A stretch of DNA of 64,000 nucleotides, taken from Sedimentisphaerales bacterium. GTDB taxonomy: Bacteria > Planctomycetota > Phycisphaerae > Sedimentisphaerales > SM23-30. Position 1 is the stretch's first letter; the number at the start of each line of letters is the position of its first letter. A model generated the notes under the pieces. It saw only the letters and a list, made by a program, of their open reading frames with translations, made no database searches and was not told the origin of the DNA. This document shows, piece after piece, positions 1 to 64,000 of the stretch. The stretch spans positions 1 through 64,000 of the forward strand of contig JANQJS010000016.1 in NCBI GenBank assembly GCA_028281535.1, read 5' to 3'. The position numbers and the translations under genes were made by a program.

Positions 1-306
1 GGTTCCATCAGCTAATGCGGCATGAGCACCACAAAACATACTATCCACACCTGTGTTTCTAATAATCACATTGGTGGGATTAAATGGATCGAAAATCTGC
101 GTTTGCACGGTATCCCGATCCGGCACGTAGAGCATTTTACCGGAAGGCAATAACGCTGCGTGAACCCCCTCATAGGTCATTTCGATAGGTGCTGACCAGG
201 CCCCTACGACATTTGTTTGTGCGGATACTATATTGGGGCACACCATTATGCTGACCATCAGTGTCCACACAGACACCAAATATTGATTTGTTTTATATAA
301 CTTCAC
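1..306 (-). CDS. Galactose-oxidase/kelch-like secreted protein, N-terminal part (continues past left edge)
   Basis: Read by hand as an open frame of 102 codons from a GTG at 306 to the window edge. The start is supported by an AAAGGAG Shine-Dalgarno about 8 bases upstream. Residues 10-30 form a hydrophobic signal peptide ending near VSAQ. The mature part shows the pattern of galactose-oxidase-like and glyoxal-oxidase-like propellers: a GAWSAP opening, HAALLPSGKMLY, an FDP blade motif and MFCGAHAALADG, matching the family's HxxLLPDGKVL and FCxGHxxLxDG motifs. It should be secreted and may oxidise alcohol groups or bind carbohydrate; the copper-site residues lie outside the window. It is the last gene of the first sigma/FecR-LamG cassette, about 270 bases after the FecR-LamG gene with a stem-loop between. 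Family assignment is moderately sure; the activity is inference. Confidence 0.62.
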   Translation of the reverse strand, partial: MKLYKTNQYLVSVWTLMVSIMVCPNIVSAQTNVVGAWSAPIEMTYEGVHAALLPSGKMLYVPDRDTVQTQIFDPFNPTNVIIRNTGVDSMFCGAHAALADGT

Positions 307-434
307 TTGCTTACTCCTTTACTTCTCTTAAACTTCACTTTACCTTTCACAAAATACGAATGATTGAAACTTCCCGGCATTATTGATATAATAAGATTGG
401 CGTGAGGCGCATAAAAACACCTCGTGCCAAACTC

Positions 435-484
435 AAAGGTGTGCTAGTACGATCTGCCAAGAATTGCTTACTAGTGCACCTTTT
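435..484 (-). promoter_or_regulatory. Stem-loop element 1, with conserved loop motif, between FecR-LamG and its downstream gene
   Basis: Bases 435-449 pair with 469-483 as a 15-bp stem including two G-U wobbles, closing a 19-base loop. On the plus strand the loop contains TCTGCCAAG starting at loop position 4. The element begins 94 bases after the FecR-LamG stop codon. A second stem-loop at 12681-12716, in the same place in the other cassette, has an unrelated stem but almost the same loop motif at the same loop position. A smaller hairpin follows on the minus strand at about 403-436 (TTGGC/GCCAA closing GAGGTG/CGCCTC). The transcribed sense is probably minus, like all nearby genes. Role unknown: leader RNA, processing site or binding site. 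Confidence 0.5.
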
Positions 485-577
485 AAAATTTAGTATTTAG
501 TTCATATCTGATTTATCCTCCCTTGAAATTAATTAGATTTTAATTTCTAGTCTTTATTCCACACACACTGTTTATTC

Positions 578-2308
578 TTAGTGAGTAGCTTGATACAATT
601 CCCCTATCTCATCCCCAGACAACGCCGTATCAAACAGAATGACATTGTTGATCGCTCCCAACATTGTTCTTAAATCATCTTCGTTGCCTGCTACACCAAA
701 CGTCATATCACTGAAATCGGATTCAAATGGAACCTTGCGGGTTGTTGTTTTTTCGCAATAGAGGGCTCCGTCAATAAATAACTGTATCGCTAACCAGTTT
801 TTTGAAAAGACGATGGCAATATGATGCCAATACTGTGCTTTCAATATTTTTTGTTCATCAAGAATATCACAAACTTCTAAAGAATATAAATCAGGATATT
901 CATCATCGCCCATTGTGCTTGCAAGGCGCATTTTTTCTTTATCATCAAGGTATAATAGACGTGAATATTTTAAGTGACTTGTAATAGGCGCATGTTGCCA
1001 CATAATATTTTGTGGCAGAATCTCATCCAGCCATAAATGAAACACCAACGTAAGTCCCTCAGGGGACGTTTCTAAATCTGACAATGAAAAATGTCCTGCT
1101 ACACCATCGATCAGAAAAACCTTATGATTATTTTCGAAAAGTTGATTTTTTTGCAGCTGAGCACTCGCTCCATTTGCTTGGTATTCAGACCAAGGTATGA
1201 TATTTTGAAACAGATTGTCTACATTCTGAAAATTCCAAAACGCAACAGGCTCATGCTCCAAGACCGTAGACTCATAGTCAGGCCATACTCCTTGGTCATT
1301 GATCTGGTATTTACTTCGAATAAATTTCGATGCATTATAATCTTTAACTATAATCGTTTGTCCATTTTTCAAGACCCGTTTAGTCTCACCGGCACAAACA
1401 ATTTCGGACTTCTTCGCAATCAAACGAACAAGTCCTTTAAACACATGACATTCGCTGGTTCCATCCTCTTTTGCTTCAATTGCAAACTCGGTCCCCATAT
1501 CAATAAATTGTGCACTTAATGTTTTAACCGTAAATTGCATCGTTTTTGGTGGTACATTTGCCACAAGCTTGCCATAACTTAAATAGGCCCCATTAGCCGA
1601 CTCTAATCGAATCTTTGCTGGTCCTTCGAGAAGGATCTCAGCCCCATTATTAAACACAATTTGCGCTACCCCTTGTCGTAACACATATTCTTTATTCTTG
1701 ACGAACATTAGCTCTATGTTCGGTAAAGGATCTTGCCATAGCATGTTATGCGAATCGACAATCTTCGCAACTTGCATGGGCTCATCAGATTGCAAATAGA
1801 ACCAAAGACAAATCCCTACTACTAAACAGGCTGCGATTGCCTTTAGAGTGTTAAACTCTTTTCTTCTATTACCTAAAGCCAAATTATTTTTGGATACAGG
1901 TTTTTCTACATCACATTTATCTTGCCTTTGGCCTTTTAAATATTCCTCAAGCCTCTTTTGGGAGATTTTTTCGATATGATTTCTTTGCTTAAATGCAATT
2001 AATTTTTCTTTTTCTTCCGCCTCCTCACCTAATAACCAGCCAATCATTCTATCGCTACTATCATCTGTCATTAATTTTTCAAGAGCTTCATCAACCGACA
2101 TCTCTAGTTGCGCATTGTATTCTTGCTCATTGCCTATAATACTAAATTGCAATGAGGTTGAAAGTTGTACATACCATACAAAGGTTTCACAGGATTGAAT
2201 ATCTGTCGTAACAAGACAATCAAGTTCCCCCATTTCTTCCGTAGAAATAACCCCTTCCCGGTACGCATCCATCAAGTCATACAATCGTTTCGATTGCTGG
2301 CAATCCAT
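578..2308 (-). CDS. FecR-LamG membrane sensor/anti-sigma-type protein (cassette 1)
   Basis: The 576-residue protein has three parts. Residues 1-150 are a charged cytoplasmic region, residues 154-172 form one membrane helix (AIAACLVVGICLWFYL), and the rest is extracytoplasmic: a FecR domain at about 205-320 with the typical GAEILLEGPAKIRLES core, then a LamG/concanavalin-like jelly-roll at about 355-576. In TonB-linked systems FecR domains carry a signal to a partner sigma factor; here the LamG domain suggests the cue is a surface glycan. It starts 3 bases after the sigma-factor stop, so the two are cotranscribed and probably act as a pair. The second copy at 12808-14493 has the same layout and shares the ESANGAYL motif. 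Domain calls are strong; ligand and regulatory sign are inference. Confidence 0.85.
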   Translation of the reverse strand: MDCQQSKRLYDLMDAYREGVISTEEMGELDCLVTTDIQSCETFVWYVQLSTSLQFSIIGNEQEYNAQLEMSVDEALEKLMTDDSSDRMIGWLLGEEAEEKEKLIAFKQRNHIEKISQKRLEEYLKGQRQDKCDVEKPVSKNNLALGNRRKEFNTLKAIAACLVVGICLWFYLQSDEPMQVAKIVDSHNMLWQDPLPNIELMFVKNKEYVLRQGVAQIVFNNGAEILLEGPAKIRLESANGAYLSYGKLVANVPPKTMQFTVKTLSAQFIDMGTEFAIEAKEDGTSECHVFKGLVRLIAKKSEIVCAGETKRVLKNGQTIIVKDYNASKFIRSKYQINDQGVWPDYESTVLEHEPVAFWNFQNVDNLFQNIIPWSEYQANGASAQLQKNQLFENNHKVFLIDGVAGHFSLSDLETSPEGLTLVFHLWLDEILPQNIMWQHAPITSHLKYSRLLYLDDKEKMRLASTMGDDEYPDLYSLEVCDILDEQKILKAQYWHHIAIVFSKNWLAIQLFIDGALYCEKTTTRKVPFESDFSDMTFGVAGNEDDLRTMLGAINNVILFDTALSGDEIGELYQATH

Positions 2309-2311
2309 AAA

Positions 2312-2845
2312 TTACCCCATCTTATCTCCTGCCAAAGATTTTGTAATGCATTGATGTAAAAGGCGATGTATTCGGCTTAAGGTTTTATATAATGTATGAA
2401 CACTTCGTTTAGAATAATCCGCCATATCACGGATCGTTCCTGAAAAATTATATCGCATCTTCAATATCTCTCTATCTGCTGCTGTCAACTTGGCTAGACA
2501 AGCATGTAACGCTTCGTGACGATCTCGATCTTCTTGTTCGTTAGATAGAAAAACATTATGAATAGATTTGATCGCTTGATCACTAAACATTTTTTGTTCT
2601 TTTGCATTTTTTTGCTGGAATGCCAAAACTCGAAATCGAGCAATGGCTAAAGCCCATGCCGAAAAATTTGTCCCCGATTCGAACGTTTCAAATTTGGCCC
2701 AAATGATAGAAAAAACTTCTTGAGCCAAATCTTCAGCATCCGACTTGTTCGGAATTACAGCAGAAATAAACCCATAAATCCGCCTTTGATTCTGCAAATA
2801 TAATTGCATAAATTCTTTTGCTTTATCTTCCGTAATCTGACTCAT
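2312..2845 (-). CDS. ECF-like sigma-70 factor, Rhodopirellula/Verrucomicrobium family (cassette 1)
   Basis: The 177-residue protein has sigma region 2 at about residues 12-80 (NQRRIYGFI, SDAEDLAQEVF, FSAWALAIARF) and region 4 at about 115-165, with the helix-turn-helix around SGTIRDMADYSKRSVHTLYKTLSRIH. The pattern fits the sigma subfamily common in Planctomycetota and Verrucomicrobiota that is often followed by a FecR-type gene. It should direct RNA polymerase to a small regulon, held or activated by the FecR-LamG protein 3 bases downstream. The start at 2845 gives the family's usual length. No clear promoter is visible in 2846-3063, which is AT-rich. Confidence 0.88.
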   Translation of the reverse strand: MSQITEDKAKEFMQLYLQNQRRIYGFISAVIPNKSDAEDLAQEVFSIIWAKFETFESGTNFSAWALAIARFRVLAFQQKNAKEQKMFSDQAIKSIHNVFLSNEQEDRDRHEALHACLAKLTAADREILKMRYNFSGTIRDMADYSKRSVHTLYKTLSRIHRLLHQCITKSLAGDKMG

Positions 2846-3063
2846 AGAACCGGCTCACAAGTAAAAGATTTGCTTAAGTATCATTAAAGGATATAAAGAA
2901 AATGCGCGAATTTAGTATAAAAAAATATTTTTTTCTATTCTAAAATTCTAAAGACTTAATGTATCTAGTATAGCAAATAAAATCTATAAACGATATTAAA
3001 TATTGTAAATAATCCATTTACAAATCACTTTATACAGGCTCAGCAAATCAAAACAGCGATTTA

Positions 3064-3249
3064 TCATGAAATAATGGGGGCTTGGGAAATTAACTTTATC
3101 AAAGAATTTTGTTCATGGAGAAACTCATCGCCTGTCAGATCGAACCCCCTTGAATCGAAGCTATAATCAAACATCTTCCGACATGTTTTCCATTTCAGTT
3201 TAGGCCAGTATTTTGGATCGGCACACCAGCCGTTATATAGCTCCGACAA
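3064..3249 (-). pseudogene. Unrecognised gene fragment beside IS/RHS debris
   Basis: A 61-codon frame from a TTG start; the open frame extends a few codons further upstream but reaches no ATG. The composition looks protein-like (YNGWCADPKYWP, YSFDSRGFDLTGDEF) and I do not recognise the family. On the minus strand it lies directly after a truncated IS3-like transposase end, within debris that includes an RHS-tip fragment at 3561-3640. It may be the residue of a displaced toxin tip or another gene cut by insertion. No Shine-Dalgarno is visible, and expression is doubtful. Confidence 0.3.
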
Positions 3250-3275
3250 CCCGTAAACAAATATTCAGATTTGAA

Positions 3276-3455
3276 TTATGCAGCTCTGTAATAACTGTTT
3301 AATAATCCACCAAAGAAAGATTTCTTTAGAATATAATCCTTAATACGTAAACTTACTTTTTCTTGCTCATTTAAAAGTGGTATCTTATTATAAATTTCTT
3401 GGTGTGGTCGATGGTGATTATAAAAATACTTATAATCGCTTAAAACTTCTCGACT
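3276..3455 (-). pseudogene. 3' fragment of IS3-like integrase-type transposase
   Basis: In the minus-strand frame ending at 3276 the sequence reads YKYFYNHHRPHQ, the conserved end of an rve integrase core, and finishes FFGGLLNSYYRAA. This matches the end of the intact transposase at 44576-45631 (LGGLLKHYCHAA) and the decayed copy at 22213-23314. Everything before YKYFYNHH is missing. On the minus strand it follows the RHS-tip boundary at 3561-3640, an arrangement repeated at 15216-15497. Confidence 0.7.
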
Positions 3456-3560
3456 AATTAATCATACAGTAAAATATAAAAACTTTCCACTAAACCAATT
3501 ATGATTATACGAATTAGGGCTACAGAACTGTCTATCGTGTAGAAATATATTATGACATTA

Positions 3561-3640
3561 GGATCGATATTATTAACCGGGTTTCCGTGGGCAAAAAGTC
3601 TGGTGAGAGAAAATCGCTATAAGAGAAGTTTTTTGAAGTA
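3561..3640 (-). repeat. Orphan RHS-tip boundary repeat, copy A
   Basis: The minus strand carries TACTTCAAAAAACTTCTCTT and an AGCGATTTT block, then the RHS C-terminal motif for HGNPVNNIDP. The RHS motif resembles the hyperconserved end of the giant RHS gene at about 50031-50062, but the upstream block does not occur there. The same junction recurs at 15405-15497, 23454-23545, 38547-38640, 44376-44458 and 48147-48233. This copy has no tip coding sequence of any length and sits just downstream of the sulfatase stop. Confidence 0.75.
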
Positions 3641-3701
3641 ATTATAAATATAACTTATTGATTCATTATTGCTAAATCGTGTTATATAAGCGTTGCCTAT
3701 G

Positions 3702-5216
3702 CTACTTAAGATGTCCTGAGGGGCGCTTATTTAATTGCAATTCTTTGTCAAAGGATTCCATTTGTGCAGATAAGAGTTTGACAATGCTTGGGTGTTTCTC
3801 AGCTAAGTTGATATTTTCACCAATATCTGTTTTAAGGTTGTAAAGTTCGATTATTGGTTTCTGAGGTTGCATTTCTTCTAATTCATCACTGTCTAGTTCG
3901 TGCATTTCTTCATCATCGCATTCTTCTTCGGGATTTGGATCGTTTTCATCCCCCTCTTTATGGGGCACAGCAATACGGAGTTTCCAATCACCCACACGAA
4001 TGGCTTCAAGCTTACCTAAACGACGCGTATAATAGTAAGCCTGATGAGGACTTTGTTCAGATTGAGGATTTTTCATTAAGCTTAAGATATTTTTTCCATC
4101 GATAGCTCTTTCTGTTGGAAGTGTCGAACGAGTAATAGATGCGATTGTTGGTAGAAAATCAACCGTAGAAGCGACTTGGTTACAAACTTTATTTTCTGGG
4201 AGCTGATTGGGCCATCGCATAATGCAAGGAACGCGCATGCCTCCCTCGTACGTTGTGAATTTTCCTTCACGTAAGGGAAGTGCACTACCGCCATCTTTGC
4301 CATATTCCAGCCATGGGCCATTATCTGACGTGTAGATGACGAGCGTATTATCATCAAGATGATATTCCTTGAGTGTTTTTAAGATTTGCCCGACACTCCA
4401 ATCCATTTCCTCAATCACATCGCCATAGAGGCCTCGCTTGCTAATGCCTTTAAACTCTTGGGCTGTAAACAATGGCACATGCGGCATGGTGTGTGGCAAG
4501 TAGAGGAAAAATGGTTTCTTTTGATTCTCCTTGATGAACCTAATAGCCTCATTGGTATAACGTTTAGTGATAGTGGTTTGATCGCAAGGAAATTCAATGA
4601 CTTTTTCATCCCGCATCAAAGCAACCCAGTCTTTTTGAGGTTTATCAGATTTGGTTTTTCCAGCAGTCATACCATTATTAAATTTACAGTCATCTGCAAG
4701 CTCCATCATCGGATCATGAAACATATCATTACTATAGGGAATACCATAAAAGGTGTCGAATCCATGTCGGGTAGGCAGAAATGGTTTCTTATGACCCAAA
4801 TGCCACTTGCCGATACATGCCGTGGCATATCCCGCATTTTTCAAAAGTTCGGCGATGGTTATTTCATCAGGATTTAATCCATATTTACTCCAAGGAAACA
4901 GTACATTGCTAATACTAACACGAGGTGGATAACAACCAGTCAATAGTGCTGCTCGCGAAGGTGAGCATACGGGGCTAGCTGAATAAAAATCCGTAAAACG
5001 GATGCCTTCTTTAGCCATACGATCCAGGTGTGGTGTTTTGATTAGAGGCGAACCATAACAACCGACATCCTGGTATCCTTGATCATCTGCAAATATGATG
5101 ATGATGTTTGGTTTTTTGTAAACTGGCTTCGACAGTGTTTGACAAGAACTACAGAAAGTCATTACGAGGGTCATTACGAGTAAAGATATAATAATGTTAT
5201 TCTTTGAATGACTCAT
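3702..5216 (-). CDS. Lipoprotein sulfatase, arylsulfatase A family
   Basis: The 504-residue protein is a type I formylglycine sulfatase. The metal-binding start IIFADDQGYQDVGCYG (residues about 40-55) is followed by C84-S-P-S-R, where C84 would be converted to formylglycine by a sulfatase-modifying enzyme, then GKWHLGHKKPFLPTRHGFD. A hydrophobic N-terminus ending TFCSSC25 looks like a lipobox, so it is probably exported and membrane-anchored. It should hydrolyse sulfate esters, probably on a sulfated polysaccharide; the substrate cannot be read from sequence. It lies 5 bases after the PQQ-propeller gene and shares its transcription unit. An acidic stretch at about residues 420-450 (DDEEMHELDSDELEEM) is unusual. 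Family sure, substrate unknown. Confidence 0.93.
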   Translation of the reverse strand: MSHSKNNIIISLLVMTLVMTFCSSCQTLSKPVYKKPNIIIIFADDQGYQDVGCYGSPLIKTPHLDRMAKEGIRFTDFYSASPVCSPSRAALLTGCYPPRVSISNVLFPWSKYGLNPDEITIAELLKNAGYATACIGKWHLGHKKPFLPTRHGFDTFYGIPYSNDMFHDPMMELADDCKFNNGMTAGKTKSDKPQKDWVALMRDEKVIEFPCDQTTITKRYTNEAIRFIKENQKKPFFLYLPHTMPHVPLFTAQEFKGISKRGLYGDVIEEMDWSVGQILKTLKEYHLDDNTLVIYTSDNGPWLEYGKDGGSALPLREGKFTTYEGGMRVPCIMRWPNQLPENKVCNQVASTVDFLPTIASITRSTLPTERAIDGKNILSLMKNPQSEQSPHQAYYYTRRLGKLEAIRVGDWKLRIAVPHKEGDENDPNPEEECDDEEMHELDSDELEEMQPQKPIIELYNLKTDIGENINLAEKHPSIVKLLSAQMESFDKELQLNKRPSGHLK

Positions 5217-5221
5217 AATGT

Positions 5222-6490
5222 TTAAATCCCTTTTACTTTTATATCAATACAAATCATCTCTCTTTGATCTCGCACAACGAGTTTGCCTTGGCTTAAAGCG
5301 ATGGGAGCCCAAATATTCTTTCCACGTTTTTTAAAAACTTTTTCTCGAACTAATTCTTGATAACTTTCACCTGTGGCTTTTGCGAGAATAAGCTCGCCTC
5401 TACGTCCACCAAGAGCAATGATCATATCATCTGCAATAATAAAGTTCCCCCTGTCGACTCGGGGGTTTAGCTTTGTTTGCCATAATGTTTTTCCATTCAT
5501 ATCGAGACAAACGAAACCTTCGTCGTTTTTATCATCCAAGTTTTCATTTGTATTAAAATTGGCAAAAATCAAATCATTATAATAAATGGCTTGTTGAACC
5601 TGAGAACCTCTCTTATCTAATCGAAATAGTTCCTTAAATTGGTATTTATCCTTTTCTTTTAAAACTTGTATCATTACGGAACCGGATTCATACCCCCCCG
5701 TAATAAACAGGTGATCACCATTGATTACGGTTGGATATGGAATGGGTAAGACACAATTGAATCCAGTATAATCCCAAATTGTTTTTCCTGTTTCAGGATC
5801 AAGAAACAGGACATGACCTTCGACAACGTAAAGTAGGCCCTGCTCTCCAGCAATCGTTTGTAGCGTTGCTGGCATATAGCTACCATACGTTAACTCTCCA
5901 AAGGACGAGGTCGTCCAAACCGTTTTTCCCGTAATTCGATCGATTGCCGCTAAACCAGCCTTTTTCCCCATTGGGGTTACAATAAGTGTATCTTTATAAA
6001 CAAACGGCGCATGTGAATATCCAAATCGTGGTTTTGTCTCGACATCAAATACATCGCCAAGGTCTACGATCTTGACAAAAGCTTTTTCCTTTCGATCACA
6101 AATGTAGACATGGCCAAACGGACCTGCGGAATAAACGTAATCCTCTGTAATTGTGGGAACACATCTAGATCCATGAAATTCAATTCGTCCAGGTACATCG
6201 TTCACACATCGCCATTTTTCCTTACCCGTTTTGAAATCAATACAACGTAAAATATCTTGTTCTCCAACCTCGCGATCCATAATAAAGATTTCATCACCAT
6301 CAATACTCGCACCGCCAAACCCAGAACCAACCTCTAATCGCCATAAGATATTTGGCCCCTCTTCTGGGAAACTGCGAATAAGCCCTTTTTCATCACTAAT
6401 ACCATTTAAATTCGGCCCTTGAAAATTGGGCCAACTCGCCATGACAGGCATTGAACATAATAACAAGCAGGAAATCATCTTGATGATCAT
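5222..6490 (-). CDS. Secreted PQQ-type beta-propeller protein
   Basis: The 422-residue protein has an 18-residue signal peptide (cleavage after VMA) and then SWPNFQGPNLNGIS, the usual opening of planctomycetal PQQ-binding-like propellers. Repeated blades follow, for example LAAIDRITGKTVWTT, FLDPETGKTIWDY and VCLDMNGKTLWQT. Related proteins include BamB-like scaffolds and quinoprotein dehydrogenases; no dehydrogenase active-site or haem motif is evident, so a periplasmic or surface scaffold is more likely than an enzyme. It is the first gene of a two-gene unit with the sulfatase and is separated from the upstream giant gene by the terminator at 6524-6560, so it probably has its own promoter in the short gap. 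Confidence 0.85.
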   Translation of the reverse strand: MIIKMISCLLLCSMPVMASWPNFQGPNLNGISDEKGLIRSFPEEGPNILWRLEVGSGFGGASIDGDEIFIMDREVGEQDILRCIDFKTGKEKWRCVNDVPGRIEFHGSRCVPTITEDYVYSAGPFGHVYICDRKEKAFVKIVDLGDVFDVETKPRFGYSHAPFVYKDTLIVTPMGKKAGLAAIDRITGKTVWTTSSFGELTYGSYMPATLQTIAGEQGLLYVVEGHVLFLDPETGKTIWDYTGFNCVLPIPYPTVINGDHLFITGGYESGSVMIQVLKEKDKYQFKELFRLDKRGSQVQQAIYYNDLIFANFNTNENLDDKNDEGFVCLDMNGKTLWQTKLNPRVDRGNFIIADDMIIALGGRRGELILAKATGESYQELVREKVFKKRGKNIWAPIALSQGKLVVRDQREMICIDIKVKGI

Positions 6491-6523
6491 TCTTAATATA
6501 ACCTTTATAATAATATTGTTTTA

Positions 6524-6560
6524 TAAAAATAGCAGGGCCCTAAACGAGTAGAGCCCTGCT
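6524..6560 (-). terminator. Intrinsic terminator after the giant G8 protein gene
   Basis: On the minus strand AGCAGGGC (6560-6553) pairs with GCCCTGCT (6538-6531) around a 14-base loop and is followed by ATTTTTAT. It lies 28 bases after the stop of the G8 gene and insulates that unit from the PQQ/sulfatase pair. Confidence 0.85.
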
Positions 6561-6587
6561 AAACAAAGAAAGTGTATCAAAATTTAG

Positions 6588-9500
6588 TTAAGGAACCAAG
6601 TTAAACTTTACTTCTGCTAGCTGATTCGCAAAAGGATCATCATGATTACTATGAACGGTGATCACAACATAACGAGCACAAACACCACCAAAGTCTGGAC
6701 CATTAAATCCATTATTGGTGCTTGGCGCTTGCGGCCAGTTCACGTTATTGACAATGGTTGTCCAATTTGTACCATCTGTTGAATAATCAACAGAAACCAA
6801 ATTCAAACCACGAGCAGCAATCTCACTACCATTCCAAACCTGCATTTGACCTAATTTGTAGAGATGGCCTAGATCGTAAGAGATCCAGTTCGTATTACCA
6901 CGAGCCGGGTTTGGATTTGGAGCATTCGGATTGCCATTGTCACCATCGGAGGTCCAAGTAGAACCCCAGCCATCATCATGAGTATTACCTGACAACCCTG
7001 ATCCATTAATGGTTTGAGTTGCATTGGCAGCACCATCATTACTACTTGCAGTTGCAACAACATCTTGAGCATTACCAGCACCCACAAAGTTCGTGTAAGG
7101 TTGCCCAGTTCCACAACCACTGCTTGCATCAGTTTGCACATTGATTGCAGGACTACTGTAAGCAGAGTTATTGCCTGCAGCATCTTTTGCACGGATATCA
7201 ATCGCATAACTTGTACCTGCACTTAAGCCGGTCAAGGTATGTGACGTTACAGCACCCACACCAATTGGACTACCGCCATCGACCCGAATGTCATATCCGG
7301 TCACACCCACATTGTCTGTCGATGCGTTCCAGGTTAAGTCAATCGTCGTCTGCGTTTGAGCAGGTGATGCCAAACCCGTTGGTACGCTCGGAGGAGTTGT
7401 ATCAGGTAACGCATCCGTTGTAGCACAAGCTGACATGGAAGGATTACCCATATTAGGCGTTCCTGCCGCATCACGCATTGTCACGGTGTAGCAATAGCTC
7501 GTATTCGGCGTCAACAAGGTATCCGTATAACTAGGTGAGGTCTGCCAAACACTATCGCTGCCACCAGCAACTGGAGGGGTTTGTGTAAAGAAATACTCAA
7601 CCGGACCAGATGGATCACTACCTGTGGTCGCCGTCATGCTAATCGCAAACGAACCGGCAGCAGCAGGAGCCGATGCAAACGTTGCTGGATTCGGCGTCGG
7701 AGGTGTGGTATCTGCTGGTGGATCCTGTGTCGTTGCACAAGAAGCAGTAGAAGCCGTCCCTGTATTTTGCGAACCAGCACTATCACGAAACTGAACGGTA
7801 TAGCAATAATTTGTACTTGCTGTAAGTCCAGTATCAGTGTAGCTCGCTGACGTCTGCCACCCACTGTCGTCACCGCCAGATCCACCAGGACTGGTATTTG
7901 CGAAATAATATTCTACCGGACCGGATGGGTCGCTTGCGGTGGTCGCAGTCATGCTAATTGCACTGCTGCTAATTGCGGCAGGTGCAGACGCAAACGTCGC
8001 AGGGTTCGGTGTAGGAGGCGTCGTATCTGGAGGTGTCGCTGCATCTTCAAAGACTATATAAGCAACCTGTTCGGTTGTATGAGCACGTTCAGTATCACCC
8101 AACTGATCTTCATCAATAGCCAAATTAATACTGCTATTGGAAATCGGATTGGCTCCATAGAATAGTGCCCAGCCACCGTTACCACCATCCATCGCGGTTA
8201 GTGTCGCAATACCAATCGATGCAGCACCCGACAAACCACTAACGCTATAGCTAAACGGAGGAGAGTTTGTCACACCACGAATGGTATCACCACCCACACC
8301 TGCTGAATAGTTCACACCGTCAATATTTCCGGTGCCACTCTCAATAACAATGTAACCAATCGTTTCATTGGCATGAGCATTGTCAGGATCTTCATTCACT
8401 GTTTTACCGGTAAACAAGGTTGCGTTAGGCGGAGTCTGACGTGTGTTGCCACGAGCCCAGAAGGTCACATGGCCTGCATCATTGTAGGTCATCACTTGTC
8501 CAAGAACGACAGGCGTCGTGTAGCTATTTGCATATGAGCGCGCTTGACCGGTCCAGGAATTGTTATTGTCTGTCAAGGTCGAGTTATACTTAACAGCTTC
8601 CATCTTCACACCGTCGGTTGCAACGGTATATGTACCTTCTTCAACCACCATGTAGTAAACATCCTGAGTCGCAGGCGTTGTAGCGGAGCCATCAACGCGC
8701 AGCTGGAAACTACTACCTGAGGCATTCTGAATACGTACATGAGCTGGAGCTGATGTATTCGTATAGTTCGGCGTGGCAACGACAACCATTGAAGTGTAAC
8801 TGCTACCCAAGTTAACAGTTATCCAACTACTACCTACACCGCTTACCACACCTGTTTCTAATAGAATATTACTACTTGGTGTATCCGGCGTAGTTGCGCT
8901 ACTTGAAGATGAAGGTACTGTTTCATTACCTAAAGCATCCCGAGCAGTTACATCGTAGGAATACATGGTTAAAGGACTCAAGCCTGAATTTGTGTAGTTA
9001 ACACTTGGCTGCCAACCGCTAGACGCTCCACCAGCCATTCCAGATAACTCTCTAAAACGATATTCAACCGCACTACCTTCATCATCAATAGCTGTTGTCG
9101 CAGTCATTGTGATTGAAGTAGAACTTGTTGCGGTTGGTACTGATGCAAAAGTCATTGGATTTGGTGTTGGAGCAATTTGATTTGGTAAGTCTGTTGAGAC
9201 ATTAATCGCACTGCTATATGCAGAATTGTTACCTGCAGCATCTTTCGCACGAACGACTATCGAATAACTCGTATTCGCAGTCAAACCAGTTAAGGTATAT
9301 GAGGTAACATTACCCACATCGATTGGACTACCACTATCAACACTAATATCATAACCCGTTACACCCACATTATCTGTTGATGCGTTCCAGGTTAAGTCAA
9401 TGGTTGTTGAAGTCTGAGATGGTGACGCCAGACCTGTTGGCACACTTGGTGGAGTTGTATCAGGTGCATCTGTGGTAGCACAAGCTAATAGAGATGTTCC

Positions 9501-12500
9501 ACCTACATTTTGGGAGCCAGATGAATCACGCAAGGTAACGGTATAGCAATATTGAACACCAGGATTTAAACCTGTATCTTGCCAGGAAGTTGATACGATC
9601 CAACCACTCGTTGCAACTCCGCCATCTCTGGAGAAGAAATATTCAACAGGCAGTGACACATCACTACCAGCTGTGGCAACCATATCAATGGTATTTTCGC
9701 CTGTGGCAAACGGAGGCGTTGAAAATGTTGCAGGATTCGGAGTTGGAGGATCAAGATCCGGTGAACCACCACCAATTAATGATGCGATTACCTGGCTAGC
9801 AGGTGTTGTGCTTGATCCATCAGTTAGAGTTGCTGTATAGTTCGGTACTTGTCCGTTACCAGCATGCACAAACCGAATCACGCCGCCATCGATATCAGAT
9901 TGAGCAAACGTTGTAATCGCAACACCAGGATTATCACGATGTTCAAAGAATCCATTTTGTATTCCACTCATTGTATAGGTCAACCCAGCTGGTTGTGTAT
10001 TATTATCCGTTGAGTTTAAATTCATACGGAAAATAATAACAGTGCCACCATCAGCAATTTCCAGGAAGTTTCTGGTAATCTCTGGATTCGGACCACCTGG
10101 AGGGAATGGCTCTGGGTTTTCACCTTCGTTGGTCATATCCAACATAACAGGTAAGTTGATTGCCGGGACAGGTGGCGTCCCAACTACACCGCCAGAAACT
10201 CTGGGATCAGAACTTGCTCCAGCTGGAATGAGTGAGCCACCGTAAGCCTGACTACGTCCGTTCCACATTTGCTGATTGCTTGCACCCACATAAAATGTAT
10301 CAAATTGATTTCTTGGTATAATCAAAAGTTCTTGATCAGGAAGCGATGGCACAGGAACAAAACTTGAGGCCTGTTCATTCCAATATAATCCTTGTCCATC
10401 TAGAGTAATATGATCCGGAAGTACAAAGTAATATGGCTGAAAACCATCATGCTCTATGTTTGATTGGAAGCGAATATTTTGTCGTTGCCCTTGCTGACCG
10501 GCAACAGCTGTCCCTGCTAAACTACCAAACGTTAAATTACTCATAGCCAATGCACGTGGACTTTGTCGTGGTTCTTTCAAATTGATATCCCAACGATTTT
10601 TTAACAATAAATTATCAACGACATAATGATCATGAACACAAGGTGCGAAGCCAAGTTCATACCCCTCGATAATATTATTCATCACGTAACCAAATCCGGT
10701 GGTGACGACATTTGCCATATCCAAACCAACTCCAGTATCAGCCGTTCCACCACTTTCCTGAAAGGGAGCACCGATACCCACCAAATGGCTATTAACCACA
10801 CTAAAACGACCGCAATAATTTAACAATAAACCATCTCGGCAGTTCCAAACCGTTAAATCATCAATCGTTGGCTGTAGGGTATCAATGAATGCCTGGGGCG
10901 GCTTGGCATGAAACGTACTGCCGCCAACACCTAGATAGGTTTGGTTGTGAACATATCGAGCACGAAAACCAATCGGCGCACCATAAGACTCATTGCCTCT
11001 GGTTTCAGCCATCGGAGCCCACCAGGTTGGAATGGTTGTCATGTTGGTAATCAAATGTCCGTTTTCGACATTTTCAACCGGTACACGCCGACGACCTGCA
11101 GGTGTAGCATCCTGTTCCACAAGTCCATCAGTCCAGTAAATAAAACCATGGCCAGATGCACCCGCTGAAACATTATCAATATTTGCCACCAAGAGACTGG
11201 TAAACCAAAAGCCATCACCATCCGTACCAAAATCTTGAAAATCGGTAAACAAATCAGGATCAATCGCTCCATTGGTATCGTCAAATGAAAAAGTAGGATT
11301 AACCGTACGAATAGCAATATTCCCCACCAGCGACCCCACTTCATCACCGGCCTCAACGTAAAATCCTGTTCCTTGAGCACCATAGGAAACGTTGTTTATA
11401 AAATGTGCATAAGAAGAATGATGCGCATATCCCCAACCTGGTGCATTAAAAATGACACAACCTTCAATAAATGCAGGTGTACTTGATAGATCAGTACCGC
11501 CACGATGTAAGTGACATGGGTATCGTCCGCGAATATTGGTTCTTGCACCTTGAAGAAAATTAAACGCGGATACTGCAACACCAGCATTACCGGGATCTCC
11601 TTCTATAGGATCGAAATCCCAGTCATCGATTCGAACCTTTTTATCACTTCGTCCCATTTCATGAAATCGAACATACTTGACATTCACATCAAGTGTATGC
11701 ATAAACATCATATGCCCACGATGCAGAAATGTCGTACTTTCGGATGAAAAGATAATGTTTCGAGTCATATTAGCCACATACACATTCAATGGAACTTCCG
11801 CTGGCGGAGCCTGATGATTTAGATTTAATGCTGAATTAAGTGTAATGGTGGAACCATTAATTGCTGTGATCATTCGGATCTCATCACTTTGAGGGTTTCC
11901 AGCAATAGTACCTGTAATACAAATTTCATCACCAATCTGCCAACCGAAAGGAACTTCCGTTAGTTGGATTGAGGATTGACCTGACAGTGCAGGAGCGGCT
12001 AAAATTGCACGGTGAGTTTTTGCAGCACCATGCATAATTGTTTGCCCCATTAGGACGGCACCACGTCCAAGCTGCGCTTGATCGCAAGAAGGATTAACTG
12101 GCCCATCATTAATAAAAAGAATATTTGCTGTCACATTAGACGCAATCGGAGTCGCCGCTGTTCCAATTTTTAAAACACCACTCGGAGAACTTATCATTGT
12201 ATCAACGTTCAACGCAGTAGGAACTCCGGTGGCAAATTCAAGTATCCCGTCGATACGAATGGTTTCGAGACGTGAAGCAATCTGTCCATCCACCGTAACG
12301 GTTATACCAGCAGGAATATGCACACGAGCACCATTTCCAGGTACAGAACCTCCCCACGTTGAAGCTAAACTCCAGTTTCCTCCTGAAGCTGTGTGCGTCA
12401 CAATGTTGAGTGGGACTAACTCCAACGGCCCCGCACTAATCGATGATGTACACTGACTATATGCCTTGTTAAACATCAGGCACAATATCAGCATAGCAAT

Positions 12501-12524
12501 ACAACATATGAATTTATTCTTCAT
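6588..12524 (-). CDS. Giant secreted G8 / beta-helix / Fn3 / H-lectin-like / discoidin-like protein
   Basis: I place the start at ATG 12524 (MKNKFICC), which has a TGGAGT Shine-Dalgarno and is followed at once by a signal peptide ending KAYSQ; an upstream in-frame ATG at 12581 lacks both. The product is 1978 residues. Order: G8-like domain (NWSLASTWGGSVPG, VHIPAGITV), a long right-handed beta-helix with C-H-rich turns (PCHLHRGGTDL, GWGYAHHSSYAHF), a cadherin-like stretch, several Fn3 modules, an H-type-lectin-like region, more Fn3 modules, and a C-terminal discoidin-like domain (WISYDLG, RYVVITVHSN). G8/beta-helix pairs occur in proteins acting on hyaluronan-like polysaccharides, so adhesion to or breakdown of a glycan is plausible. 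It is the target gene of cassette 2 and ends at the terminator at 6524-6560. Confidence 0.85.
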   Translation of the reverse strand: MKNKFICCIAMLILCLMFNKAYSQCTSSISAGPLELVPLNIVTHTASGGNWSLASTWGGSVPGNGARVHIPAGITVTVDGQIASRLETIRIDGILEFATGVPTALNVDTMISSPSGVLKIGTAATPIASNVTANILFINDGPVNPSCDQAQLGRGAVLMGQTIMHGAAKTHRAILAAPALSGQSSIQLTEVPFGWQIGDEICITGTIAGNPQSDEIRMITAINGSTITLNSALNLNHQAPPAEVPLNVYVANMTRNIIFSSESTTFLHRGHMMFMHTLDVNVKYVRFHEMGRSDKKVRIDDWDFDPIEGDPGNAGVAVSAFNFLQGARTNIRGRYPCHLHRGGTDLSSTPAFIEGCVIFNAPGWGYAHHSSYAHFINNVSYGAQGTGFYVEAGDEVGSLVGNIAIRTVNPTFSFDDTNGAIDPDLFTDFQDFGTDGDGFWFTSLLVANIDNVSAGASGHGFIYWTDGLVEQDATPAGRRRVPVENVENGHLITNMTTIPTWWAPMAETRGNESYGAPIGFRARYVHNQTYLGVGGSTFHAKPPQAFIDTLQPTIDDLTVWNCRDGLLLNYCGRFSVVNSHLVGIGAPFQESGGTADTGVGLDMANVVTTGFGYVMNNIIEGYELGFAPCVHDHYVVDNLLLKNRWDINLKEPRQSPRALAMSNLTFGSLAGTAVAGQQGQRQNIRFQSNIEHDGFQPYYFVLPDHITLDGQGLYWNEQASSFVPVPSLPDQELLIIPRNQFDTFYVGASNQQMWNGRSQAYGGSLIPAGASSDPRVSGGVVGTPPVPAINLPVMLDMTNEGENPEPFPPGGPNPEITRNFLEIADGGTVIIFRMNLNSTDNNTQPAGLTYTMSGIQNGFFEHRDNPGVAITTFAQSDIDGGVIRFVHAGNGQVPNYTATLTDGSSTTPASQVIASLIGGGSPDLDPPTPNPATFSTPPFATGENTIDMVATAGSDVSLPVEYFFSRDGGVATSGWIVSTSWQDTGLNPGVQYCYTVTLRDSSGSQNVGGTSLLACATTDAPDTTPPSVPTGLASPSQTSTTIDLTWNASTDNVGVTGYDISVDSGSPIDVGNVTSYTLTGLTANTSYSIVVRAKDAAGNNSAYSSAINVSTDLPNQIAPTPNPMTFASVPTATSSTSITMTATTAIDDEGSAVEYRFRELSGMAGGASSGWQPSVNYTNSGLSPLTMYSYDVTARDALGNETVPSSSSSATTPDTPSSNILLETGVVSGVGSSWITVNLGSSYTSMVVVATPNYTNTSAPAHVRIQNASGSSFQLRVDGSATTPATQDVYYMVVEEGTYTVATDGVKMEAVKYNSTLTDNNNSWTGQARSYANSYTTPVVLGQVMTYNDAGHVTFWARGNTRQTPPNATLFTGKTVNEDPDNAHANETIGYIVIESGTGNIDGVNYSAGVGGDTIRGVTNSPPFSYSVSGLSGAASIGIATLTAMDGGNGGWALFYGANPISNSSINLAIDEDQLGDTERAHTTEQVAYIVFEDAATPPDTTPPTPNPATFASAPAAISSSAISMTATTASDPSGPVEYYFANTSPGGSGGDDSGWQTSASYTDTGLTASTNYCYTVQFRDSAGSQNTGTASTASCATTQDPPADTTPPTPNPATFASAPAAAGSFAISMTATTGSDPSGPVEYFFTQTPPVAGGSDSVWQTSPSYTDTLLTPNTSYCYTVTMRDAAGTPNMGNPSMSACATTDALPDTTPPSVPTGLASPAQTQTTIDLTWNASTDNVGVTGYDIRVDGGSPIGVGAVTSHTLTGLSAGTSYAIDIRAKDAAGNNSAYSSPAINVQTDASSGCGTGQPYTNFVGAGNAQDVVATASSNDGAANATQTINGSGLSGNTHDDGWGSTWTSDGDNGNPNAPNPNPARGNTNWISYDLGHLYKLGQMQVWNGSEIAARGLNLVSVDYSTDGTNWTTIVNNVNWPQAPSTNNGFNGPDFGGVCARYVVITVHSNHDDPFANQLAEVKFNLVP
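7130..9770 (-). repeat. Array of near-identical Fn3-like modules inside the giant G8 protein
   Basis: Two types of roughly 270-300-base module recur. Type 1, with TWNASTDNVGVTGYDI, occurs at about 7130-7400 and 9180-9450. Type 2, beginning PTPNPATFASAP, occurs at about 7420-7710, 7720-8030, 8870-9160 and 9470-9760. Stretches of 40 or more bases are almost identical between copies, which indicates recent duplication or gene conversion. The array is prone to length change. Confidence 0.8.
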
Positions 12525-12680
12525 ACTCCACAAACCATCCTTTCTTGATAATTTTAGGTTTCTCCACATTCTATAAATCAATACACAATCTTAATGAGGC
12601 AGCTTGTTTTCTAGGGCGGATATGTTATAATGACATGCGAATTGGGCATGCGCGCAAAACGGGTGTGCTTACTTCACCTT

Positions 12681-12716
12681 GGGCCAGCTCCTTCCGCCAA
12701 GTTGGTAAGCTGGCTC
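12681..12716 (-). promoter_or_regulatory. Stem-loop element 2, with conserved loop motif, between FecR-LamG and the giant G8 gene
   Basis: Bases 681-689 of this kilobase (GGGCCAGCT) pair with 708-716 (AGCTGGCTC), with one G-U, around an 18-base loop. On the plus strand the loop carries TCCGCCAAG from loop position 4, matching TCTGCCAAG at the same position in stem-loop 1 although the stems differ completely. It begins 92 bases after the FecR-LamG stop and 157 bases before the giant gene. The minus strand has no U-tract after the stem, so it is not a normal intrinsic terminator. Confidence 0.5.
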
Positions 12717-12807
12717 ATTTTACGAATTAATGTTTATATCGTTTTATAGTTTAATACGATTTACGGTTTTCTAACTTTAAGAACCTCTTCTCAGAAGCTT
12801 CATATTT

Positions 12808-14493
12808 CTACCACAAGGATTGTGAATACAGCTGTTGGATTTGATCTCCTTTCAATTCACACTGATAAATACTAAACTCATCTATACTTCCGTTAAAACC
12901 TGGGAATTGCTTGCCTGACTTTAACTCGAGTGATTGAATATTTGTCATATTCATTGCATACCCAAACGTTAAATAAGATGCAGGATGTTCTTTGATTTGA
13001 TACCCCGCAGGAATCAATGCCTGATCAATATATTGACCATTCAAGTAGAAAACGGCCTTTTCTTTAGTAAAAACGATTACAACGTGCATCCATTGGCCAG
13101 GAACATAATCTTTCGCACGAAAAATTTTATGTTTGGTACGATGACCTTCTTGTTTATTTTCCATGCAAAATAAATATTTTAAATAGGTATGATTATTTTT
13201 ATCTCTCTCAATATAAAGCACCTGGTCCGCTTCGAAATTATCAATATGATGCATATAAATACATTGATTTATTTTACTATTACATTTAATCCACATGGAC
13301 AATGTAAATTCTTCATTATCAATTTCCTGCTCTTGCAGGTTCACATTTAAATGGTTATCTCCTTTAAACATCATCGCTTGATTATCTGGCAAATGTTTTA
13401 ATGCAGGTCCCTGAGGGTCAAAATTAAAATCTCCAACAGCTTTGACTTTATGTTCAGCTTTCATTTTTTGCATATCATTAAAGGACAAACGCCAATGTGG
13501 CTCCTTACAAAAATTAGCCTCCATAGGTTTCACCACAACTTCTTCTGACAAATGACGAATATAATCTGTTTGAGAAATGACATCATGTATTTGATGATCA
13601 CCAGCTACAACATGTTTGCTTTCACCAGCTGGAACAATCTGAGTCGAAGATTTGTCTTGCAATTCAACCTTAACTTCTCCTTCAAAAACGGACATCTCAC
13701 TAGATGCGTCATCAACCACCAGGCCAAACTCTGTTCCATAATCAACAAAATTGGCAAACGGTGTATTTACGGTAAACCCCCGCGCTGCATCTGGCACATA
13801 TGCCACAAGCTTACCTTTTTTCAGATAGGCCCCATTAGCCGACTCCAAGGTAATCTCGGCTGGCCCTTCGAGTATGATCTTAGCCCCATCATTAAACTCA
13901 ATTTCAGCCAAACCGCTATTCAATTGATATGGTTGATTATATAGTCTTTTGCCTGGTGAGGTTTCCCACTGAGCATTTACTGTCTTCCGAAGCAAAGCAA
14001 TCTGGCTGGGAAATTGCGGTTGCAGGAACAACCAGAGACAAATTCCCAAAATAATTGATGCCGCCAAGACTTTGATCATCGGCAATTTTAGTCGTATATT
14101 GGATTCGAGACGATCTGAATTCACAGAAGAATTATTATCAATAGGTTCAGTTTTCTGGTTACCAAGGAACTCATTGAGCTTCTCTTTTGCTTGTTTTTCT
14201 ATTTTTTCTGATTGTAATTTATTGATTTGCGCCTGATTCAGATGGGATAAAATTTGATCCGCTTCAACAATTTCCCTTAAGAGATTGCCTGTTTGTTGAT
14301 TATCATGAACATTCTGAAATTGATCAGGGTCACTCAACAATGAAGACATGGTCATAAACTCAACGTAGATATCGCGTGCGTCTGGATCATTTTCCAGTTG
14401 CTGCTGAAGCTTGGGGATATCCTGAACATCCAGTTGATTATCCAGGACAAATTGAAGTTGTTCAATGAACACATCACGTTGCTTTTCATTCAT
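12808..14493 (-). CDS. FecR-LamG membrane sensor/anti-sigma-type protein (cassette 2)
   Basis: The start is set at ATG 14493 (MNEKQRDV) because it overlaps the sigma stop as ATGA and follows GGAGG by about 8 bases; the longer frame to 14532 lacks this. The product is 561 residues. Residues 1-135 are cytoplasmic and helical, 139-157 form a membrane helix (IKVLAASIILGICLWLF), a FecR domain follows at about 170-310 (GAKIILEGPAEITLESANGAYL), and a LamG-like domain fills about 340-560. The same architecture as the protein at 578-2308, with low similarity outside FecR and the membrane helix, points to an old duplication or parallel recruitment. It presumably controls the sigma factor encoded just upstream. 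Confidence 0.87.
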   Translation of the reverse strand: MNEKQRDVFIEQLQFVLDNQLDVQDIPKLQQQLENDPDARDIYVEFMTMSSLLSDPDQFQNVHDNQQTGNLLREIVEADQILSHLNQAQINKLQSEKIEKQAKEKLNEFLGNQKTEPIDNNSSVNSDRLESNIRLKLPMIKVLAASIILGICLWLFLQPQFPSQIALLRKTVNAQWETSPGKRLYNQPYQLNSGLAEIEFNDGAKIILEGPAEITLESANGAYLKKGKLVAYVPDAARGFTVNTPFANFVDYGTEFGLVVDDASSEMSVFEGEVKVELQDKSSTQIVPAGESKHVVAGDHQIHDVISQTDYIRHLSEEVVVKPMEANFCKEPHWRLSFNDMQKMKAEHKVKAVGDFNFDPQGPALKHLPDNQAMMFKGDNHLNVNLQEQEIDNEEFTLSMWIKCNSKINQCIYMHHIDNFEADQVLYIERDKNNHTYLKYLFCMENKQEGHRTKHKIFRAKDYVPGQWMHVVIVFTKEKAVFYLNGQYIDQALIPAGYQIKEHPASYLTFGYAMNMTNIQSLELKSGKQFPGFNGSIDEFSIYQCELKGDQIQQLYSQSLW

Positions 14494-15041
14494 GACGCAT
14501 CCTCCATAGAAATGATTTTCCCCTGAATACATTTCATGAGGTTTTTATGAATTCGTGTCATAGAACGATAAAGACTATGCACTGATCGCCCAAAATGTTT
14601 AGCTGTATTTTTAATTGTTTGGCCATGATTATAACGAAAATAGATGAATTCACGATCTTGTTCATCAAGTTTATTCACACAACTTTGCAGCGCTTGTTTG
14701 CGTATCTCTAATTGATCATTCACTTGCAAAGTTCGATTGGCGATATCTTCCATAGCATGTTTACTTAATCCGGAAAACAATAATTCTTTTTTCTTTGTGT
14801 AATAATTCAAAATAATATTATGAGAGATACGAATGGCCCAGGCACCAAAATGCTTAATCGGTTGAGCCTCTCGATATTTTTGCCACATGACCTGAGCTGC
14901 TTGTTGATGAATATCATCAGCGTCAGAAAGGTTGGACACCATCGTTAAGATATATGCACGAATTCTTGTCTGATGATTCATTAAATCAGTGATAAACTGA
15001 TTGATGTGCTCATCTTGAGATTTTGTATTTGATTCAGTCAT
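14490..15041 (-). CDS. ECF-like sigma-70 factor (cassette 2)
   Basis: The start is taken at ATG 15041 (MTESNT), preceded by AGGTGG; the frame extends five codons to 15056. The 183-residue product has region 2 (IRAYILTMV, SDADDIHQQAAQVMWQKY, FGAWAIRISHNIIL) and region 4 (LDEQDREFIYFRY, GQTIKNTAKHFGRSVHSLYRSMTRIH). It is a divergent paralogue of the sigma factor at 2312-2845, with the same ending style RSVHxLYxxxxRIH. The stop overlaps the FecR-LamG start by four bases, so the two are translationally coupled. Confidence 0.85.
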   Translation of the reverse strand: MTESNTKSQDEHINQFITDLMNHQTRIRAYILTMVSNLSDADDIHQQAAQVMWQKYREAQPIKHFGAWAIRISHNIILNYYTKKKELLFSGLSKHAMEDIANRTLQVNDQLEIRKQALQSCVNKLDEQDREFIYFRYNHGQTIKNTAKHFGRSVHSLYRSMTRIHKNLMKCIQGKIISMEDAS

Positions 15042-15215
15042 CACCCACCTAAACATCAGGGATTGTCTTCTTTATTCCTTACAAATAAGTTATTGTACAT
15101 TATCGGCATATAATACATATGCCTTCTAAATACTTAGTTTGGGAGAAAGAAGAAATTAGCGGATTAATTTCAAACAACAAGAAAGAACAACTATAACTTC
15201 TTTTATTCATATGGC

Positions 15216-15388
15216 TTATACAAGACGTAAGTTTGCTTTTTCTTGATCATTTACAAGCGATACTTTTTTATTAATCCCTTGATGAGGTCGATGGTGGTTA
15301 TAAAAACACTTGTAAACATCCAAAATGTTTTGCAATCGTGGCAAGCCAATCACCATTAAGTGATTCAGGCTAATCATACCCACAACAT
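15216..15388 (-). pseudogene. 3' fragment of IS3-like transposase
   Basis: The minus strand reads HLMVIGLPRLQNIL, then YKCFYNHHRPHQGI, and stops at 15216. It is the C-terminal end of the integrase core, close to the same part of the decayed element at 22213-23314 (MIIGMPLLQNIL). The body of the transposase is absent. On the minus strand it is preceded by the RHS-tip boundary at 15405-15497 and, before that, by a piece of the IS left end. Confidence 0.72.
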
Positions 15389-15404
15389 TAACTTCTGTAA
15401 TATT

Positions 15405-15497
15405 GAATAACCCACTTGGATCGATACCGTTAACCGGGTTTCCGTGAGCAAGAACACCGATTAGAGAAAATTGCTATAAGAGATGTTTTTTGAAGTA
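15405..15497 (-). repeat. Orphan RHS-tip boundary repeat, copy B
   Basis: Same junction as copy A on the minus strand: TACTTCAAAAAACATCTCTT, then the frame for AHGNPVNGIDPSGLF, after which only a few tip residues remain before the IS fragment. In the RHS frame there is an in-frame stop inside the junction block, so no translation through it is expected. Confidence 0.75.
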
Positions 15498-15519
15498 AAT
15501 TGTATATTAGCATTCTGAA

Positions 15520-15600
15520 TCGAAGAAATTGACAATTCAATAGTTCAACTATAATTCTACTATCATTTCAGGCTTGTATGAGTTTTTGAACACGACGATA
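15520..15600 (-). mobile_element. Remnant of IS3-like left end
   Basis: This stretch matches the untranslated leader of the decayed IS at 23315-23405, sharing the ACTATCATTTC and TATGAGTTTTTG blocks, and also 48258-48335. Together with 15216-15388 it brackets an RHS tip between the two ends of the same IS family in consistent orientation. Confidence 0.6.
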
Positions 15601-15660
15601 GACATTATAGGGAAAAATAAAGATGAAATGTCTAGACTCACAACATATCCTACTGTCCGG

Positions 15661-16368
15661 CTAATCCGTTAACCGAAATCTCACTGGAATTTCAAGCCTC
15701 TTTTCTATCGGCTTGCCAAATAATTGCGCTGGTTCAAATAACCACTGTTTTACCGCGGTCAAGGCTGCTTTATCTAAAATAACATGTCCCGAGCTTTCAA
15801 CAACATTCAACGATACAACACGCCCCTCCCGACCAACTAACACACTCAATAAAACTCTACCTTCCCAATTTCTACGACGGGCTATTCTTGGATAAGCAGG
15901 CGGTTTATTAAAATGAGTCAACGGGATGGCATCAATATTAGCGCCCTGTTCAGTATTAATTTGAACCTCCTCTTCAATAGGTTCGGGTTCTTCCTTAACA
16001 ATCTCCTCCGACTCTTCGATAATTTCTTCAACAACCTCCTCTTCAATAGGTTCGGGTTCTTCTTTAACAATCTTCTCCGGCTCTTCGATAATTTCTTCAA
16101 CAACCTCCTCAATTGGCTCTAACTCTTTCTTTTCAAAAATCACATCAGGTTCCTCAATTTCCAAAACTTCTGGTATCTCTAGAATAGGTTCCGGCAAAGA
16201 AACTTCCTTTATCTTTTTAGTTGATGGAGTACTCACCAAAGAAACCTTCAGCACCGAAGGTGAAACAATGACTTCATAGTGAGGCTTAGCAACGGGCCAT
16301 ACGGCAAATATAGCTATTCCGTGAAACAATGTTGTTGCTATAAATCCTGTTATTAAATTACGATTCAT
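15661..16368 (-). CDS. tonB: TonB energy-transducing protein (TonB system 1)
   Basis: The start is taken at ATG 16368 (MNRNLITG), since the frame upstream lies in exbD. The 235-residue product has an N-terminal membrane anchor (residues 5-25), a long acidic and proline-containing linker dominated by EEPEPIEEEV units, and a TonB C-terminal domain (PAYPRIARRRNWEGRVLLSVLVG, VESSGHVILDKAALTAVKQWLF, IPVRFRL). With ExbB and ExbD it couples proton motive force to the outer-membrane receptor encoded in the same operon. It is the last gene of the operon and overlaps exbD by 11 bases. TonB linkers are more often Pro-Lys-rich; this one is strongly acidic. Confidence 0.9.
   Translation of the reverse strand: MNRNLITGFIATTLFHGIAIFAVWPVAKPHYEVIVSPSVLKVSLVSTPSTKKIKEVSLPEPILEIPEVLEIEEPDVIFEKKELEPIEEVVEEIIEEPEKIVKEEPEPIEEEVVEEIIEESEEIVKEEPEPIEEEVQINTEQGANIDAIPLTHFNKPPAYPRIARRRNWEGRVLLSVLVGREGRVVSLNVVESSGHVILDKAALTAVKQWLFEPAQLFGKPIEKRLEIPVRFRLTD
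15964..16110 (-). repeat. 69-bp tandem repeat in the tonB linker
   Basis: The unit begins at 15964, 16033 and 16102, giving two nearly identical 69-base copies plus the start of a third. Each encodes 23 residues of the acidic linker built on EEPEPIEEEV. The in-frame period allows length change of the periplasm-spanning linker without frameshift. Confidence 0.85.
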
Positions 16369-16777
16369 TATTAGTATTGGTATTGGTTTCAATAAGAACT
16401 TTTTCTATGCCTAACTCTCTTGCTATATTTAAAACAAAAACAATCTCTCCATGGGGCGTCTGCTGATCTCCAAAAATATAAAGCTGAAAAGCTTCCCGGT
16501 CTTTTTCAAAAAGCGTTCTCAAGCTGGCTTTAAGGACGCTCTTTTCTATTGGTTTCTTATCCAAATAATATTGTTCCTGCTTATCCACACTCACGGCATA
16601 GTGCGTTGACTTGCTCACTTCTGATGTTGATGCCTGCGGTAAATCCAAAGGAATGCCTTTATGGACAGACATGGATAAAAAAGCATAGATAAAATAAACT
16701 AAAATTAAAAAGAAAGAGTCAATAAGCGGCATCATTTCAATCCGGCTCCGGCGAAGCTGTTCAACTTTGAGCTTCAT
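16358..16777 (-). CDS. exbD: ExbD proton-channel subunit (TonB system 1)
   Basis: ATG 16777 (MKLKVEQLRRSRIE) overlaps the exbB stop as ATGA; the reading frame to 16840 lies inside exbB and is not used. The 139-residue product has the ExbD pattern: cytoplasmic R-rich start, MMPLIDSFFLILVYFIYAF membrane helix with the essential Asp, and a periplasmic domain ending at IEKVLIETN. It forms the motor with ExbB and TonB. Confidence 0.92.
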   Translation of the reverse strand: MKLKVEQLRRSRIEMMPLIDSFFLILVYFIYAFLSMSVHKGIPLDLPQASTSEVSKSTHYAVSVDKQEQYYLDKKPIEKSVLKASLRTLFEKDREAFQLYIFGDQQTPHGEIVFVLNIARELGIEKVLIETNTNTNNES

Positions 16778-17403
16778 GCTGTTACTCCTTTTACCTCTGC
16801 AACTGAACTCTTTTGCATGACAAACTCCAAAACAGAACATGCCCCTTCCAATTCCTCTGTCAAACGCTGGAACTTTGATTGAAAATAGTTATATGGAATC
16901 AATGTCCCAATAGCGATAATCAAACCGAAAGCTGTCGTAATGAGCGCTTCGGAAATCCCTTTTGTAACTCCCAAAGGATCTCCGATTCCCTGTGAACCCA
17001 AAGCATCAAACGATCCGATAATGCCAAGTATGGTTCCCAAAATACCCAATAAAGGGGCCGCAGTTATTGTCGTATCGAGTACACTCATATATTTTTTCAT
17101 CCTGCGTAATTCTTTATAAGCTTGTGTCTCCAATGCTCGGCTTAATGCCTGATGCCGGTGAACCAGCCCTTGATACAATGTCCGAGCTACAAAATCTTCC
17201 TTAACACGCAAAGCCGTGTTGATAGCATCTTCTATCTTTCCCTTTTCTACATAAGATAATATTTTCTGAACTTCACGCGGCTTATGACCCCTTCCTTCTT
17301 TTAGAAAGAAAATAAACCGTTCAACGATGAACATCATCACAATAAACGACAGCATGAAAAGCGGCCACATGACAGGCCCACCTTTTTGAATAATTATCCA
17401 CAT
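16774..17403 (-). CDS. exbB: ExbB/TolQ-type motor subunit (TonB system 1)
   Basis: The start is ATG 17403 (MWIIIQKGGPVMWPL), with AAGGAGG seven bases upstream; a GTG two codons earlier would place the ribosome site too close. The 209-residue product has three membrane helices and the MotA/TolQ/ExbB signature (LDTTITAAPLLGILGTILGII, ALITTAFGLIIAIGTLIPYN). It lies 11 bases after the PepSY gene. The paralogue at 29055-29684 belongs to the cobalamin system. Confidence 0.93.
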   Translation of the reverse strand: MWIIIQKGGPVMWPLFMLSFIVMMFIVERFIFFLKEGRGHKPREVQKILSYVEKGKIEDAINTALRVKEDFVARTLYQGLVHRHQALSRALETQAYKELRRMKKYMSVLDTTITAAPLLGILGTILGIIGSFDALGSQGIGDPLGVTKGISEALITTAFGLIIAIGTLIPYNYFQSKFQRLTEELEGACSVLEFVMQKSSVAEVKGVTA

Positions 17404-17414
17404 AAGCACCCTCC

Positions 17415-18680
17415 TTAAACATTATTTAAGAATTTAGTTTTCCAATACAAAAAAATCGGATCAAGTATCCATAACACAACAACCGATGCACCAAATAGGG
17501 GCAGAAAAATACATAGCGCACCTAAAAAGACAAGAAACCATTTGTGAAATACAAAATTCTCCGGTACGGTAGGAGCACCTAACTTTCCCTTGGGACGGCG
17601 TTTCCACCACATAAAAATTCCAGTCCCCGTCAACCAAATCACGCCCACAGTAACGACGATTCCTAAAACCTGATTCGGCCAGCCAAAAAGCCTTCCTTCA
17701 TGGAAACCGACGCCGACGGAAACATACTTCCCTAATAGGCCAAAATCCTTCCATCGATAATCCGCATAAACGTCTCCTGTATATTGGTCAACGTGCAGAT
17801 AAACCGTATCTTGGGCCTCTGCCATATCTGTACGGATAATAACGGCGGATTCTTTGTCCCAAGGCCAATGAATGGTTGAGCGGATCTGATCAATATATTC
17901 CTTCTGAATTTCAACTAACTTATCTAATGAGATATGTTGTTTACCTTCATAATCTTCAGCTTTAAATGGTGACCAAAACCCCGCTGGAGCATTTGTTTTT
18001 GTGGCAGTAGCAATCTTATCAAACAGTCCGCCCCAGGTGATAGTCCAAGGAAGCCCGGTTAAGATCCAAATAAATACAAACGCCGACAGAAAGATAGCTG
18101 GAACGGCATGCAAATCCCGAAGAAAATTCCGTTTTCCGTCTTTCCGACGGATAGAAACAACTCCTCCCTTACCCTTCAAGCGAGGCCACCATAAATAAAC
18201 GCCTGAAATCAATAAAACAATCGTCCAGCAGCCGGCCAGTTCCATAATCACCCTTCCTTTATCTCCGGCAACAGCTCCGCTGTGCAGTATTTTCGCCCAA
18301 AGCATCACATCATGGCTCTCAGGCAACGCTCCGACAACCTCTGCCTGATATGGATCAACAAACACGCGAACCTGTTGCCGAGATTCCTGTGTAAGTGTTA
18401 TCTCCGTCGGCTCATTCGGATTGTGATTGTAAGTAAAACTTTTCAGGGTTGATCCAGGATAAGCATCTAACGCAGTATGTAGTTGCTTGTCATAGCTGAT
18501 CATTTGACTATCACCAGGCATTACCCTATATTTATGCAACAGTGAAGCATTCAACTGCGGCTTAAACAAATAGATAAGGCCTGTGGCAGCCAATAAAATA
18601 ATCAATGGCCCGAGAAACAAACCGGCATAGAAATGCCATCGCCACAGAAAATAATAAACATTGTTTTTTTTATTGTTCAT
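17415..18680 (-). CDS. PepSY-associated membrane protein (PiuB-like)
   Basis: The 421-residue protein has four hydrophobic segments: about 10-35 (FYAGLFLGPLIILLAATGLIYLF), 145-170, 195-215 and 345-400, with periplasmic PepSY-type domains between (IHWPWDKESAVIIRTD, VYLHVDQYTGDVYADYRW). Such proteins are usually encoded with siderophore or haem receptors and are proposed to act as inner-membrane reductases or import helpers. Its place between a TonB-dependent receptor and ExbB/ExbD/TonB fits metal acquisition. The metal is not shown by sequence. Confidence 0.87.
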   Translation of the reverse strand: MNNKKNNVYYFLWRWHFYAGLFLGPLIILLAATGLIYLFKPQLNASLLHKYRVMPGDSQMISYDKQLHTALDAYPGSTLKSFTYNHNPNEPTEITLTQESRQQVRVFVDPYQAEVVGALPESHDVMLWAKILHSGAVAGDKGRVIMELAGCWTIVLLISGVYLWWPRLKGKGGVVSIRRKDGKRNFLRDLHAVPAIFLSAFVFIWILTGLPWTITWGGLFDKIATATKTNAPAGFWSPFKAEDYEGKQHISLDKLVEIQKEYIDQIRSTIHWPWDKESAVIIRTDMAEAQDTVYLHVDQYTGDVYADYRWKDFGLLGKYVSVGVGFHEGRLFGWPNQVLGIVVTVGVIWLTGTGIFMWWKRRPKGKLGAPTVPENFVFHKWFLVFLGALCIFLPLFGASVVVLWILDPIFLYWKTKFLNNV

Positions 18681-18737
18681 TAGTAATCAAGTCTTTGGGT
18701 TGGATACTAACCTTCCCTCGGATTCCTTTCTCTAAAG

Positions 18738-20834
18738 TTAAAAAAGAATTTTTATCCCCGCACTAACCGTAAACGGCTGGCCTGGTCTATAAATACCGCT
18801 AGGTGCCCATGACGGAGCTTCGGCTGTTGCGGCATACAGTTCATCAAACAGGTTAAGAATTTTCAAATCGATACTGACATTCTCATTAACAGCATACTCT
18901 GCCCTAAGGTTAAAGATAAATTCATTATCTGTGCTTAAAGTGTTGGCTTCATCCAGATACCACGAACCGATATGCTGCATCTCAATCGCGCCGCGAAACC
19001 TCTTTAGCCAAGTTGGATTGTATTCTAACCGTAAATTTCCCAATGTCTGTGGCGCATTGATCTGATCCTTACCATCATTCGAACTTGACATATTGGCAAA
19101 TTCCTTAAGGACCTCACTTTCCTGGTAAGAAAAAGCAACGGTGACATCGAACTCATCGCTCAATGGAACAAACGACGCGACTTCCACACCATAAAACTCA
19201 GTTTCACCACCGTTTTGAGATACCGTCACATTTCCAAGCGGCACACCCGTTGCGATACCGTCTTTTGTCCGAAGATAAAAGCCCGTAATATCAAAACGGA
19301 TATCATTGTCAAGCTGCCCCTTATACCCGATCTCATAACTATCAACCTTTTCCGGATCAAGCCGAAAAGTCGCGTTCGATTCAGTTAGGTTATACAGATC
19401 GCTTGCAGATGGAATCTTGAAACCATGTGCGTAACGGAAGAAAACAAAATCATCATCCGTCAACCTGTAACTTAATCCGAATTTCGGACTGAACTGGTCG
19501 AACGAATCTGTACGATCAGCTACCTGAAGAAAACTATCGGCGTCTCCTGCAACTTCCGTAAGATTATTGCTAAAGTCATATTTTGAGTATTCATAACGTA
19601 GCCCCGCAGTTGCTGTGAGACGGTCTGTTAAGGGATGTTCATGTTGGATAAACGGCGCTAGACTGATGTATACGACTTCATAATCATAATTCACACCTTG
19701 CGGGAAAAACGTACCAAATACCGTTGCGTCAGGTCGGGTCTGTTCTCGATGAAAATCAAATTTTGTCCTTTCCACATCGAACCCAAACGTGGTTCGTGCG
19801 CCATTATCATAAGTGTAGTAAAGTTTGTTTAACACTCCGATTGAACCAGTTTTGGAATCAACAATAGGTGTCGTTGATGGCTCCCATACCGTTAAATACT
19901 GCTGATCAATGTAACGGACATAGGGTGTTGTGATCAGGCGAACTTTATCAGAAAGGGCCTTTTCAATTTCCGAACTTAAACGGTAGTAGTAATTCTTATC
20001 TCGTGCATCATCACGGTTTACCTGAGCATTTAAACCATCGCTTTTCGGGTTGTTGAGAAAAGCACTCCTTCTTAACGATCCGGCCATCCCGGAATCAAAA
20101 TAGGTAAACGTACCAATCGTGTTAACTGTTAAATCCTGATCATCGCTCTCAAACAGATGCCTGCCGACAAACTGCTCACGATTCCAGTCGGTAGTGTCTC
20201 TCCAGCCGTCCTCTGACTGATGCGAGAAAGCAAAACGCATGGCATGATTATCATTAACAGGCTGATTGATTTCCGCTCGAAAATCAAACAATCCATACTG
20301 CCCGCCACGTATCTGCACATCTGTTTCACGTTCTTCCAGATTGGGTTTGCGGCTTTTAACATTAATAACACCGGCAAACGCACCAGTACCGTGTAGGGCC
20401 GTGCCCGGGCCTTTAAGGATTTCAATACCTCCAGGTGATGTTAACGCACTGGAATAAGAAAATGCGGCATGGTTAAAACTGATCGCTGATTGTAAAGGCA
20501 CGCTGTCTTGCAGATACAAATAAACATTATCAAAACGTGACGGCTGGCGAATGGCAAATTTATCCACCGGCCCGCGCAACTGAAACGCAGCGACTCCGGC
20601 CTCCTGATTAAGCAACTCTCCTATCCATGACGGTTTAGCCCATTCCGCCTGTGCGGGGGTAACACTACTAATCGAAACCGCCAAATCTTGAGAATCCTGC
20701 TCAATACCAGCCGCCGTAACGACAACATCAGATAATGTAGTTGTTTCATCGGAAGAATTTTCTTCCTCAGAAAATGCGAACGAACTATTAATTAATGTAA
20801 ATATTAAAAGAAACAATATTGTTTGGCTCTTCAT
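18738..20834 (-). CDS. TonB-dependent outer-membrane receptor (system 1)
   Basis: The 698-residue protein starts with a signal peptide (cleavage near SSFAFSEE), then a TonB-box-like DVVVTAAG, a plug domain (residues about 35-160; GIEILKGPGTALHGTGAFAGVINVKS), and a 22-strand-type barrel ending in a C-terminal Phe (SAGIKILF). The barrel motif LYAATAEAPSWAPSGIYRPGQPFTVSAG near the end is typical of ferric-siderophore and related receptors. It is the first gene of the receptor-PepSY-ExbB-ExbD-TonB operon, 57 bases before PepSY. I see no convincing Fur box or riboswitch upstream. Siderophore or copper chelate are the likeliest substrates. Confidence 0.9.
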   Translation of the reverse strand: MKSQTILFLLIFTLINSSFAFSEEENSSDETTTLSDVVVTAAGIEQDSQDLAVSISSVTPAQAEWAKPSWIGELLNQEAGVAAFQLRGPVDKFAIRQPSRFDNVYLYLQDSVPLQSAISFNHAAFSYSSALTSPGGIEILKGPGTALHGTGAFAGVINVKSRKPNLEERETDVQIRGGQYGLFDFRAEINQPVNDNHAMRFAFSHQSEDGWRDTTDWNREQFVGRHLFESDDQDLTVNTIGTFTYFDSGMAGSLRRSAFLNNPKSDGLNAQVNRDDARDKNYYYRLSSEIEKALSDKVRLITTPYVRYIDQQYLTVWEPSTTPIVDSKTGSIGVLNKLYYTYDNGARTTFGFDVERTKFDFHREQTRPDATVFGTFFPQGVNYDYEVVYISLAPFIQHEHPLTDRLTATAGLRYEYSKYDFSNNLTEVAGDADSFLQVADRTDSFDQFSPKFGLSYRLTDDDFVFFRYAHGFKIPSASDLYNLTESNATFRLDPEKVDSYEIGYKGQLDNDIRFDITGFYLRTKDGIATGVPLGNVTVSQNGGETEFYGVEVASFVPLSDEFDVTVAFSYQESEVLKEFANMSSSNDGKDQINAPQTLGNLRLEYNPTWLKRFRGAIEMQHIGSWYLDEANTLSTDNEFIFNLRAEYAVNENVSIDLKILNLFDELYAATAEAPSWAPSGIYRPGQPFTVSAGIKILF

Positions 20835-20933
20835 AGATCCTCCTGAATATAGCTATGTATCTTTAAAATAGAGTCATACATGACTTTATATAGATGCACC
20901 TTGAAAGAAAGCTTGCCTAAAAAAACACTTTCT

Positions 20934-21266
20934 TCAGATGTAAATTAAATAATTTAAAATAAGTTGAGTTTTCTCTAGATTTGAGTCGTAAACTTCAAGT
21001 AGTGAAAGTTTTTCAGCATGACCATCCACAAAGCTATAGTTGGCTCTGCCGCGATGTCGTCCTCAAGCCAGCTGGCTGGATACATCAAAATACATCAGTT
21101 CTCTTTCACTTTCGAGTCGCGTATCAATATTCCACAACCAGAATTCAGGATGAAGATGATCCATGACATTAGTATCTGTACCTGCTGCGGGGTGATCCCT
21201 AGGTAGGCTTGGTGATAAATGTCCGAATTTTGAATAAACTTTGCAAGCATACTGCTACTAGTCGAT
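20934..21266 (-). pseudogene. C-terminal remnant of an H-X9-DG pilin-like (DUF1559-type) protein
   Basis: A minus-strand frame running down from about 21266 reads FGHLSPSLPRDHPAAG, LHPEFWLWNIDTRLE and YFDVSSQLA, hits an in-frame TGA at 21065-21063, and continues in the same frame with GRHRGRANYSFVDGHAEKL to a stop at 20934. HRGRANYSFVDG matches the H-X9-DG signature that ends prepilin-like proteins of Planctomycetota and Lentisphaerota. The N-terminal prepilin cleavage region is missing upstream. Both the truncation and the stop indicate a pseudogene. A different-frame ORF at 21095-21403 overlaps it and is probably chance. Confidence 0.65.
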
Positions 21267-21448
21267 TTCTGAAATAAGCTCAGAAGCAAAATTAGCGTAG
21301 TATACTTTTGAAAGCGGAATAGATACGCTTGAAAATAATCCAAATACCATAAATGAGATCGCTGGCGATACGCATGATCGTCATAGACAGAAAAATCATT
21401 CATAGATGCTTAAGGATAAAGCGAAAGTTTACAAAACAAAGATATGTT

Positions 21449-21910
21449 TTACGCGAGAGGAGGGCCACGTTCACTTGTGGCTGATGGATAAGGACCTATG
21501 TGTGGAGTGAGGGTCACTTTTTTATGATCTTCCAGGCAGATCAGCAGGGTATTGGAAAGGCTTATCCCTGGAAGTTCAAGTTGCTTTTGTGTCGTTGCTA
21601 AACTACAAAGCAAGCAAGGCGACGCTGTCTCAGAGTGATCCGTTTGCTCATCTGTCTGTTTTTTTGACTGATGGCAGACCGTTTTCATTGAGCCATCGGA
21701 TTCAATGCGAAATACTTGCAGTTGCTTTTTCATGCCGCAATGCGAAGATGAAAAACTAACCACGTAAGATTCACTTTGTTGGCATTGGCCAAGATGTTTG
21801 TAAAGGAATGGTATCGCACCCATAGCATACGAAAGGAAAAACAGTAGAACAAATGCACCTACTATTTGTCGCATGGGCAATTTTTTGAGTTGTTTTTTTG
21901 TGCTTACCAT
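21449..21910 (-). CDS. DUF2946-like small membrane/periplasmic protein
   Basis: The 153-residue protein has one N-terminal hydrophobic segment (VGAFVLLFFLSYAMGAIPFL), then a Cys/His-bearing periplasmic part including SSSHCGMK, VCHQSKK and SPCLLCSLA, and ends ATSERGPPLA. The CxLC motif and the RGPP ending are features of DUF2946-type proteins, which are often encoded beside TonB-dependent receptors, sometimes copper-linked. It points the same way as the receptor operon 600 bases downstream, separated by the pilin-like pseudogene. Function unknown; metal or redox handling in the periplasm is a guess from the cysteines. Confidence 0.55.
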   Translation of the reverse strand: MVSTKKQLKKLPMRQIVGAFVLLFFLSYAMGAIPFLYKHLGQCQQSESYVVSFSSSHCGMKKQLQVFRIESDGSMKTVCHQSKKQTDEQTDHSETASPCLLCSLATTQKQLELPGISLSNTLLICLEDHKKVTLTPHIGPYPSATSERGPPLA

Positions 21911-22212
21911 ATACTACCGAATCCACCACATTACGTTAATGTTTACTCCACTATAACGCATGGTTCCAAGATTTATCAATCAATAAATCTAAAATAATCT
22001 CATATTATTTATATGTTTACGTAATAAAAACGCACTAACTCGATATCTGGACACAAGCTGCTAGTAAAAGATGGGTAGCATAATTCATTACCAACATACT
22101 ATAAAAACCCTATTCTGTCAAGTCAACAGATGATGGATTCTTTGGCTCCGCGTACTATCCAAAAATTTATATGAGTCACTAATTGTAAATTGTGGAGCGT
22201 TATTATAAACCA
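21911..22212. other. Intergenic stretch, nothing recognised
   Basis: AT-rich sequence between the DUF2946-like gene and the decayed IS. The right end of the IS must lie within it, but no terminal inverted repeat or target duplication could be picked out by eye. Confidence 0.5.
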
Positions 22213-23314
22213 TTATGCGACTCTGTTGTAGCTATTTAATAACCCACCGAAGAATTGATTCTTTTGAATTCTATCCGTAAAAGTAGATTCATTTTAAACT
22301 GATTGTTTCCTGTTGGCACATTGTTATAAATTCCTTGATGAGGTCGATGGTGATTATAAAAATATTTATAATCGCCTAAAATGTTTTGCAATAGAGGCAT
22401 ACCTATAATCATTAAGTGATCCAAGCATTCTCGCTTAACGCTTTTCATAAATCGCTCGGCATGCGAATTCGCATTCGGAGCTTTATAAGGTGTACGTAAG
22501 GGAGTAATACCGCATCCACTTAACATTATATCAAGTCTGTTGGAGAAACAACTGCCATTATCAAGTAAAAAGAATTTGGGTTCGATTTGCTGACCATCAC
22601 ATTCCCAAAGCACATGGCGAGTTTACTGCATCACCCAACGAGCAGTCGGATTGTAAGTCGCTCGCATCCATACAATTTGCCGTGTTTCTAAGTGAATGAC
22701 AAATAGAACATAAGCTGTTTTTAAGCCACCAAAAGTCCAGATTTCCTTGGTAAATAGATCTGCACAAAGAAATGTTTTTGCATGGGAGCCAAAAACTCTT
22801 TCCAAATTAATCCTTTCCGTTCAGGTGAAGGTGGCCAGTTATTTCGTCGCAAAATATTGGCAACCGTTGATTTTGATAGGATAATATCTAATTTCTTGAG
22901 TTCCCCTTGAATGCATTTATAACCCCAGATGTTTTCTCGTACCATCTGGTAAACAAGCAATTCGATATCTTTGGATATTCGTCGCTGACCTGATTTCTTT
23001 TGTTGTCAATCGGAATATTCCCATTTTTCTTTTTCTAATTTGCGTTTCCAAGTGAGATGGTTTCAGGCTTTACAATAGAAACTGATCTTATTCATCAAAT
23101 CCTTTCCCGTCGCTAGAGCGGATTCAGTTAATAACTGTCTTTCTTCATCTGTAAATAAAAGTCGTTTCTTGATTTTGGACTTGAGTATTTTGTTTTCGAC
23201 CTTGAGACATGCATTTTGCAACGTCAACTCGCGGCACAATAGACGTGTGATCGTAGCAATAATAGGTAAACTTAACCATTTTCGTTGTGCCAGTTGCGTT
23301 GTTGCATTTTCCAC
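22213..23314 (-). pseudogene. Decayed IS3-like integrase-type transposase
   Basis: Pieces of one transposase lie in order on the minus strand. Start MENATTQLAQRKW at 23314, with a GGGGGG-rich Shine-Dalgarno region; an in-frame TGA near 23065 and another in the next 60 bases; the central part to about 22800 (WGYKCIQGELKKL); a frameshift into LCADLFTKEIWTFGG; a TAA at 22625-22623; then LLDNGSCFSNR, NSHAERFMKSVKRECLDH and HHRPHQGIY. A second frameshift near 22260 restores the family ending FFGGLLNSYNRVA and the stop at 22213. The catalytic D, D and E are all still recognisable. It resembles the intact transposase at 44576-45631, with at least three stops and two frameshifts. Confidence 0.85.
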
Positions 23315-23329
23315 CCCCCAATTTTAAGC

Positions 23330-23405
23330 TAATACATTAACAATTCACCAGATATCGACTAAGATTTTACTATCATTTCAACCCCGTATGAGTTTTTGGA
23401 CACTA
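23330..23405 (-). mobile_element. Left-end leader of the decayed IS3-like element
   Basis: This is the untranslated leader of the element at 22213-23314. Its outer part carries TGTCCAAAAACTCATACGGG on the minus strand. Related pieces lie alone at 15520-15600 and 48258-48335, which identifies those as IS remnants. Confidence 0.6.
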
Positions 23406-23453
23406 CGCCAATCTCTTGATGAACAATTTTACCATAAATAAAGTTCGAAAATA

Positions 23454-23545
23454 ATAAACCACTTGGGTCAATTCCATTAATTGGATTGTCGTGGGCATAA
23501 ACACCGATTAGAAAAATTCGCTATAAGAGATGTTTTTTGAAGTAA
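23454..23545 (-). repeat. Orphan RHS-tip boundary repeat, copy C
   Basis: Same minus-strand junction (TACTTCAAAAAACATCTCTT) followed by the RHS frame AHDNPINGIDPSGLLF. It lies 25 bases downstream of the cobQ stop and immediately before the IS left end, so here the IS follows the tip instead of flanking it. Confidence 0.75.
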
Positions 23546-23569
23546 CACAGGTAAGAGTATTATTCTTAA

Positions 23570-25132
23570 TCAACCGTTGTATTCGCTTAATCCTATTATT
23601 TTCATTATTTTGGCGATATCGAGGCATTTATAGTAGTGCTCAGCGAGTAAATCATATTGGCTGTCGCGATAGTCTAGCTCAGATAATTGGGAAAGAGAGT
23701 TCGAAATTGTATGATAATCAGGACAAATCTTTTTTAAGAATGCCGCTCTAAACGTACTTTTCTCAAATAAACCATGAAAATAGGTCCCCCAAATATTTCC
23801 ATCATCAGATATTGAACCATCGTAGCTATTTATAGCTGTGCCATTTCGATCAGAGAGATGAATTGCCGGTAAGACTTTTGAAACAGGTTCGGTTATTCCC
23901 ATATGTATTTCATACCCTTCTATCAATGTCTGGTTAGGCAGCCATTTCCCTATAGAATGGTGTAATTTTTTTTCTTTTTGTAATGTCGTTTTAACGTTTA
24001 GTAATCCTAATCCAGTCGTTTCGCCAGGAGTTCCTTCCAAACCGAAAGGATCATGAATACGCTTGCCTAACATTTGATAGCCGCCACAGATACCAATAAT
24101 TTTTCCATTGTGATGCGCATAATCTAATATAATATTATTCCAACCTGTTTTTTTTAACCACTCTAAATCACCACGTGTATTTTTTGAGCCAGGGAGAAAG
24201 ACAACGTCATATTTTTTGAGAGACCGTGGCTTGGCTAAGTAATGAAGAACCACCTGTTTTTCTCGTTGTAGTGGAGAAAAATCAGTAAAATTCGAAATAT
24301 GTGGCAGGCGAATCACTGCCATATTAATAGATGACCCATTCAATTCTTCGGGAGGATCAATTTTTATATCTAAAGGCAATCCGTCCTCAGCATCAATTTC
24401 AATATGTCTGAAATATGGGATCAGTCCAAGAACAGACAAATTTGTTTCTTTTTCAATATAGTCAATTCCATTTTTAAAGAGCGAAGCATCTCCTCGAAAA
24501 CGATTAATGATGATTCCCTTAATACGTTGGCGATCCTTTTTGGGAATAATATTAAGCGTTCCTATAATCTGAGCAAATACACCTCCTCGATCAATATCGG
24601 CAACTAAAATGACAGGCGCATCTGCCTCATGTGCGATTTTAAAATTAACAAAATCTCTATCCATCAAATTTATTTCTGCACATGAACCAGCACCTTCCAT
24701 AATAACCAACTCATGTTGAGACCGAAGGCGATTTAGGCTTTTTTTCGCCTCATTAAAAAGTTCTGATGTATCTGAAAAATACTCATGCGCCTGTTGCGTT
24801 ACGATAGGTTTTCCATGCAAAACAACTTGTGCTCCTGTATCGCTATTCGGTTTAAGTAAAACAGGATTCATATCTGTGTGGAGTGGCACTCGAGCTGCCT
24901 GAGCTTGTACGACCTGAGCACGACCCATTTCCCCCCCCAACATGGTCACATAGGAATTGTTGGACATATTCTGTGCTTTATAGGGCACAACATTTAATCC
25001 CATGTTATTAAAAATTCGACACAGTGCGGTGACAACGATACTCTTGCCAACATCCGAGCCTGTTCCTAAAATAGATAAGCAACCTGCCATGTTATGATGA
25101 TTTGAATTGGTGTGGTTTTTCATATGATTCAT
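23570..25132 (-). CDS. cobQ: Cobyric acid synthase (glutamine-hydrolysing)
   Basis: The 520-residue enzyme amidates carboxylates b, d, e and g of adenosylcobyrinic acid a,c-diamide, using ATP and glutamine. The N-terminal dethiobiotin-synthetase-like domain has the P-loop GTGSDVGKS and PYKAQNMSNNSYV. The C-terminal class I glutaminase domain has the nucleophile region GICGGYQMLG and the family ending GTYFHGLFE. ATG 25132 is preceded by AGGTGG at good spacing, although orthologues usually begin near the internal Met of MAGCLSILG. It is the last gene of the riboswitch operon, 12 bases after btuC. No terminator is visible downstream, where an RHS-tip fragment starts. Confidence 0.96.
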   Translation of the reverse strand: MNHMKNHTNSNHHNMAGCLSILGTGSDVGKSIVVTALCRIFNNMGLNVVPYKAQNMSNNSYVTMLGGEMGRAQVVQAQAARVPLHTDMNPVLLKPNSDTGAQVVLHGKPIVTQQAHEYFSDTSELFNEAKKSLNRLRSQHELVIMEGAGSCAEINLMDRDFVNFKIAHEADAPVILVADIDRGGVFAQIIGTLNIIPKKDRQRIKGIIINRFRGDASLFKNGIDYIEKETNLSVLGLIPYFRHIEIDAEDGLPLDIKIDPPEELNGSSINMAVIRLPHISNFTDFSPLQREKQVVLHYLAKPRSLKKYDVVFLPGSKNTRGDLEWLKKTGWNNIILDYAHHNGKIIGICGGYQMLGKRIHDPFGLEGTPGETTGLGLLNVKTTLQKEKKLHHSIGKWLPNQTLIEGYEIHMGITEPVSKVLPAIHLSDRNGTAINSYDGSISDDGNIWGTYFHGLFEKSTFRAAFLKKICPDYHTISNSLSQLSELDYRDSQYDLLAEHYYKCLDIAKIMKIIGLSEYNG

Positions 25133-25144
25133 TTATTTACCCAC

Positions 25145-26137
25145 CTAATATCCATTCTCAAATTGATTTCGCACTAGTAACCATAAAAAAAATGGTCCTC
25201 CTAAAAATGCCGTAATGATTCCAACTGGTATTTCAACAGGTGCGATAAGCGTTCTAGCTAATGTATCACAGATGACCAAAAACATTCCGCCAAATAGGAG
25301 ACTAGCGGGAATAAGATAGCGATGATCGGTTCCTAAAATGAGTCTGCAAATGTGCGGTGCCATCATGCCAATAAACCCAATCGGGCCACACGTCGCTACG
25401 ATACTACCGACAAGCATTGACGTAATAAGAAATAATATTTTAACAGTAGCATTCGTATTGACACCTCGACTAATTGAAAATTCCTGCCCGGCGACCATCA
25501 AATTTAATTCTCTTGAGAAATAATAAATAACGACACTTCCGAGCATTGTAAAAGGTATGATTTTCAATACGGTATCAAATCCAACTATTTCCAAGCCACC
25601 CATTAACCATCTTAAGATACGTACAGAACTGGTAAAATCACTTAGATATTGCATAAATAAAATGGTACTTGAAAAGAAAAAACTAATTGCCACGCCCGTA
25701 AGCAACATTGTCGTTGTGGACATATTACGTTTCATACGTGTTATTCCATAGACAAGGCCTATCGAAAGCAATGCACCTGAAAAGGCAAATATTGATTGTC
25801 CGGCGATACCAAAAATTTGAAATGCAAACCCAAACCAGATATAAGAAGCTGCTCCAAGTGATGCTCCGCTGGCAACGCCTAATGTAAATGGTGTTGCCAA
25901 GGTATTACGGAAAACAGCTTGAAAGACCATTCCACTCAAGGCCAGGGAAGCTCCTGCAAAAAAGGCAATGCTCACACGAGGCAACCTTACTTTCCAAAAT
26001 ATAGTCGACTCCATCTGATTTAGTTCGCTATTAGAAAATATGTCTGGTATAATCCATTTTATACCAATCATGGGTGTCACAAATAATGTGATCAATGTGA
26101 GTAACAATAAAACAAGTAATATAATTTTTTGTTTCAT
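25145..26137 (-). CDS. btuC: Cobalamin ABC importer permease
   Basis: The 330-residue FecCD/BtuC-type permease has about ten hydrophobic helices and the family motifs RLPRVSIAFFAGASLALSGMVFQ, NTLATPFTLGVASGASLGA and GPIGFIGMMAPHICRLILG. It moves corrinoid across the inner membrane with BtuD, fed by BtuF. It starts 3 bases after the btuD stop. The substrate is inferred from its place in a cobalamin-riboswitch operon; homologous permeases also serve haem and siderophores. Confidence 0.93.
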   Translation of the reverse strand: MKQKIILLVLLLLTLITLFVTPMIGIKWIIPDIFSNSELNQMESTIFWKVRLPRVSIAFFAGASLALSGMVFQAVFRNTLATPFTLGVASGASLGAASYIWFGFAFQIFGIAGQSIFAFSGALLSIGLVYGITRMKRNMSTTTMLLTGVAISFFFSSTILFMQYLSDFTSSVRILRWLMGGLEIVGFDTVLKIIPFTMLGSVVIYYFSRELNLMVAGQEFSISRGVNTNATVKILFLITSMLVGSIVATCGPIGFIGMMAPHICRLILGTDHRYLIPASLLFGGMFLVICDTLARTLIAPVEIPVGIITAFLGGPFFLWLLVRNQFENGY

Positions 26138-26140
26138 TTT

Positions 26141-26929
26141 TTATATAGATTCTTTCATGAACGCTAACGAAGATTCAATTTCCGGGTGCTTTATAAATAT
26201 AAAGGATTTATTATAAATATTTTCGAGAACATCCTTTTTCATAAATTCTTCCGAATCGTTGTGAAAAACAACTTCTCCTTTAACCAACGCGAGGATACGA
26301 TGGCTGACCAATGCCGCACGGTTATAATCATGTGTAATCGCAACGATTGTTGTCTTTTGTTGCAGATTGATGCGAGATAGAACATTCTGAATATCTTCTT
26401 GTTGGCCGGGATCAAGAAATGTTGCCGGTTCATCCAAAAGAAGGATTTTAGGTTCTTGAGCCAATGCGGCCGCAATGAGTACTCTTTGACGTTCACCCCC
26501 ACTTAATGAATAAAGATAACGATCTGCCATGAAATTCGTATCTGTTATCTCCATTGCTTCATTGACAATCATACGGTCTTGGGAGTTTGTCGGAGCAAAA
26601 GGCCTTTGGTAGGGATAGCGGCTCAACATGACAAAATCATTGACCGTTATCGACAATAGATTATCTTGCATTTGAGGGACATAGCTAACTATTTTTGCAA
26701 GTTCTTTTTGTGAGAAAAATTTGATATTTTTTCCATGAATACTGATTTTGCTATACATTGGTTTTAAAATCCGAATCAGACACTTAAGCAATGTCGACTT
26801 CCCTGCACCATTTGGACCAACAATTGAAAGATATTCTCCAGCTTCTATATCAAAAGAAACGGATTGTAGAATCCTTCTTTGTTTTACCACGTATGAAAGA
26901 TTGCTTACTTCTATAATTTTTTCAGACAT
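26141..26929 (-). CDS. btuD: Cobalamin ABC importer ATPase
   Basis: The 262-residue ATPase has Walker A GPNGAGKST (about residue 39), signature LSGGERQRV, Walker B ILLLDEPATFLD and the switch His of AITHDYNRA. It powers BtuC. Its start overlaps the btuF stop as TAATG, indicating coupled translation. Confidence 0.95.
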   Translation of the reverse strand: MSEKIIEVSNLSYVVKQRRILQSVSFDIEAGEYLSIVGPNGAGKSTLLKCLIRILKPMYSKISIHGKNIKFFSQKELAKIVSYVPQMQDNLLSITVNDFVMLSRYPYQRPFAPTNSQDRMIVNEAMEITDTNFMADRYLYSLSGGERQRVLIAAALAQEPKILLLDEPATFLDPGQQEDIQNVLSRINLQQKTTIVAITHDYNRAALVSHRILALVKGEVVFHNDSEEFMKKDVLENIYNKSFIFIKHPEIESSLAFMKESI

Positions 26930-27867
26930 TAGTTATCCCAACGGATTTCAGGATGAATAACGCAAGCCATTTTTTCTAAAATATGAATAAAACGCGGACC
27001 GGGTATAACGACATAATCTTCATCAAATACATGTATTTGATTGTTCATTAGTGCCCTCACTTCACCCAGAACAGACCATTCACGACGAACATCTGCAACA
27101 CTTAAATTATGACGAAGTAAATCGGGCACCATATCGATAATAATATCAGGATTTATTCGTATGATTCCTTCCTGAGACATAGATGGATAACCCAATGAAC
27201 CTTTGTAAGCATTCACTCCTCCAGCCATCTGAATCATTTCATCATAAAATGTTCCTTTACCTGCAATGCTTACATTTTGTATACTGCCAGAGCCCATAAG
27301 CCTTCCTATCGCAATCATTGTTCGCCTAGGTTTTAATGTAATCGTCTTTTCTTTGATAACATCGATTTTCTTTTCGATATCGGATGCAACCTGTTGCGCA
27401 TGATTGTCAACCAAACAAATTGTACCAATCGTTTTGATAGAATTTATAATATCTGACGTTGTTTTGTTACTTACAGGCAAAATTGGCATGTTTAACTTCT
27501 GTAGGTATTCAATCGCATCTTCATGTTCTGGCAATACGACAACCAAGTCAGGATTTGAATCAATGATCGCTTCATAATTAGGATTATAATAGCCTCCAAT
27601 ATTCGATTTGCTTTGCGTTTCTGATGGATAATTACAATAACGTGTCACACCTACCACACGATTTCCTAGTCCTACAGCAAACAACATTTCCGTAATACTC
27701 GGGGCAAGAGATACAATTCGTTGATATTTTTTTCTCTCAGGTAATTGCCGAGAAATTAAAGAATCCACAGAGGGGAGAGTTTTGTTTTCAGCGATATTCA
27801 CAAATATTAAACATCCGATCAAAATCACACTAACGATACTTATCAACAGAATTTTAGGTGTTGCCAT
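26929..27867 (-). CDS. btuF: Periplasmic cobalamin-binding protein
   Basis: The 312-residue substrate-binding protein starts with a signal or anchor helix (ILLISIVSVILIGCLIF) and continues with the BtuF/FepB pattern VSLAPSITEMLFAVGLG, VGVTRYCNYP and NPDLVVVLPEHE. It carries corrinoid from the BtuB receptor to BtuCD. A retained Cys in the hydrophobic segment (IGCLIF) might make it a lipoprotein, but the lipobox is not ideal. One base separates it from tonB. Confidence 0.92.
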   Translation of the reverse strand: MATPKILLISIVSVILIGCLIFVNIAENKTLPSVDSLISRQLPERKKYQRIVSLAPSITEMLFAVGLGNRVVGVTRYCNYPSETQSKSNIGGYYNPNYEAIIDSNPDLVVVLPEHEDAIEYLQKLNMPILPVSNKTTSDIINSIKTIGTICLVDNHAQQVASDIEKKIDVIKEKTITLKPRRTMIAIGRLMGSGSIQNVSIAGKGTFYDEMIQMAGGVNAYKGSLGYPSMSQEGIIRINPDIIIDMVPDLLRHNLSVADVRREWSVLGEVRALMNNQIHVFDEDYVVIPGPRFIHILEKMACVIHPEIRWDN

Positions 27868-27868
27868 A

Positions 27869-28651
27869 CTACTCCTTTTGGTCTTTCAAATTAAACCTGA
27901 ATGTTAATGTTTTTATTGAAGCAATGGATTTTCCATTTAAATATGCTGGATTAAAAGTGGCCTGCTTTACAGCGTGCATGGCCGCTCGATCAAGTCGTCG
28001 GTAGCCACTAGATTCAATAACAGTGACCTGATCTGGTTTTCCATCGCTTAAGATTGTGACTGAGAGTGTCACAACACCTTGTTCATTATGCCGTCGAGAA
28101 TAATTTGGATAGTAAGGTACAATCGCCTCAGTGGCTTTGGCTGAGGTTGTCAGACCTTTTTCTTTCAGATCGCCTTCGTGCAATTCACTTTTTCGAGGAA
28201 ATACCATTATTTGTTTCGAGCGTGACACAGATGGTAGTTTTTTACTGACGCGTTCATTTGACTCAGGTATTTTTGATTTACTTTCTTGCTTTTTTATATT
28301 TAACGTTTCTTCCTCTACCTTTTCTATTTCTTTTTCCGACACTTTTCTTTGCACGACAGCTTTTGTTTTAGTCTCATTATTCGTCTGAATACTGTTTTTC
28401 ATCATTTTTTCTTCGGCCTGAGATTGATGCATATCACTTTGTGGCGTATGACCCACCTTTTTAAGCGATCGCTCTTTTGGTTCATTCTTTGGCAAAGAGG
28501 ATATAGTTGACGGAACAATATTTAATTGAAACGTTGACATACCTTTCTGAGTCGAAACCGGACTTTCCTGAAAGCTTATATCGGAGAAATATATAGCAGC
28601 ATGCAACAACAACGATAGAGTTAATGCAAATAAGACTCTTGAGATATTCAT
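27869..28651 (-). CDS. tonB: TonB protein dedicated to the cobalamin operon
   Basis: ATG 28651 (MNISRVLFALTLSLLLHAAIYF) overlaps the exbD stop as ATGA and follows GGAGGA by eight bases; the frame upstream to 28669 lies within exbD. The 260-residue product has an N-terminal anchor with the conserved His, a charged Lys/Glu-rich linker (about residues 50-160), and the TonB C-terminal domain (YYPNYSRRHNEQGVVTLSVTI, VIESSGYRRLDRAAMHAVKQATF). It differs from the TonB at 15661-16368 in its Lys-rich, non-repetitive linker. It energises BtuB with the neighbouring ExbBD. Confidence 0.92.
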   Translation of the reverse strand: MNISRVLFALTLSLLLHAAIYFSDISFQESPVSTQKGMSTFQLNIVPSTISSLPKNEPKERSLKKVGHTPQSDMHQSQAEEKMMKNSIQTNNETKTKAVVQRKVSEKEIEKVEEETLNIKKQESKSKIPESNERVSKKLPSVSRSKQIMVFPRKSELHEGDLKEKGLTTSAKATEAIVPYYPNYSRRHNEQGVVTLSVTILSDGKPDQVTVIESSGYRRLDRAAMHAVKQATFNPAYLNGKSIASIKTLTFRFNLKDQKE

Positions 28652-29055
28652 AATGATTCCTCCGTACATTCGAACGAAACCTTTCGAATCTCTGCCTGGT
28701 TTAAACGATCCAAAATTTCAATAGCCACACCGAGATCTGCCCTCCGATCACCTGAAACTATCACTGGTAACGACTCATCGTTTTCGACAAGGGCAGTCAC
28801 TCTTATAATTAACTCTTCTAGTGTCACTTTGTTTTTATTTACAAATAATTGATTATCTGCCTTTATTGTAATACCAATATATTCTTGCTGATTCACTTGT
28901 GCCGTCATAGCTTTAGGTAATTCCACCTTTAATCCTCTGTTGGTTACCATCGAAACCATGGCATAAATAAAAAATACCAAGAGAAGAAAAATAACATCAA
29001 TTAATGGCAAGATCTCGATTCTTGCCGCCTTAGTTTCATATCCGCTTTTAACCAT
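28648..29055 (-). CDS. exbD: ExbD subunit of the cobalamin TonB system
   Basis: The 135-residue product carries ARIEILPLIDVIFLLLVFFIYAM, the single ExbD membrane helix with its essential Asp, and a periplasmic domain (LPVIVSGDRRADLGVAIEIL). The start overlaps the exbB stop by one base (TAATG). Confidence 0.94.
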   Translation of the reverse strand: MVKSGYETKAARIEILPLIDVIFLLLVFFIYAMVSMVTNRGLKVELPKAMTAQVNQQEYIGITIKADNQLFVNKNKVTLEELIIRVTALVENDESLPVIVSGDRRADLGVAIEILDRLNQAEIRKVSFECTEESL

Positions 29056-29684
29056 TATTCTAAAAACTGCCTGCTTTTTGAATATGATATTTCCATACGT
29101 CCCATAGCCTGGTTGACTTCATTGACGACACGTTCTATACGAGCAATCAAATAATTATAAGGCACCAAGGTTAGGATTGATATTGTAAGACCGCTGGCTG
29201 TCGTTATTAGCGCTTGGGCAATACCAACAGCTACTATCTTTGGATTATCGATATTACTTTCATTAAGAAATTCAAAAGAGTGGATAATACCAATGACAGT
29301 ACCTAAAATTCCTAATAATGGTGCTATCGTTATGATGGTATCTAATATGCGCATCCCGCGTTTGGTTCGTTCGATTTGTTTTTCTGCCATGATTTCCATA
29401 TTTTTTAATAATCCAAATTCACGATGTGCCAGGCCACTTAGAAATATTCTCGAGATGATATCTCGATGCTTTAATTGTATATACGATGAGCAAGCAGGTG
29501 AGAGCAGGAACTCATACTCTCCGACTTCAACGAATGTTAAAATGCTTTCCATATGATTTTTATTTTGCCGTTTTTTCTCAATGAGCCAAAATAATATTCG
29601 CTCCAAAACCATCGTTAATGATATAATTGAGCATATCAGTAGAGGCCACATTAAAGGCCCACCTTTTTGTATAAAATGAATCAT
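29055..29684 (-). CDS. exbB: ExbB subunit of the cobalamin TonB system
   Basis: The 209-residue product starts MIHFIQKGGPLMWPLL and has the ExbB motif LDTIITIAPLLGILGTVIGII and ALITTASGLTISILTLVPYN. Length and layout match the ExbB at 16774-17403, so the genome has at least two dedicated TonB motors. It lies 19 bases after btuB. Confidence 0.94.
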   Translation of the reverse strand: MIHFIQKGGPLMWPLLICSIISLTMVLERILFWLIEKKRQNKNHMESILTFVEVGEYEFLLSPACSSYIQLKHRDIISRIFLSGLAHREFGLLKNMEIMAEKQIERTKRGMRILDTIITIAPLLGILGTVIGIIHSFEFLNESNIDNPKIVAVGIAQALITTASGLTISILTLVPYNYLIARIERVVNEVNQAMGRMEISYSKSRQFLE

Positions 29685-29703
29685 TTTTCACCCTAGCCTA
29701 TAT

Positions 29704-31653
29704 CTAAGTCTTTGGAACATGTCCCAGTAACATTTTGAATCCAACAAATACTGAGACTCCAGCTGTGCCATAACCGAATACTTCTTCATACGCTTCATCA
29801 AACAGGTTTTCAATTCGCCCAAAAACCTGAAAACTTTCCGACAAATCAACCGTCATTCCCAGATTTACAAGCGTATATCCATCCAATCGTTTTCGTGTAT
29901 CCGGGTTTGTTGCACGATTAAGAAAATCCCTTTCACCAACATAAAGAGCATTTAGATTTAGCCTGGTTTTAGAGTTTAACTCATAATTCACATTAACACC
30001 GACCTTATCACGTGCTCGACGAAACAATTCTTCGCCTGAAGTTTTATCTTCTGTGTCTGTATAGGTATAACTGCTGTTGACGCTTAATTTTTTAGATAAT
30101 TGTGTGGAGGCCGTCAACTCGACACCTTCGGTTGTCGCTTTGGCGACATTAGAATAGGTCGATAAGTCACTATCAAATTCAATAATATTTTCAAAGTCGT
30201 TATTAAAATAGGTAACTGAAAATGTCGTTTGGTCATCATTAATCGACTGTTCGATTCCAACATCCCAGCCGGTACTTTCTTCTGGCTTTAAGTCAGGATT
30301 ACCAAAACTTGAAAAGAGCTGAAACAAGGTTGGTGTTTTGAATCCAGTGCCGTAAGACCCTTTAACTCTCAGACCAGAATTCTCCACGTGATACGAAGAG
30401 GAAAATCGGTAAGTGTCTTTTGTTCCGAATCGATTATGATCATCAATTCTGGCACCAATCGTCGCAAAGAAATTTTCGTTTATTTTAATTTGATCTTGTA
30501 TGTAATATCCCGTGGTGCGGGCTGTTTCTTCACCAAAGGCACTTGTAAAGGGACCAAAGGAACTCACTGAATTAAATTCTGATTCACCTTTTTCTTCTTC
30601 TGTTTCCAACCCGGCAGTAATGGTATGTGTTTCATCAAAATAAAAATTATTTTGCCAATCAAATTTGAGTAATCTTCCATCAAAGAAACTCCAGCTGCGA
30701 TTATTTGGGTGATCCACATCAAACCCATTATTCAGATCACATTGATGATCTGTAATTGAAAATCCTACTATTTGTTCCCATTGATCATCCAAAAGTGTAA
30801 ATGACGCTTGCGTTCTAAAAAACAACTGGGTAGATTCTGTGAGATAATTGATATCATCGCCTCCCACGCCACCACTATTATCAAGTTCAGTTTCGGAATC
30901 CATCCATCGTAAAAAGAAATCCAAATCCAAATTATCCTCCGTAGCGATGCCAACCCTTGCAGATAACGAACGATTTTCAAAACCGTCATCTTCACGGTTT
31001 CCTAAGTCCTCATTTGCTGCAGAAAATCCTTCTGTATCGAAATTTGATACGGCCAGAGAATAATTTATTTTTTCATTTCCGCCATTGAGCCCCAGACTTT
31101 GTCGATAAGTGTTAAATGAACCTGCCTCGAATGCCACAGAGCCATTCAATGATCCTTTCCCCTTTTTCGTCACAATATTTATCACACCGCCTATAGCATC
31201 AGAACCATATAGAGTACTCTGAGGACCTCGAAGTATCTCGATACGCTCGATATTATCTACCGTTAAAAATGCAGGATTAAAGTTTCGTCTCGCCGCAACA
31301 GGGTCATGCATCTCTATACCATCAATTAATACCAGTGTATGTTCAGGTTTTGCCCCTCGAATATATATACTTGCTGTCTTGCCAGGTCCTCCTGTTTGAA
31401 CAACATCCAATGCAGGAATAAAACGCAAAACTTCCAGGACACTTGTCTTTTGCATGGTTTCGATCTCTGACGCTGTAACCACTGTAACAGAATTACCAAT
31501 TTGATCCGATGGTGTTTCCAGTTTGGTTGCACTGATAACAATTTCTTTTGAATCTCCACTCCTTTTTTCTCCCAAAACAACATTTATTGTCATAAAGCAC
31601 AATAATAATGCGATGCTCACTCCTTGTTTTAGCATATAACATTTTCCTTTCAT
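29704..31653 (-). CDS. btuB: TonB-dependent cobalamin receptor
   Basis: The 649-residue outer-membrane receptor has a signal peptide ending near VVLGE, a TonB-box-like KEIVISATK, a plug domain (IYIRGAKPEHTLVLIDGIEMHDP, IEILRGPQSTLYGSDAIGGVINIVT), and a barrel with a C-terminal BtuB-type segment (GRIENLFDEAYEEVFGYGTAG). Position in a cobalamin-riboswitch operon supports corrinoid as ligand. Two starts are possible: ATG 31653, or ATG 31635 (MLKQGV), which has AAAGGA upstream and puts the signal peptide directly at the N-terminus; I favour 31635 slightly. Confidence 0.92.
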   Translation of the reverse strand: MKGKCYMLKQGVSIALLLCFMTINVVLGEKRSGDSKEIVISATKLETPSDQIGNSVTVVTASEIETMQKTSVLEVLRFIPALDVVQTGGPGKTASIYIRGAKPEHTLVLIDGIEMHDPVAARRNFNPAFLTVDNIERIEILRGPQSTLYGSDAIGGVINIVTKKGKGSLNGSVAFEAGSFNTYRQSLGLNGGNEKINYSLAVSNFDTEGFSAANEDLGNREDDGFENRSLSARVGIATEDNLDLDFFLRWMDSETELDNSGGVGGDDINYLTESTQLFFRTQASFTLLDDQWEQIVGFSITDHQCDLNNGFDVDHPNNRSWSFFDGRLLKFDWQNNFYFDETHTITAGLETEEEKGESEFNSVSSFGPFTSAFGEETARTTGYYIQDQIKINENFFATIGARIDDHNRFGTKDTYRFSSSYHVENSGLRVKGSYGTGFKTPTLFQLFSSFGNPDLKPEESTGWDVGIEQSINDDQTTFSVTYFNNDFENIIEFDSDLSTYSNVAKATTEGVELTASTQLSKKLSVNSSYTYTDTEDKTSGEELFRRARDKVGVNVNYELNSKTRLNLNALYVGERDFLNRATNPDTRKRLDGYTLVNLGMTVDLSESFQVFGRIENLFDEAYEEVFGYGTAGVSVFVGFKMLLGHVPKT

Positions 31654-31670
31654 TTTTCTCTATAAATTGA

Positions 31671-32621
31671 TTAAGCGACAAATTTACTTCTTACAAATAC
31701 ACCGATCAGTAAAAATAATATTGCAGTGACTAAAACAAGTTGATTAGCTTGTTTTATATGCTGAATATTTAATGGGGTATTCGGCTTTCCAATTTTTGGT
31801 GAGGGTTTGAATATCCCGGAATAATAATTCCCACCTCCCAATTGAATGTTGAGAGCACCAGCCATTGCGGCCTGAGAAAAACCCGAATTTGGGCTTGCAT
31901 GATGACGACAATCTGACCAAGTCACTCGAATAGCATCCATAAACTTCAGTCTTAGGATTCCAGCAGCCAGCCACATAACAAAAGCGGTTAACCGTGCTGG
32001 TAAATAATTTGCCAAGTCATCCAATTTAGCACTGGCCCACCCAAATTTTATGTAACGGTCATTTTTATAACCGAACGTTGAATCCAGAGTATTAATTGCT
32101 TTATAAACCATAGCTCCCACTGGACCAAATAACAACGCATAAAACAAAGGAGCGGTTATACCATCTACAGTATTTTCTGATACAGACTCAATAGCAGCTC
32201 GAATCACACCAGTCTTGTTTAAGGATTGCGCGTCGCGTCCAACCATTTTCGAAACAACTCTTCGAGCATCAATAAGTGACATTGTTGCCAATGCTTTAAA
32301 AACCGATCGGCTATGTAAAATCAAATCTCGTGTAGCAATCGAATAATATAAAACTAGTATCGATAAAACCGGAGCCCCTGACAACGCATATCTCTCAAGA
32401 CGACATACACACCAAACAAATGTTCCGACACATACAACAATAACGAGAACCATTAAAATACCAGCCAAATAGTCGCTTCGAAAGATCCTTCTAAAAGGAT
32501 GCTCCAAATAATTCGCTACAAAACCTATTATGCAAACAGGATGATAACGCCACACAGGATCTCCTATCCAAAGGTCCAATAGAAATGCAATTAAAATAAT
32601 ATACTCTAACTGCATGCTCAT
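31671..32621 (-). CDS. cbiB: Adenosylcobinamide-phosphate synthase
   Basis: The 316-residue membrane enzyme attaches aminopropanol (or its phosphate) to adenosylcobyric acid. Family motifs are the N-terminal LDLWIGDPVWRYHPVCIIG, ESVSENTVDGITAPLFYALLFGPVGAMVYKAINTLDSTFGYKN, and SPNSGFSQAAMAGAL. Hydrophobic segments lie near 60-80, 160-175, 205-225 and 290-310. The start overlaps the aminotransferase stop as ATGA. Confidence 0.95.
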   Translation of the reverse strand: MSMQLEYIILIAFLLDLWIGDPVWRYHPVCIIGFVANYLEHPFRRIFRSDYLAGILMVLVIVVCVGTFVWCVCRLERYALSGAPVLSILVLYYSIATRDLILHSRSVFKALATMSLIDARRVVSKMVGRDAQSLNKTGVIRAAIESVSENTVDGITAPLFYALLFGPVGAMVYKAINTLDSTFGYKNDRYIKFGWASAKLDDLANYLPARLTAFVMWLAAGILRLKFMDAIRVTWSDCRHHASPNSGFSQAAMAGALNIQLGGGNYYSGIFKPSPKIGKPNTPLNIQHIKQANQLVLVTAILFLLIGVFVRSKFVA

Positions 32622-33730
32622 TCCCTCCCCTGCTTTTCGCCACTCATTTCCTTTGTCATTTTAGTCGTCGACAAGATCTTTCGTATCGATATTACAAGAC
32701 GTGCGTTATCGACATCACTTTTGACTGCAACACGAAAATAGTTATTATTTAATCCATGAAAATTATCACAAACACGTATGGCAATCTTCTCTCTTTGAAT
32801 TAAAGAATCTCTTAATCCGGAAGCTGTCAAACCCGGGATATCCATTTTGATAAGTAGAAAATTGGCACACCCTTTAAAAACTTTAAAGCCGTGAATTTGC
32901 GAGAGTTGACGACATAGTTTTTCGCGCTGCCTGGCGACTTCATATCTGGAACGATCAAGATATTTATCATCGTTAATGGCATGTATGCCAATTTCACAAG
33001 CAAAAACATTGACAGACCAGGAAGGTAGAAATGCTTTTATCCGCTCAATATCGTCTGATTCTGCGATAACATATCCAAGTCGTATACCTGGTATTGCATA
33101 GATCTTGGTCATTGATCGAATAAGAATCATATTTTTAGAACGAGTCATAAGTAAAGATGAGTTACTTTCTACAAAATCAATAAACGATTCATCAATCACA
33201 AAAGTAACTTGCGGAAAACGCTCTATTAAGCGAGTTAGTTTTAGAAAATCTAGTAAATGCCCGGTCGGATTGTTGGGATGACCTAAGAATATAATTTCAT
33301 CGCCATGGATAGAGGCCTCCAAACGACTCCAATCAAGGTCCAATTGATTTGAAGAATCGGGTGAAACCAGATTTATTTTTAAATTTCCACGCTTGCAAGC
33401 TAAAAAATAATCCATATACGATGGCACAGGAATAATGGCAGAAGAATGTTCTAAAGCCATAGGCAAAGAATAAATAATTTCCGTGGCACCATTTCCAACC
33501 AGTATTTTATTTTGATCGACCTGAAGTTTTTCAGCAATGGCATATACCAATTTCTCTGAATAAGGATCAGGATAAGAAGCAATACGATCCACGTTCTTCT
33601 CAATAACAGATTCAATCCACCTAGGCGGTCCGAGCGGATTAATATTGGCACTAAAATCACAAATTTCAGATTCATCACACTGAGCCATTCGAGCCCAGGT
33701 TGTGATATTTCCGCCATGCTGATATATCAT
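32618..33730 (-). CDS. cobD: Threonine-phosphate decarboxylase-type aminotransferase
   Basis: The 370-residue PLP enzyme of the histidinol-phosphate aminotransferase fold makes (R)-1-aminopropan-2-ol phosphate from threonine phosphate for CbiB. It shows HGGNITTWA, CDFSANINPLGPP, HPNNPTGHLL, and the PLP lysine in RSMTKIYAIPGIRLGYV. The stop overlaps the cbiB start and the start overlaps the cobS stop, both as ATGA. A pduX-type threonine kinase is not present in this window. The symbol follows Salmonella usage; in Pseudomonas nomenclature the same function is cobC. Confidence 0.92.
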   Translation of the reverse strand: MIYQHGGNITTWARMAQCDESEICDFSANINPLGPPRWIESVIEKNVDRIASYPDPYSEKLVYAIAEKLQVDQNKILVGNGATEIIYSLPMALEHSSAIIPVPSYMDYFLACKRGNLKINLVSPDSSNQLDLDWSRLEASIHGDEIIFLGHPNNPTGHLLDFLKLTRLIERFPQVTFVIDESFIDFVESNSSLLMTRSKNMILIRSMTKIYAIPGIRLGYVIAESDDIERIKAFLPSWSVNVFACEIGIHAINDDKYLDRSRYEVARQREKLCRQLSQIHGFKVFKGCANFLLIKMDIPGLTASGLRDSLIQREKIAIRVCDNFHGLNNNYFRVAVKSDVDNARLVISIRKILSTTKMTKEMSGEKQGRE

Positions 33731-34485
33731 CCTAGAATACCTCCCCGATACGCACAGGCAGAAAACGTTAAGACAACTACGGTTTCGCTAATCTCACATG
33801 TCGCACCTAATGTGTCTCCTGTTATTCCATTAATTTTCTGCTTGCAATATATCCCAAACAAAATCGTTATAAAGATCGCATTAAAAACAGATATCATCCC
33901 GATAAGACCTGCTAAAATTCCTCCACACGTCATTGCAACAAACATTGCCCATAGAGCATTTACAAATGATTTGTTTCGGGAAAATAATTTTCCTAACCCA
34001 TCTTCTTTTCTGGCGTATGGCAAAATCGACAAAGGTAATACCATCATGCATCGCCCGGTAATAACCATTAAAATAATCGCCGAATAAAATGCAAACAACT
34101 CCAAGGAACATAATGCGGTAAATTTCAATAGCAGTATAGACAGAATAGCTGCCACTCCCATTACACCCGTATAACTGTCCTTCATAATTTCCAAAGTTCT
34201 TTTCCGGTCACTGACACTCAAAAACCCATCTGAAGAATCAGCAAGTCCATCCAGATGAAGCCCCCGTGTCAAGACTAACGAAAATACGATCACCCATACT
34301 GCAGCGACATTGATTGGAAAAATATTCATGACACCCCAACTGAAACATCCCAGGATAACTGAAAGAAATATTCCAATAACTGGAAAATATTTGACGCAGA
34401 CTGAATAATCTGAACTTTCCTGTGTCCATCTTGAAGGAACCGGGATAATACTCAAAAATTGTAAAGCCGAAAAACAAGCCTTCAT
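33727..34485 (-). CDS. cobS: Adenosylcobinamide-GDP ribazoletransferase
   Basis: The 252-residue integral membrane enzyme joins activated cobinamide to alpha-ribazole phosphate. Motifs are ALQFLSIIPVPS, the Asp-rich TRGLHLDGLADSSDGFLS, KDSYTGVMGV, and the late GDTLGATCEISE. Start and stop overlap neighbouring genes by four bases. Confidence 0.95.
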   Translation of the reverse strand: MKACFSALQFLSIIPVPSRWTQESSDYSVCVKYFPVIGIFLSVILGCFSWGVMNIFPINVAAVWVIVFSLVLTRGLHLDGLADSSDGFLSVSDRKRTLEIMKDSYTGVMGVAAILSILLLKFTALCSLELFAFYSAIILMVITGRCMMVLPLSILPYARKEDGLGKLFSRNKSFVNALWAMFVAMTCGGILAGLIGMISVFNAIFITILFGIYCKQKINGITGDTLGATCEISETVVVLTFSACAYRGGILG

Positions 34486-35546
34486 TTGATAGCCCTCGAA
34501 ACATGTAAATCTTCAAATGTTCCAATACCCGTCATAATTCTTGACGCAGCTTCGACCAAATTCATGGCTAAAGCAGCACCTGTTCCTTCGCCAAGACGAA
34601 GGTTTAATTCAAGCAGTGCCGCTTTATTCAACTTATCAAGAATGTATTTATGCCCCGGCTCAACACTTTTATGTGATGCAATGATATAATCGCAGCAGGT
34701 AGGCGACAATAATTGGGCAAGCAAAGCCCCTGCAGAAGAAATCACCCCATCAATCAGGACCGGCTTTCTTAAGGATGATACGCCAATAATGAACCCAGCA
34801 ATCGCACCAAGTTCAAAACCACCGACTTTGGATAGTATATCAATGGCATCGTAAGGATCGGGCTGATGTAATCGCAATGCGGTTTTGATAACATGAACTT
34901 TGTTTTGAAACTGTTTGTGATCAATTCCTGTTCCATGCCCTGTTAGGACCTCTACAGGTTGCCCTGTAATAACAGAAGCAATCGCGGTGCTAATCGTTGT
35001 ATTGCCAATCCCCATTTCACCGATTCCAAAGACATCGATACTCTCTGACAATTCAGTTGCAATTTGTATCCCTGCCTCTATCGACTGAATCGCTTGAGAT
35101 TGACTCATGGCGGGAGCTTTAGCTATATTTTCCGTTCCCTTTGAAATAGATCTTGAAATAATCACTTGATTCTCTAAAAGCTCAGTTAAGTCACCACAGA
35201 CCCCCATATCCACGACATGAACTTGAACATGGTTCAAAGCCGCTAATGCATTGATTCCGGCTCGCCCTTCCACAAAACTATGAACCATTTGGCAGGTAAC
35301 ATCTACAGGATATTTACTAACCTGCTCTTTACATACTCCATGATCTGCAGCCATAATGACGATGGCTTTTCTTGAAGTGGCAGGAGGTATGCGACCAGTT
35401 ATGCTACACAAATCCTCTGCCAAATCCATTAATCGCCCTAAAGCCCAATGAGGCATCGCAAGCTGTTCTAGATGTCTACGAGCTTTATCTCGCCAAACAG
35501 GACTCATCGGTTTAATCTGATTTACTGTGTCCGTAATTAAAGTCAC
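34482..35546 (-). CDS. cobT: Nicotinate-nucleotide-dimethylbenzimidazole phosphoribosyltransferase
   Basis: The start is best placed at GTG 35546: it forms a GTGA overlap with the cobU stop and follows GGAGGG by four bases, giving 354 residues, near the usual family length. An ATG at 35582 would overlap cobU by 40 bases. The enzyme makes alpha-ribazole phosphate from nicotinate mononucleotide and dimethylbenzimidazole. It shows the HGVC loop near the N-terminus, GIGEMGIGNTTISTAIAS, and the catalytic Glu in LRLGEGTGAALAM. It uses the base that BluB, encoded divergently, produces. Confidence 0.95.
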   Translation of the reverse strand: MTLITDTVNQIKPMSPVWRDKARRHLEQLAMPHWALGRLMDLAEDLCSITGRIPPATSRKAIVIMAADHGVCKEQVSKYPVDVTCQMVHSFVEGRAGINALAALNHVQVHVVDMGVCGDLTELLENQVIISRSISKGTENIAKAPAMSQSQAIQSIEAGIQIATELSESIDVFGIGEMGIGNTTISTAIASVITGQPVEVLTGHGTGIDHKQFQNKVHVIKTALRLHQPDPYDAIDILSKVGGFELGAIAGFIIGVSSLRKPVLIDGVISSAGALLAQLLSPTCCDYIIASHKSVEPGHKYILDKLNKAALLELNLRLGEGTGAALAMNLVEAASRIMTGIGTFEDLHVSRAIK

Positions 35547-36088
35547 GATGCCCTCCACTTCAGTGGCAAACCAATCCCGCATGAAAAAAATATGACTTCA
35601 TCTGCATAGCTTGCAAGAATTTGATTACATCGCCCAACTAAATCAGCATAATGTCGTGCCATGTTATTAACCGGCATGATTCCCATTCCAACCTCATTCG
35701 TAACAAAAATGACGTGCCCGCGATACTGACGGGCAGCAGAAATAATACTTTCTGACTGCTGGGAAACAATATCTTCTAATGCCATAAGATCTTTTTGATC
35801 ACACATCAAATTACAAATCCACAATGTAACACAGTCGATAATGGTTACAGGATAAACTTCTACATCAATATTCCTAAGAACAGTGGCAATATCTAAAGCT
35901 TCTTCAATAACATGCCAATTCATAGGTCGTTGCTTACGATGGTTTTCTACTCGCATACGCATCTCTTGATCACCAGGTATGCAGGTAGCAATAAAACAGA
36001 CGTTTTGTGAAATACTCTTAGCCTTTTCTACCGCAGCCTGACTTTTACCACTACGACATCCACCGGTATACAACCTAACACAACTCAT
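35543..36088 (-). CDS. cobU: Adenosylcobinamide kinase / guanylyltransferase
   Basis: The 181-residue bifunctional enzyme phosphorylates adenosylcobinamide and then makes its GDP derivative. The P-loop GGCRSGKS is at residues 9-16, with FIATCIPGDQEMRMRVENHRKQRP carrying the guanylyltransferase His, VTLWICNLM, and VTNEVGMGIMPVNNMAR. The start overlaps the cobC stop as ATGA. Confidence 0.96.
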   Translation of the reverse strand: MSCVRLYTGGCRSGKSQAAVEKAKSISQNVCFIATCIPGDQEMRMRVENHRKQRPMNWHVIEEALDIATVLRNIDVEVYPVTIIDCVTLWICNLMCDQKDLMALEDIVSQQSESIISAARQYRGHVIFVTNEVGMGIMPVNNMARHYADLVGRCNQILASYADEVIFFSCGIGLPLKWRAS

Positions 36089-36705
36089 AGCATTTCCTTA
36101 TCTAATCCCAAATGGCATGTATCATTCAACCGATGAATCACAACATCATCATCGTAACAATTCAGAATAGATATGCTTGCCGGATTTAATTTAAATCGAA
36201 AAAAGAAAGACCTAGGAATACTGCACAGTAAACAAATGAGCAAACGCAATGTACCTCCATGCGCAACGACAATAGAGCGATCAGAAGCATTTTCTAAAAC
36301 ACAACTCCATGCCTTGGTAATGCGTTCTTGAAACTCAGACATGCACTCTCCTTTAGGAAAAATAAAATTTTCAAAATCATGATTCCATGCTTCTGCTTGC
36401 AAAGGAAAACGCTGACAAATTTCCTCATAAGTCAGACCTTCCCATTGACCAAAATTAATTTCATTTAATTCGGATAAAATCATTGGGTTTAAAACAAGAT
36501 GGTCTGCAATTGCTTGGGCTGTACTACGTGATCGTACTAAAGAACTGGTATAAATCGATGAGACGTTTTCCCCACTAAAACGCAAAGCCAGGTGAAGAGC
36601 TTGGCGATGACCTCGATCAGATAAGGCAACATCTGTTTGACCACAGTAGCGTTGCTGGTTGGTAAAATCGGTAGCGCAATGTCTAACTAAATAAAATGTT
36701 TTCAT
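36085..36705 (-). CDS. cobC: Alpha-ribazole phosphatase (histidine phosphatase family)
   Basis: The start is ATG 36705 (MKTFYLVRHCATDF). An in-frame upstream extension to 36792 would have to run through the riboswitch terminator and is not used. The 206-residue product has the RHG-type motif LVRHCATDF with the catalytic His, TSSLVRSRSTAQ, and the second His in VVAHGGTLRLL. It dephosphorylates alpha-ribazole phosphate or cobalamin phosphate at the end of nucleotide-loop assembly. It is the first gene after the riboswitch and starts about 18 bases after the terminator U-tract. Confidence 0.9.
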   Translation of the reverse strand: MKTFYLVRHCATDFTNQQRYCGQTDVALSDRGHRQALHLALRFSGENVSSIYTSSLVRSRSTAQAIADHLVLNPMILSELNEINFGQWEGLTYEEICQRFPLQAEAWNHDFENFIFPKGECMSEFQERITKAWSCVLENASDRSIVVAHGGTLRLLICLLCSIPRSFFFRFKLNPASISILNCYDDDVVIHRLNDTCHLGLDKEML

Positions 36706-36722
36706 CTTTGGTAGCCTGTCAT

Positions 36723-36755
36723 AAAAAAAACCAGGCCTCCGAATCGAAGGCCTGG
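36723..36755 (-). terminator. Riboswitch-linked intrinsic terminator ahead of cobC
   Basis: CCAGGCCT (36755-36748 on the minus strand) pairs with AGGCCTGG (36738-36731), followed by a run of eight T. An alternative hairpin, CCTGGT...ACCAGG at 36773-36751, uses the same ACCAGG bases, so the two are mutually exclusive. This fits a transcriptional OFF switch for the cobalamin riboswitch. Confidence 0.9.
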
Positions 36756-36805
36756 TTATACAGACATACCAGGTACCTTCCCGCGAAGGCATGCGTTAAA
36801 GCATA

Positions 36806-36950
36806 CTTAAGGTATCCTGACTTCCGGATCATCCTACTTGTCACAGCCTTCCCAGCTTTCGCCAGTGACTATTGTTGTGACGTTCGTCCACGGTTACAGT
36901 GGCGGGGCCGTGCTGGATTTTCACCAGCTTCCCTGTCTCACTTGAGACGA
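36806..36950 (-). promoter_or_regulatory. Cobalamin (B12) riboswitch
   Basis: On the minus strand the aptamer core reads GGGAAGCTGGTGAAAATCC, then GCACGGCCCCGCCACTGTAA containing the B12 box, then TAGTCACTGG, GGGAAGGC and GTCAGGATACC. This is the canonical order of cobalamin-aptamer elements. It lies about 100 bases before the cobC start, with antiterminator and terminator hairpins between, and controls the 14-gene minus-strand operon reaching 23570. Confidence 0.97.
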
Positions 36951-36959
36951 TTTCAAATT

Positions 36960-37293
36960 AAGCGATCACTAAAAAACTGTCAATCTTTTTTTCTCTTGTA
37001 ATTTTAATTTTGTTTCGCTATTGATATCCCAGACTTTTTAAAAGATGACTTTATGATTAAATCGAGTATCAAAAAAAATAAAACGTTGATCCAAAATAAT
37101 CATAAAAGTCTTTTCTAAATTAACTTAACAGATAAGAAATTTTTAAAATTTCCATCTACTTTTTAAAGAAAGGTATAGCAAACATTGGTAGAAACAATTG
37201 CCTGAATGAATAACTTCTTTGAAAACTTTTTAAAATTCTCTTGTTAAAATAACTAAAAAATAAAATTTAAATAAAATAATTTAAGCATAAAAA
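36960..37293. other. AT-rich divergent spacer between riboswitch and bluB
   Basis: It must hold the minus-strand promoter for the cobalamin operon and the plus-strand promoter for bluB. The sequence is so AT-rich that no single promoter stands out. I see no second riboswitch on the plus strand, so bluB and cobO do not appear to be riboswitch-controlled. Confidence 0.5.
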
Positions 37294-38007
37294 ATGAAAT
37301 CAATCTCAAAAAATAAATTCGAATTTGATACTCAATGGAAGCAAGGAGTCTACGAAGCAATCATACGTAGACGTGACATTCGCTCCTTTCGCCCAGATCT
37401 TATTGAAGATGAAGTTCTTGCCAAAATATTAGCTGCGGCCAACATGGCCGGGTCCGTTGGGTTCATGCAACCCTGGAATTTCATCTTGATTCGTGATCAG
37501 CAATTACGATCAAAAATTAAACAACACGTTGATCTTGAACGCATTCGGGCTGCACAAAAATTTGAAGGTAAACGTCGCAAAAAATATCTTTCTTTAAAAC
37601 TGGAAGGAATTCTCGACGCACCTGTGAATATTTGCGTCACATGTGACACCCAACGCAATGGTCCAAATGTATTAGGTAGACACACCATCCCACAAACAGA
37701 CGTATATAGTACCTGTTTGGCAATACAAAACTTATGGCTTGCAGCACGAGCAGAAGGCATTGGGGTTGGCTGGGTAAGTATTTACGACCCAAAGCAACTC
37801 TGTAAAATTCTAAATATCCCTCAGCATGTCATTCCTGTTGCATACCTGTGTGTTGGGTACACCGATGATTTCCCATCACGTCCGATGCTGGAAACGATCA
37901 AGTGGTTACCCAAAAATAAATTAAGTGAAATTGTCTACTCTGACCAGTGGAAAAAAAATGTTTCAGAAGATTTAGAGCAATATCTTAACAATCAACAGGA
38001 GGCATAG
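37294..38007 (+). CDS. bluB: 5,6-dimethylbenzimidazole synthase
   Basis: The 237-residue nitroreductase-fold enzyme cannibalises reduced FMN with oxygen to make dimethylbenzimidazole. Motifs are RRRDIRSFRPDLI, ANMAGSVGFMQPWNFILI and ARAEGIGVGWVSIYDP, which fit BluB better than generic nitroreductases. BluB needs molecular oxygen, so the organism probably meets oxygen. It is divergent from the cobalamin operon and overlaps cobO by one base. Confidence 0.93.
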   Translation: MKSISKNKFEFDTQWKQGVYEAIIRRRDIRSFRPDLIEDEVLAKILAAANMAGSVGFMQPWNFILIRDQQLRSKIKQHVDLERIRAAQKFEGKRRKKYLSLKLEGILDAPVNICVTCDTQRNGPNVLGRHTIPQTDVYSTCLAIQNLWLAARAEGIGVGWVSIYDPKQLCKILNIPQHVIPVAYLCVGYTDDFPSRPMLETIKWLPKNKLSEIVYSDQWKKNVSEDLEQYLNNQQEA

Positions 38008-38540
38008 TGACAACAAAAAAGAATCAGAAATCACTACTTATCGTTTATACCGGCAATGGCAAGGGAAAAACAACAGCAGCGATGGGCATGGCCTTTCGTG
38101 CATTAGGTCGAAAATGGAAGGTTGCCGTCATGCAATTCATCAAAGGAAAATGGACAACCGGCGAACGAAAATTAGGAGAAAAAACACCTGGATTATCATG
38201 GCATGTCATGGGATTAGGATTTACATGGGAAAGTAAAGATCTTGCTAAAGACAAAGAAGCTGCCCAACAGGCATGGGAAACATCTGTCGAACTGATTAAT
38301 AGTGGCAATCAAAATATTGTCATTCTCGACGAAATCACTTATGCTATTAATTATGAATTTATTTGCCTAAAGGATGTTATCAACACATTACAGCAACGCC
38401 CTGAATCTGTTCATGTTGTGATTACTGGCCGTAATGCACCGCAGGAAATCATAGACATGGCGGACCTAGTGACTGAAATGAAACCAATTAAACATCCCTA
38501 TGAACAAGGTATCCCTGCTCAGATGGGAATTGATTTTTAA
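38007..38540 (+). CDS. cobO: Cob(I)alamin adenosyltransferase, CobO/CobA type
   Basis: The 177-residue ATP:corrinoid adenosyltransferase starts at GTG 38007, overlapping the bluB stop (TAGTG), with AGGAGG seven bases upstream. The P-loop is GNGKGKTT, followed by VMQFIKGKWTTGERK, ILDEITYAINYEF and VVITGRNAP. It supplies adenosylated corrinoids for CobQ, CbiB and CobU. An RHS-tip fragment begins only six bases after the stop codon, so any native terminator has been lost. Confidence 0.95.
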   Translation: MTTKKNQKSLLIVYTGNGKGKTTAAMGMAFRALGRKWKVAVMQFIKGKWTTGERKLGEKTPGLSWHVMGLGFTWESKDLAKDKEAAQQAWETSVELINSGNQNIVILDEITYAINYEFICLKDVINTLQQRPESVHVVITGRNAPQEIIDMADLVTEMKPIKHPYEQGIPAQMGIDF

Positions 38541-38546
38541 CAACTT

Positions 38547-38640
38547 AATAACCCACTTGGATCAATTCCATTCACCGGATTTCCGTGGGCAAAAACACCG
38601 ATTAACAAAATTTTCTAAAAGATATGTTTTTGGGAGTAAC
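38547..38640 (-). repeat. Orphan RHS-tip boundary repeat, copy D
   Basis: Minus-strand junction in a slightly diverged form (TTACTCCCAAAAACATATCTT) followed by the frame AHGNPVNGIDPSGLLS. It starts six bases after the cobO stop codon and marks the left edge of the accessory island. Confidence 0.7.
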
Positions 38641-38822
38641 TAATCAAATCAGCTTTAAACTAGAAAATTTGATATTTCAAAAGATATAGATTAGTTTTTT
38701 ATTATCACTTTAGAATTATAAGAATATTTGACTGTTATGCCGCGAACAAAAAATCTACCTTAAAAATTGCCATAACTATTTTATTAAAAACAGCTTAACT
38801 ATTCCTTTTTGTCTTTCATATC

Positions 38823-38851
38823 TTGACAACTCCCAGACAGTTGTATAGTAT
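38823..38851 (+). promoter_or_regulatory. Candidate promoter for the TPR / Lon-AAA operon
   Basis: TTGACA at 38823-38828 and TAGTAT at 38846-38851 are separated by 17 bases; TATACT overlaps at 38849. It lies about 170 bases before the TPR gene, leaving a long leader without an evident Shine-Dalgarno. The rest of 38641-39022 is AT-rich with nothing else recognised. Confidence 0.45.
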
Positions 38852-39022
38852 ACTGATCTCAATACTTAACAATAGCAATTAATCCGTCGCAAAAGATTAG
38901 ACGTATTTCATAATGAATATTTATTAATATTTATATTCGTATTGTCAAATAAGTAAGAAATCAATAAAGAGTAATAGTGATAGGGAATTAAGATATAAAC
39001 CTGCTCGATAGTAAAGCCCCTT

Positions 39023-40192
39023 ATGAAAGAACAAATTGAACATCTGTTGGATGAATGGAATAATTCCGGTATTGAACCACATAGATTATTAGAATATGAT
39101 CCCGGTGAAAGATATTTTTTAGCAAAATTATATGATGAAGTCAGTAAAACTTTTTCTTTAACTTTCAAAAGTGATTATTACTATGATCCAGCATTTGGAA
39201 GGAATGTATATCACACATATTCAAAAGTTATAGCTTCATGTTTATGGCTAGAGGATCAAGCGGATATCATATATGAAACATTATGTGTTAAACAACAACT
39301 ATGTAAAAAAGTTTCTAATGTATCAGTAGTTGACTTATCCGCAGTCATCTTTGACGGTATTAGTTGGCTTGGCTTTCCCGTTTTGACTTTAAGTGTTTTG
39401 CTAGCAAAGTATGGAATTCATAAAATATGCCATTGCGAAAATGGAAGCCCTAAAAAATCATCATCAAATATTTTTAAACCGCTTACACATTTTTATTTAA
39501 AGGATGCAACCGCCGCTCAACCGAGCGCACATTATGAAGGTTTTTTACGCGTTGCTCTTATATATGTTAGCCAAAACAATTACGAACTTGCAAGAAAAAG
39601 ACTCAAAGATTGTGAGGCTTGGTTAAGAGAAGAAAAATCGATCAAGCTACCCAAAAAACTTAAACAAGAATTGTTAGATGAATATAAAGATAAAAAACGA
39701 GACAAAATATTTGATAAGAAAAAATTAAAGTGGGGAAAACATCTGTTGGCCACTGATTTCAGAAGTGTTGGGCGTCATATTTTAAATATGGCATTAAAGG
39801 AAGATTCTGAAGGCAAATTAACCACTCAACAAGATAAAGCGGTGATCTTCAATGAAATTGGATATGCCTATGTTCAAATTGGAGACTATAATAAAGCAAG
39901 AAAGTTGTTAAATGAGGCATTAGATATCTTGCCTAAAGACTCTGCAGCATTAGATAGCCTTGGGTGGTTAGAGTATAAGGAAGGTAAATATACAACGGCT
40001 AAGAAATTCTTTGAAAGATCGATTAAACATGACAAAAAATATCATTATGAAACCCAATATCATTTAATTTGCACGTTAACGGCATTGGGTCAATATGATA
40101 AAGCTTTTTTGATTTATGATGAAATCAGAGAAAAGGATCCCCGCAACAAATGGTGTTTGGAAGCAAAAAAAATATTACCTAGGAGTATTTAA
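39023..40192 (+). CDS. TPR-repeat protein coupled to a Lon-like AAA+ ATPase
   Basis: The 389-residue protein has an unrecognised N-terminal region (1-170) with a hydrophobic stretch (WLGFPVLTLSVLLAKYGI), a basic middle segment (KKLKQELLDEYKDKKRDKIFDKKKL), and two to three TPR motifs at about 270-385 (FNEIGYAYVQIGDYNKARKLLNEAL, LGWLEYKEGKYTTAKKFFE). TPRs bind protein partners. The stop and the next start overlap as TAATG, so the two products are translated together and probably interact. It could be the substrate adaptor or sensor of the ATPase. No known enzymatic motif was seen. The codon use is more AT-rich than in the cobalamin genes. Confidence 0.75.
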   Translation: MKEQIEHLLDEWNNSGIEPHRLLEYDPGERYFLAKLYDEVSKTFSLTFKSDYYYDPAFGRNVYHTYSKVIASCLWLEDQADIIYETLCVKQQLCKKVSNVSVVDLSAVIFDGISWLGFPVLTLSVLLAKYGIHKICHCENGSPKKSSSNIFKPLTHFYLKDATAAQPSAHYEGFLRVALIYVSQNNYELARKRLKDCEAWLREEKSIKLPKKLKQELLDEYKDKKRDKIFDKKKLKWGKHLLATDFRSVGRHILNMALKEDSEGKLTTQQDKAVIFNEIGYAYVQIGDYNKARKLLNEALDILPKDSAALDSLGWLEYKEGKYTTAKKFFERSIKHDKKYHYETQYHLICTLTALGQYDKAFLIYDEIREKDPRNKWCLEAKKILPRSI

Positions 40193-41310
40193 TGGCCAAC
40201 GAAAATAATGATAACGAAATATCCGTTGAAAATGTATTGCGAGAACAAGCTCGAATACAAGCTGAAGAGGCAAAAAAAATAAAAGAAACACCTTTTAATA
40301 AATTGCGAGAAAAAATATTAAATTCTCCTATGCCTCCTTATGCACGAAATAAAATTGATGAAATTTTGGATAGGCTTGAGACCGGTATTCAAACGGATTA
40401 TAATTTTGAAAGAGCTGTTGAATACACTGACTGGTTGATGAAATATCCGTGGAATATAACTCGACCAATTAATAAAACGATTAAGGAAATAGAAATACAA
40501 CTAAAAAGTACTTTCTACGGCCGCAATGAGATTATTGAGGAAATACTTAATTATGTTTCCTTATACAAACTAAACCAAGAGTCTCCTCATGGATTAAAAC
40601 TTTGTTTTGTTGGTTCTCCTGGCACTGGCAAAACATATATAGCAAAAAAAATAGCCGAATCGCTTAATTTTGATTTTACAGTTGCTTCTATGGGTGGTGC
40701 CGCTGATGCTTCATGGTTAAAAGGAATACCAAGGCATTATTCCGGTTCGCAACCGGGTCGAATTATTCGAGGCATGTGCGAAACTCAGCATTCAAATTGT
40801 ATATTTATACTTGATGAGATAGATAAAATTGGAGAAAATCACTCACATGGATCACCTTCAGACGCTTTACTTGAAGTAATTGATCCAGATAACAATGAAT
40901 CATTCGAAGATCAATATTTGGAAATAGCTGTTGATTTGAGTAAGGTCATATTTATAGGCATTGCAAATAATATCCAATTTGTTAATTCTGTGTTATTAGA
41001 CAGATTTCAAATAATTTATTTTAATGATTATTCGTTTGAAGATAAAGTTCAAATCAGTAAAGCATTTTTATGGAATGAATTGTTAGCTAAGTATCATATG
41101 GATAAAAAAATTGTATCAATTACAGATGCTGCAATAAGAAAAATTATAAAAAAGTACGAAATATATTCCGGTATCAGAGAAGTAAAAAGGGCTTTGGAAA
41201 GAGTATTCACAAAGCTAGCTAGAAAAATAGTTGATCATAAAGAAACCCAAACAGGAAATAAAGCATATAAAATAAGATTAACTGCAAAAAACATTAATGA
41301 TTACTTGTAA
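40192..41310 (+). CDS. Lon-type AAA+ ATPase lacking both the N-domain and the protease domain
   Basis: The 372-residue protein matches the central helical and AAA+ part of Lon: MPPYARNKIDEILDRLETG, YPWN at about 84-88, YGRNEIIEEIL, Walker A GSPGTGKT (141-148), SGSQPGRIIRGM, Walker B IFILDEIDKIG (204-214), DALLEVIDPDNNESFEDQYLEI, sensor 1 IANN (257-260), arginine finger LLDRF (R271) and sensor 2 SGIREVKRAL (R329). Every ATPase residue I can check is present. It stops at AKNINDYL, which corresponds to the Lon AAA/protease boundary, so the Ser-Lys protease domain is absent. It should unfold or remodel proteins without degrading them. The next gene is convergent and 17 bases away, so it is not a split protease. 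Confidence 0.85.
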   Translation: MANENNDNEISVENVLREQARIQAEEAKKIKETPFNKLREKILNSPMPPYARNKIDEILDRLETGIQTDYNFERAVEYTDWLMKYPWNITRPINKTIKEIEIQLKSTFYGRNEIIEEILNYVSLYKLNQESPHGLKLCFVGSPGTGKTYIAKKIAESLNFDFTVASMGGAADASWLKGIPRHYSGSQPGRIIRGMCETQHSNCIFILDEIDKIGENHSHGSPSDALLEVIDPDNNESFEDQYLEIAVDLSKVIFIGIANNIQFVNSVLLDRFQIIYFNDYSFEDKVQISKAFLWNELLAKYHMDKKIVSITDAAIRKIIKKYEIYSGIREVKRALERVFTKLARKIVDHKETQTGNKAYKIRLTAKNINDYL

Positions 41311-41327
41311 AAATATTTCATCAAATA

Positions 41328-42551
41328 TTAAGAATGAAAATTCATCTTGTCAAAATACCATTTCGATTGCATATTACTAACAATTAATGCAATATTTTCA
41401 TCTTGAAAATATTTGTGGAAATACTTTCTAGCGATTTTCTGGATTTGCATTGCTCGATCAAGAACCTGTTCAAACTCTATGGTGTGTTCAGGCAGAAAAA
41501 GCTCGTCAGAAACTTTGTGCCATATCGTTTTCAACTTTTCATGATATACTGGGTTTCGATAGGCACCGTCTGTTAACAAACGTTTAATTGAATGCGAATC
41601 ATTAAGTGGGCCTTGCGTCATTAATTTTCCTAATAAATCTGTAATGGGTTCAGAAATTAATGACCCACAAGACGAACGTAATGTGCACAAGGATTCAACG
41701 CGATTTTCTTCCGCAACACGTTTTTCATCAATTATTTCGTCTGGTGGCTTAGAATTATTTTCTTTATATCTATTAATTATCCAACTTAGAGATTCTTTTG
41801 AGACACTATACAATAGATGAGAAATCAGTACTCGATTTAAATACTCAGTGATTTTGTTACTTTTACGGGCATTTCTTGCTACCATATCAGCTTTAGTAAC
41901 TAAATCTAGTGTTCGATTAACCTTTCCATCGATATCATAAAAATTGGGCATATTTTCAGAGAGTAATATACAAGCTCCATAGATTCCAGGATTAGAAGAA
42001 ATTTCAATAGTAATATCATCAATAAGTGTTAATGGCTCAAGCTTTGACGAATTGATGACTCCTTTATAGCTAATCCATGTTGACAAGGCCGTTGAGATAG
42101 AACTAGTTAATGGTACTGAAAAGTCAATATGATTTTGAATAGATATATTTAAATACGCATAATCTTCTGGATTATATGATTTGGCATATTTAATGATCTT
42201 CAAATATTGAGCACGATAATGAGAAATAATATTTGCTATGGATTTAGAAAAAGAAATAGATGTAAATAAATTAGCCGCACTCAATAAATTTATGAATCCG
42301 TAAATAACTCTTTTTTCCCATTCCTCTTTTAAATTATTAACTTCTTCTTTTGCACTTTTAACAAATTGAGTATCATTAGAATTAATTAAATTTAGTAGAT
42401 TTATTGTCTTAGCAGAACTAATTGATTCTAATGAATTGTAAGTTGATACATGAAGAAAGTGTAATGTAGCTTCTATAAGATGTTTTTGGACGTCTTCATG
42501 AATGACATTGGAATTTTGTTGTATTGAATCTAAAAGGGTTATGATCTCCAT
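41328..42551 (-). CDS. Unrecognised helical protein, convergent with the Lon-like ATPase
   Basis: The 407-residue protein is rich in helix-forming, Asn- and Ser-containing sequence, with no signal peptide or catalytic motif I recognise. It includes YGFINLLSAANLFTSISF and several polar helices. It follows the coiled-coil membrane protein gene by 10 bases, so the two are cotranscribed. Its end lies 17 bases from the end of the TPR/ATPase operon. AT-rich composition like its neighbours suggests the whole block arrived together. Function unknown. Confidence 0.7.
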   Translation of the reverse strand: MEIITLLDSIQQNSNVIHEDVQKHLIEATLHFLHVSTYNSLESISSAKTINLLNLINSNDTQFVKSAKEEVNNLKEEWEKRVIYGFINLLSAANLFTSISFSKSIANIISHYRAQYLKIIKYAKSYNPEDYAYLNISIQNHIDFSVPLTSSISTALSTWISYKGVINSSKLEPLTLIDDITIEISSNPGIYGACILLSENMPNFYDIDGKVNRTLDLVTKADMVARNARKSNKITEYLNRVLISHLLYSVSKESLSWIINRYKENNSKPPDEIIDEKRVAEENRVESLCTLRSSCGSLISEPITDLLGKLMTQGPLNDSHSIKRLLTDGAYRNPVYHEKLKTIWHKVSDELFLPEHTIEFEQVLDRAMQIQKIARKYFHKYFQDENIALIVSNMQSKWYFDKMNFHS

Positions 42552-42561
42552 TATAATAATA

Positions 42562-43071
42562 TTATTTCCTTAGTAGATTAAGCAATGGTTTTTCAAGCAA
42601 TTTTACCAGTATACGAGATTTTCTTTTTGTAAGTCCAAAATTATTGAGGATATTTTCGAGATCTTCAGTATTGCCAGCAGACAAATAGATACTATTATAT
42701 CGTTCATCCTTTTTTGCAAGATTGATGATAATATCAGTACAAACCTGTTCTAGTTGATTTAAACGTTCTTTGGTTTTAATGCTATCATCTTGAAGATAAG
42801 AAATTTCACGTTCTAAATAAGCAATCTTTTTTTCAAATGTTGAAATTGTATTATCAGAATCATTTTTTGAAAGCCTATTTTTTATAAGCTGTTCAATAGC
42901 TGTTTTTAATACTGTTTTGGCTAGCCAGGCAATTATAGCCAAGAGTGGTAGAATTATCTCAAGCGAAGCCCAGGGTTGTATATGCCCACAGCCTTTAGTG
43001 GCAAAGTCTTGGCCGTAACCAGAAAGCTCTTTCTCTATTTCATCCAAATATAAATTGTTATTAGAGTTCAT
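42562..43071 (-). CDS. Small membrane-anchored coiled-coil protein
   Basis: The 169-residue protein has a hydrophobic helix at about 32-55 (SLEIILPLLAIIAWLAKTVL), then a predicted coiled coil at about 70-120 (STFEKKIAYLEREISYLQDD, KTKERLNQLEQ), and a basic C-terminus (KRKSRILVKLLEKPLLNLLRK). It looks like a membrane-tethered oligomerising protein. It is first in a two-gene operon with the 407-residue protein. No family recognised; membrane-active effectors of defence or toxin systems can look like this, but that is inference. Confidence 0.65.
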   Translation of the reverse strand: MNSNNNLYLDEIEKELSGYGQDFATKGCGHIQPWASLEIILPLLAIIAWLAKTVLKTAIEQLIKNRLSKNDSDNTISTFEKKIAYLEREISYLQDDSIKTKERLNQLEQVCTDIIINLAKKDERYNSIYLSAGNTEDLENILNNFGLTKRKSRILVKLLEKPLLNLLRK

Positions 43072-43288
43072 AAATACTCTCTATTTAAATTAATAAAGTA
43101 TGAATATTTTAATTATGTTTTAGCCCAGCGAATCCAACGAGTATTAAAATAAGGTAAATAGTAACATACAATAATTCACCTAATTAAATTTCTCAAAACT
43201 TACATTTAATCCACTTTTTATTCTCTTACAGCCATAATATAACATATTCTTAGAATATTGCATAGCATTTAATACGAAGGAGAAACTC

Positions 43289-43390
43289 TTGAACTCTAAT
43301 AATATCCGTTTACCAAAATCATGGCCGAAACATATTAAATCCGGTATATTGTATGCCATTGGCTTGGCGTTTTATGGCTTAACTCATTAA
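43289..43390 (+). pseudogene. N-terminal fragment of another IS transposase
   Basis: From a TTG at 43289 with GAAGGAG upstream, the plus strand reads LPKSWPKHIKSGILYAIGLAFYGLTH and stops. This resembles the start of integrase-type transposases common in Planctomycetota (PxxWPKxxxSAxLHxISLA). It overlaps the last codons of the antisense MltR-like gene. Confidence 0.5.
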
Positions 43391-43763
43391 GTTTATGTAA
43401 TTCACGATTCCAATTTTCAATCCGCGAGTCATTGAAATCACATTTTTTCAAATCGTGTGCAAAACAATTTCGTATTTTTCTAATTAGATGTAAGCTTGCT
43501 CTTACATCATTACTAAGTAATCCCATTCTTGAAGCAATTTCAATCTTTGCACTAAAGCTTCCAAGAGGTGCGGTAGGACCTTCAAATAGTGGGTCTTCAT
43601 TGGATTCGCAGGGAGTAAGAATAATTGAGAGCAACTGAAATAATATTTCATCTAGATAACACGCTGACAAAATTACTTTTGCTCGGGTACTCTCTGTGAT
43701 TATAGATATATCGAAATGATCTGACCATTCGCCCGCAATATCAGTTTTGTTGTCTTTTGCCAT
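43335..43763 (-). CDS. MltR/HEPN-like protein with an IS-altered 3' end
   Basis: The 142-residue protein resembles MltR-type or HEPN-like helical proteins: a helix with ACYLDEILFQLL, then GPTAPLGSFSAKIEIASRMGLL, then LHLIRKIRNCFAHDL. RNCFAH has the Rx4H spacing of HEPN ribonucleases, so it may be an RNA-cleaving toxin; MltR relatives share the helix pattern without known nuclease activity. The last 15-20 codons are antisense to the IS fragment at 43289-43390, so the original C-terminus is probably lost. ATG 43763 is a plausible start. Confidence 0.55.
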   Translation of the reverse strand: MAKDNKTDIAGEWSDHFDISIITESTRAKVILSACYLDEILFQLLSIILTPCESNEDPLFEGPTAPLGSFSAKIEIASRMGLLSNDVRASLHLIRKIRNCFAHDLKKCDFNDSRIENWNRELHKLNELSHKTPSQWHTIYRI

Positions 43764-43948
43764 ATAAACTCCAATTAATTAATCACCAAAATATAAGTGA
43801 AATCTAAGGAAACATTTCTGCAAATAATTTAGACACTATGCTTTTAACTTTCTAATTCTCTTCTTATTTAGCTTCATAGGCTATGGATTTCTTGCTTTTT
43901 ACAAGGAACACGACAATTACTAAAACACTAGATTGATACATTAAAAGT

Positions 43949-44173
43949 TTATGGCATCGTGGATAATTTTCCAGTAACGGCTTGTTCTTCAAGGTTCAAA
44001 TTCAATAGTTCAGTCGGGTCAATATTATTAACCGGGTTTCCGTGAGCATACAGATATTTATGGAAACTCATAGGTACAATCTGACTACCAAAAAATGGAT
44101 CTTTTCGATTGAATATTCCACTATCAGGTGCTTCCAGTACACCGTTTAGGTCATTCGCCTGGCTCCAAAGCAC
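43949..44173 (-). pseudogene. Orphan RHS core end with short tip
   Basis: The frame reads SGIFNRKDPFFGSQIVPMSFHKYLYAHGNPVNNIDPTELL, the hyperconserved end of an RHS core, followed by about 20 tip residues and a stop. Unlike the boundary repeats, this copy keeps true RHS core sequence upstream of HGNP and lacks the shared junction block. The upstream core is missing. Confidence 0.7.
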
Positions 44174-44375
44174 TTGATAAATATCTCAATTATCTAGCAA
44201 TAAATCGAAATCGAGCCAAGGACAAGGTTCATAATTCAACTGTTGAAGATTTAAGACAAGAATTGGCAGAATCCAAACGAAGAGAAAAGCTGGTTTATGA
44301 TCGATTACATCTTAATCTCTTGTAAAGTAGTGGAAAGTCCAAACCCAACAAATAAGCCAGCTAACGCAAATTTAC

Positions 44376-44458
44376 CAGTTGGGTCGATGTAATTAACCGG
44401 ATTAGCGTGGCCAAAAAGATGGGTAGGAAAATTTCGCTAATAAGCATTTTTTTGAAGT
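44376..44458 (-). repeat. Orphan RHS-tip boundary repeat, copy F
   Basis: Diverged minus-strand junction (ACTTCAAAAAAATGCTTATTA) followed by the frame for HANPVNYIDPTGKFALAGLF, with tip coding to about 44330. A small plus-strand ORF at 44128-44325 lies next to it and resembles a coiled-coil fragment, but I could not assign it. Confidence 0.65.
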
Positions 44459-44489
44459 GTCTTTTCAATGCTCGTTTTCAGTGCAAATC

Positions 44490-44541
44490 TTGACAATTTG
44501 CCTTAAGTGGTGTACAAATAAAATGTCATTTCATTGTACAC
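44490..44541 (+). promoter_or_regulatory. Transposase promoter with overlapping inverted repeat
   Basis: TTGACA (44490-44495), a 17-base spacer and TACAAA (44513-44518) form a good sigma-70-type promoter. GTGTACAA (44510-44517) and TTGTACAC (44534-44541) are perfect inverted repeats; the left arm overlaps the -10 box. This could be an operator or an early-transcript hairpin that limits transposase expression. Confidence 0.6.
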
Positions 44542-44575
44542 TAGACACTTACGACAGAACGAGAGAAATAGCAAG

Positions 44576-45631
44576 ATGAAAATTATAGATCCGTTGATGT
44601 TTATCATTGCACTGTCAAACAAGAAAGATTTAGCTGAACAACTTCAATATCTGAAGGCCGAAAATGAAATTCTACGAGCACGTTTGCCTAAACATATTAA
44701 AACCACGCGAAAAGAACGATCCATTTTACTCAAGTATGGCAAGCCATTGGGAACTGCCATAAAATCGTTGATATCAATCGTTACACCACAAACGTTTTCT
44801 CGATGGATAAGAGAAGAAGATAAATACACCTCCTATCAACCATCAAGACGGCGACGAACACCTGAACAAATCAGGACATTGGTATTACGTATTGCCCGTG
44901 AAACAGGCTGGGGATACACACGAATTTTGGGTGAACTTCGAAAATTAGGAATTCGCAAAATATGCCGTTCGACCATTGTAAATATTCTTCATGCTCATTA
45001 CATTAATCCATCACCAAAACGTGCTGGTTCAAAATGGAAAGAATATATAAAACGCCATGCTGAATCACTTTATGCATGTGATTTCTTTACTAAAAAAGTG
45101 TGGACACCACTTGGCTTAAAGAAGATTCATATCTTGGCGTTAATTAATATTGGTTCAAGAAAAGTTAAAATTCTTGGGACAACCAGTACTCCAACAAAGT
45201 ACTGGATGGCTCAGAAAGCTGAAGAACTAGTTAAGTACTTTGAGAAAGAGTCAATATCAGTGGAAGGTTTATTACATGATCGAGATCCACGCTTACTGAG
45301 TGCTTTCGATAATGTATTGAAACATAACGAGATTCCAGTAATACCTGTTACTGCATATTCGCCAAATTTAAATGCTTATATAGAAAGGTGGATAAAATCA
45401 ATCAAAGAGGAATGCTTGAATCATTACATTGTTTTTGGCGAAAGACATCTTAAATATCTAATTGATGAATATGTTTCTTATTATAATACTCTTCGACCAC
45501 ATCAAGGCGTAGGCAATAAGGTGCTTAGTTTGCAAATTTCAGCCCTAGAACCTGATGAAAATAATCTTAAAAATGTTATTCGCGAATCCCGACTAGGAGG
45601 ATTACTTAAACACTATTGTCATGCTGCATAG
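44576..45631 (+). CDS. Integrase-type (IS3-like) transposase, intact
   Basis: The start is ATG 44576 (MKIIDPLMF), preceded by a GAGAGAAA purine-rich stretch; the frame opens at 44534 inside the promoter repeat. The 351-residue product has an N-terminal helical and HTH-like region (AEQLQYLKAENEILRARLP, TPQTFSRWIREE), then an HTH_21-like segment (WGYTRILGELRKLGI), and an rve integrase core with D in YACDFFTKKVWT, D in LLHDRDPRLL and E in AYIERWIKSIKEECL. It ends GGLLKHYCHAA. All three catalytic residues remain, so it could be active and could mobilise the decayed relatives at 3276, 15216 and 22213. Confidence 0.9.
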   Translation: MKIIDPLMFIIALSNKKDLAEQLQYLKAENEILRARLPKHIKTTRKERSILLKYGKPLGTAIKSLISIVTPQTFSRWIREEDKYTSYQPSRRRRTPEQIRTLVLRIARETGWGYTRILGELRKLGIRKICRSTIVNILHAHYINPSPKRAGSKWKEYIKRHAESLYACDFFTKKVWTPLGLKKIHILALINIGSRKVKILGTTSTPTKYWMAQKAEELVKYFEKESISVEGLLHDRDPRLLSAFDNVLKHNEIPVIPVTAYSPNLNAYIERWIKSIKEECLNHYIVFGERHLKYLIDEYVSYYNTLRPHQGVGNKVLSLQISALEPDENNLKNVIRESRLGGLLKHYCHAA

Positions 45632-45674
45632 TGATTTATCTGCCTTGATAAATTAGCTGATAAAGTTTGATTAT

Positions 45675-46001
45675 TTATAAATATCCATTTTTTGTTGGTC
45701 GAGTATATACTTCACCATCATCACCTTGTACTTTAGCATTGAATATTTTTGAAATCTCAAGCATTTTTGCGATAATTGGTTCATCAGGATTTTTTGTATA
45801 AATATTACCCTCATCCCAATCAAACCAGGGATCAGGATAAGAACATTTCCCTGACCATATTGTAAAATAAGGCCCATTAGCATCATCAATACTCAGTTCC
45901 GGATCTTCGTTTACAACGTTTAGCCATTCCTCTGAAGTAATTGCTGGACCATTTTCATCCCAATGGTATTCTTTTCTTGTTATATGAAGATCGTATCCCA
46001 T
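45675..46001 (-). CDS. Immunity-like protein, MGYDLHITR family
   Basis: The 108-residue acidic, Trp-rich protein begins MGYDLHITRKEYHWDENG and ends near VQGDDGEVYT. Small proteins with this start are widespread in polymorphic-toxin loci and are thought to be immunity or immunity-associated proteins. It closes the immunity array, 18 bases after the second SUKH gene. Confidence 0.6.
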   Translation of the reverse strand: MGYDLHITRKEYHWDENGPAITSEEWLNVVNEDPELSIDDANGPYFTIWSGKCSYPDPWFDWDEGNIYTKNPDEPIIAKMLEISKIFNAKVQGDDGEVYTRPTKNGYL

Positions 46002-46019
46002 ATCTATCTCTTGATTTGA

Positions 46020-46685
46020 TTAATAGATTAATGTGACTGAGTTAGCCTCTTTGTCAATTTGAACATCTTTAACCACTGTTCCTTCGGGCACATTTTTTAG
46101 TTGTTCTATTAATTGCCCAGTAAAACTAAGATTGGCAAGTGAATCACAAAGTTCAATATTGTCTGGATCTTCTTCACTGCCATTTAATATCGGAGGGTGC
46201 TTATAGCTCAAGTGCTTAAAAGGTTCCCAGTCAAGACTATACTTATTAAAGAAATTTCTTGCTATCGCCAGTTTTTCTACAAGCATTTCTTCGCTATCAT
46301 CTACTACATCTTCTATAAAGTCAGCAAATGTGTCAGCAGTAAAATATGTTTGACCATTGCTTGGATTTAAAAAATAAATAGCATTTCCCCGATTTCCACG
46401 CTTGAAAAAATATTGATCACCGAATAAATCTTGGGCAAATATAAAACTTTGTTCGTCTAGATCATAATGCTTCTTCCATAAGCCAGCTTTATTCCATTCA
46501 ATTACATTATGACGTAAATAGCCTTTTATTCCAAAGAAATGAAATACTTTATCTTCAGTTAAGCCACCATTAGTTTCCTTAATCAAATTTAAATAGTCTT
46601 CTGGTAAATCTCCAGGTATAGCATCAGCACTAGTTACAAATATTTCGTCAAATTTACTTGATTGCGATATTTCTTTGAGCAGCAT
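46020..46685 (-). CDS. SUKH (SMI1/KNR4)-type immunity protein, paralogue 2
   Basis: The 221-residue protein has the SUKH motifs LPEDYLNLIKETNGGLTEDKVFHFFGI and LFGDQYFFKRGNRGNAIYFLN. About two thirds of positions match the neighbouring 225-residue protein by eye, including the shared ending (EGTVVKDVQIDKEANSV). SUKH proteins neutralise toxins, often nucleases, by direct binding. It starts eight bases after its paralogue, and the pair is probably a recent duplication. Confidence 0.8.
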   Translation of the reverse strand: MLLKEISQSSKFDEIFVTSADAIPGDLPEDYLNLIKETNGGLTEDKVFHFFGIKGYLRHNVIEWNKAGLWKKHYDLDEQSFIFAQDLFGDQYFFKRGNRGNAIYFLNPSNGQTYFTADTFADFIEDVVDDSEEMLVEKLAIARNFFNKYSLDWEPFKHLSYKHPPILNGSEEDPDNIELCDSLANLSFTGQLIEQLKNVPEGTVVKDVQIDKEANSVTLIY

Positions 46686-46693
46686 GATAGAAA

Positions 46694-47371
46694 CTAGTAT
46701 ACTAATTTGACTGTATTAGTTTTTTTATCAACTTGTATTTCTTTAATTGCAGTCCCTTCAGGAACATTTTTTAACTGTTCGATCAGTTGACCATTAAAAC
46801 TCAGATTGGTAATCGAGTCACACAATTCGATATTATCAGGATCATCATCGCTGCCACTTAGTATTGGAGGATGTATATAACTTAAATGCTTAAATGGTCG
46901 CCATTTTACATCTTTTTGTTCAAAAAATTGTTTGGCAACATCAAGCTGTTCAACCATCATCTCTTCACAATCATCAATGAGATCATCAATAAGTGCTTCG
47001 AGTCTATCTGCGGCAAAATGCGATTTTCCTTTACAAGAATTAAGAAAATAAATAGCATTTCCTCTTTTTCCTCGCTTGAAGTAATATTGGTCGCCAAATA
47101 AATCCTCTGCGAATACAAAACATTGATCATCTAAACCATAATGTTTTTTCCACAGATCGGATTTGTTCCACTCCAAAACATTATGGTGAAGAGGGCCGTT
47201 AATTCCAAAAAAATGAAATACTTGGTTTTCGGTAAATCCACCATTTGTTTCTTCTATTAATGAAATGTATTCGCTTGGAAGGTCAGAAGGCAGTTCCTGA
47301 ATACCGTTTTGAAATATCTCTCCTAATTCTTTTATTTCAACTGAAGTTAAGTCAATATTTTGAAGTTGCAT
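46694..47371 (-). CDS. SUKH (SMI1/KNR4)-type immunity protein, paralogue 1
   Basis: The 225-residue protein contains LPSEYISLIEETNGGFTENQVFHFFGI, NVLEWNKSDLWKKHYGLDD and LFGDQYYFKRGKRGNAIYFLN. It follows the orphan nuclease-like tip at 47450-48202 by 78 bases and is the likeliest cognate immunity gene for that tip. The duplicate downstream may protect against a related toxin. Confidence 0.82.
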   Translation of the reverse strand: MQLQNIDLTSVEIKELGEIFQNGIQELPSDLPSEYISLIEETNGGFTENQVFHFFGINGPLHHNVLEWNKSDLWKKHYGLDDQCFVFAEDLFGDQYYFKRGKRGNAIYFLNSCKGKSHFAADRLEALIDDLIDDCEEMMVEQLDVAKQFFEQKDVKWRPFKHLSYIHPPILSGSDDDPDNIELCDSITNLSFNGQLIEQLKNVPEGTAIKEIQVDKKTNTVKLVY

Positions 47372-47449
47372 TTTTCACCTCGCTAATAGATTTAACATGT
47401 CACATGCAAAGATTGTCTCCGTTCTCAGAATAAAATCAACAAAATTATA

Positions 47450-48202
47450 TTATGGCTGCGGACCATGAATTATAATATCATGGATAGTGTCACCTTCCTT
47501 GAGCCCTAACCTAGCAGCTTCTAGGTCAATCTGTTTCCCAATACTTCCATTAACAGATGCATCAAGCATTGTTAAATTACTTCTTGCATTCGGATTATCT
47601 AAGGCTCCTGAAACTTGTAGATCTATCTTATGATCAACTTGTCTTGTACTCATAAACTCATCCACCAATGCCGCAGCTTCATCTTTTGTTTTTCCTTGAC
47701 TTTGATATAATTGAGATAATCTATCTTTGACAGCTTTACGATATGCCCTTTGAAGTCTAGGCTCGCGAATATCATCGGTATTTTTTGCAAATATTAACCC
47801 TCCTTGTTGAGCAGAATTTTTGAGTTTTGTAGTTTTACGCCAAAAATCCCTAATACTCCCTGTATTATAACGCAAATGCATTATGTTCCGGGAAGAATTT
47901 GCAAAGCTGGTTCCTAGATTTCTTAAAGCGATAAAATCAGCCGCAAGTACACCACCTGTGGGATTACCGGCAGCCGTAGCCATAAATACATTAGCAGCTT
48001 CTGGGTCTGTTGCAATGGCATATACACTAAAACCAGCAAGAACTCCTGAAGCAATTTTTATCGCACCTACTAATTTAGGAGACATTTCGATAAAAACAGC
48101 GACTTTAATAGCCAATGTCATCATTGTTTCAGACATGCTGACCATCCCAGTTGGGTCAATGTTATTCTGTGGGTTGCCGTGGGCAAAAACACCGATTAAC
48201 AA
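47450..48202 (-). CDS. Orphan RHS-tip toxin, nuclease-like
   Basis: The 250-codon frame opens with a TTG inside the boundary repeat and reads LIGVFAHGNPQNNIDPTGM, then a membrane-prone segment (VGAIKIASGVLAGFSVYAIA), and a C-terminal domain with EFMSTRQVDHKIDLQVSGALDN and NLTMLDASVNGSIGKQI. The H-x-DLQxxG and NLxxLDxSVNxSxG pattern is that of HNH-like toxin domains at RHS and related C-termini. The frame has no RHS core, start codon or Shine-Dalgarno of its own; a TAG stop lies just upstream in the junction. It is thus probably a silent cassette that can be expressed only after recombination with a full RHS gene. Confidence 0.72.
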   Translation of the reverse strand: MLIGVFAHGNPQNNIDPTGMVSMSETMMTLAIKVAVFIEMSPKLVGAIKIASGVLAGFSVYAIATDPEAANVFMATAAGNPTGGVLAADFIALRNLGTSFANSSRNIMHLRYNTGSIRDFWRKTTKLKNSAQQGGLIFAKNTDDIREPRLQRAYRKAVKDRLSQLYQSQGKTKDEAAALVDEFMSTRQVDHKIDLQVSGALDNPNARSNLTMLDASVNGSIGKQIDLEAARLGLKEGDTIHDIIIHGPQP

Positions 48203-48233
48203 AAATCGCTATAAGAGATGTTTTTTGAAGTAA
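48147..48233 (-). repeat. Orphan RHS-tip boundary repeat, copy G
   Basis: The clearest copy: minus-strand TTACTTCAAAAAACATCTCT, then TATAGCGATTTTTGTTAATCGG, then the frame GVFAHGNPQNNIDPTG. It is the only copy followed by a full-length tip. On the minus strand it is preceded by an IS left-end remnant at 48258-48335. Confidence 0.8.
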
Positions 48234-48257
48234 ATGACAGATTTATATTTTGAATCG

Positions 48258-48335
48258 AAGAAATTGACAATTCAACAGATATCAACTAAGATTTTATTAT
48301 CATTTCGGAGACATATAAGTTTCTTGACACTACGG
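48258..48335 (-). mobile_element. Remnant of IS3-like left end
   Basis: It shares the blocks TAAGATTTTATTATCATTTC and GTTTCTTGACACTACG with the leader of the decayed IS at 23330-23405, and GAATCGAAGAAATTGACAAT with 15506-15530. No transposase sequence is attached. Confidence 0.6.
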
Positions 48336-48381
48336 GCACAGACAACAAAGACAACTTGCCTTCGTCTGATTATTTTTACTT

Positions 48382-49305
48382 CTATAAAGATAACAGTTCT
48401 TCTTCGTCTATCGCATGTATCACACGATCAGCTCTAACGAATCCTTTCAGTTCCATTCCTATTATTTTCTCATGAAGCTCACCGCTTATAAATACATAAT
48501 GACTACGGTCACAATGCTTTTTTGGCCCAACCTCTCCGTACCAGTTACCTACAAGAACAATAGGAGCTTGAACATCTTTAAAGGAATCAACGGCAACGAC
48601 ATTCATTTCAAATAACTTTTTAGATCTTTCTTGTCTTACTTCAACTGGATTGCTACAAGCATCACAATACTGTTTTACAACAGCATCTACAAATGGGCCA
48701 ATTTTATATTTTGGCTTGACCCACATGAAACCCTTGCCGTAATCGATTTTTTTCCCTTTATCAAGCACAACAACGTCTCCATAATTAACATATCCTCTCA
48801 TTTCATTAACTAACAAATCAAAAGCTTTCATTGAAAATACAGTAACGCCATTGGAACAATAATATAAATCCTGTAATTTTTTCATTTCTTTCTTATCAAT
48901 ATAATAAGGACTAGGTACAACTGCATCGTCGGGCATACTGCATTTTACACATAATATATTTGGATATAGATTTAATTCTTTACCATTTTTGTCAAAATCT
49001 ACTTCATCGCTGTTTATCAAAAAAGGTACATATCGACTGTTTTTAATTTCTTCGGATGAATAAACAGGAGATGTAAAAATATCATAATTATATTCATATT
49101 TCTCTGCTATTTGAATTAATGTTTTCGCCAGCATGACATTAGCATCATCAAACACAAGATCACTATTTATATATTTCCCTTTTTCAGACCCCATAGATTC
49201 AAGTAATTGCTCTAAAAAACATCGTCGTTGTTGCTCAAATGTTTCTAATTTCCAATTTTTCTCATCATATAGAATACTAAAACTTAATTTATATTTCATT
49301 TGCAT
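48382..49305 (-). CDS. Probable immunity protein for the giant RHS toxin
   Basis: The 307-residue protein lies 16 bases after the RHS toxin gene, the usual place for the cognate immunity gene. I recognise no named family. Features: no signal peptide, a central part with PNILCVKCSMPDDAVVPSPYYIDKKE, and a C-terminal half with QYCDACSNPVEVRQERSKKLF and GFVRADRVIHAI. The CDAC pair and the earlier KCSM Cys could bind metal. Start at ATG 49305 or two codons later (MKYKLSF). Function is inferred from position. Confidence 0.6.
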   Translation of the reverse strand: MQMKYKLSFSILYDEKNWKLETFEQQRRCFLEQLLESMGSEKGKYINSDLVFDDANVMLAKTLIQIAEKYEYNYDIFTSPVYSSEEIKNSRYVPFLINSDEVDFDKNGKELNLYPNILCVKCSMPDDAVVPSPYYIDKKEMKKLQDLYYCSNGVTVFSMKAFDLLVNEMRGYVNYGDVVVLDKGKKIDYGKGFMWVKPKYKIGPFVDAVVKQYCDACSNPVEVRQERSKKLFEMNVVAVDSFKDVQAPIVLVGNWYGEVGPKKHCDRSHYVFISGELHEKIIGMELKGFVRADRVIHAIDEEELLSL

Positions 49306-49321
49306 ACCTTATTTTACTTCA

Positions 49322-52300
49322 TTACCTTAGCCCATCAATCCCACCGACAGACTTAACAGCCTTTTGATAACACTCATAAATACCTTTATACTGTTCAGGC
49401 CATTTTGATTCAAGCCATTTATAGCAATCCCCAAGCTCATCCAACCATTTTTGTTTGCCCATACTCCTAAGAATACTTTTCATTGTTCTACCATTTGATG
49501 GATGTAAATGAGAAAACTGACTATTCAATATTTTATAATGAAGCCCATCTGGAGCACCCACATGATACTTATGCGGTAACACATATAATCGCTGACGCCT
49601 AAAAGGTTTTACTGCAGCTTTAAAGACAGTATGGTGCTTTCTGGCTCTATCGCCTAATGCAATAGACACGGAACCAGCCTTGACGACCTTTACTGCAGTG
49701 CTTGCGGCAAACGCCATTCCTCTCGTTACAGCAGCAAAAGCCAAACCATAAATGTACTGTTCAATAATACCTTTTACAACTTCCTTGGTAGCTCCAACAG
49801 CATCATTGATCATTTCTCTTGCGGCAAGGAACGCTTCGTGTTGAATACCTTGAGCTTCTGCATAACTCATGAAACCCTTATTTGCCAACCCTCTAACAAG
49901 TGATGTAAAACTAGTCAGATCATATATGCCTGTTATTGAGCGATATACTCGCATTAATGGAGGCACAAATATGGCAGCTATAGTTGTTATAGCTGTTAGA
50001 GCCACAAGAACTTCTACAATGGCAAATAACCCTGTTGGGTCAATCATATTAACCGGGTTTCCGTGTGCAAAAGTATATTTATGTAGACTCAAAGGATCAC
50101 GGTTGTTACCAGCAAATGGATCATAGCGGTTAAACCGTCCATTGTTTTGGTTATACCATCTTGCACGGTTATAGTATTGCTCTGCATTGGAATCATAGTA
50201 TTCACCAGCGTATAGTAAATCCGTTTCTGGAGTCGTGGTATCAAGATTGACACCATAAGCGTCATAGTCGAACGTTTGTGTTATCACGACATTATCATCA
50301 ACCAGCGTTTGATTGGCGAGTTGACGAGTACTGCCGTGCCCATCGCACAATAGATACTGAACGGTTCCGCTACTAGATTGTGATAAGACATCATCGCCAA
50401 TGGTATAACTCGTTCTTTGTGATCCATTGTGATCAACGAGATTTTCTTCAAAGACTTGTGCGTAGCCGGTGTGGTTATGTTCATCCACTAAGAAGGTTTT
50501 GGTATAGCCTGTATCTGCTGGGATAACGCCATCGATCTTATAGATATAGGTTTCAGTCACTCGAATGCCACGATGATTATAAGTGTACTCCGTAATATCT
50601 TCGACTAGATCTAATTCAGGATCTGCATCCAAGTCTTCCTTGTGCTGGCGTGTCACACGCTCCATGCGACCTTGAGAGTTGTAATCGTAGAGGACTTTTT
50701 CGATGAAGTTATTATCTGGGTCAGCCTCGTCTTTGTCCGCTAGAATCATCTGATCCATTTCACCATTGGCGTTATAGCTATAGAGCTTCTTGGTATTGTT
50801 CTCACCCCAGATTTCTTCATAGCGATTGACCAATTCCTCATAGATATTGGCATTGTCTGCTAACAACTGGAAGCTCCCCGGACCGATGACAAAGGTCATA
50901 GCTAGCATCGCTGCCAAGCCGCGATAGAACGCAGGCACTCTGCTCGACGACTGACAATGTGACAACAAAACAGTTCGCAGCAACGCAAAGAGAAACGCAA
51001 AACTCACAAGACCTAATGCGACATTCAGTCCTTGACCTAACAAACGACTCGGTAATGTTTTCCAAACAATGCTGCCACCGCCATCAACACCACTATCAGC
51101 GACATAGGTCGGATAACATTTTGTATTACCACACACATGAGCAGGATCTTTTACTTCACTAACGAGTTGATCCTTATCATTGTAACAATACTTCGTCGTC
51201 AGCGTCACACCATTAACATTAACAGCATGACTCAATCGATTACCAACAAGATCATAGGTATAATTCGCCGTATAGCTCTTACCCCCCGTAGCCTGATCGG
51301 TCGACTTCTCTTGAGTAAGTCGGTTCAAATTATCATACTCAAATTCCTTATGATACGTATCCATCACGTCATTCACACTGCGAACCTGTTCAGCAGATTT
51401 CGCACGCATACCATCGACATAGACGTCATAGTCGTAGTTGGCAAGCTGCGTGGTGTCTTTATTATGCACCAGCGTATCGAGACTGTTGAGTGCATCGTAG
51501 GTATAAGTCGATTCAATACCGTTGGCATACTTGATCGTTGCGCGATTGCCGACTTCATCGTAAGTATATTGCGTTAGGTCATCGACTGATTGACCATCAC
51601 GCATAACATCGCGCACTTCTTTGAGACGACCTAACTCATCATACGTAAAGTGAACTTCGGAGTTGGCTGTCCTGGTCCATTGCTTGCGGCCAGTGTTATA
51701 ATAGCCATACTCAATCACACCTTCATCGCTGGTGACTTTGATCAACTCGCCGCGACCATTGTAGTCATAGTCTGTCGTATGCGTGACCGTCGCACTGCCA
51801 TCAACGTAGCGTTCGATGGTATCCTGACGACCAAAGTTGTCATAAGTATTGACGAACTTATCTTTAAGGACATGGCCGCTATCGTAATACAAGGTTTCTT
51901 TTAACTGACCTAACTTGCCGCCAGTGATGTTGGCACCATAATAGTGATAAGTAATATACTGACCATCCATCTTAGTTACTTTCGTCACACGACCGAGCGT
52001 ATCGTAGTCGGTTTGCTGGAACTTAACGGTGGCCGAAATCCCTGCAAGCTCATCCAGTGCATCTTGCAATGTCACCACAGGCGAAGCAGGCAGGTAAGGT
52101 TCATACATCCGCGTTTGAGCATGGAATTCATTATATTCAAATAGACGCACACGGCCTTTCGGATCAACAATCGCAACCTGATTCCCTGCGGTGTCATGGA
52201 TGTAGTTGCAAGCAGGGTGCGTTGGCGTATTACTATTCTCTGGATCATCCACTTGCGGCAACGTCACCGTCGCTAAACGACCATTGGCATCATAACCAAA

Positions 52301-55300
52301 CGTTTTATGCACCGCACTACCGATTGCAGTAGCGATGGTCAAGTCAGACGTTTGATATTGACGGCCAAAGCTATCGTAAGAAACATGCGTGCGCGATTCT
52401 TTACTGCTCTTGGTGGTCAATGTATCATCATACGATTCACGCGATGGAAGAACGGTTTCTTTCCCTCGACCTAACTCATCATAAACGAACTGCGTTTTAA
52501 AGTTATCCGCGTTCGCACCGGCAACATTACCACGAGCATCTATCACATGATCACGTTGGTTACCATCATAGCCTGTAACGGTTCGGAAGCCTAATGCGTC
52601 AATCGTTTCGGTTTGACGACCAAAGTTATCATATTGATATTGCGTATACCGCTTGACTTCTTCTTCATCGGTGACATAGCTGCGTTCGACTTGGCCAAGG
52701 ATGTTATAGTCGCTGCCTGAGCTGCTCAACCAAACCGCCTGCTGGGTATCAGTTGCCGCAAGTCCATCGGCTCGCACGCTTGTCTTGCCGATGAGTTGGC
52801 TGTCTTCATCGTAAAGGTTATCGAGAACAATGACGACATTATCCCAGCGAATCGTTTCTTGGACGCGACCAAGATCGTCATACTTGGTTTGGGTAGCCGT
52901 CCCACGTCCTGTTGGCGAATGTGGATCACCCGATACAATTACACGACCGGACTTATCATAGAGTGTACGCTGTACGGTTTTAACCGCACCACCATCAACT
53001 TCACGCGTAGCAACTTCAACCGTGTTGCCAAGTTTATCATAGTAATATTCAGTTACACCACGATATTGATCATATGTTTTCTCAACTTGACCAATATCGT
53101 TATAAATCGTTTCACTTAATAGCTCAGAAGAAACGCAACTTCCTGTACATGCAGGGTACGGCTCAGGAAAACGATCTGATCCATTCAAATAATTCGAAAA
53201 ATCATACGTATTTTCATCAACATAAGTCTCAACAATCCTTCGCGTTTTTAATATGCGTCCTTGATGATCCAAGTCATTCAAGTTAAGGATTCGAACGTCA
53301 ATACCATCTTTATCCTTATCATGCGTCCAACTTACTACAAGATGTCCATTGGCATCATAATAGGAATACTGTTTAGGATCGTTGTTCGTCTGGACCCAAT
53401 AAGGTTGTTGCGACGAGCGACTCTTAGCCTCATCGTAATGGTAGGTCGTGACCATATGATCCGTTCCAGCTATATCATGCTGCATGACAGTTTTGATTTT
53501 ATAATCGTCTGTGTAAGTGTTGCTGGTTTTTTGAATCTCATTAACAAAATCTGTTGGGCCAAAGACCTTGGTCTCTTTCAGGCGTTTGTTCTCGTAACTG
53601 TTGGTTGTCACTTGAACGACCTCGTAGCCCGTTGGTGGACTGCTTGGATTTGGTTCGTAAGTTGAAAGAAATTCATTCGAAGCACCGCTTGACTGTTTCC
53701 ATTGAATTGTACGAGTCACATTGTTGTCAGAATCATACTCAAAGGTAATCACATTATGCATCGGATCGATCTGTTGTGACATGCGACCATTATCATCGTT
53801 ACGAGTGATGTTGATGATAAAGTTCGGGTCGGCGTGATCTTGCTTAGCATCATAGTAACGTGATTGGCGGGTTTTGGTTTCTGAGATGTCCACGCCATTA
53901 CCTGCGTAGGTGTAATCGTAGAAGGTATTGATCTGACCTGTGCCGTCGTGTTTGCTGACGACTTTGACGTTGCCCTTCTCATCGTAGGTATAGCTGGTGA
54001 CATTATTATTGCGATCAGTAACCGTTTCGGTTTTTCCTTCCAGGTCATGTTGGATCTCAATGCGATTACCTTGCGCGTCGATGGTGGCCTGCAACCTGCC
54101 GGCAGGGTCATACTCATAGCGAATCGGTGAAAGTCCTCGCTCGTCTTTGATGTCGGTAACGTAATGATCTTCAGAGCCGAATTGCTCGTTGCTGTATTTA
54201 ATCTCAATGATGTCGTACTTTTCATACTCATCTGTTTTCGTCGGATCGACCAGCTTTTTCACATGAGTCAGGTTGCCATAGCTATCGTAAAGATATTGGA
54301 GGCTCGGTTCACCTGGCGTATCACCTGGTGCATAGATAGCTGTAATGCGTCCATCCTTACGCTCAATATTTAGATGTGCTACGCTATTACCGAACACATC
54401 CTTGGCGTCAATGCGTTTAACGATCGGGTTTTCGCCATCGGTTACATCCACATCAAAGGACAGGCTCTCACCCGTGGCAAGCTTGACCGAAGAGACATAA
54501 GGTTGTCCCGCGGCAAAATATTTATACCCGCTATAGTCATCGCTGCCTTTGCGTTTGATGCCATAGGGTTTGCGATCAATGGTATAAGCCGTGCCATCGT
54601 CATCAGTATAGATAAACCCGGCAGGGTCATGATGACCATAATCCATCGATGTATCTTGATCCTGAGGTGGATCAAAGCTGCCAATGCCACGTTCGCGTGT
54701 CACCCATTGCAATCCGCTGCCACCATAACCGCCGCCGCCGTCAATTAATGTAAGGCCATCGGTCGTTTTAAATTTTTCAAACAGTTGTGAACTGGCATGA
54801 TTCACATCGAAGGAAGGCGTCATGTCGTCCGCATCAATATAAAGGAGGCGGTTACGGTAATGTGAATATTGGCTTCCACCATAAACAGGAGGCAATACCC
54901 CCGACTTCAATACCGAACGAAATGTCTTGCGGCGGCCATCGGGCAAGGTCAAGTTCACATCGCGATTGAATGGACTGCCACGGCGTATCGTACCTTCACC
55001 TGTATCTTTTGCGGGAAAGCGAACCTCATTCATTTCAATATCCATGTTGGCAATCGAATAAGTCCAGCCGTAACCAAAATCGCCATGCTTATCTTTTCGC
55101 AGACTATCGTAGGTTCGCACCACTCGCAGCGGCACGCCATTGACAGGAATGGTTAAATCTTCTTGACTGAACTTCACTTGCCCGATTTTCAAATCGCTCT
55201 GCAAGACGAATTCTCGCTGAACTTCCTCAGCCACTGTTATTTGACCACCTGCATAAATCTGAACATCCAGGGTTAATGTATGAAGGCCATTTTCAAAGCC

Positions 55301-58300
55301 GGTTAAGTCGATCGTACCAAGAGAATTTCCCGTGGTTGCATCAACATATTGATTTCGCCATCCGAAATTATTTAAAATTCCAGGCGTGACATTTTTATTA
55401 TCCACATAGATACGATATTTCACTTCTTCGGGGAAGATGTTATGCGTAGCGGAACCTAGAACTTCAAAGAGACTTTCTTTAATGATAATCGGTGAACGGG
55501 TTATTTCTATTGGTGCAGAGCCAGGCCCGCCATTATCGACTGGGTTCATATTTGAAATATTAGCAGTTGGCTCATCGATAGACCCTTTGATCACTTTAAA
55601 GCCAATGGTCGCGGTTTCATTGCCGCACACAATTTCAGCGGTATAAGAACCATCAACAAGATTCATTAGAGTCGAATCATATTGGAACGTTTGCAATAAA
55701 CCATCGCCTGTGACTTCTTGTGTATGGCAGATACCACTTACGCAAGAAGGGTGCTTGATATTGAGCGTGGCATTCGCTAAGGGGATAAACTTCACTTCAA
55801 ACGTATTGTTCGAATTCGTAACCTGTTCAGGTGTCACCTCAAGTTTGGAGATGCACATATTCTTACTGAATGAAAACGTATTCTCGCCAAGTACGCCATT
55901 GTCTGATTGATCTGATGCAAAAACAGATAGCGTATGGTTGCCATTATCCAAAGAATGAATTGGAAGTTGGATCGTTTGTTTGATTTTTCTAGGTGCCTGC
56001 TTTGTGCCTACTAATATTTGTTCAGTGACTTTCGCTCGAGCAGGTGATAATTTATCAATAGCAACGTCATTGAGATAGACCTGGATTTTATTGAGTGCGA
56101 CATTATCTTCAGCGATCACTTCGATGGTAATATCTTCTGTTACAGGTCCACTAATGCCCGTTGGAACCGGCTGCGAAATAGTAGTCGCAACAAAAGACTG
56201 AATCACCGGCGGCTGCCAATCAGACGAATAGGATTTTATATTAATAGTAATAGCGTCTGGGATTGTCTGCTCATTTGGAATGGTGGGCGTCAGAGTGACA
56301 TGATAATCACCTGGAATAGTAAACAAAACTTCAGGTTGAAGGTTCTTGTTGGATGTTAAGAACTTCATTTGCCCTTTAATATCCTTCGGTCCCGAATCCG
56401 TTTCGATTGTTTTTATGGGAACATTGGTTTCATCATAACTCCACTCGAAGGTTGCCTGATTCTTTTTAGGGCCAATGACAAAAGCCTGGTCTAATTTAGT
56501 AGGAACATGCGCTTTAATATTTGGATATTGCCCTGCCTTGGCAAAGGTAGAGACGCCATGAGGAAAGACGGTGACACGCATGACATCACTGTTCGACTGA
56601 CCATTCGACGTATTGGTCAACTCTAATTTAAAATAGAAAATCCCCGGCTCAGTGAAAGTAATATTGGGATCATATTTGTCAACTTCAGATGCAGGTATTC
56701 CTGGATGAACACCTATTGATCCATCAAGTACAGGATGCCATGTTTGGCTCACATTTGTTGAATCTCCAATAATAGATCCTTGCAAGATTGCATTCACACT
56801 CGGGTTTGATCCCGAGGGTAAAGTCACCTTAAGATTGGGACCTGCGTCAGAAACAAACTCCATGTTCTTCGCTGTTACGACCACGGAATCTCTGGCGATC
56901 ACATTACCTAACACATCATGTCCGTTGAATGTTAAGTGATATTTACCCGCTATATCAAACGTGGCATGAGCAATGTTAGGATCGATTGAATTAGGATCAA
57001 CATGCACCACACCTGAACCACCATCGTAACTCCAACTCACAGAAGCAGGCGATCCGCTAACAATCGACCCGATCAACTTCAAAGATCCAGATAGTATTGG
57101 AAAATCTGGTTGATTTGGATTTTCTTTCTCGGCATGTACTTTTGCTTGTTGTAGTGATGTCGAAATTGTCACTGAATCAGTATCTAAAATCGCACCAGAA
57201 CTATCCATGGCAACGAGAGTAAAATTATGAATACCACCTCGTTTTAACGTAATATCTGTGACAGGTGATGTTGGTTCTGAAATATCAATCCATTGATCAT
57301 CACCTTCATAGATCCATTGCCAGTTTGCAACAATACCGCTATTAAGTAATCCATTTAGACTTATTGGATCAGAAGATAATTCAACGGTTTGATCAAGCCC
57401 TGCACTGATATCGGCACCACCAGATTCTGGGGTAACAGTACCACTGCCTAGTTGAACATCGACGCTATCGATACCTACTATCAAATTATCTTTCTTTACG
57501 ATCAAATTAAATGTATAACGCTTTGGAGCTTGGGAATAATCAAAGTTATTAAATTTAACCCACGTTTGCAGTTTACTCGGCTGGCCAATAGTTACATCGC
57601 TGGGATTACCTGTATAAACCCATTCGGTCATCACATCAAAATCACCTTGCAGGCGTCCTAATAGATTTGTTGCTACGTAAGGAGAAGCTAGCTGCTGATC
57701 ACTTCCAGCATCAATGGCTTTTTCAGAAACCACAGAGATCCACAGACGATTAGAACTGACGTAACGACCTGATGAATTAAGAACGGTAAAGAGAAGTTCC
57801 ACTTGCCCTATACCAGAATTACCCTGCTTATCAAACAATTGAATCGTCGGATCCATTGTTTCTTCAGGAAGAAAGTTGGGATCAGGATGACTGAAAACCA
57901 CATCAAGATCAGATGGATTATTTAGTAATTGCCATTTGACTTTACAATGCTCCTCTTGACCACCAGCTTGACCATCTGAAAAATCACCGATTATATTAGC
58001 CGCTAACGTAACAGAATTTTCTGGTGCACTTAAAGTAATGTTTTCGCCAACGTCAGCACGAATATCAGGATGATTAACAAAAACGGTTATCCTATCTTGT
58101 CCTAACTCTTCCGTTCGAGCGGGATTCAATACAGCCAACTTAAATTCATAAACACCTGGAGAATCAAAGGTGACATCCGTTTGAGATAGTTCTGGCGTTG
58201 CAATCACCACGCCCGATTTCTTTGCACCAATATATGTCCATTGCATATCACTCGAACCGTTTTCCGAAGAAATTAACGTCGCCTTATTGGGATAAACTAT

Positions 58301-61300
58301 TGTTTGATCGCCACCAGCATCAACATCTAAGCCGGCCTTGACGGTGATGTTGATAAAATCACTGCCGACAGGTTTTTCGCCTACACTGCCGCCATAATCT
58401 TCAAAGACCGTGAGCATCAACCGATACTTACCCACACGATCGAAGAGTGCCTGCGGATCCAGCTGAGTTTCCTGTCCTATAGCAAAGACGTTTGTTGCAA
58501 GCTGAGGTTTTTCCAATACAGACCATTGATATTTCATGGTTCCAGGAGCAGGTGCGACCAATTCATTATTCCACAAAACGCGATTATAAAGAACCGTTGC
58601 CTGATTCAATCCAACGGTTTTAATCGAACCTTCTGCATCAATATAAACTGTACGATCATTACCAGCAAAGACCTTCATGACTGGAAATTCATACGCACCC
58701 ATATCGACTCGGGTACCTAACTCACGAAGCTCTTTAGCCACATCATGCTCCCCTGCTGGGCCTGTCCCCACATTAATCCCTGGCGAACCATGCTGCAATC
58801 GATAGTCAGAATCCACATTAAACGTCTCGATGCCTTTTCCCCAATGGTAAATTTTCTTCCCAGCTACCGGCGGTGTTTCAAAAGTATTAATTATATATTT
58901 AGGCGTGAACGTAATGGTTTTAGTTTCCGCATCAACATACGTTACCCGCCGCATCGTCGGTTCATGGTCAAAGGTAATCTGGTCGCCTATTTGAAAGTTC
59001 TCAATTGATTCTACGATAACACTAGTAGAAGAATTATTTACACCTTGTACTTCATCCGTTTTACTATCAATATACCCTAATCCCCAAGTTGTAATAACGT
59101 GATCAGAAAGCTGTCCCAATTCGTTGATATTTGGCTCGACTTTTAGATCTATCTCATTATTAAAACTATCAATTTCAATCTCAACAATACGGCGTGATAT
59201 ACCATCATTGCTAATTTCAACAATATTTCCCAGTGAATAGTTACCAGCCGTTGAAATATCTTCTAATGTCACAGTACCATCGCTTGACGAATTCTTAATA
59301 ATTTTATGAGAATCATAGGTATGAACAAAATTTGGATCTTGATTTATATTCGTTACCCCATTTGCGATCCCCCCAATATTACAATAGGTAATGGTATTCT
59401 CAGCTAATTGATTATCGGGATCATTTATATTTGTTTGATATGAATTATCTCCATTACCCCAAATAATACTATCTCGAATAGTCACAGGAAAAAGGTTATC
59501 TTCATGTTTGATACCATATAATTGATTGCCGGCAATTGTACAATTGACAATTTCACAACCTGGGTCTTGAAGGAAATAAAAGACACCTCCCTGATTTTCA
59601 TTGATCTCACAATTTTTTAATACCAATATTGTCGATTCGTGACACAAAACACCAACATTCACACGAACTAAACTCCGACTTAGGCCATTACCTCTAAGAC
59701 AAGCCTGCCCTCCTCCACATGAAATCGGAGAACCAGAAAAATTCTCAGTATCTTGGTTAATGGCTCCGGCTGTAATAGTAAAACCATCCAACGTCACTGT
59801 GTTATTTTCTACCTGAGCAATAACTGCCGGAAAATCTCGTCCTGAGCCATCAATAATGGTCTTTGATACAATATCAGCTTCATTAGGATCTGCGCTTCGC
59901 AATGTGATGGGCTTATTGATCGTGATATTTTCATAATAAGTTCCAGGAAAAACGACAATTTCATCATTAGCATTAGCATCATTAATCGCAAACTGAATCG
60001 TATGATACCAAATATTCTGTGTTGAGTTATGAATCCGAGTTGGAGCTATTTTTACAGGTGTGGGTAAGTATTTTACTTCAGTATCACCTACACCCAATTC
60101 ACCAAATGGTTGAGCACCCCAGGCAAAAATATTGCCATGGATATCTTTAGCAAGATTATGAAATGAGTCAGCTTCAATTTCGACGATATCTTTTAAATAG
60201 TCATCCCAATGATCACCATTATGATTCAAATCATCCGGTAAACCATCACCATTAGCATCCTGAGCTCGAATTTTGACTGGAATTGGATAAATATGTCTTT
60301 TGGGATTTCCTTGCCCCATGACACCATTAGATTTCTGAATAGGCCCAGTGCTATCCCAAACAAGAGAATCACCCCAAGCCCAAACGAAACCATCTCTGTC
60401 TAAGGCTAGAAAATGATTCCAGCCAGCTGCAACGCTTATGATATTAGATAAATATCCATCAGGATCACCATTACTATCTACATCTGGACCCACTACTCGA
60501 ATTGGAATGCTACTATCATTATTTATTGTATCACCCAGCCTGCCAATTGAAACTCCTGCATATTTTTCATCAAAATCATCGGTTTTTAAACTAGAACTTC
60601 GAATTCCTCCCCACACAAAGACTTCTCCGGTTTTCGTAGCTACAATTGAAATTCCCATGCCTGCATCGATTGCATATATGTCCTTTAAATAAGGGCCATA
60701 TTCCGGTTGAGAATAATCCATAGGTGCTTTAACAAAAACAGGGCGATCTTTTCGGATATTAGAAGTCTCTAAACCAATCCCTAATACACCATTTGCAATA
60801 TATCCCCGCGTATATTTACCACCACCACCAAGATTACCACTTTGTTTACCATTAAAACCCCAACTATAGACCTGCCCTCTACTGTTTAAAGCTAAATTAT
60901 GAATTGCTCCAGCAGAGATATCAATTATATTTGTTAATGGAAGTTCTGGACTAAACGGTTCTGGTGCTACTACTTGCACAGGTACAGATGAATAAGGCAT
61001 ACAATCTGGACTAGAACAACTCAACCCGGAAGAAAATAAGAAACCGGTATTATTACCTAACTCATAATTTAGATTACTCCCCCAACTCCAAACTTGACCA
61101 TTATTATCTAAAGCTAAGGCATGAAAACCATAGAGCATATTATAATGAAATTGTATAGTACTATTATACGTATTATATAGAGGATTATCGTAACTTGAAC
61201 TACGGTAATAACTATATCTTCCCGAGGATGCTGCCGATATAGTAATTATATTATCAAGGTATGTAAGATTTGTGTTTAAATCATATAATGGATCCTGATC

Positions 61301-64000
61301 TCCTGCATGAACTCTTACTGGATGATCCATATCGTTAATGGGGTCGTTACGATAATTAGCAAGATCTGCATTATTGCCTAATTCACCTAAACGGTTATTT
61401 CCCCAACTCCAAACATTTCCGTTTGGGTCTAGAGCAATTGAAAAATAGGCTCCAGAAGATATTTGTTGAATCTCGCTAAAATGTGTTCCAAAGCCAAGAT
61501 AAATATTTTGCTCATCAAACAAACTTGAAGTAACGACTGGAACATAGCTAAATCGTTCACGCGAGTTATTTTCACCAATTCCTAAAGTAGAAGAACTATA
61601 TACATAACTATTCACAAGATTTTGCAAATTATTCGTATCAGGTGGAACATAAAAGGTTGGATAATCATGAACTTCATCAACTAATGTATCTGGATTAATT
61701 CCTCTATTTTGTCCTGCGGCCCATACTCTTCCCTCTGGATCGAGAATGAGGCTATGGCGGCGACCGGCGGCGAGTGTATGTTTGGGGCGTTCTTTGACGG
61801 TAACGATGACCGTGTCTGAAATGGATATGTTGTTGGGTTGATAAGTCGCCGTTAGTTTTAGTTCGTATTCGCCTGGCTCTGTGAATTTTGCATATGGGTC
61901 TAATCTTTTATACGCATTGAGATCATCGGTATCAATATTTGGATCTATAAAAATATTTGGATCATGGAAAGTCACTAATCCTTCAGGACCATCAAAACTC
62001 CATTCCGTTTTGCCATTCGCTAGATCACTAACCGTTCCTTTCAACTCGGCAATCCCTAAAATCATGATCGTCTGATCCTCACCAGCATCAATCGTTGGCA
62101 TATTTACTTTCACCGAAATATCATCGTGCCCAGTCAATTCGCCATCATCAGCAACTAAACGAAAACGATAGTCTCCCGCTTTGGTAAAGGTCGCTTGCGT
62201 ACTGGGCGTTAATATGGAATCACTTGTTATATTTGAATAATGCTTGCTTTGCTGGGAAATAATATATCCATCGAGAGGTCCACTCATTCGTTGCCATTTC
62301 GCGTCGATTGTCCCAAAGGGCATGCCATCATCGGTGATAATACCCGTCAAATCTACTGTCGTCGATGCTGAATCCGTAGTAATTAAAACATGGTTACTGT
62401 CATTGACAAAAGCTTCGACGACAGGCTCATTTTGCTGTCCTGGTCCAATTCCTGGAACGACTTTGACAAGAATCGTATCGCTGGCAATGGCAGCAGGATC
62501 TGGAGATTTGTAGGCTCCCAGTTGAAGTAAATAATCACCTTGATGAGAAAATTGAATGGTCGCATTAGGATCATGTTCAGTTGTCCCATTAATAAAATTA
62601 ATTGCACTTCCTGGCGGACTATGAAGTAGCGTCCATTTGGAATTATCCCAATCCTCCGGTGTGCCGCCATAAATTCTCGCGTCAAACATATGACGACGAT
62701 CGATTGGTAATGTTATTTCATCTTGCTCACCTGCTTCAACAATAACAGCTTCTGGCTGAGCGTCTTCGACAGTAACCTTCACGGAATCTGAAACATCTTC
62801 GCTACCATCATTGGCAGTTAGTGTTAAGGTATATACGCCGCTAGAAAATACTTTAATCGTTGGGTTTTCCAGTTTACTCCCGTCAAGACCTTCAAAAGTG
62901 AGTCCAGATGATTGATTTACAGACCAATTTATATCGACATTGGCATTAGGTAAACCATCAAAATCCTCTACATTGGAATCTTGTAAATAAATGGTTATAG
63001 GTGAAGTGCCAATAGTCATCGTTCGATCGCCACCAGCATATACCGCAGGCTTTTGATTCAATGTCACATTAATATCTTTATAGGGACTATACTCTCCATC
63101 TGAAACAGTAAATCGTAATTTATACAGTCCTGGTTGATCAAATGTGACAGTGGGATTTTCTGAATCCAGACCTGGATTGTAAGAAACATTGGAATCTGAA
63201 GTCTTGTTGAGTGTTTTCCAGGTATAAGTTAGTGGACTAGTTGGCAAGCCATCATCAGTCGCTGATGACCCCATTATAATATTGACAGGAGTACCAAGCC
63301 AATCTTGTGAATAATCACTGGCCACAATAACAGGAGGTTCGTTAACATCTTCTGTGACAGTGACAATCACAGTATCAGTTGCTTCAGCACTACCATCGCT
63401 TGCATATAACTGAAGAGTATATTCTCCTGTCTGAGTAAAAGTAGCAGTCGTTTGATAGTCATATCGATTGACAAATATCACATTACCAGGACCAGTTAAT
63501 TTACTCCAAAGATAGGTCAACTGGTTTGGTGGATCTGGTTTATTGTCGTCACTAACATTAGCACCATTGATATAAAAATCCACTGATTGAGAGAGCATTA
63601 TCGTTATATCATTGCCAGCCTCAACATTTGGATCTTGATTATCATTAGTTGCTTGATTCTCGAAGGCTCCGATATCTACCGTACCAACAGTTCGATCCAG
63701 ACTGGCTAAATCTTTATCAAGTACTGAAACCTTTGAGGTATCACCAGCATTAATACAAGCTGAACTATCTTGTAAACGATAATCGCCTGCGACGAATGAA
63801 TGAAAAAATTCAATGTTAGTTTGTAGTGTAAAATGCGAGTCTGTTCTTTTCCGTTCAGCATGAAATACATCAAAATCATAGATTTCCCCATTATCGAGGC
63901 CTAGAGAATTTGCTATATTATCTAAATCAACTTTTTTGTTGACTGGATTGTGAAGTCCACCTATATCGATTGCTAATTTATTATTAATAAAGACCCACAT
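49322..64000 (-). CDS. Giant RHS/YD-repeat polymorphic toxin (C-terminal 4892 residues; start is beyond the right edge)
   Basis: Open for at least 4892 codons; Met at 64000 is internal. Residue 1 here is the window edge. Order: fibro-slime domain (1-70: VWVFINNKLAIDIGG, YDFDVFHAER); PKD/Ig-like modules with AGxDxT starts (115-735); RCC1 repeats (about 737-1315: GRRHSLILDPEGRVWAAGQN, AAGWNHFLALDRDGFVWAWGD); a beta-helix (1330-1580); further PKD-like modules (about 1700-2800); an RHS opening domain (near 2950: VNGVPLRVVRTYDS); YD repeats to about 4640; the core end YYNRARWYNQNNGRF and HGNPVNMIDPTGLF near 50020-50200; and a variable tip of about 235 residues. The tip starts with a hydrophobic helix and ends with KHHTVFKAAVKPFRR and KYHVGAPDGLHYK, possibly nuclease-like. 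Such proteins are exported, encapsulate their tip and deliver it to rivals. Confidence 0.9.
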   Translation of the reverse strand: MWVFINNKLAIDIGGLHNPVNKKVDLDNIANSLGLDNGEIYDFDVFHAERKRTDSHFTLQTNIEFFHSFVAGDYRLQDSSACINAGDTSKVSVLDKDLASLDRTVGTVDIGAFENQATNDNQDPNVEAGNDITIMLSQSVDFYINGANVSDDNKPDPPNQLTYLWSKLTGPGNVIFVNRYDYQTTATFTQTGEYTLQLYASDGSAEATDTVIVTVTEDVNEPPVIVASDYSQDWLGTPVNIIMGSSATDDGLPTSPLTYTWKTLNKTSDSNVSYNPGLDSENPTVTFDQPGLYKLRFTVSDGEYSPYKDINVTLNQKPAVYAGGDRTMTIGTSPITIYLQDSNVEDFDGLPNANVDINWSVNQSSGLTFEGLDGSKLENPTIKVFSSGVYTLTLTANDGSEDVSDSVKVTVEDAQPEAVIVEAGEQDEITLPIDRRHMFDARIYGGTPEDWDNSKWTLLHSPPGSAINFINGTTEHDPNATIQFSHQGDYLLQLGAYKSPDPAAIASDTILVKVVPGIGPGQQNEPVVEAFVNDSNHVLITTDSASTTVDLTGIITDDGMPFGTIDAKWQRMSGPLDGYIISQQSKHYSNITSDSILTPSTQATFTKAGDYRFRLVADDGELTGHDDISVKVNMPTIDAGEDQTIMILGIAELKGTVSDLANGKTEWSFDGPEGLVTFHDPNIFIDPNIDTDDLNAYKRLDPYAKFTEPGEYELKLTATYQPNNISISDTVIVTVKERPKHTLAAGRRHSLILDPEGRVWAAGQNRGINPDTLVDEVHDYPTFYVPPDTNNLQNLVNSYVYSSSTLGIGENNSRERFSYVPVVTSSLFDEQNIYLGFGTHFSEIQQISSGAYFSIALDPNGNVWSWGNNRLGELGNNADLANYRNDPINDMDHPVRVHAGDQDPLYDLNTNLTYLDNIITISAASSGRYSYYRSSSYDNPLYNTYNSTIQFHYNMLYGFHALALDNNGQVWSWGSNLNYELGNNTGFLFSSGLSCSSPDCMPYSSVPVQVVAPEPFSPELPLTNIIDISAGAIHNLALNSRGQVYSWGFNGKQSGNLGGGGKYTRGYIANGVLGIGLETSNIRKDRPVFVKAPMDYSQPEYGPYLKDIYAIDAGMGISIVATKTGEVFVWGGIRSSSLKTDDFDEKYAGVSIGRLGDTINNDSSIPIRVVGPDVDSNGDPDGYLSNIISVAAGWNHFLALDRDGFVWAWGDSLVWDSTGPIQKSNGVMGQGNPKRHIYPIPVKIRAQDANGDGLPDDLNHNGDHWDDYLKDIVEIEADSFHNLAKDIHGNIFAWGAQPFGELGVGDTEVKYLPTPVKIAPTRIHNSTQNIWYHTIQFAINDANANDEIVVFPGTYYENITINKPITLRSADPNEADIVSKTIIDGSGRDFPAVIAQVENNTVTLDGFTITAGAINQDTENFSGSPISCGGGQACLRGNGLSRSLVRVNVGVLCHESTILVLKNCEINENQGGVFYFLQDPGCEIVNCTIAGNQLYGIKHEDNLFPVTIRDSIIWGNGDNSYQTNINDPDNQLAENTITYCNIGGIANGVTNINQDPNFVHTYDSHKIIKNSSSDGTVTLEDISTAGNYSLGNIVEISNDGISRRIVEIEIDSFNNEIDLKVEPNINELGQLSDHVITTWGLGYIDSKTDEVQGVNNSSTSVIVESIENFQIGDQITFDHEPTMRRVTYVDAETKTITFTPKYIINTFETPPVAGKKIYHWGKGIETFNVDSDYRLQHGSPGINVGTGPAGEHDVAKELRELGTRVDMGAYEFPVMKVFAGNDRTVYIDAEGSIKTVGLNQATVLYNRVLWNNELVAPAPGTMKYQWSVLEKPQLATNVFAIGQETQLDPQALFDRVGKYRLMLTVFEDYGGSVGEKPVGSDFINITVKAGLDVDAGGDQTIVYPNKATLISSENGSSDMQWTYIGAKKSGVVIATPELSQTDVTFDSPGVYEFKLAVLNPARTEELGQDRITVFVNHPDIRADVGENITLSAPENSVTLAANIIGDFSDGQAGGQEEHCKVKWQLLNNPSDLDVVFSHPDPNFLPEETMDPTIQLFDKQGNSGIGQVELLFTVLNSSGRYVSSNRLWISVVSEKAIDAGSDQQLASPYVATNLLGRLQGDFDVMTEWVYTGNPSDVTIGQPSKLQTWVKFNNFDYSQAPKRYTFNLIVKKDNLIVGIDSVDVQLGSGTVTPESGGADISAGLDQTVELSSDPISLNGLLNSGIVANWQWIYEGDDQWIDISEPTSPVTDITLKRGGIHNFTLVAMDSSGAILDTDSVTISTSLQQAKVHAEKENPNQPDFPILSGSLKLIGSIVSGSPASVSWSYDGGSGVVHVDPNSIDPNIAHATFDIAGKYHLTFNGHDVLGNVIARDSVVVTAKNMEFVSDAGPNLKVTLPSGSNPSVNAILQGSIIGDSTNVSQTWHPVLDGSIGVHPGIPASEVDKYDPNITFTEPGIFYFKLELTNTSNGQSNSDVMRVTVFPHGVSTFAKAGQYPNIKAHVPTKLDQAFVIGPKKNQATFEWSYDETNVPIKTIETDSGPKDIKGQMKFLTSNKNLQPEVLFTIPGDYHVTLTPTIPNEQTIPDAITINIKSYSSDWQPPVIQSFVATTISQPVPTGISGPVTEDITIEVIAEDNVALNKIQVYLNDVAIDKLSPARAKVTEQILVGTKQAPRKIKQTIQLPIHSLDNGNHTLSVFASDQSDNGVLGENTFSFSKNMCISKLEVTPEQVTNSNNTFEVKFIPLANATLNIKHPSCVSGICHTQEVTGDGLLQTFQYDSTLMNLVDGSYTAEIVCGNETATIGFKVIKGSIDEPTANISNMNPVDNGGPGSAPIEITRSPIIIKESLFEVLGSATHNIFPEEVKYRIYVDNKNVTPGILNNFGWRNQYVDATTGNSLGTIDLTGFENGLHTLTLDVQIYAGGQITVAEEVQREFVLQSDLKIGQVKFSQEDLTIPVNGVPLRVVRTYDSLRKDKHGDFGYGWTYSIANMDIEMNEVRFPAKDTGEGTIRRGSPFNRDVNLTLPDGRRKTFRSVLKSGVLPPVYGGSQYSHYRNRLLYIDADDMTPSFDVNHASSQLFEKFKTTDGLTLIDGGGGYGGSGLQWVTRERGIGSFDPPQDQDTSMDYGHHDPAGFIYTDDDGTAYTIDRKPYGIKRKGSDDYSGYKYFAAGQPYVSSVKLATGESLSFDVDVTDGENPIVKRIDAKDVFGNSVAHLNIERKDGRITAIYAPGDTPGEPSLQYLYDSYGNLTHVKKLVDPTKTDEYEKYDIIEIKYSNEQFGSEDHYVTDIKDERGLSPIRYEYDPAGRLQATIDAQGNRIEIQHDLEGKTETVTDRNNNVTSYTYDEKGNVKVVSKHDGTGQINTFYDYTYAGNGVDISETKTRQSRYYDAKQDHADPNFIINITRNDDNGRMSQQIDPMHNVITFEYDSDNNVTRTIQWKQSSGASNEFLSTYEPNPSSPPTGYEVVQVTTNSYENKRLKETKVFGPTDFVNEIQKTSNTYTDDYKIKTVMQHDIAGTDHMVTTYHYDEAKSRSSQQPYWVQTNNDPKQYSYYDANGHLVVSWTHDKDKDGIDVRILNLNDLDHQGRILKTRRIVETYVDENTYDFSNYLNGSDRFPEPYPACTGSCVSSELLSETIYNDIGQVEKTYDQYRGVTEYYYDKLGNTVEVATREVDGGAVKTVQRTLYDKSGRVIVSGDPHSPTGRGTATQTKYDDLGRVQETIRWDNVVIVLDNLYDEDSQLIGKTSVRADGLAATDTQQAVWLSSSGSDYNILGQVERSYVTDEEEVKRYTQYQYDNFGRQTETIDALGFRTVTGYDGNQRDHVIDARGNVAGANADNFKTQFVYDELGRGKETVLPSRESYDDTLTTKSSKESRTHVSYDSFGRQYQTSDLTIATAIGSAVHKTFGYDANGRLATVTLPQVDDPENSNTPTHPACNYIHDTAGNQVAIVDPKGRVRLFEYNEFHAQTRMYEPYLPASPVVTLQDALDELAGISATVKFQQTDYDTLGRVTKVTKMDGQYITYHYYGANITGGKLGQLKETLYYDSGHVLKDKFVNTYDNFGRQDTIERYVDGSATVTHTTDYDYNGRGELIKVTSDEGVIEYGYYNTGRKQWTRTANSEVHFTYDELGRLKEVRDVMRDGQSVDDLTQYTYDEVGNRATIKYANGIESTYTYDALNSLDTLVHNKDTTQLANYDYDVYVDGMRAKSAEQVRSVNDVMDTYHKEFEYDNLNRLTQEKSTDQATGGKSYTANYTYDLVGNRLSHAVNVNGVTLTTKYCYNDKDQLVSEVKDPAHVCGNTKCYPTYVADSGVDGGGSIVWKTLPSRLLGQGLNVALGLVSFAFLFALLRTVLLSHCQSSSRVPAFYRGLAAMLAMTFVIGPGSFQLLADNANIYEELVNRYEEIWGENNTKKLYSYNANGEMDQMILADKDEADPDNNFIEKVLYDYNSQGRMERVTRQHKEDLDADPELDLVEDITEYTYNHRGIRVTETYIYKIDGVIPADTGYTKTFLVDEHNHTGYAQVFEENLVDHNGSQRTSYTIGDDVLSQSSSGTVQYLLCDGHGSTRQLANQTLVDDNVVITQTFDYDAYGVNLDTTTPETDLLYAGEYYDSNAEQYYNRARWYNQNNGRFNRYDPFAGNNRDPLSLHKYTFAHGNPVNMIDPTGLFAIVEVLVALTAITTIAAIFVPPLMRVYRSITGIYDLTSFTSLVRGLANKGFMSYAEAQGIQHEAFLAAREMINDAVGATKEVVKGIIEQYIYGLAFAAVTRGMAFAASTAVKVVKAGSVSIALGDRARKHHTVFKAAVKPFRRQRLYVLPHKYHVGAPDGLHYKILNSQFSHLHPSNGRTMKSILRSMGKQKWLDELGDCYKWLESKWPEQYKGIYECYQKAVKSVGGIDGLR
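50018..50210 (-). other. Hyperconserved RHS core end and start of variable tip
   Basis: The frame reads LLYAGEYYDSNAEQYYNRARWYNQNNGRFNRYDPF in two adjoining parts and then HKYTFAHGNPVNMIDPTGLF. After this point sequence varies between RHS alleles. It is the homologue of the short RHS motif in the orphan boundary repeats elsewhere in the window. Confidence 0.9.
50850..51050 (-). other. Hydrophobic double-helix insertion within the RHS core
   Basis: Inside the YD region, about 330 residues before the core end, the protein reads LNVALGLVSFAFLFALLRTVLL and, 25 residues on, LAAMLAMTFVIGPGSFQLLA. These are two membrane-length hydrophobic segments between otherwise normal RHS repeats. Related tip hydrophobic segments occur only after the core end. 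Confidence 0.7.

Follow-up and report, generated by a model that had tools for sequence, protein, structure and literature searches.

In the usual account of Lon, a single chain combines an unfolding motor with a protease. A chaperone function of the Lon AAA+ part without proteolysis is cited for yeast Pim1 (PMC12994072), and BrxL, which binds DNA, has a Lon-like C-terminal fold in which no protease active site can be recognised (PMC10164562). Polymorphic-toxin loci usually collect cassettes and immunity genes (PMC3482391). In the locus described here, an ATPase limited to the Lon AAA+ module is encoded next to a TPR gene amid an Rhs toxin array.

The ATPase gene (40192..41310, plus strand) encodes a Lon-type AAA+ protein of 372 aa (TIGR00763, E 8e-85). 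An ORF check returned the same open frames, coordinates and strand for this gene and its upstream neighbour as an earlier note on this DNA. In profile searches, residues 15-357 correspond to positions 232-575 of 795 of NCBIfam lon (TIGR00763) and residues 13-372 to positions 227-579 of 784 of PRK10787 (endopeptidase La). The protein therefore runs from the late part of the Lon neck helix to the AAA/protease junction, and these limits agree with the earlier note, which had placed its ends after the Lon N-domain and at this junction. The further claim that the Lon central helices are kept holds for the last part of the neck helix, but the remainder is gone. The N-terminal LON substrate-binding domain is absent, as the alignment begins at profile position 232, and a Pfam scan of the TPR and ATPase genes found no Lon N-domain. 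The C-terminal Ser-Lys protease domain is absent as well. None was found in any frame of the window (the whole 64-kb stretch of DNA that was analysed), which rules out that it was overlooked through a frameshift. Lon chains in the PDB match the ATPase (best E 5e-58), and an AlphaFold2 model made with an alignment of 23 relatives has the Lon AAA+ fold (pLDDT 88.8, pTM 0.82). All of the 50 best Foldseek matches to this model were Lon, with a TM score by target length of 0.88 for the isolated Lon AAA+ domain 6n2i.

The ATPase residues listed in the earlier note are intact and align with the corresponding Lon residues, all on the plus strand: the Walker A motif GSPGTGKT (residues 141-148; 40612..40635), the Walker B motif DEID (residues 208-211; 40813..40824), the arginine finger R271 (41002..41004) and the sensor-2 arginine R329 (41176..41178). 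Sensor-1 N259 also aligns with its Lon counterpart, and Y183 (40738..40740, plus strand) is by alignment equivalent to the pore-loop-1 tyrosine in the Lon pattern ...RRTY-G..PG; the pore-loop tyrosine of LONP1 is Y565 (PMC12994072). Among 104 columns with at least 95% conservation in full Lons, those of ATPase chemistry were kept in 9 of 9 cases, as against 49 of the 95 other columns, with 46 changed (Fisher p 0.004), a comparison that is an argument from conservation and not a selection measurement, the protein being without close relatives for a rate test. Since the ATP chemistry is constrained and the other Lon-conserved columns are not, the protein reads as a working enzyme with changed partners or another role, and this appears a better fit than decay. 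The alignment also shows that the inter-subunit signalling (ISS) motif, DPEQ in LONP1 (PMC12994072), reads DPDN and that the pore-loop-2 region carries a one-residue insertion.

Directly upstream lies the gene for a TPR protein of 389 aa (39023..40192, plus strand). Its repeats occupy residues ~270-389, with a TPR_2 match at residues 276-306 (E 2e-14) and further repeats to ~374, and AlphaFold2 run on the single sequence was confident only over ~270-389. The earlier naming as a TPR protein thus applies to the last ~120 residues; the first ~260 match nothing, as no convincing Pfam, PHROG or PDB match was obtained for residues 1-~260. The reported TAATG overlap of the two genes is present in the sequence (40190..40194, plus strand), with one base common to the TPR stop codon and the ATPase start (TTTAATGGCC). 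The ATPase gene has its ribosome-binding site, AGGAG, within the end of the TPR gene (40181..40185, plus strand), six bases before the ATPase ATG. The probability that an open frame of either gene's length arises by chance in this base composition is ~1e-14. The overlap supports reading the two genes as one translation unit.

The host genome has a separate full-length Lon on contig C34 that is ~34% identical to the ATPase, and a Lon_C search of this genome gave the canonical lon as a strong match and one weak match of 22.6 bits elsewhere. When 76 Lon AAA+ regions were placed on a tree, the host Lon grouped with its own phylum. The ATPase lies outside the full Lons and the phage protease-less Lons on an end branch of ~4 changes per column, a placement whose exact position is uncertain and which is taken to mean only 'far from host Lon', given the tree program's warning about possible misplacement of long branches. 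The separate long branch, with the host Lon in its own phylum, rules out a recent truncation of the host Lon. The earlier note had likewise argued against a fresh truncation, and the long separate branch and the complete set of ATPase residues bear it out.

Among the matches listed, no further TPR-ATPase pair was found in plasmids, phages, viral contigs or the 681 genomes searched from two phyla. Within the same phylum, 225 of 392 genomes had matches to the ATPase at E 1e-20 and, among the matches listed, all were in longer frames except one, in a frame of 434 aa close to the end of a contig; in 289 genomes of another phylum the matches listed were all in frames of at least 537 aa. Identity of the ATPase to the sampled full Lons did not exceed 39% among the matches listed. 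No counterpart was found in plasmids and phages by tblastn or in viral contigs. When 84,980 species genomes were scanned for a motif, 8 matches came up, none resembling the ATPase; the motif assumes conserved spacing after Walker A, so that relatives with other spacing could escape it. Single-protein and degenerate-motif scans of viral and genome collections returned only full Lons and the phage protease-less Lons. One degenerate query, in which the ATPase was aligned with artificial variants to force ATPase-specific motifs, returned mostly ordinary Lons. The N-terminal part of the TPR protein had no match in 161 genomes of the order, in plasmids or in a close-relative contig scan, and one marginal match in the 392 phylum genomes. 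A search of the literature found no protease-less Lon with a TPR partner.

These searches bear on the earlier proposal of a designed machine, with the TPR protein as substitute for the N-domain. Such a machine needs a conserved pair, and neither a second copy of the pair nor one of either partner's specific part was found. Moreover, among the matches listed the protease domain is present in relatives from the sampled genomes, and the ATPase stands alone, a result that counts against that proposal. Since no second pair was found, a conserved two-part machine is not supported so far; the pair is a real oddity and not yet a demonstrated system. The earlier observation is thus confirmed and its interpretation partly supported.

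The earlier note missed the Rhs toxin-array setting of the pair. The pair lies in an AT-rich stretch between Rhs-tip junctions at 38.55 and 44.01 kb, with further junctions at 44.37 and 48.15 kb and that of the giant Rhs gene itself at ~50.1 kb; the junction motif is FAHGNPVNxIDPTG and variants. At least four orphan Rhs-tip junctions are arrayed on the minus strand behind the giant gene (38553-50266), and the pair is on the opposite, plus strand. The giant Rhs/YD-repeat gene (49322..64000, minus strand; RHS_repeat E 8e-38, Rhs_assc_core E 1e-15) runs off the window. Also on the minus strand are an orphan Rhs-tip cassette with a toxin-like C-terminus (47450..48202), two SUKH (SMI1/KNR4) immunity-type genes (46020..47371), an orphan Rhs-tip junction FGHANPVNYIDPTG (44374..44431), an orphan Rhs-core remnant ...YAHGNPVNNIDPT (44011..44128; TIGR03696) and an orphan Rhs-tip junction FAHGNPVNGIDPSG (38553..38609) that adjoins the cobO 3' end. 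The leader of this 38.6 kb copy is 74% identical to the leader of the 48.2 kb cassette, and its own cassette is cut off at the cobO 3' end. An insertion-sequence transposase is present in the same array. By analogy with described loci, the array has the usual look of a polymorphic-toxin locus. The host genome is rich in Rhs loci and has nine Rhs-core matches over the family cut-off, of which one is on the contig of the window (C48) and the others are on contigs C19, C23, C26 (twice), C43, C51, C58 and C65.

The pair converges on three minus-strand genes. An orphan gene of 407 aa (41328..42551) ends 17 bases from the ATPase stop; any link to the pair is putative, and no relatives were found in the searches made. 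Beyond it lie the genes for a 169-aa protein that is probably a coiled coil (42562..43071) and a 142-aa MltR/DUF4145-like protein (43335..43763) with an RNxxxH (HEPN-like) motif that reads RNCFAH. On a Shewanella plasmid, a 37%-identical relative of the 142-aa protein adjoins parAB. PADLOC, run on five genes, recognised none of them as a known defence gene. It scored the ATPase at 33 bits against DolB and 30 bits against IetA, which is at the general AAA level and far below the Lon match. Membership in Dodola is ruled out, with only the DolB score and no DolA match among the neighbouring proteins tested, as is membership in Iet, with no match to IetS among the five genes tested.

We give an even chance to the explanation that the two genes are an intact accessory pair and encode a protein remodeller driven by ATP, with a co-translated TPR partner. 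The ATPase would assemble into a Lon-like ring and pull substrate polypeptides with the kept pore-loop-1 tyrosine. Because it has no protease chamber, substrates would be let go unfolded or disassembled, but uncut. The TPR protein, made from the same message just before the ATPase, would most likely bind the ATPase, the substrate or both, and might do part of the job of the missing Lon N-domain. The pair would have come in with, or into, the Rhs toxin/immunity cassette array. The remodeller is supported by the limitation to the Lon AAA+ module, the nine kept ATPase residues, the long branch, the lack of a protease domain in the window, and the gene overlap with its internal ribosome-binding site; the phage Lons without protease and the chaperone function of yeast Pim1 (cited in PMC12994072) offer precedents by analogy. 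Against it stands the lack of a second pair, and hence of co-occurrence support for the partnership; TPR genes are common, so adjacency by itself is weak evidence. The change of DPEQ to DPDN and the pore-loop-2 insertion also count against the remodeller. Ring formation is uncertain, as the Lon protease domain and neck helix both help ring assembly and the ATPase is without the former and most of the latter.

Other explanations have to be weighed against the remodeller. The ATPase could be a functionless, decaying remnant of a Lon that was acquired laterally, lost its ends and is still open by chance. It stands alone among the matches listed in everything searched, many of its Lon-conserved residues are changed, and the array around it holds an insertion sequence and Rhs tips that are visibly broken, all of which favours decay. 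We nevertheless regard a remnant as unlikely, since there are two overlapping open frames with no stop or frameshift, both ends of the ATPase fall at domain borders, its fold is predicted confidently, and all nine ATPase residues were kept while about half of the other conserved columns changed. The pair could also be part of the Rhs array and protect against an Rhs toxin, or help to load one, by binding and unfolding it. Its position among SUKH immunity genes, with orphan junctions on either side (38.55 and 44.01 kb), agrees with such a role. The role seems distinctly unlikely given the opposite strand, the searches, which found no further Rhs locus with the pair, and the typical immunity protein, which is small, single-domain and without enzymatic domains (PMC3482391).

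The AT-rich variable region, the HEPN-like 142-aa gene nearby and the weak matches at the AAA level (33 bits to DolB, 30 bits to IetA) would suit an anti-phage module in which an AAA+ motor works with a TPR sensor, perhaps together with the 142-, 169- and 407-aa genes. However, these two matches span the general AAA fold and are far below the Lon match, no Dodola or Iet partner was matched, and PADLOC found no known defence gene among the five tested, so that we hold a module of this kind to be improbable. Lastly, AAA-only subunits could enter the ring of the host Lon and alter or poison it, as the host has a full Lon and the ATPase module is homologous to it. With ~34% identity, a changed ISS motif and substitutions at many conserved positions, mixed rings are unlikely, and the TPR gene would be left unexplained; a regulator of the host Lon is therefore very improbable.

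If the remodeller explanation is true, the pair would be a natural motor-only Lon with a TPR protein and would imply that the Lon motor can be separated from proteolysis and re-aimed, like ClpX-type motors. It would also offer a compact system for what the Lon N-domain and protease ring give to assembly and substrate choice. Because the pair sits in the Rhs array, a role in bacterial conflict can be put to the test. It is a long shot that a protease-less Lon ring with a co-translated TPR adaptor unfolds toxins, or an invader, in the Rhs locus, as immunity or defence by unfolding rather than by binding or cutting.

Compared with the LonA protease (MEROPS S16; TIGR00763), the ATPase is alike in the Lon-type Walker A and B motifs, pore-loop-1 tyrosine, sensors and lid, and the fold of solved LonA structures matches its model. 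It differs in having no N-domain, no protease domain and only the tail of the neck helix. In one other locus a canonical Lon (L151:1951-4383) is directly followed by a second Lon-like protein (4479-7337) that has LENIDK for LDEIDK at Walker B, so that Asn takes the place of the catalytic Glu; from these residues it is possibly an inactive partner subunit. BrxL is also a Lon-related AAA+ protein with no recognisable protease active site and is linked to conflict systems (PMC10164562), but it carries an N-domain of its own as well as a Lon-like C-terminal domain and is <20% identical to Lon. By contrast, the ATPase has a true Lon AAA+ module and ends after the AAA+ lid, with no C-terminal domain. 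The earlier comparison with BrxL, as a Lon-like protein with the protease part kept, was a loose one, since BrxL binds DNA and has no protease active site that can be recognised (PMC10164562). With DolB of Dodola and IetA, which are stand-alone AAA+ ATPases of small defence operons, the ATPase shares general AAA similarity only. Orphan toxin tips and SUKH immunity genes surround the pair as in Rhs polymorphic toxin arrays (PMC3482391). An Rhs immunity gene, however, would be expected to encode a small, single-domain protein and to lie on the strand of its toxin, whereas the pair consists of two larger proteins on the opposite strand. We know of no AAA+/TPR pair described as an immunity module. 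A parallel in domain loss is a phage Lon family without protease domain (L056:5254-6969, L102:2143-3864, L145, L147, L148, L149 and L154), which turned up in the viral scans and had no protease in the gene or in the flanks fetched. No TPR neighbour was recognised at phage loci L056 or L102; the latter also has a ThiF (E1-like) gene at 8200-8904. The phage proteins are in a phage-like setting and apart from the ATPase on the tree, and a Lon N-domain, absent from the ATPase, is still recognisable in L056 and L154 at least, but they share with it a Lon AAA+ module without protease. A protease-less Lon is not unique to the ATPase, as the phage family shows the same loss; Lon has thus lost its protease more than once and, by the tree, probably independently.
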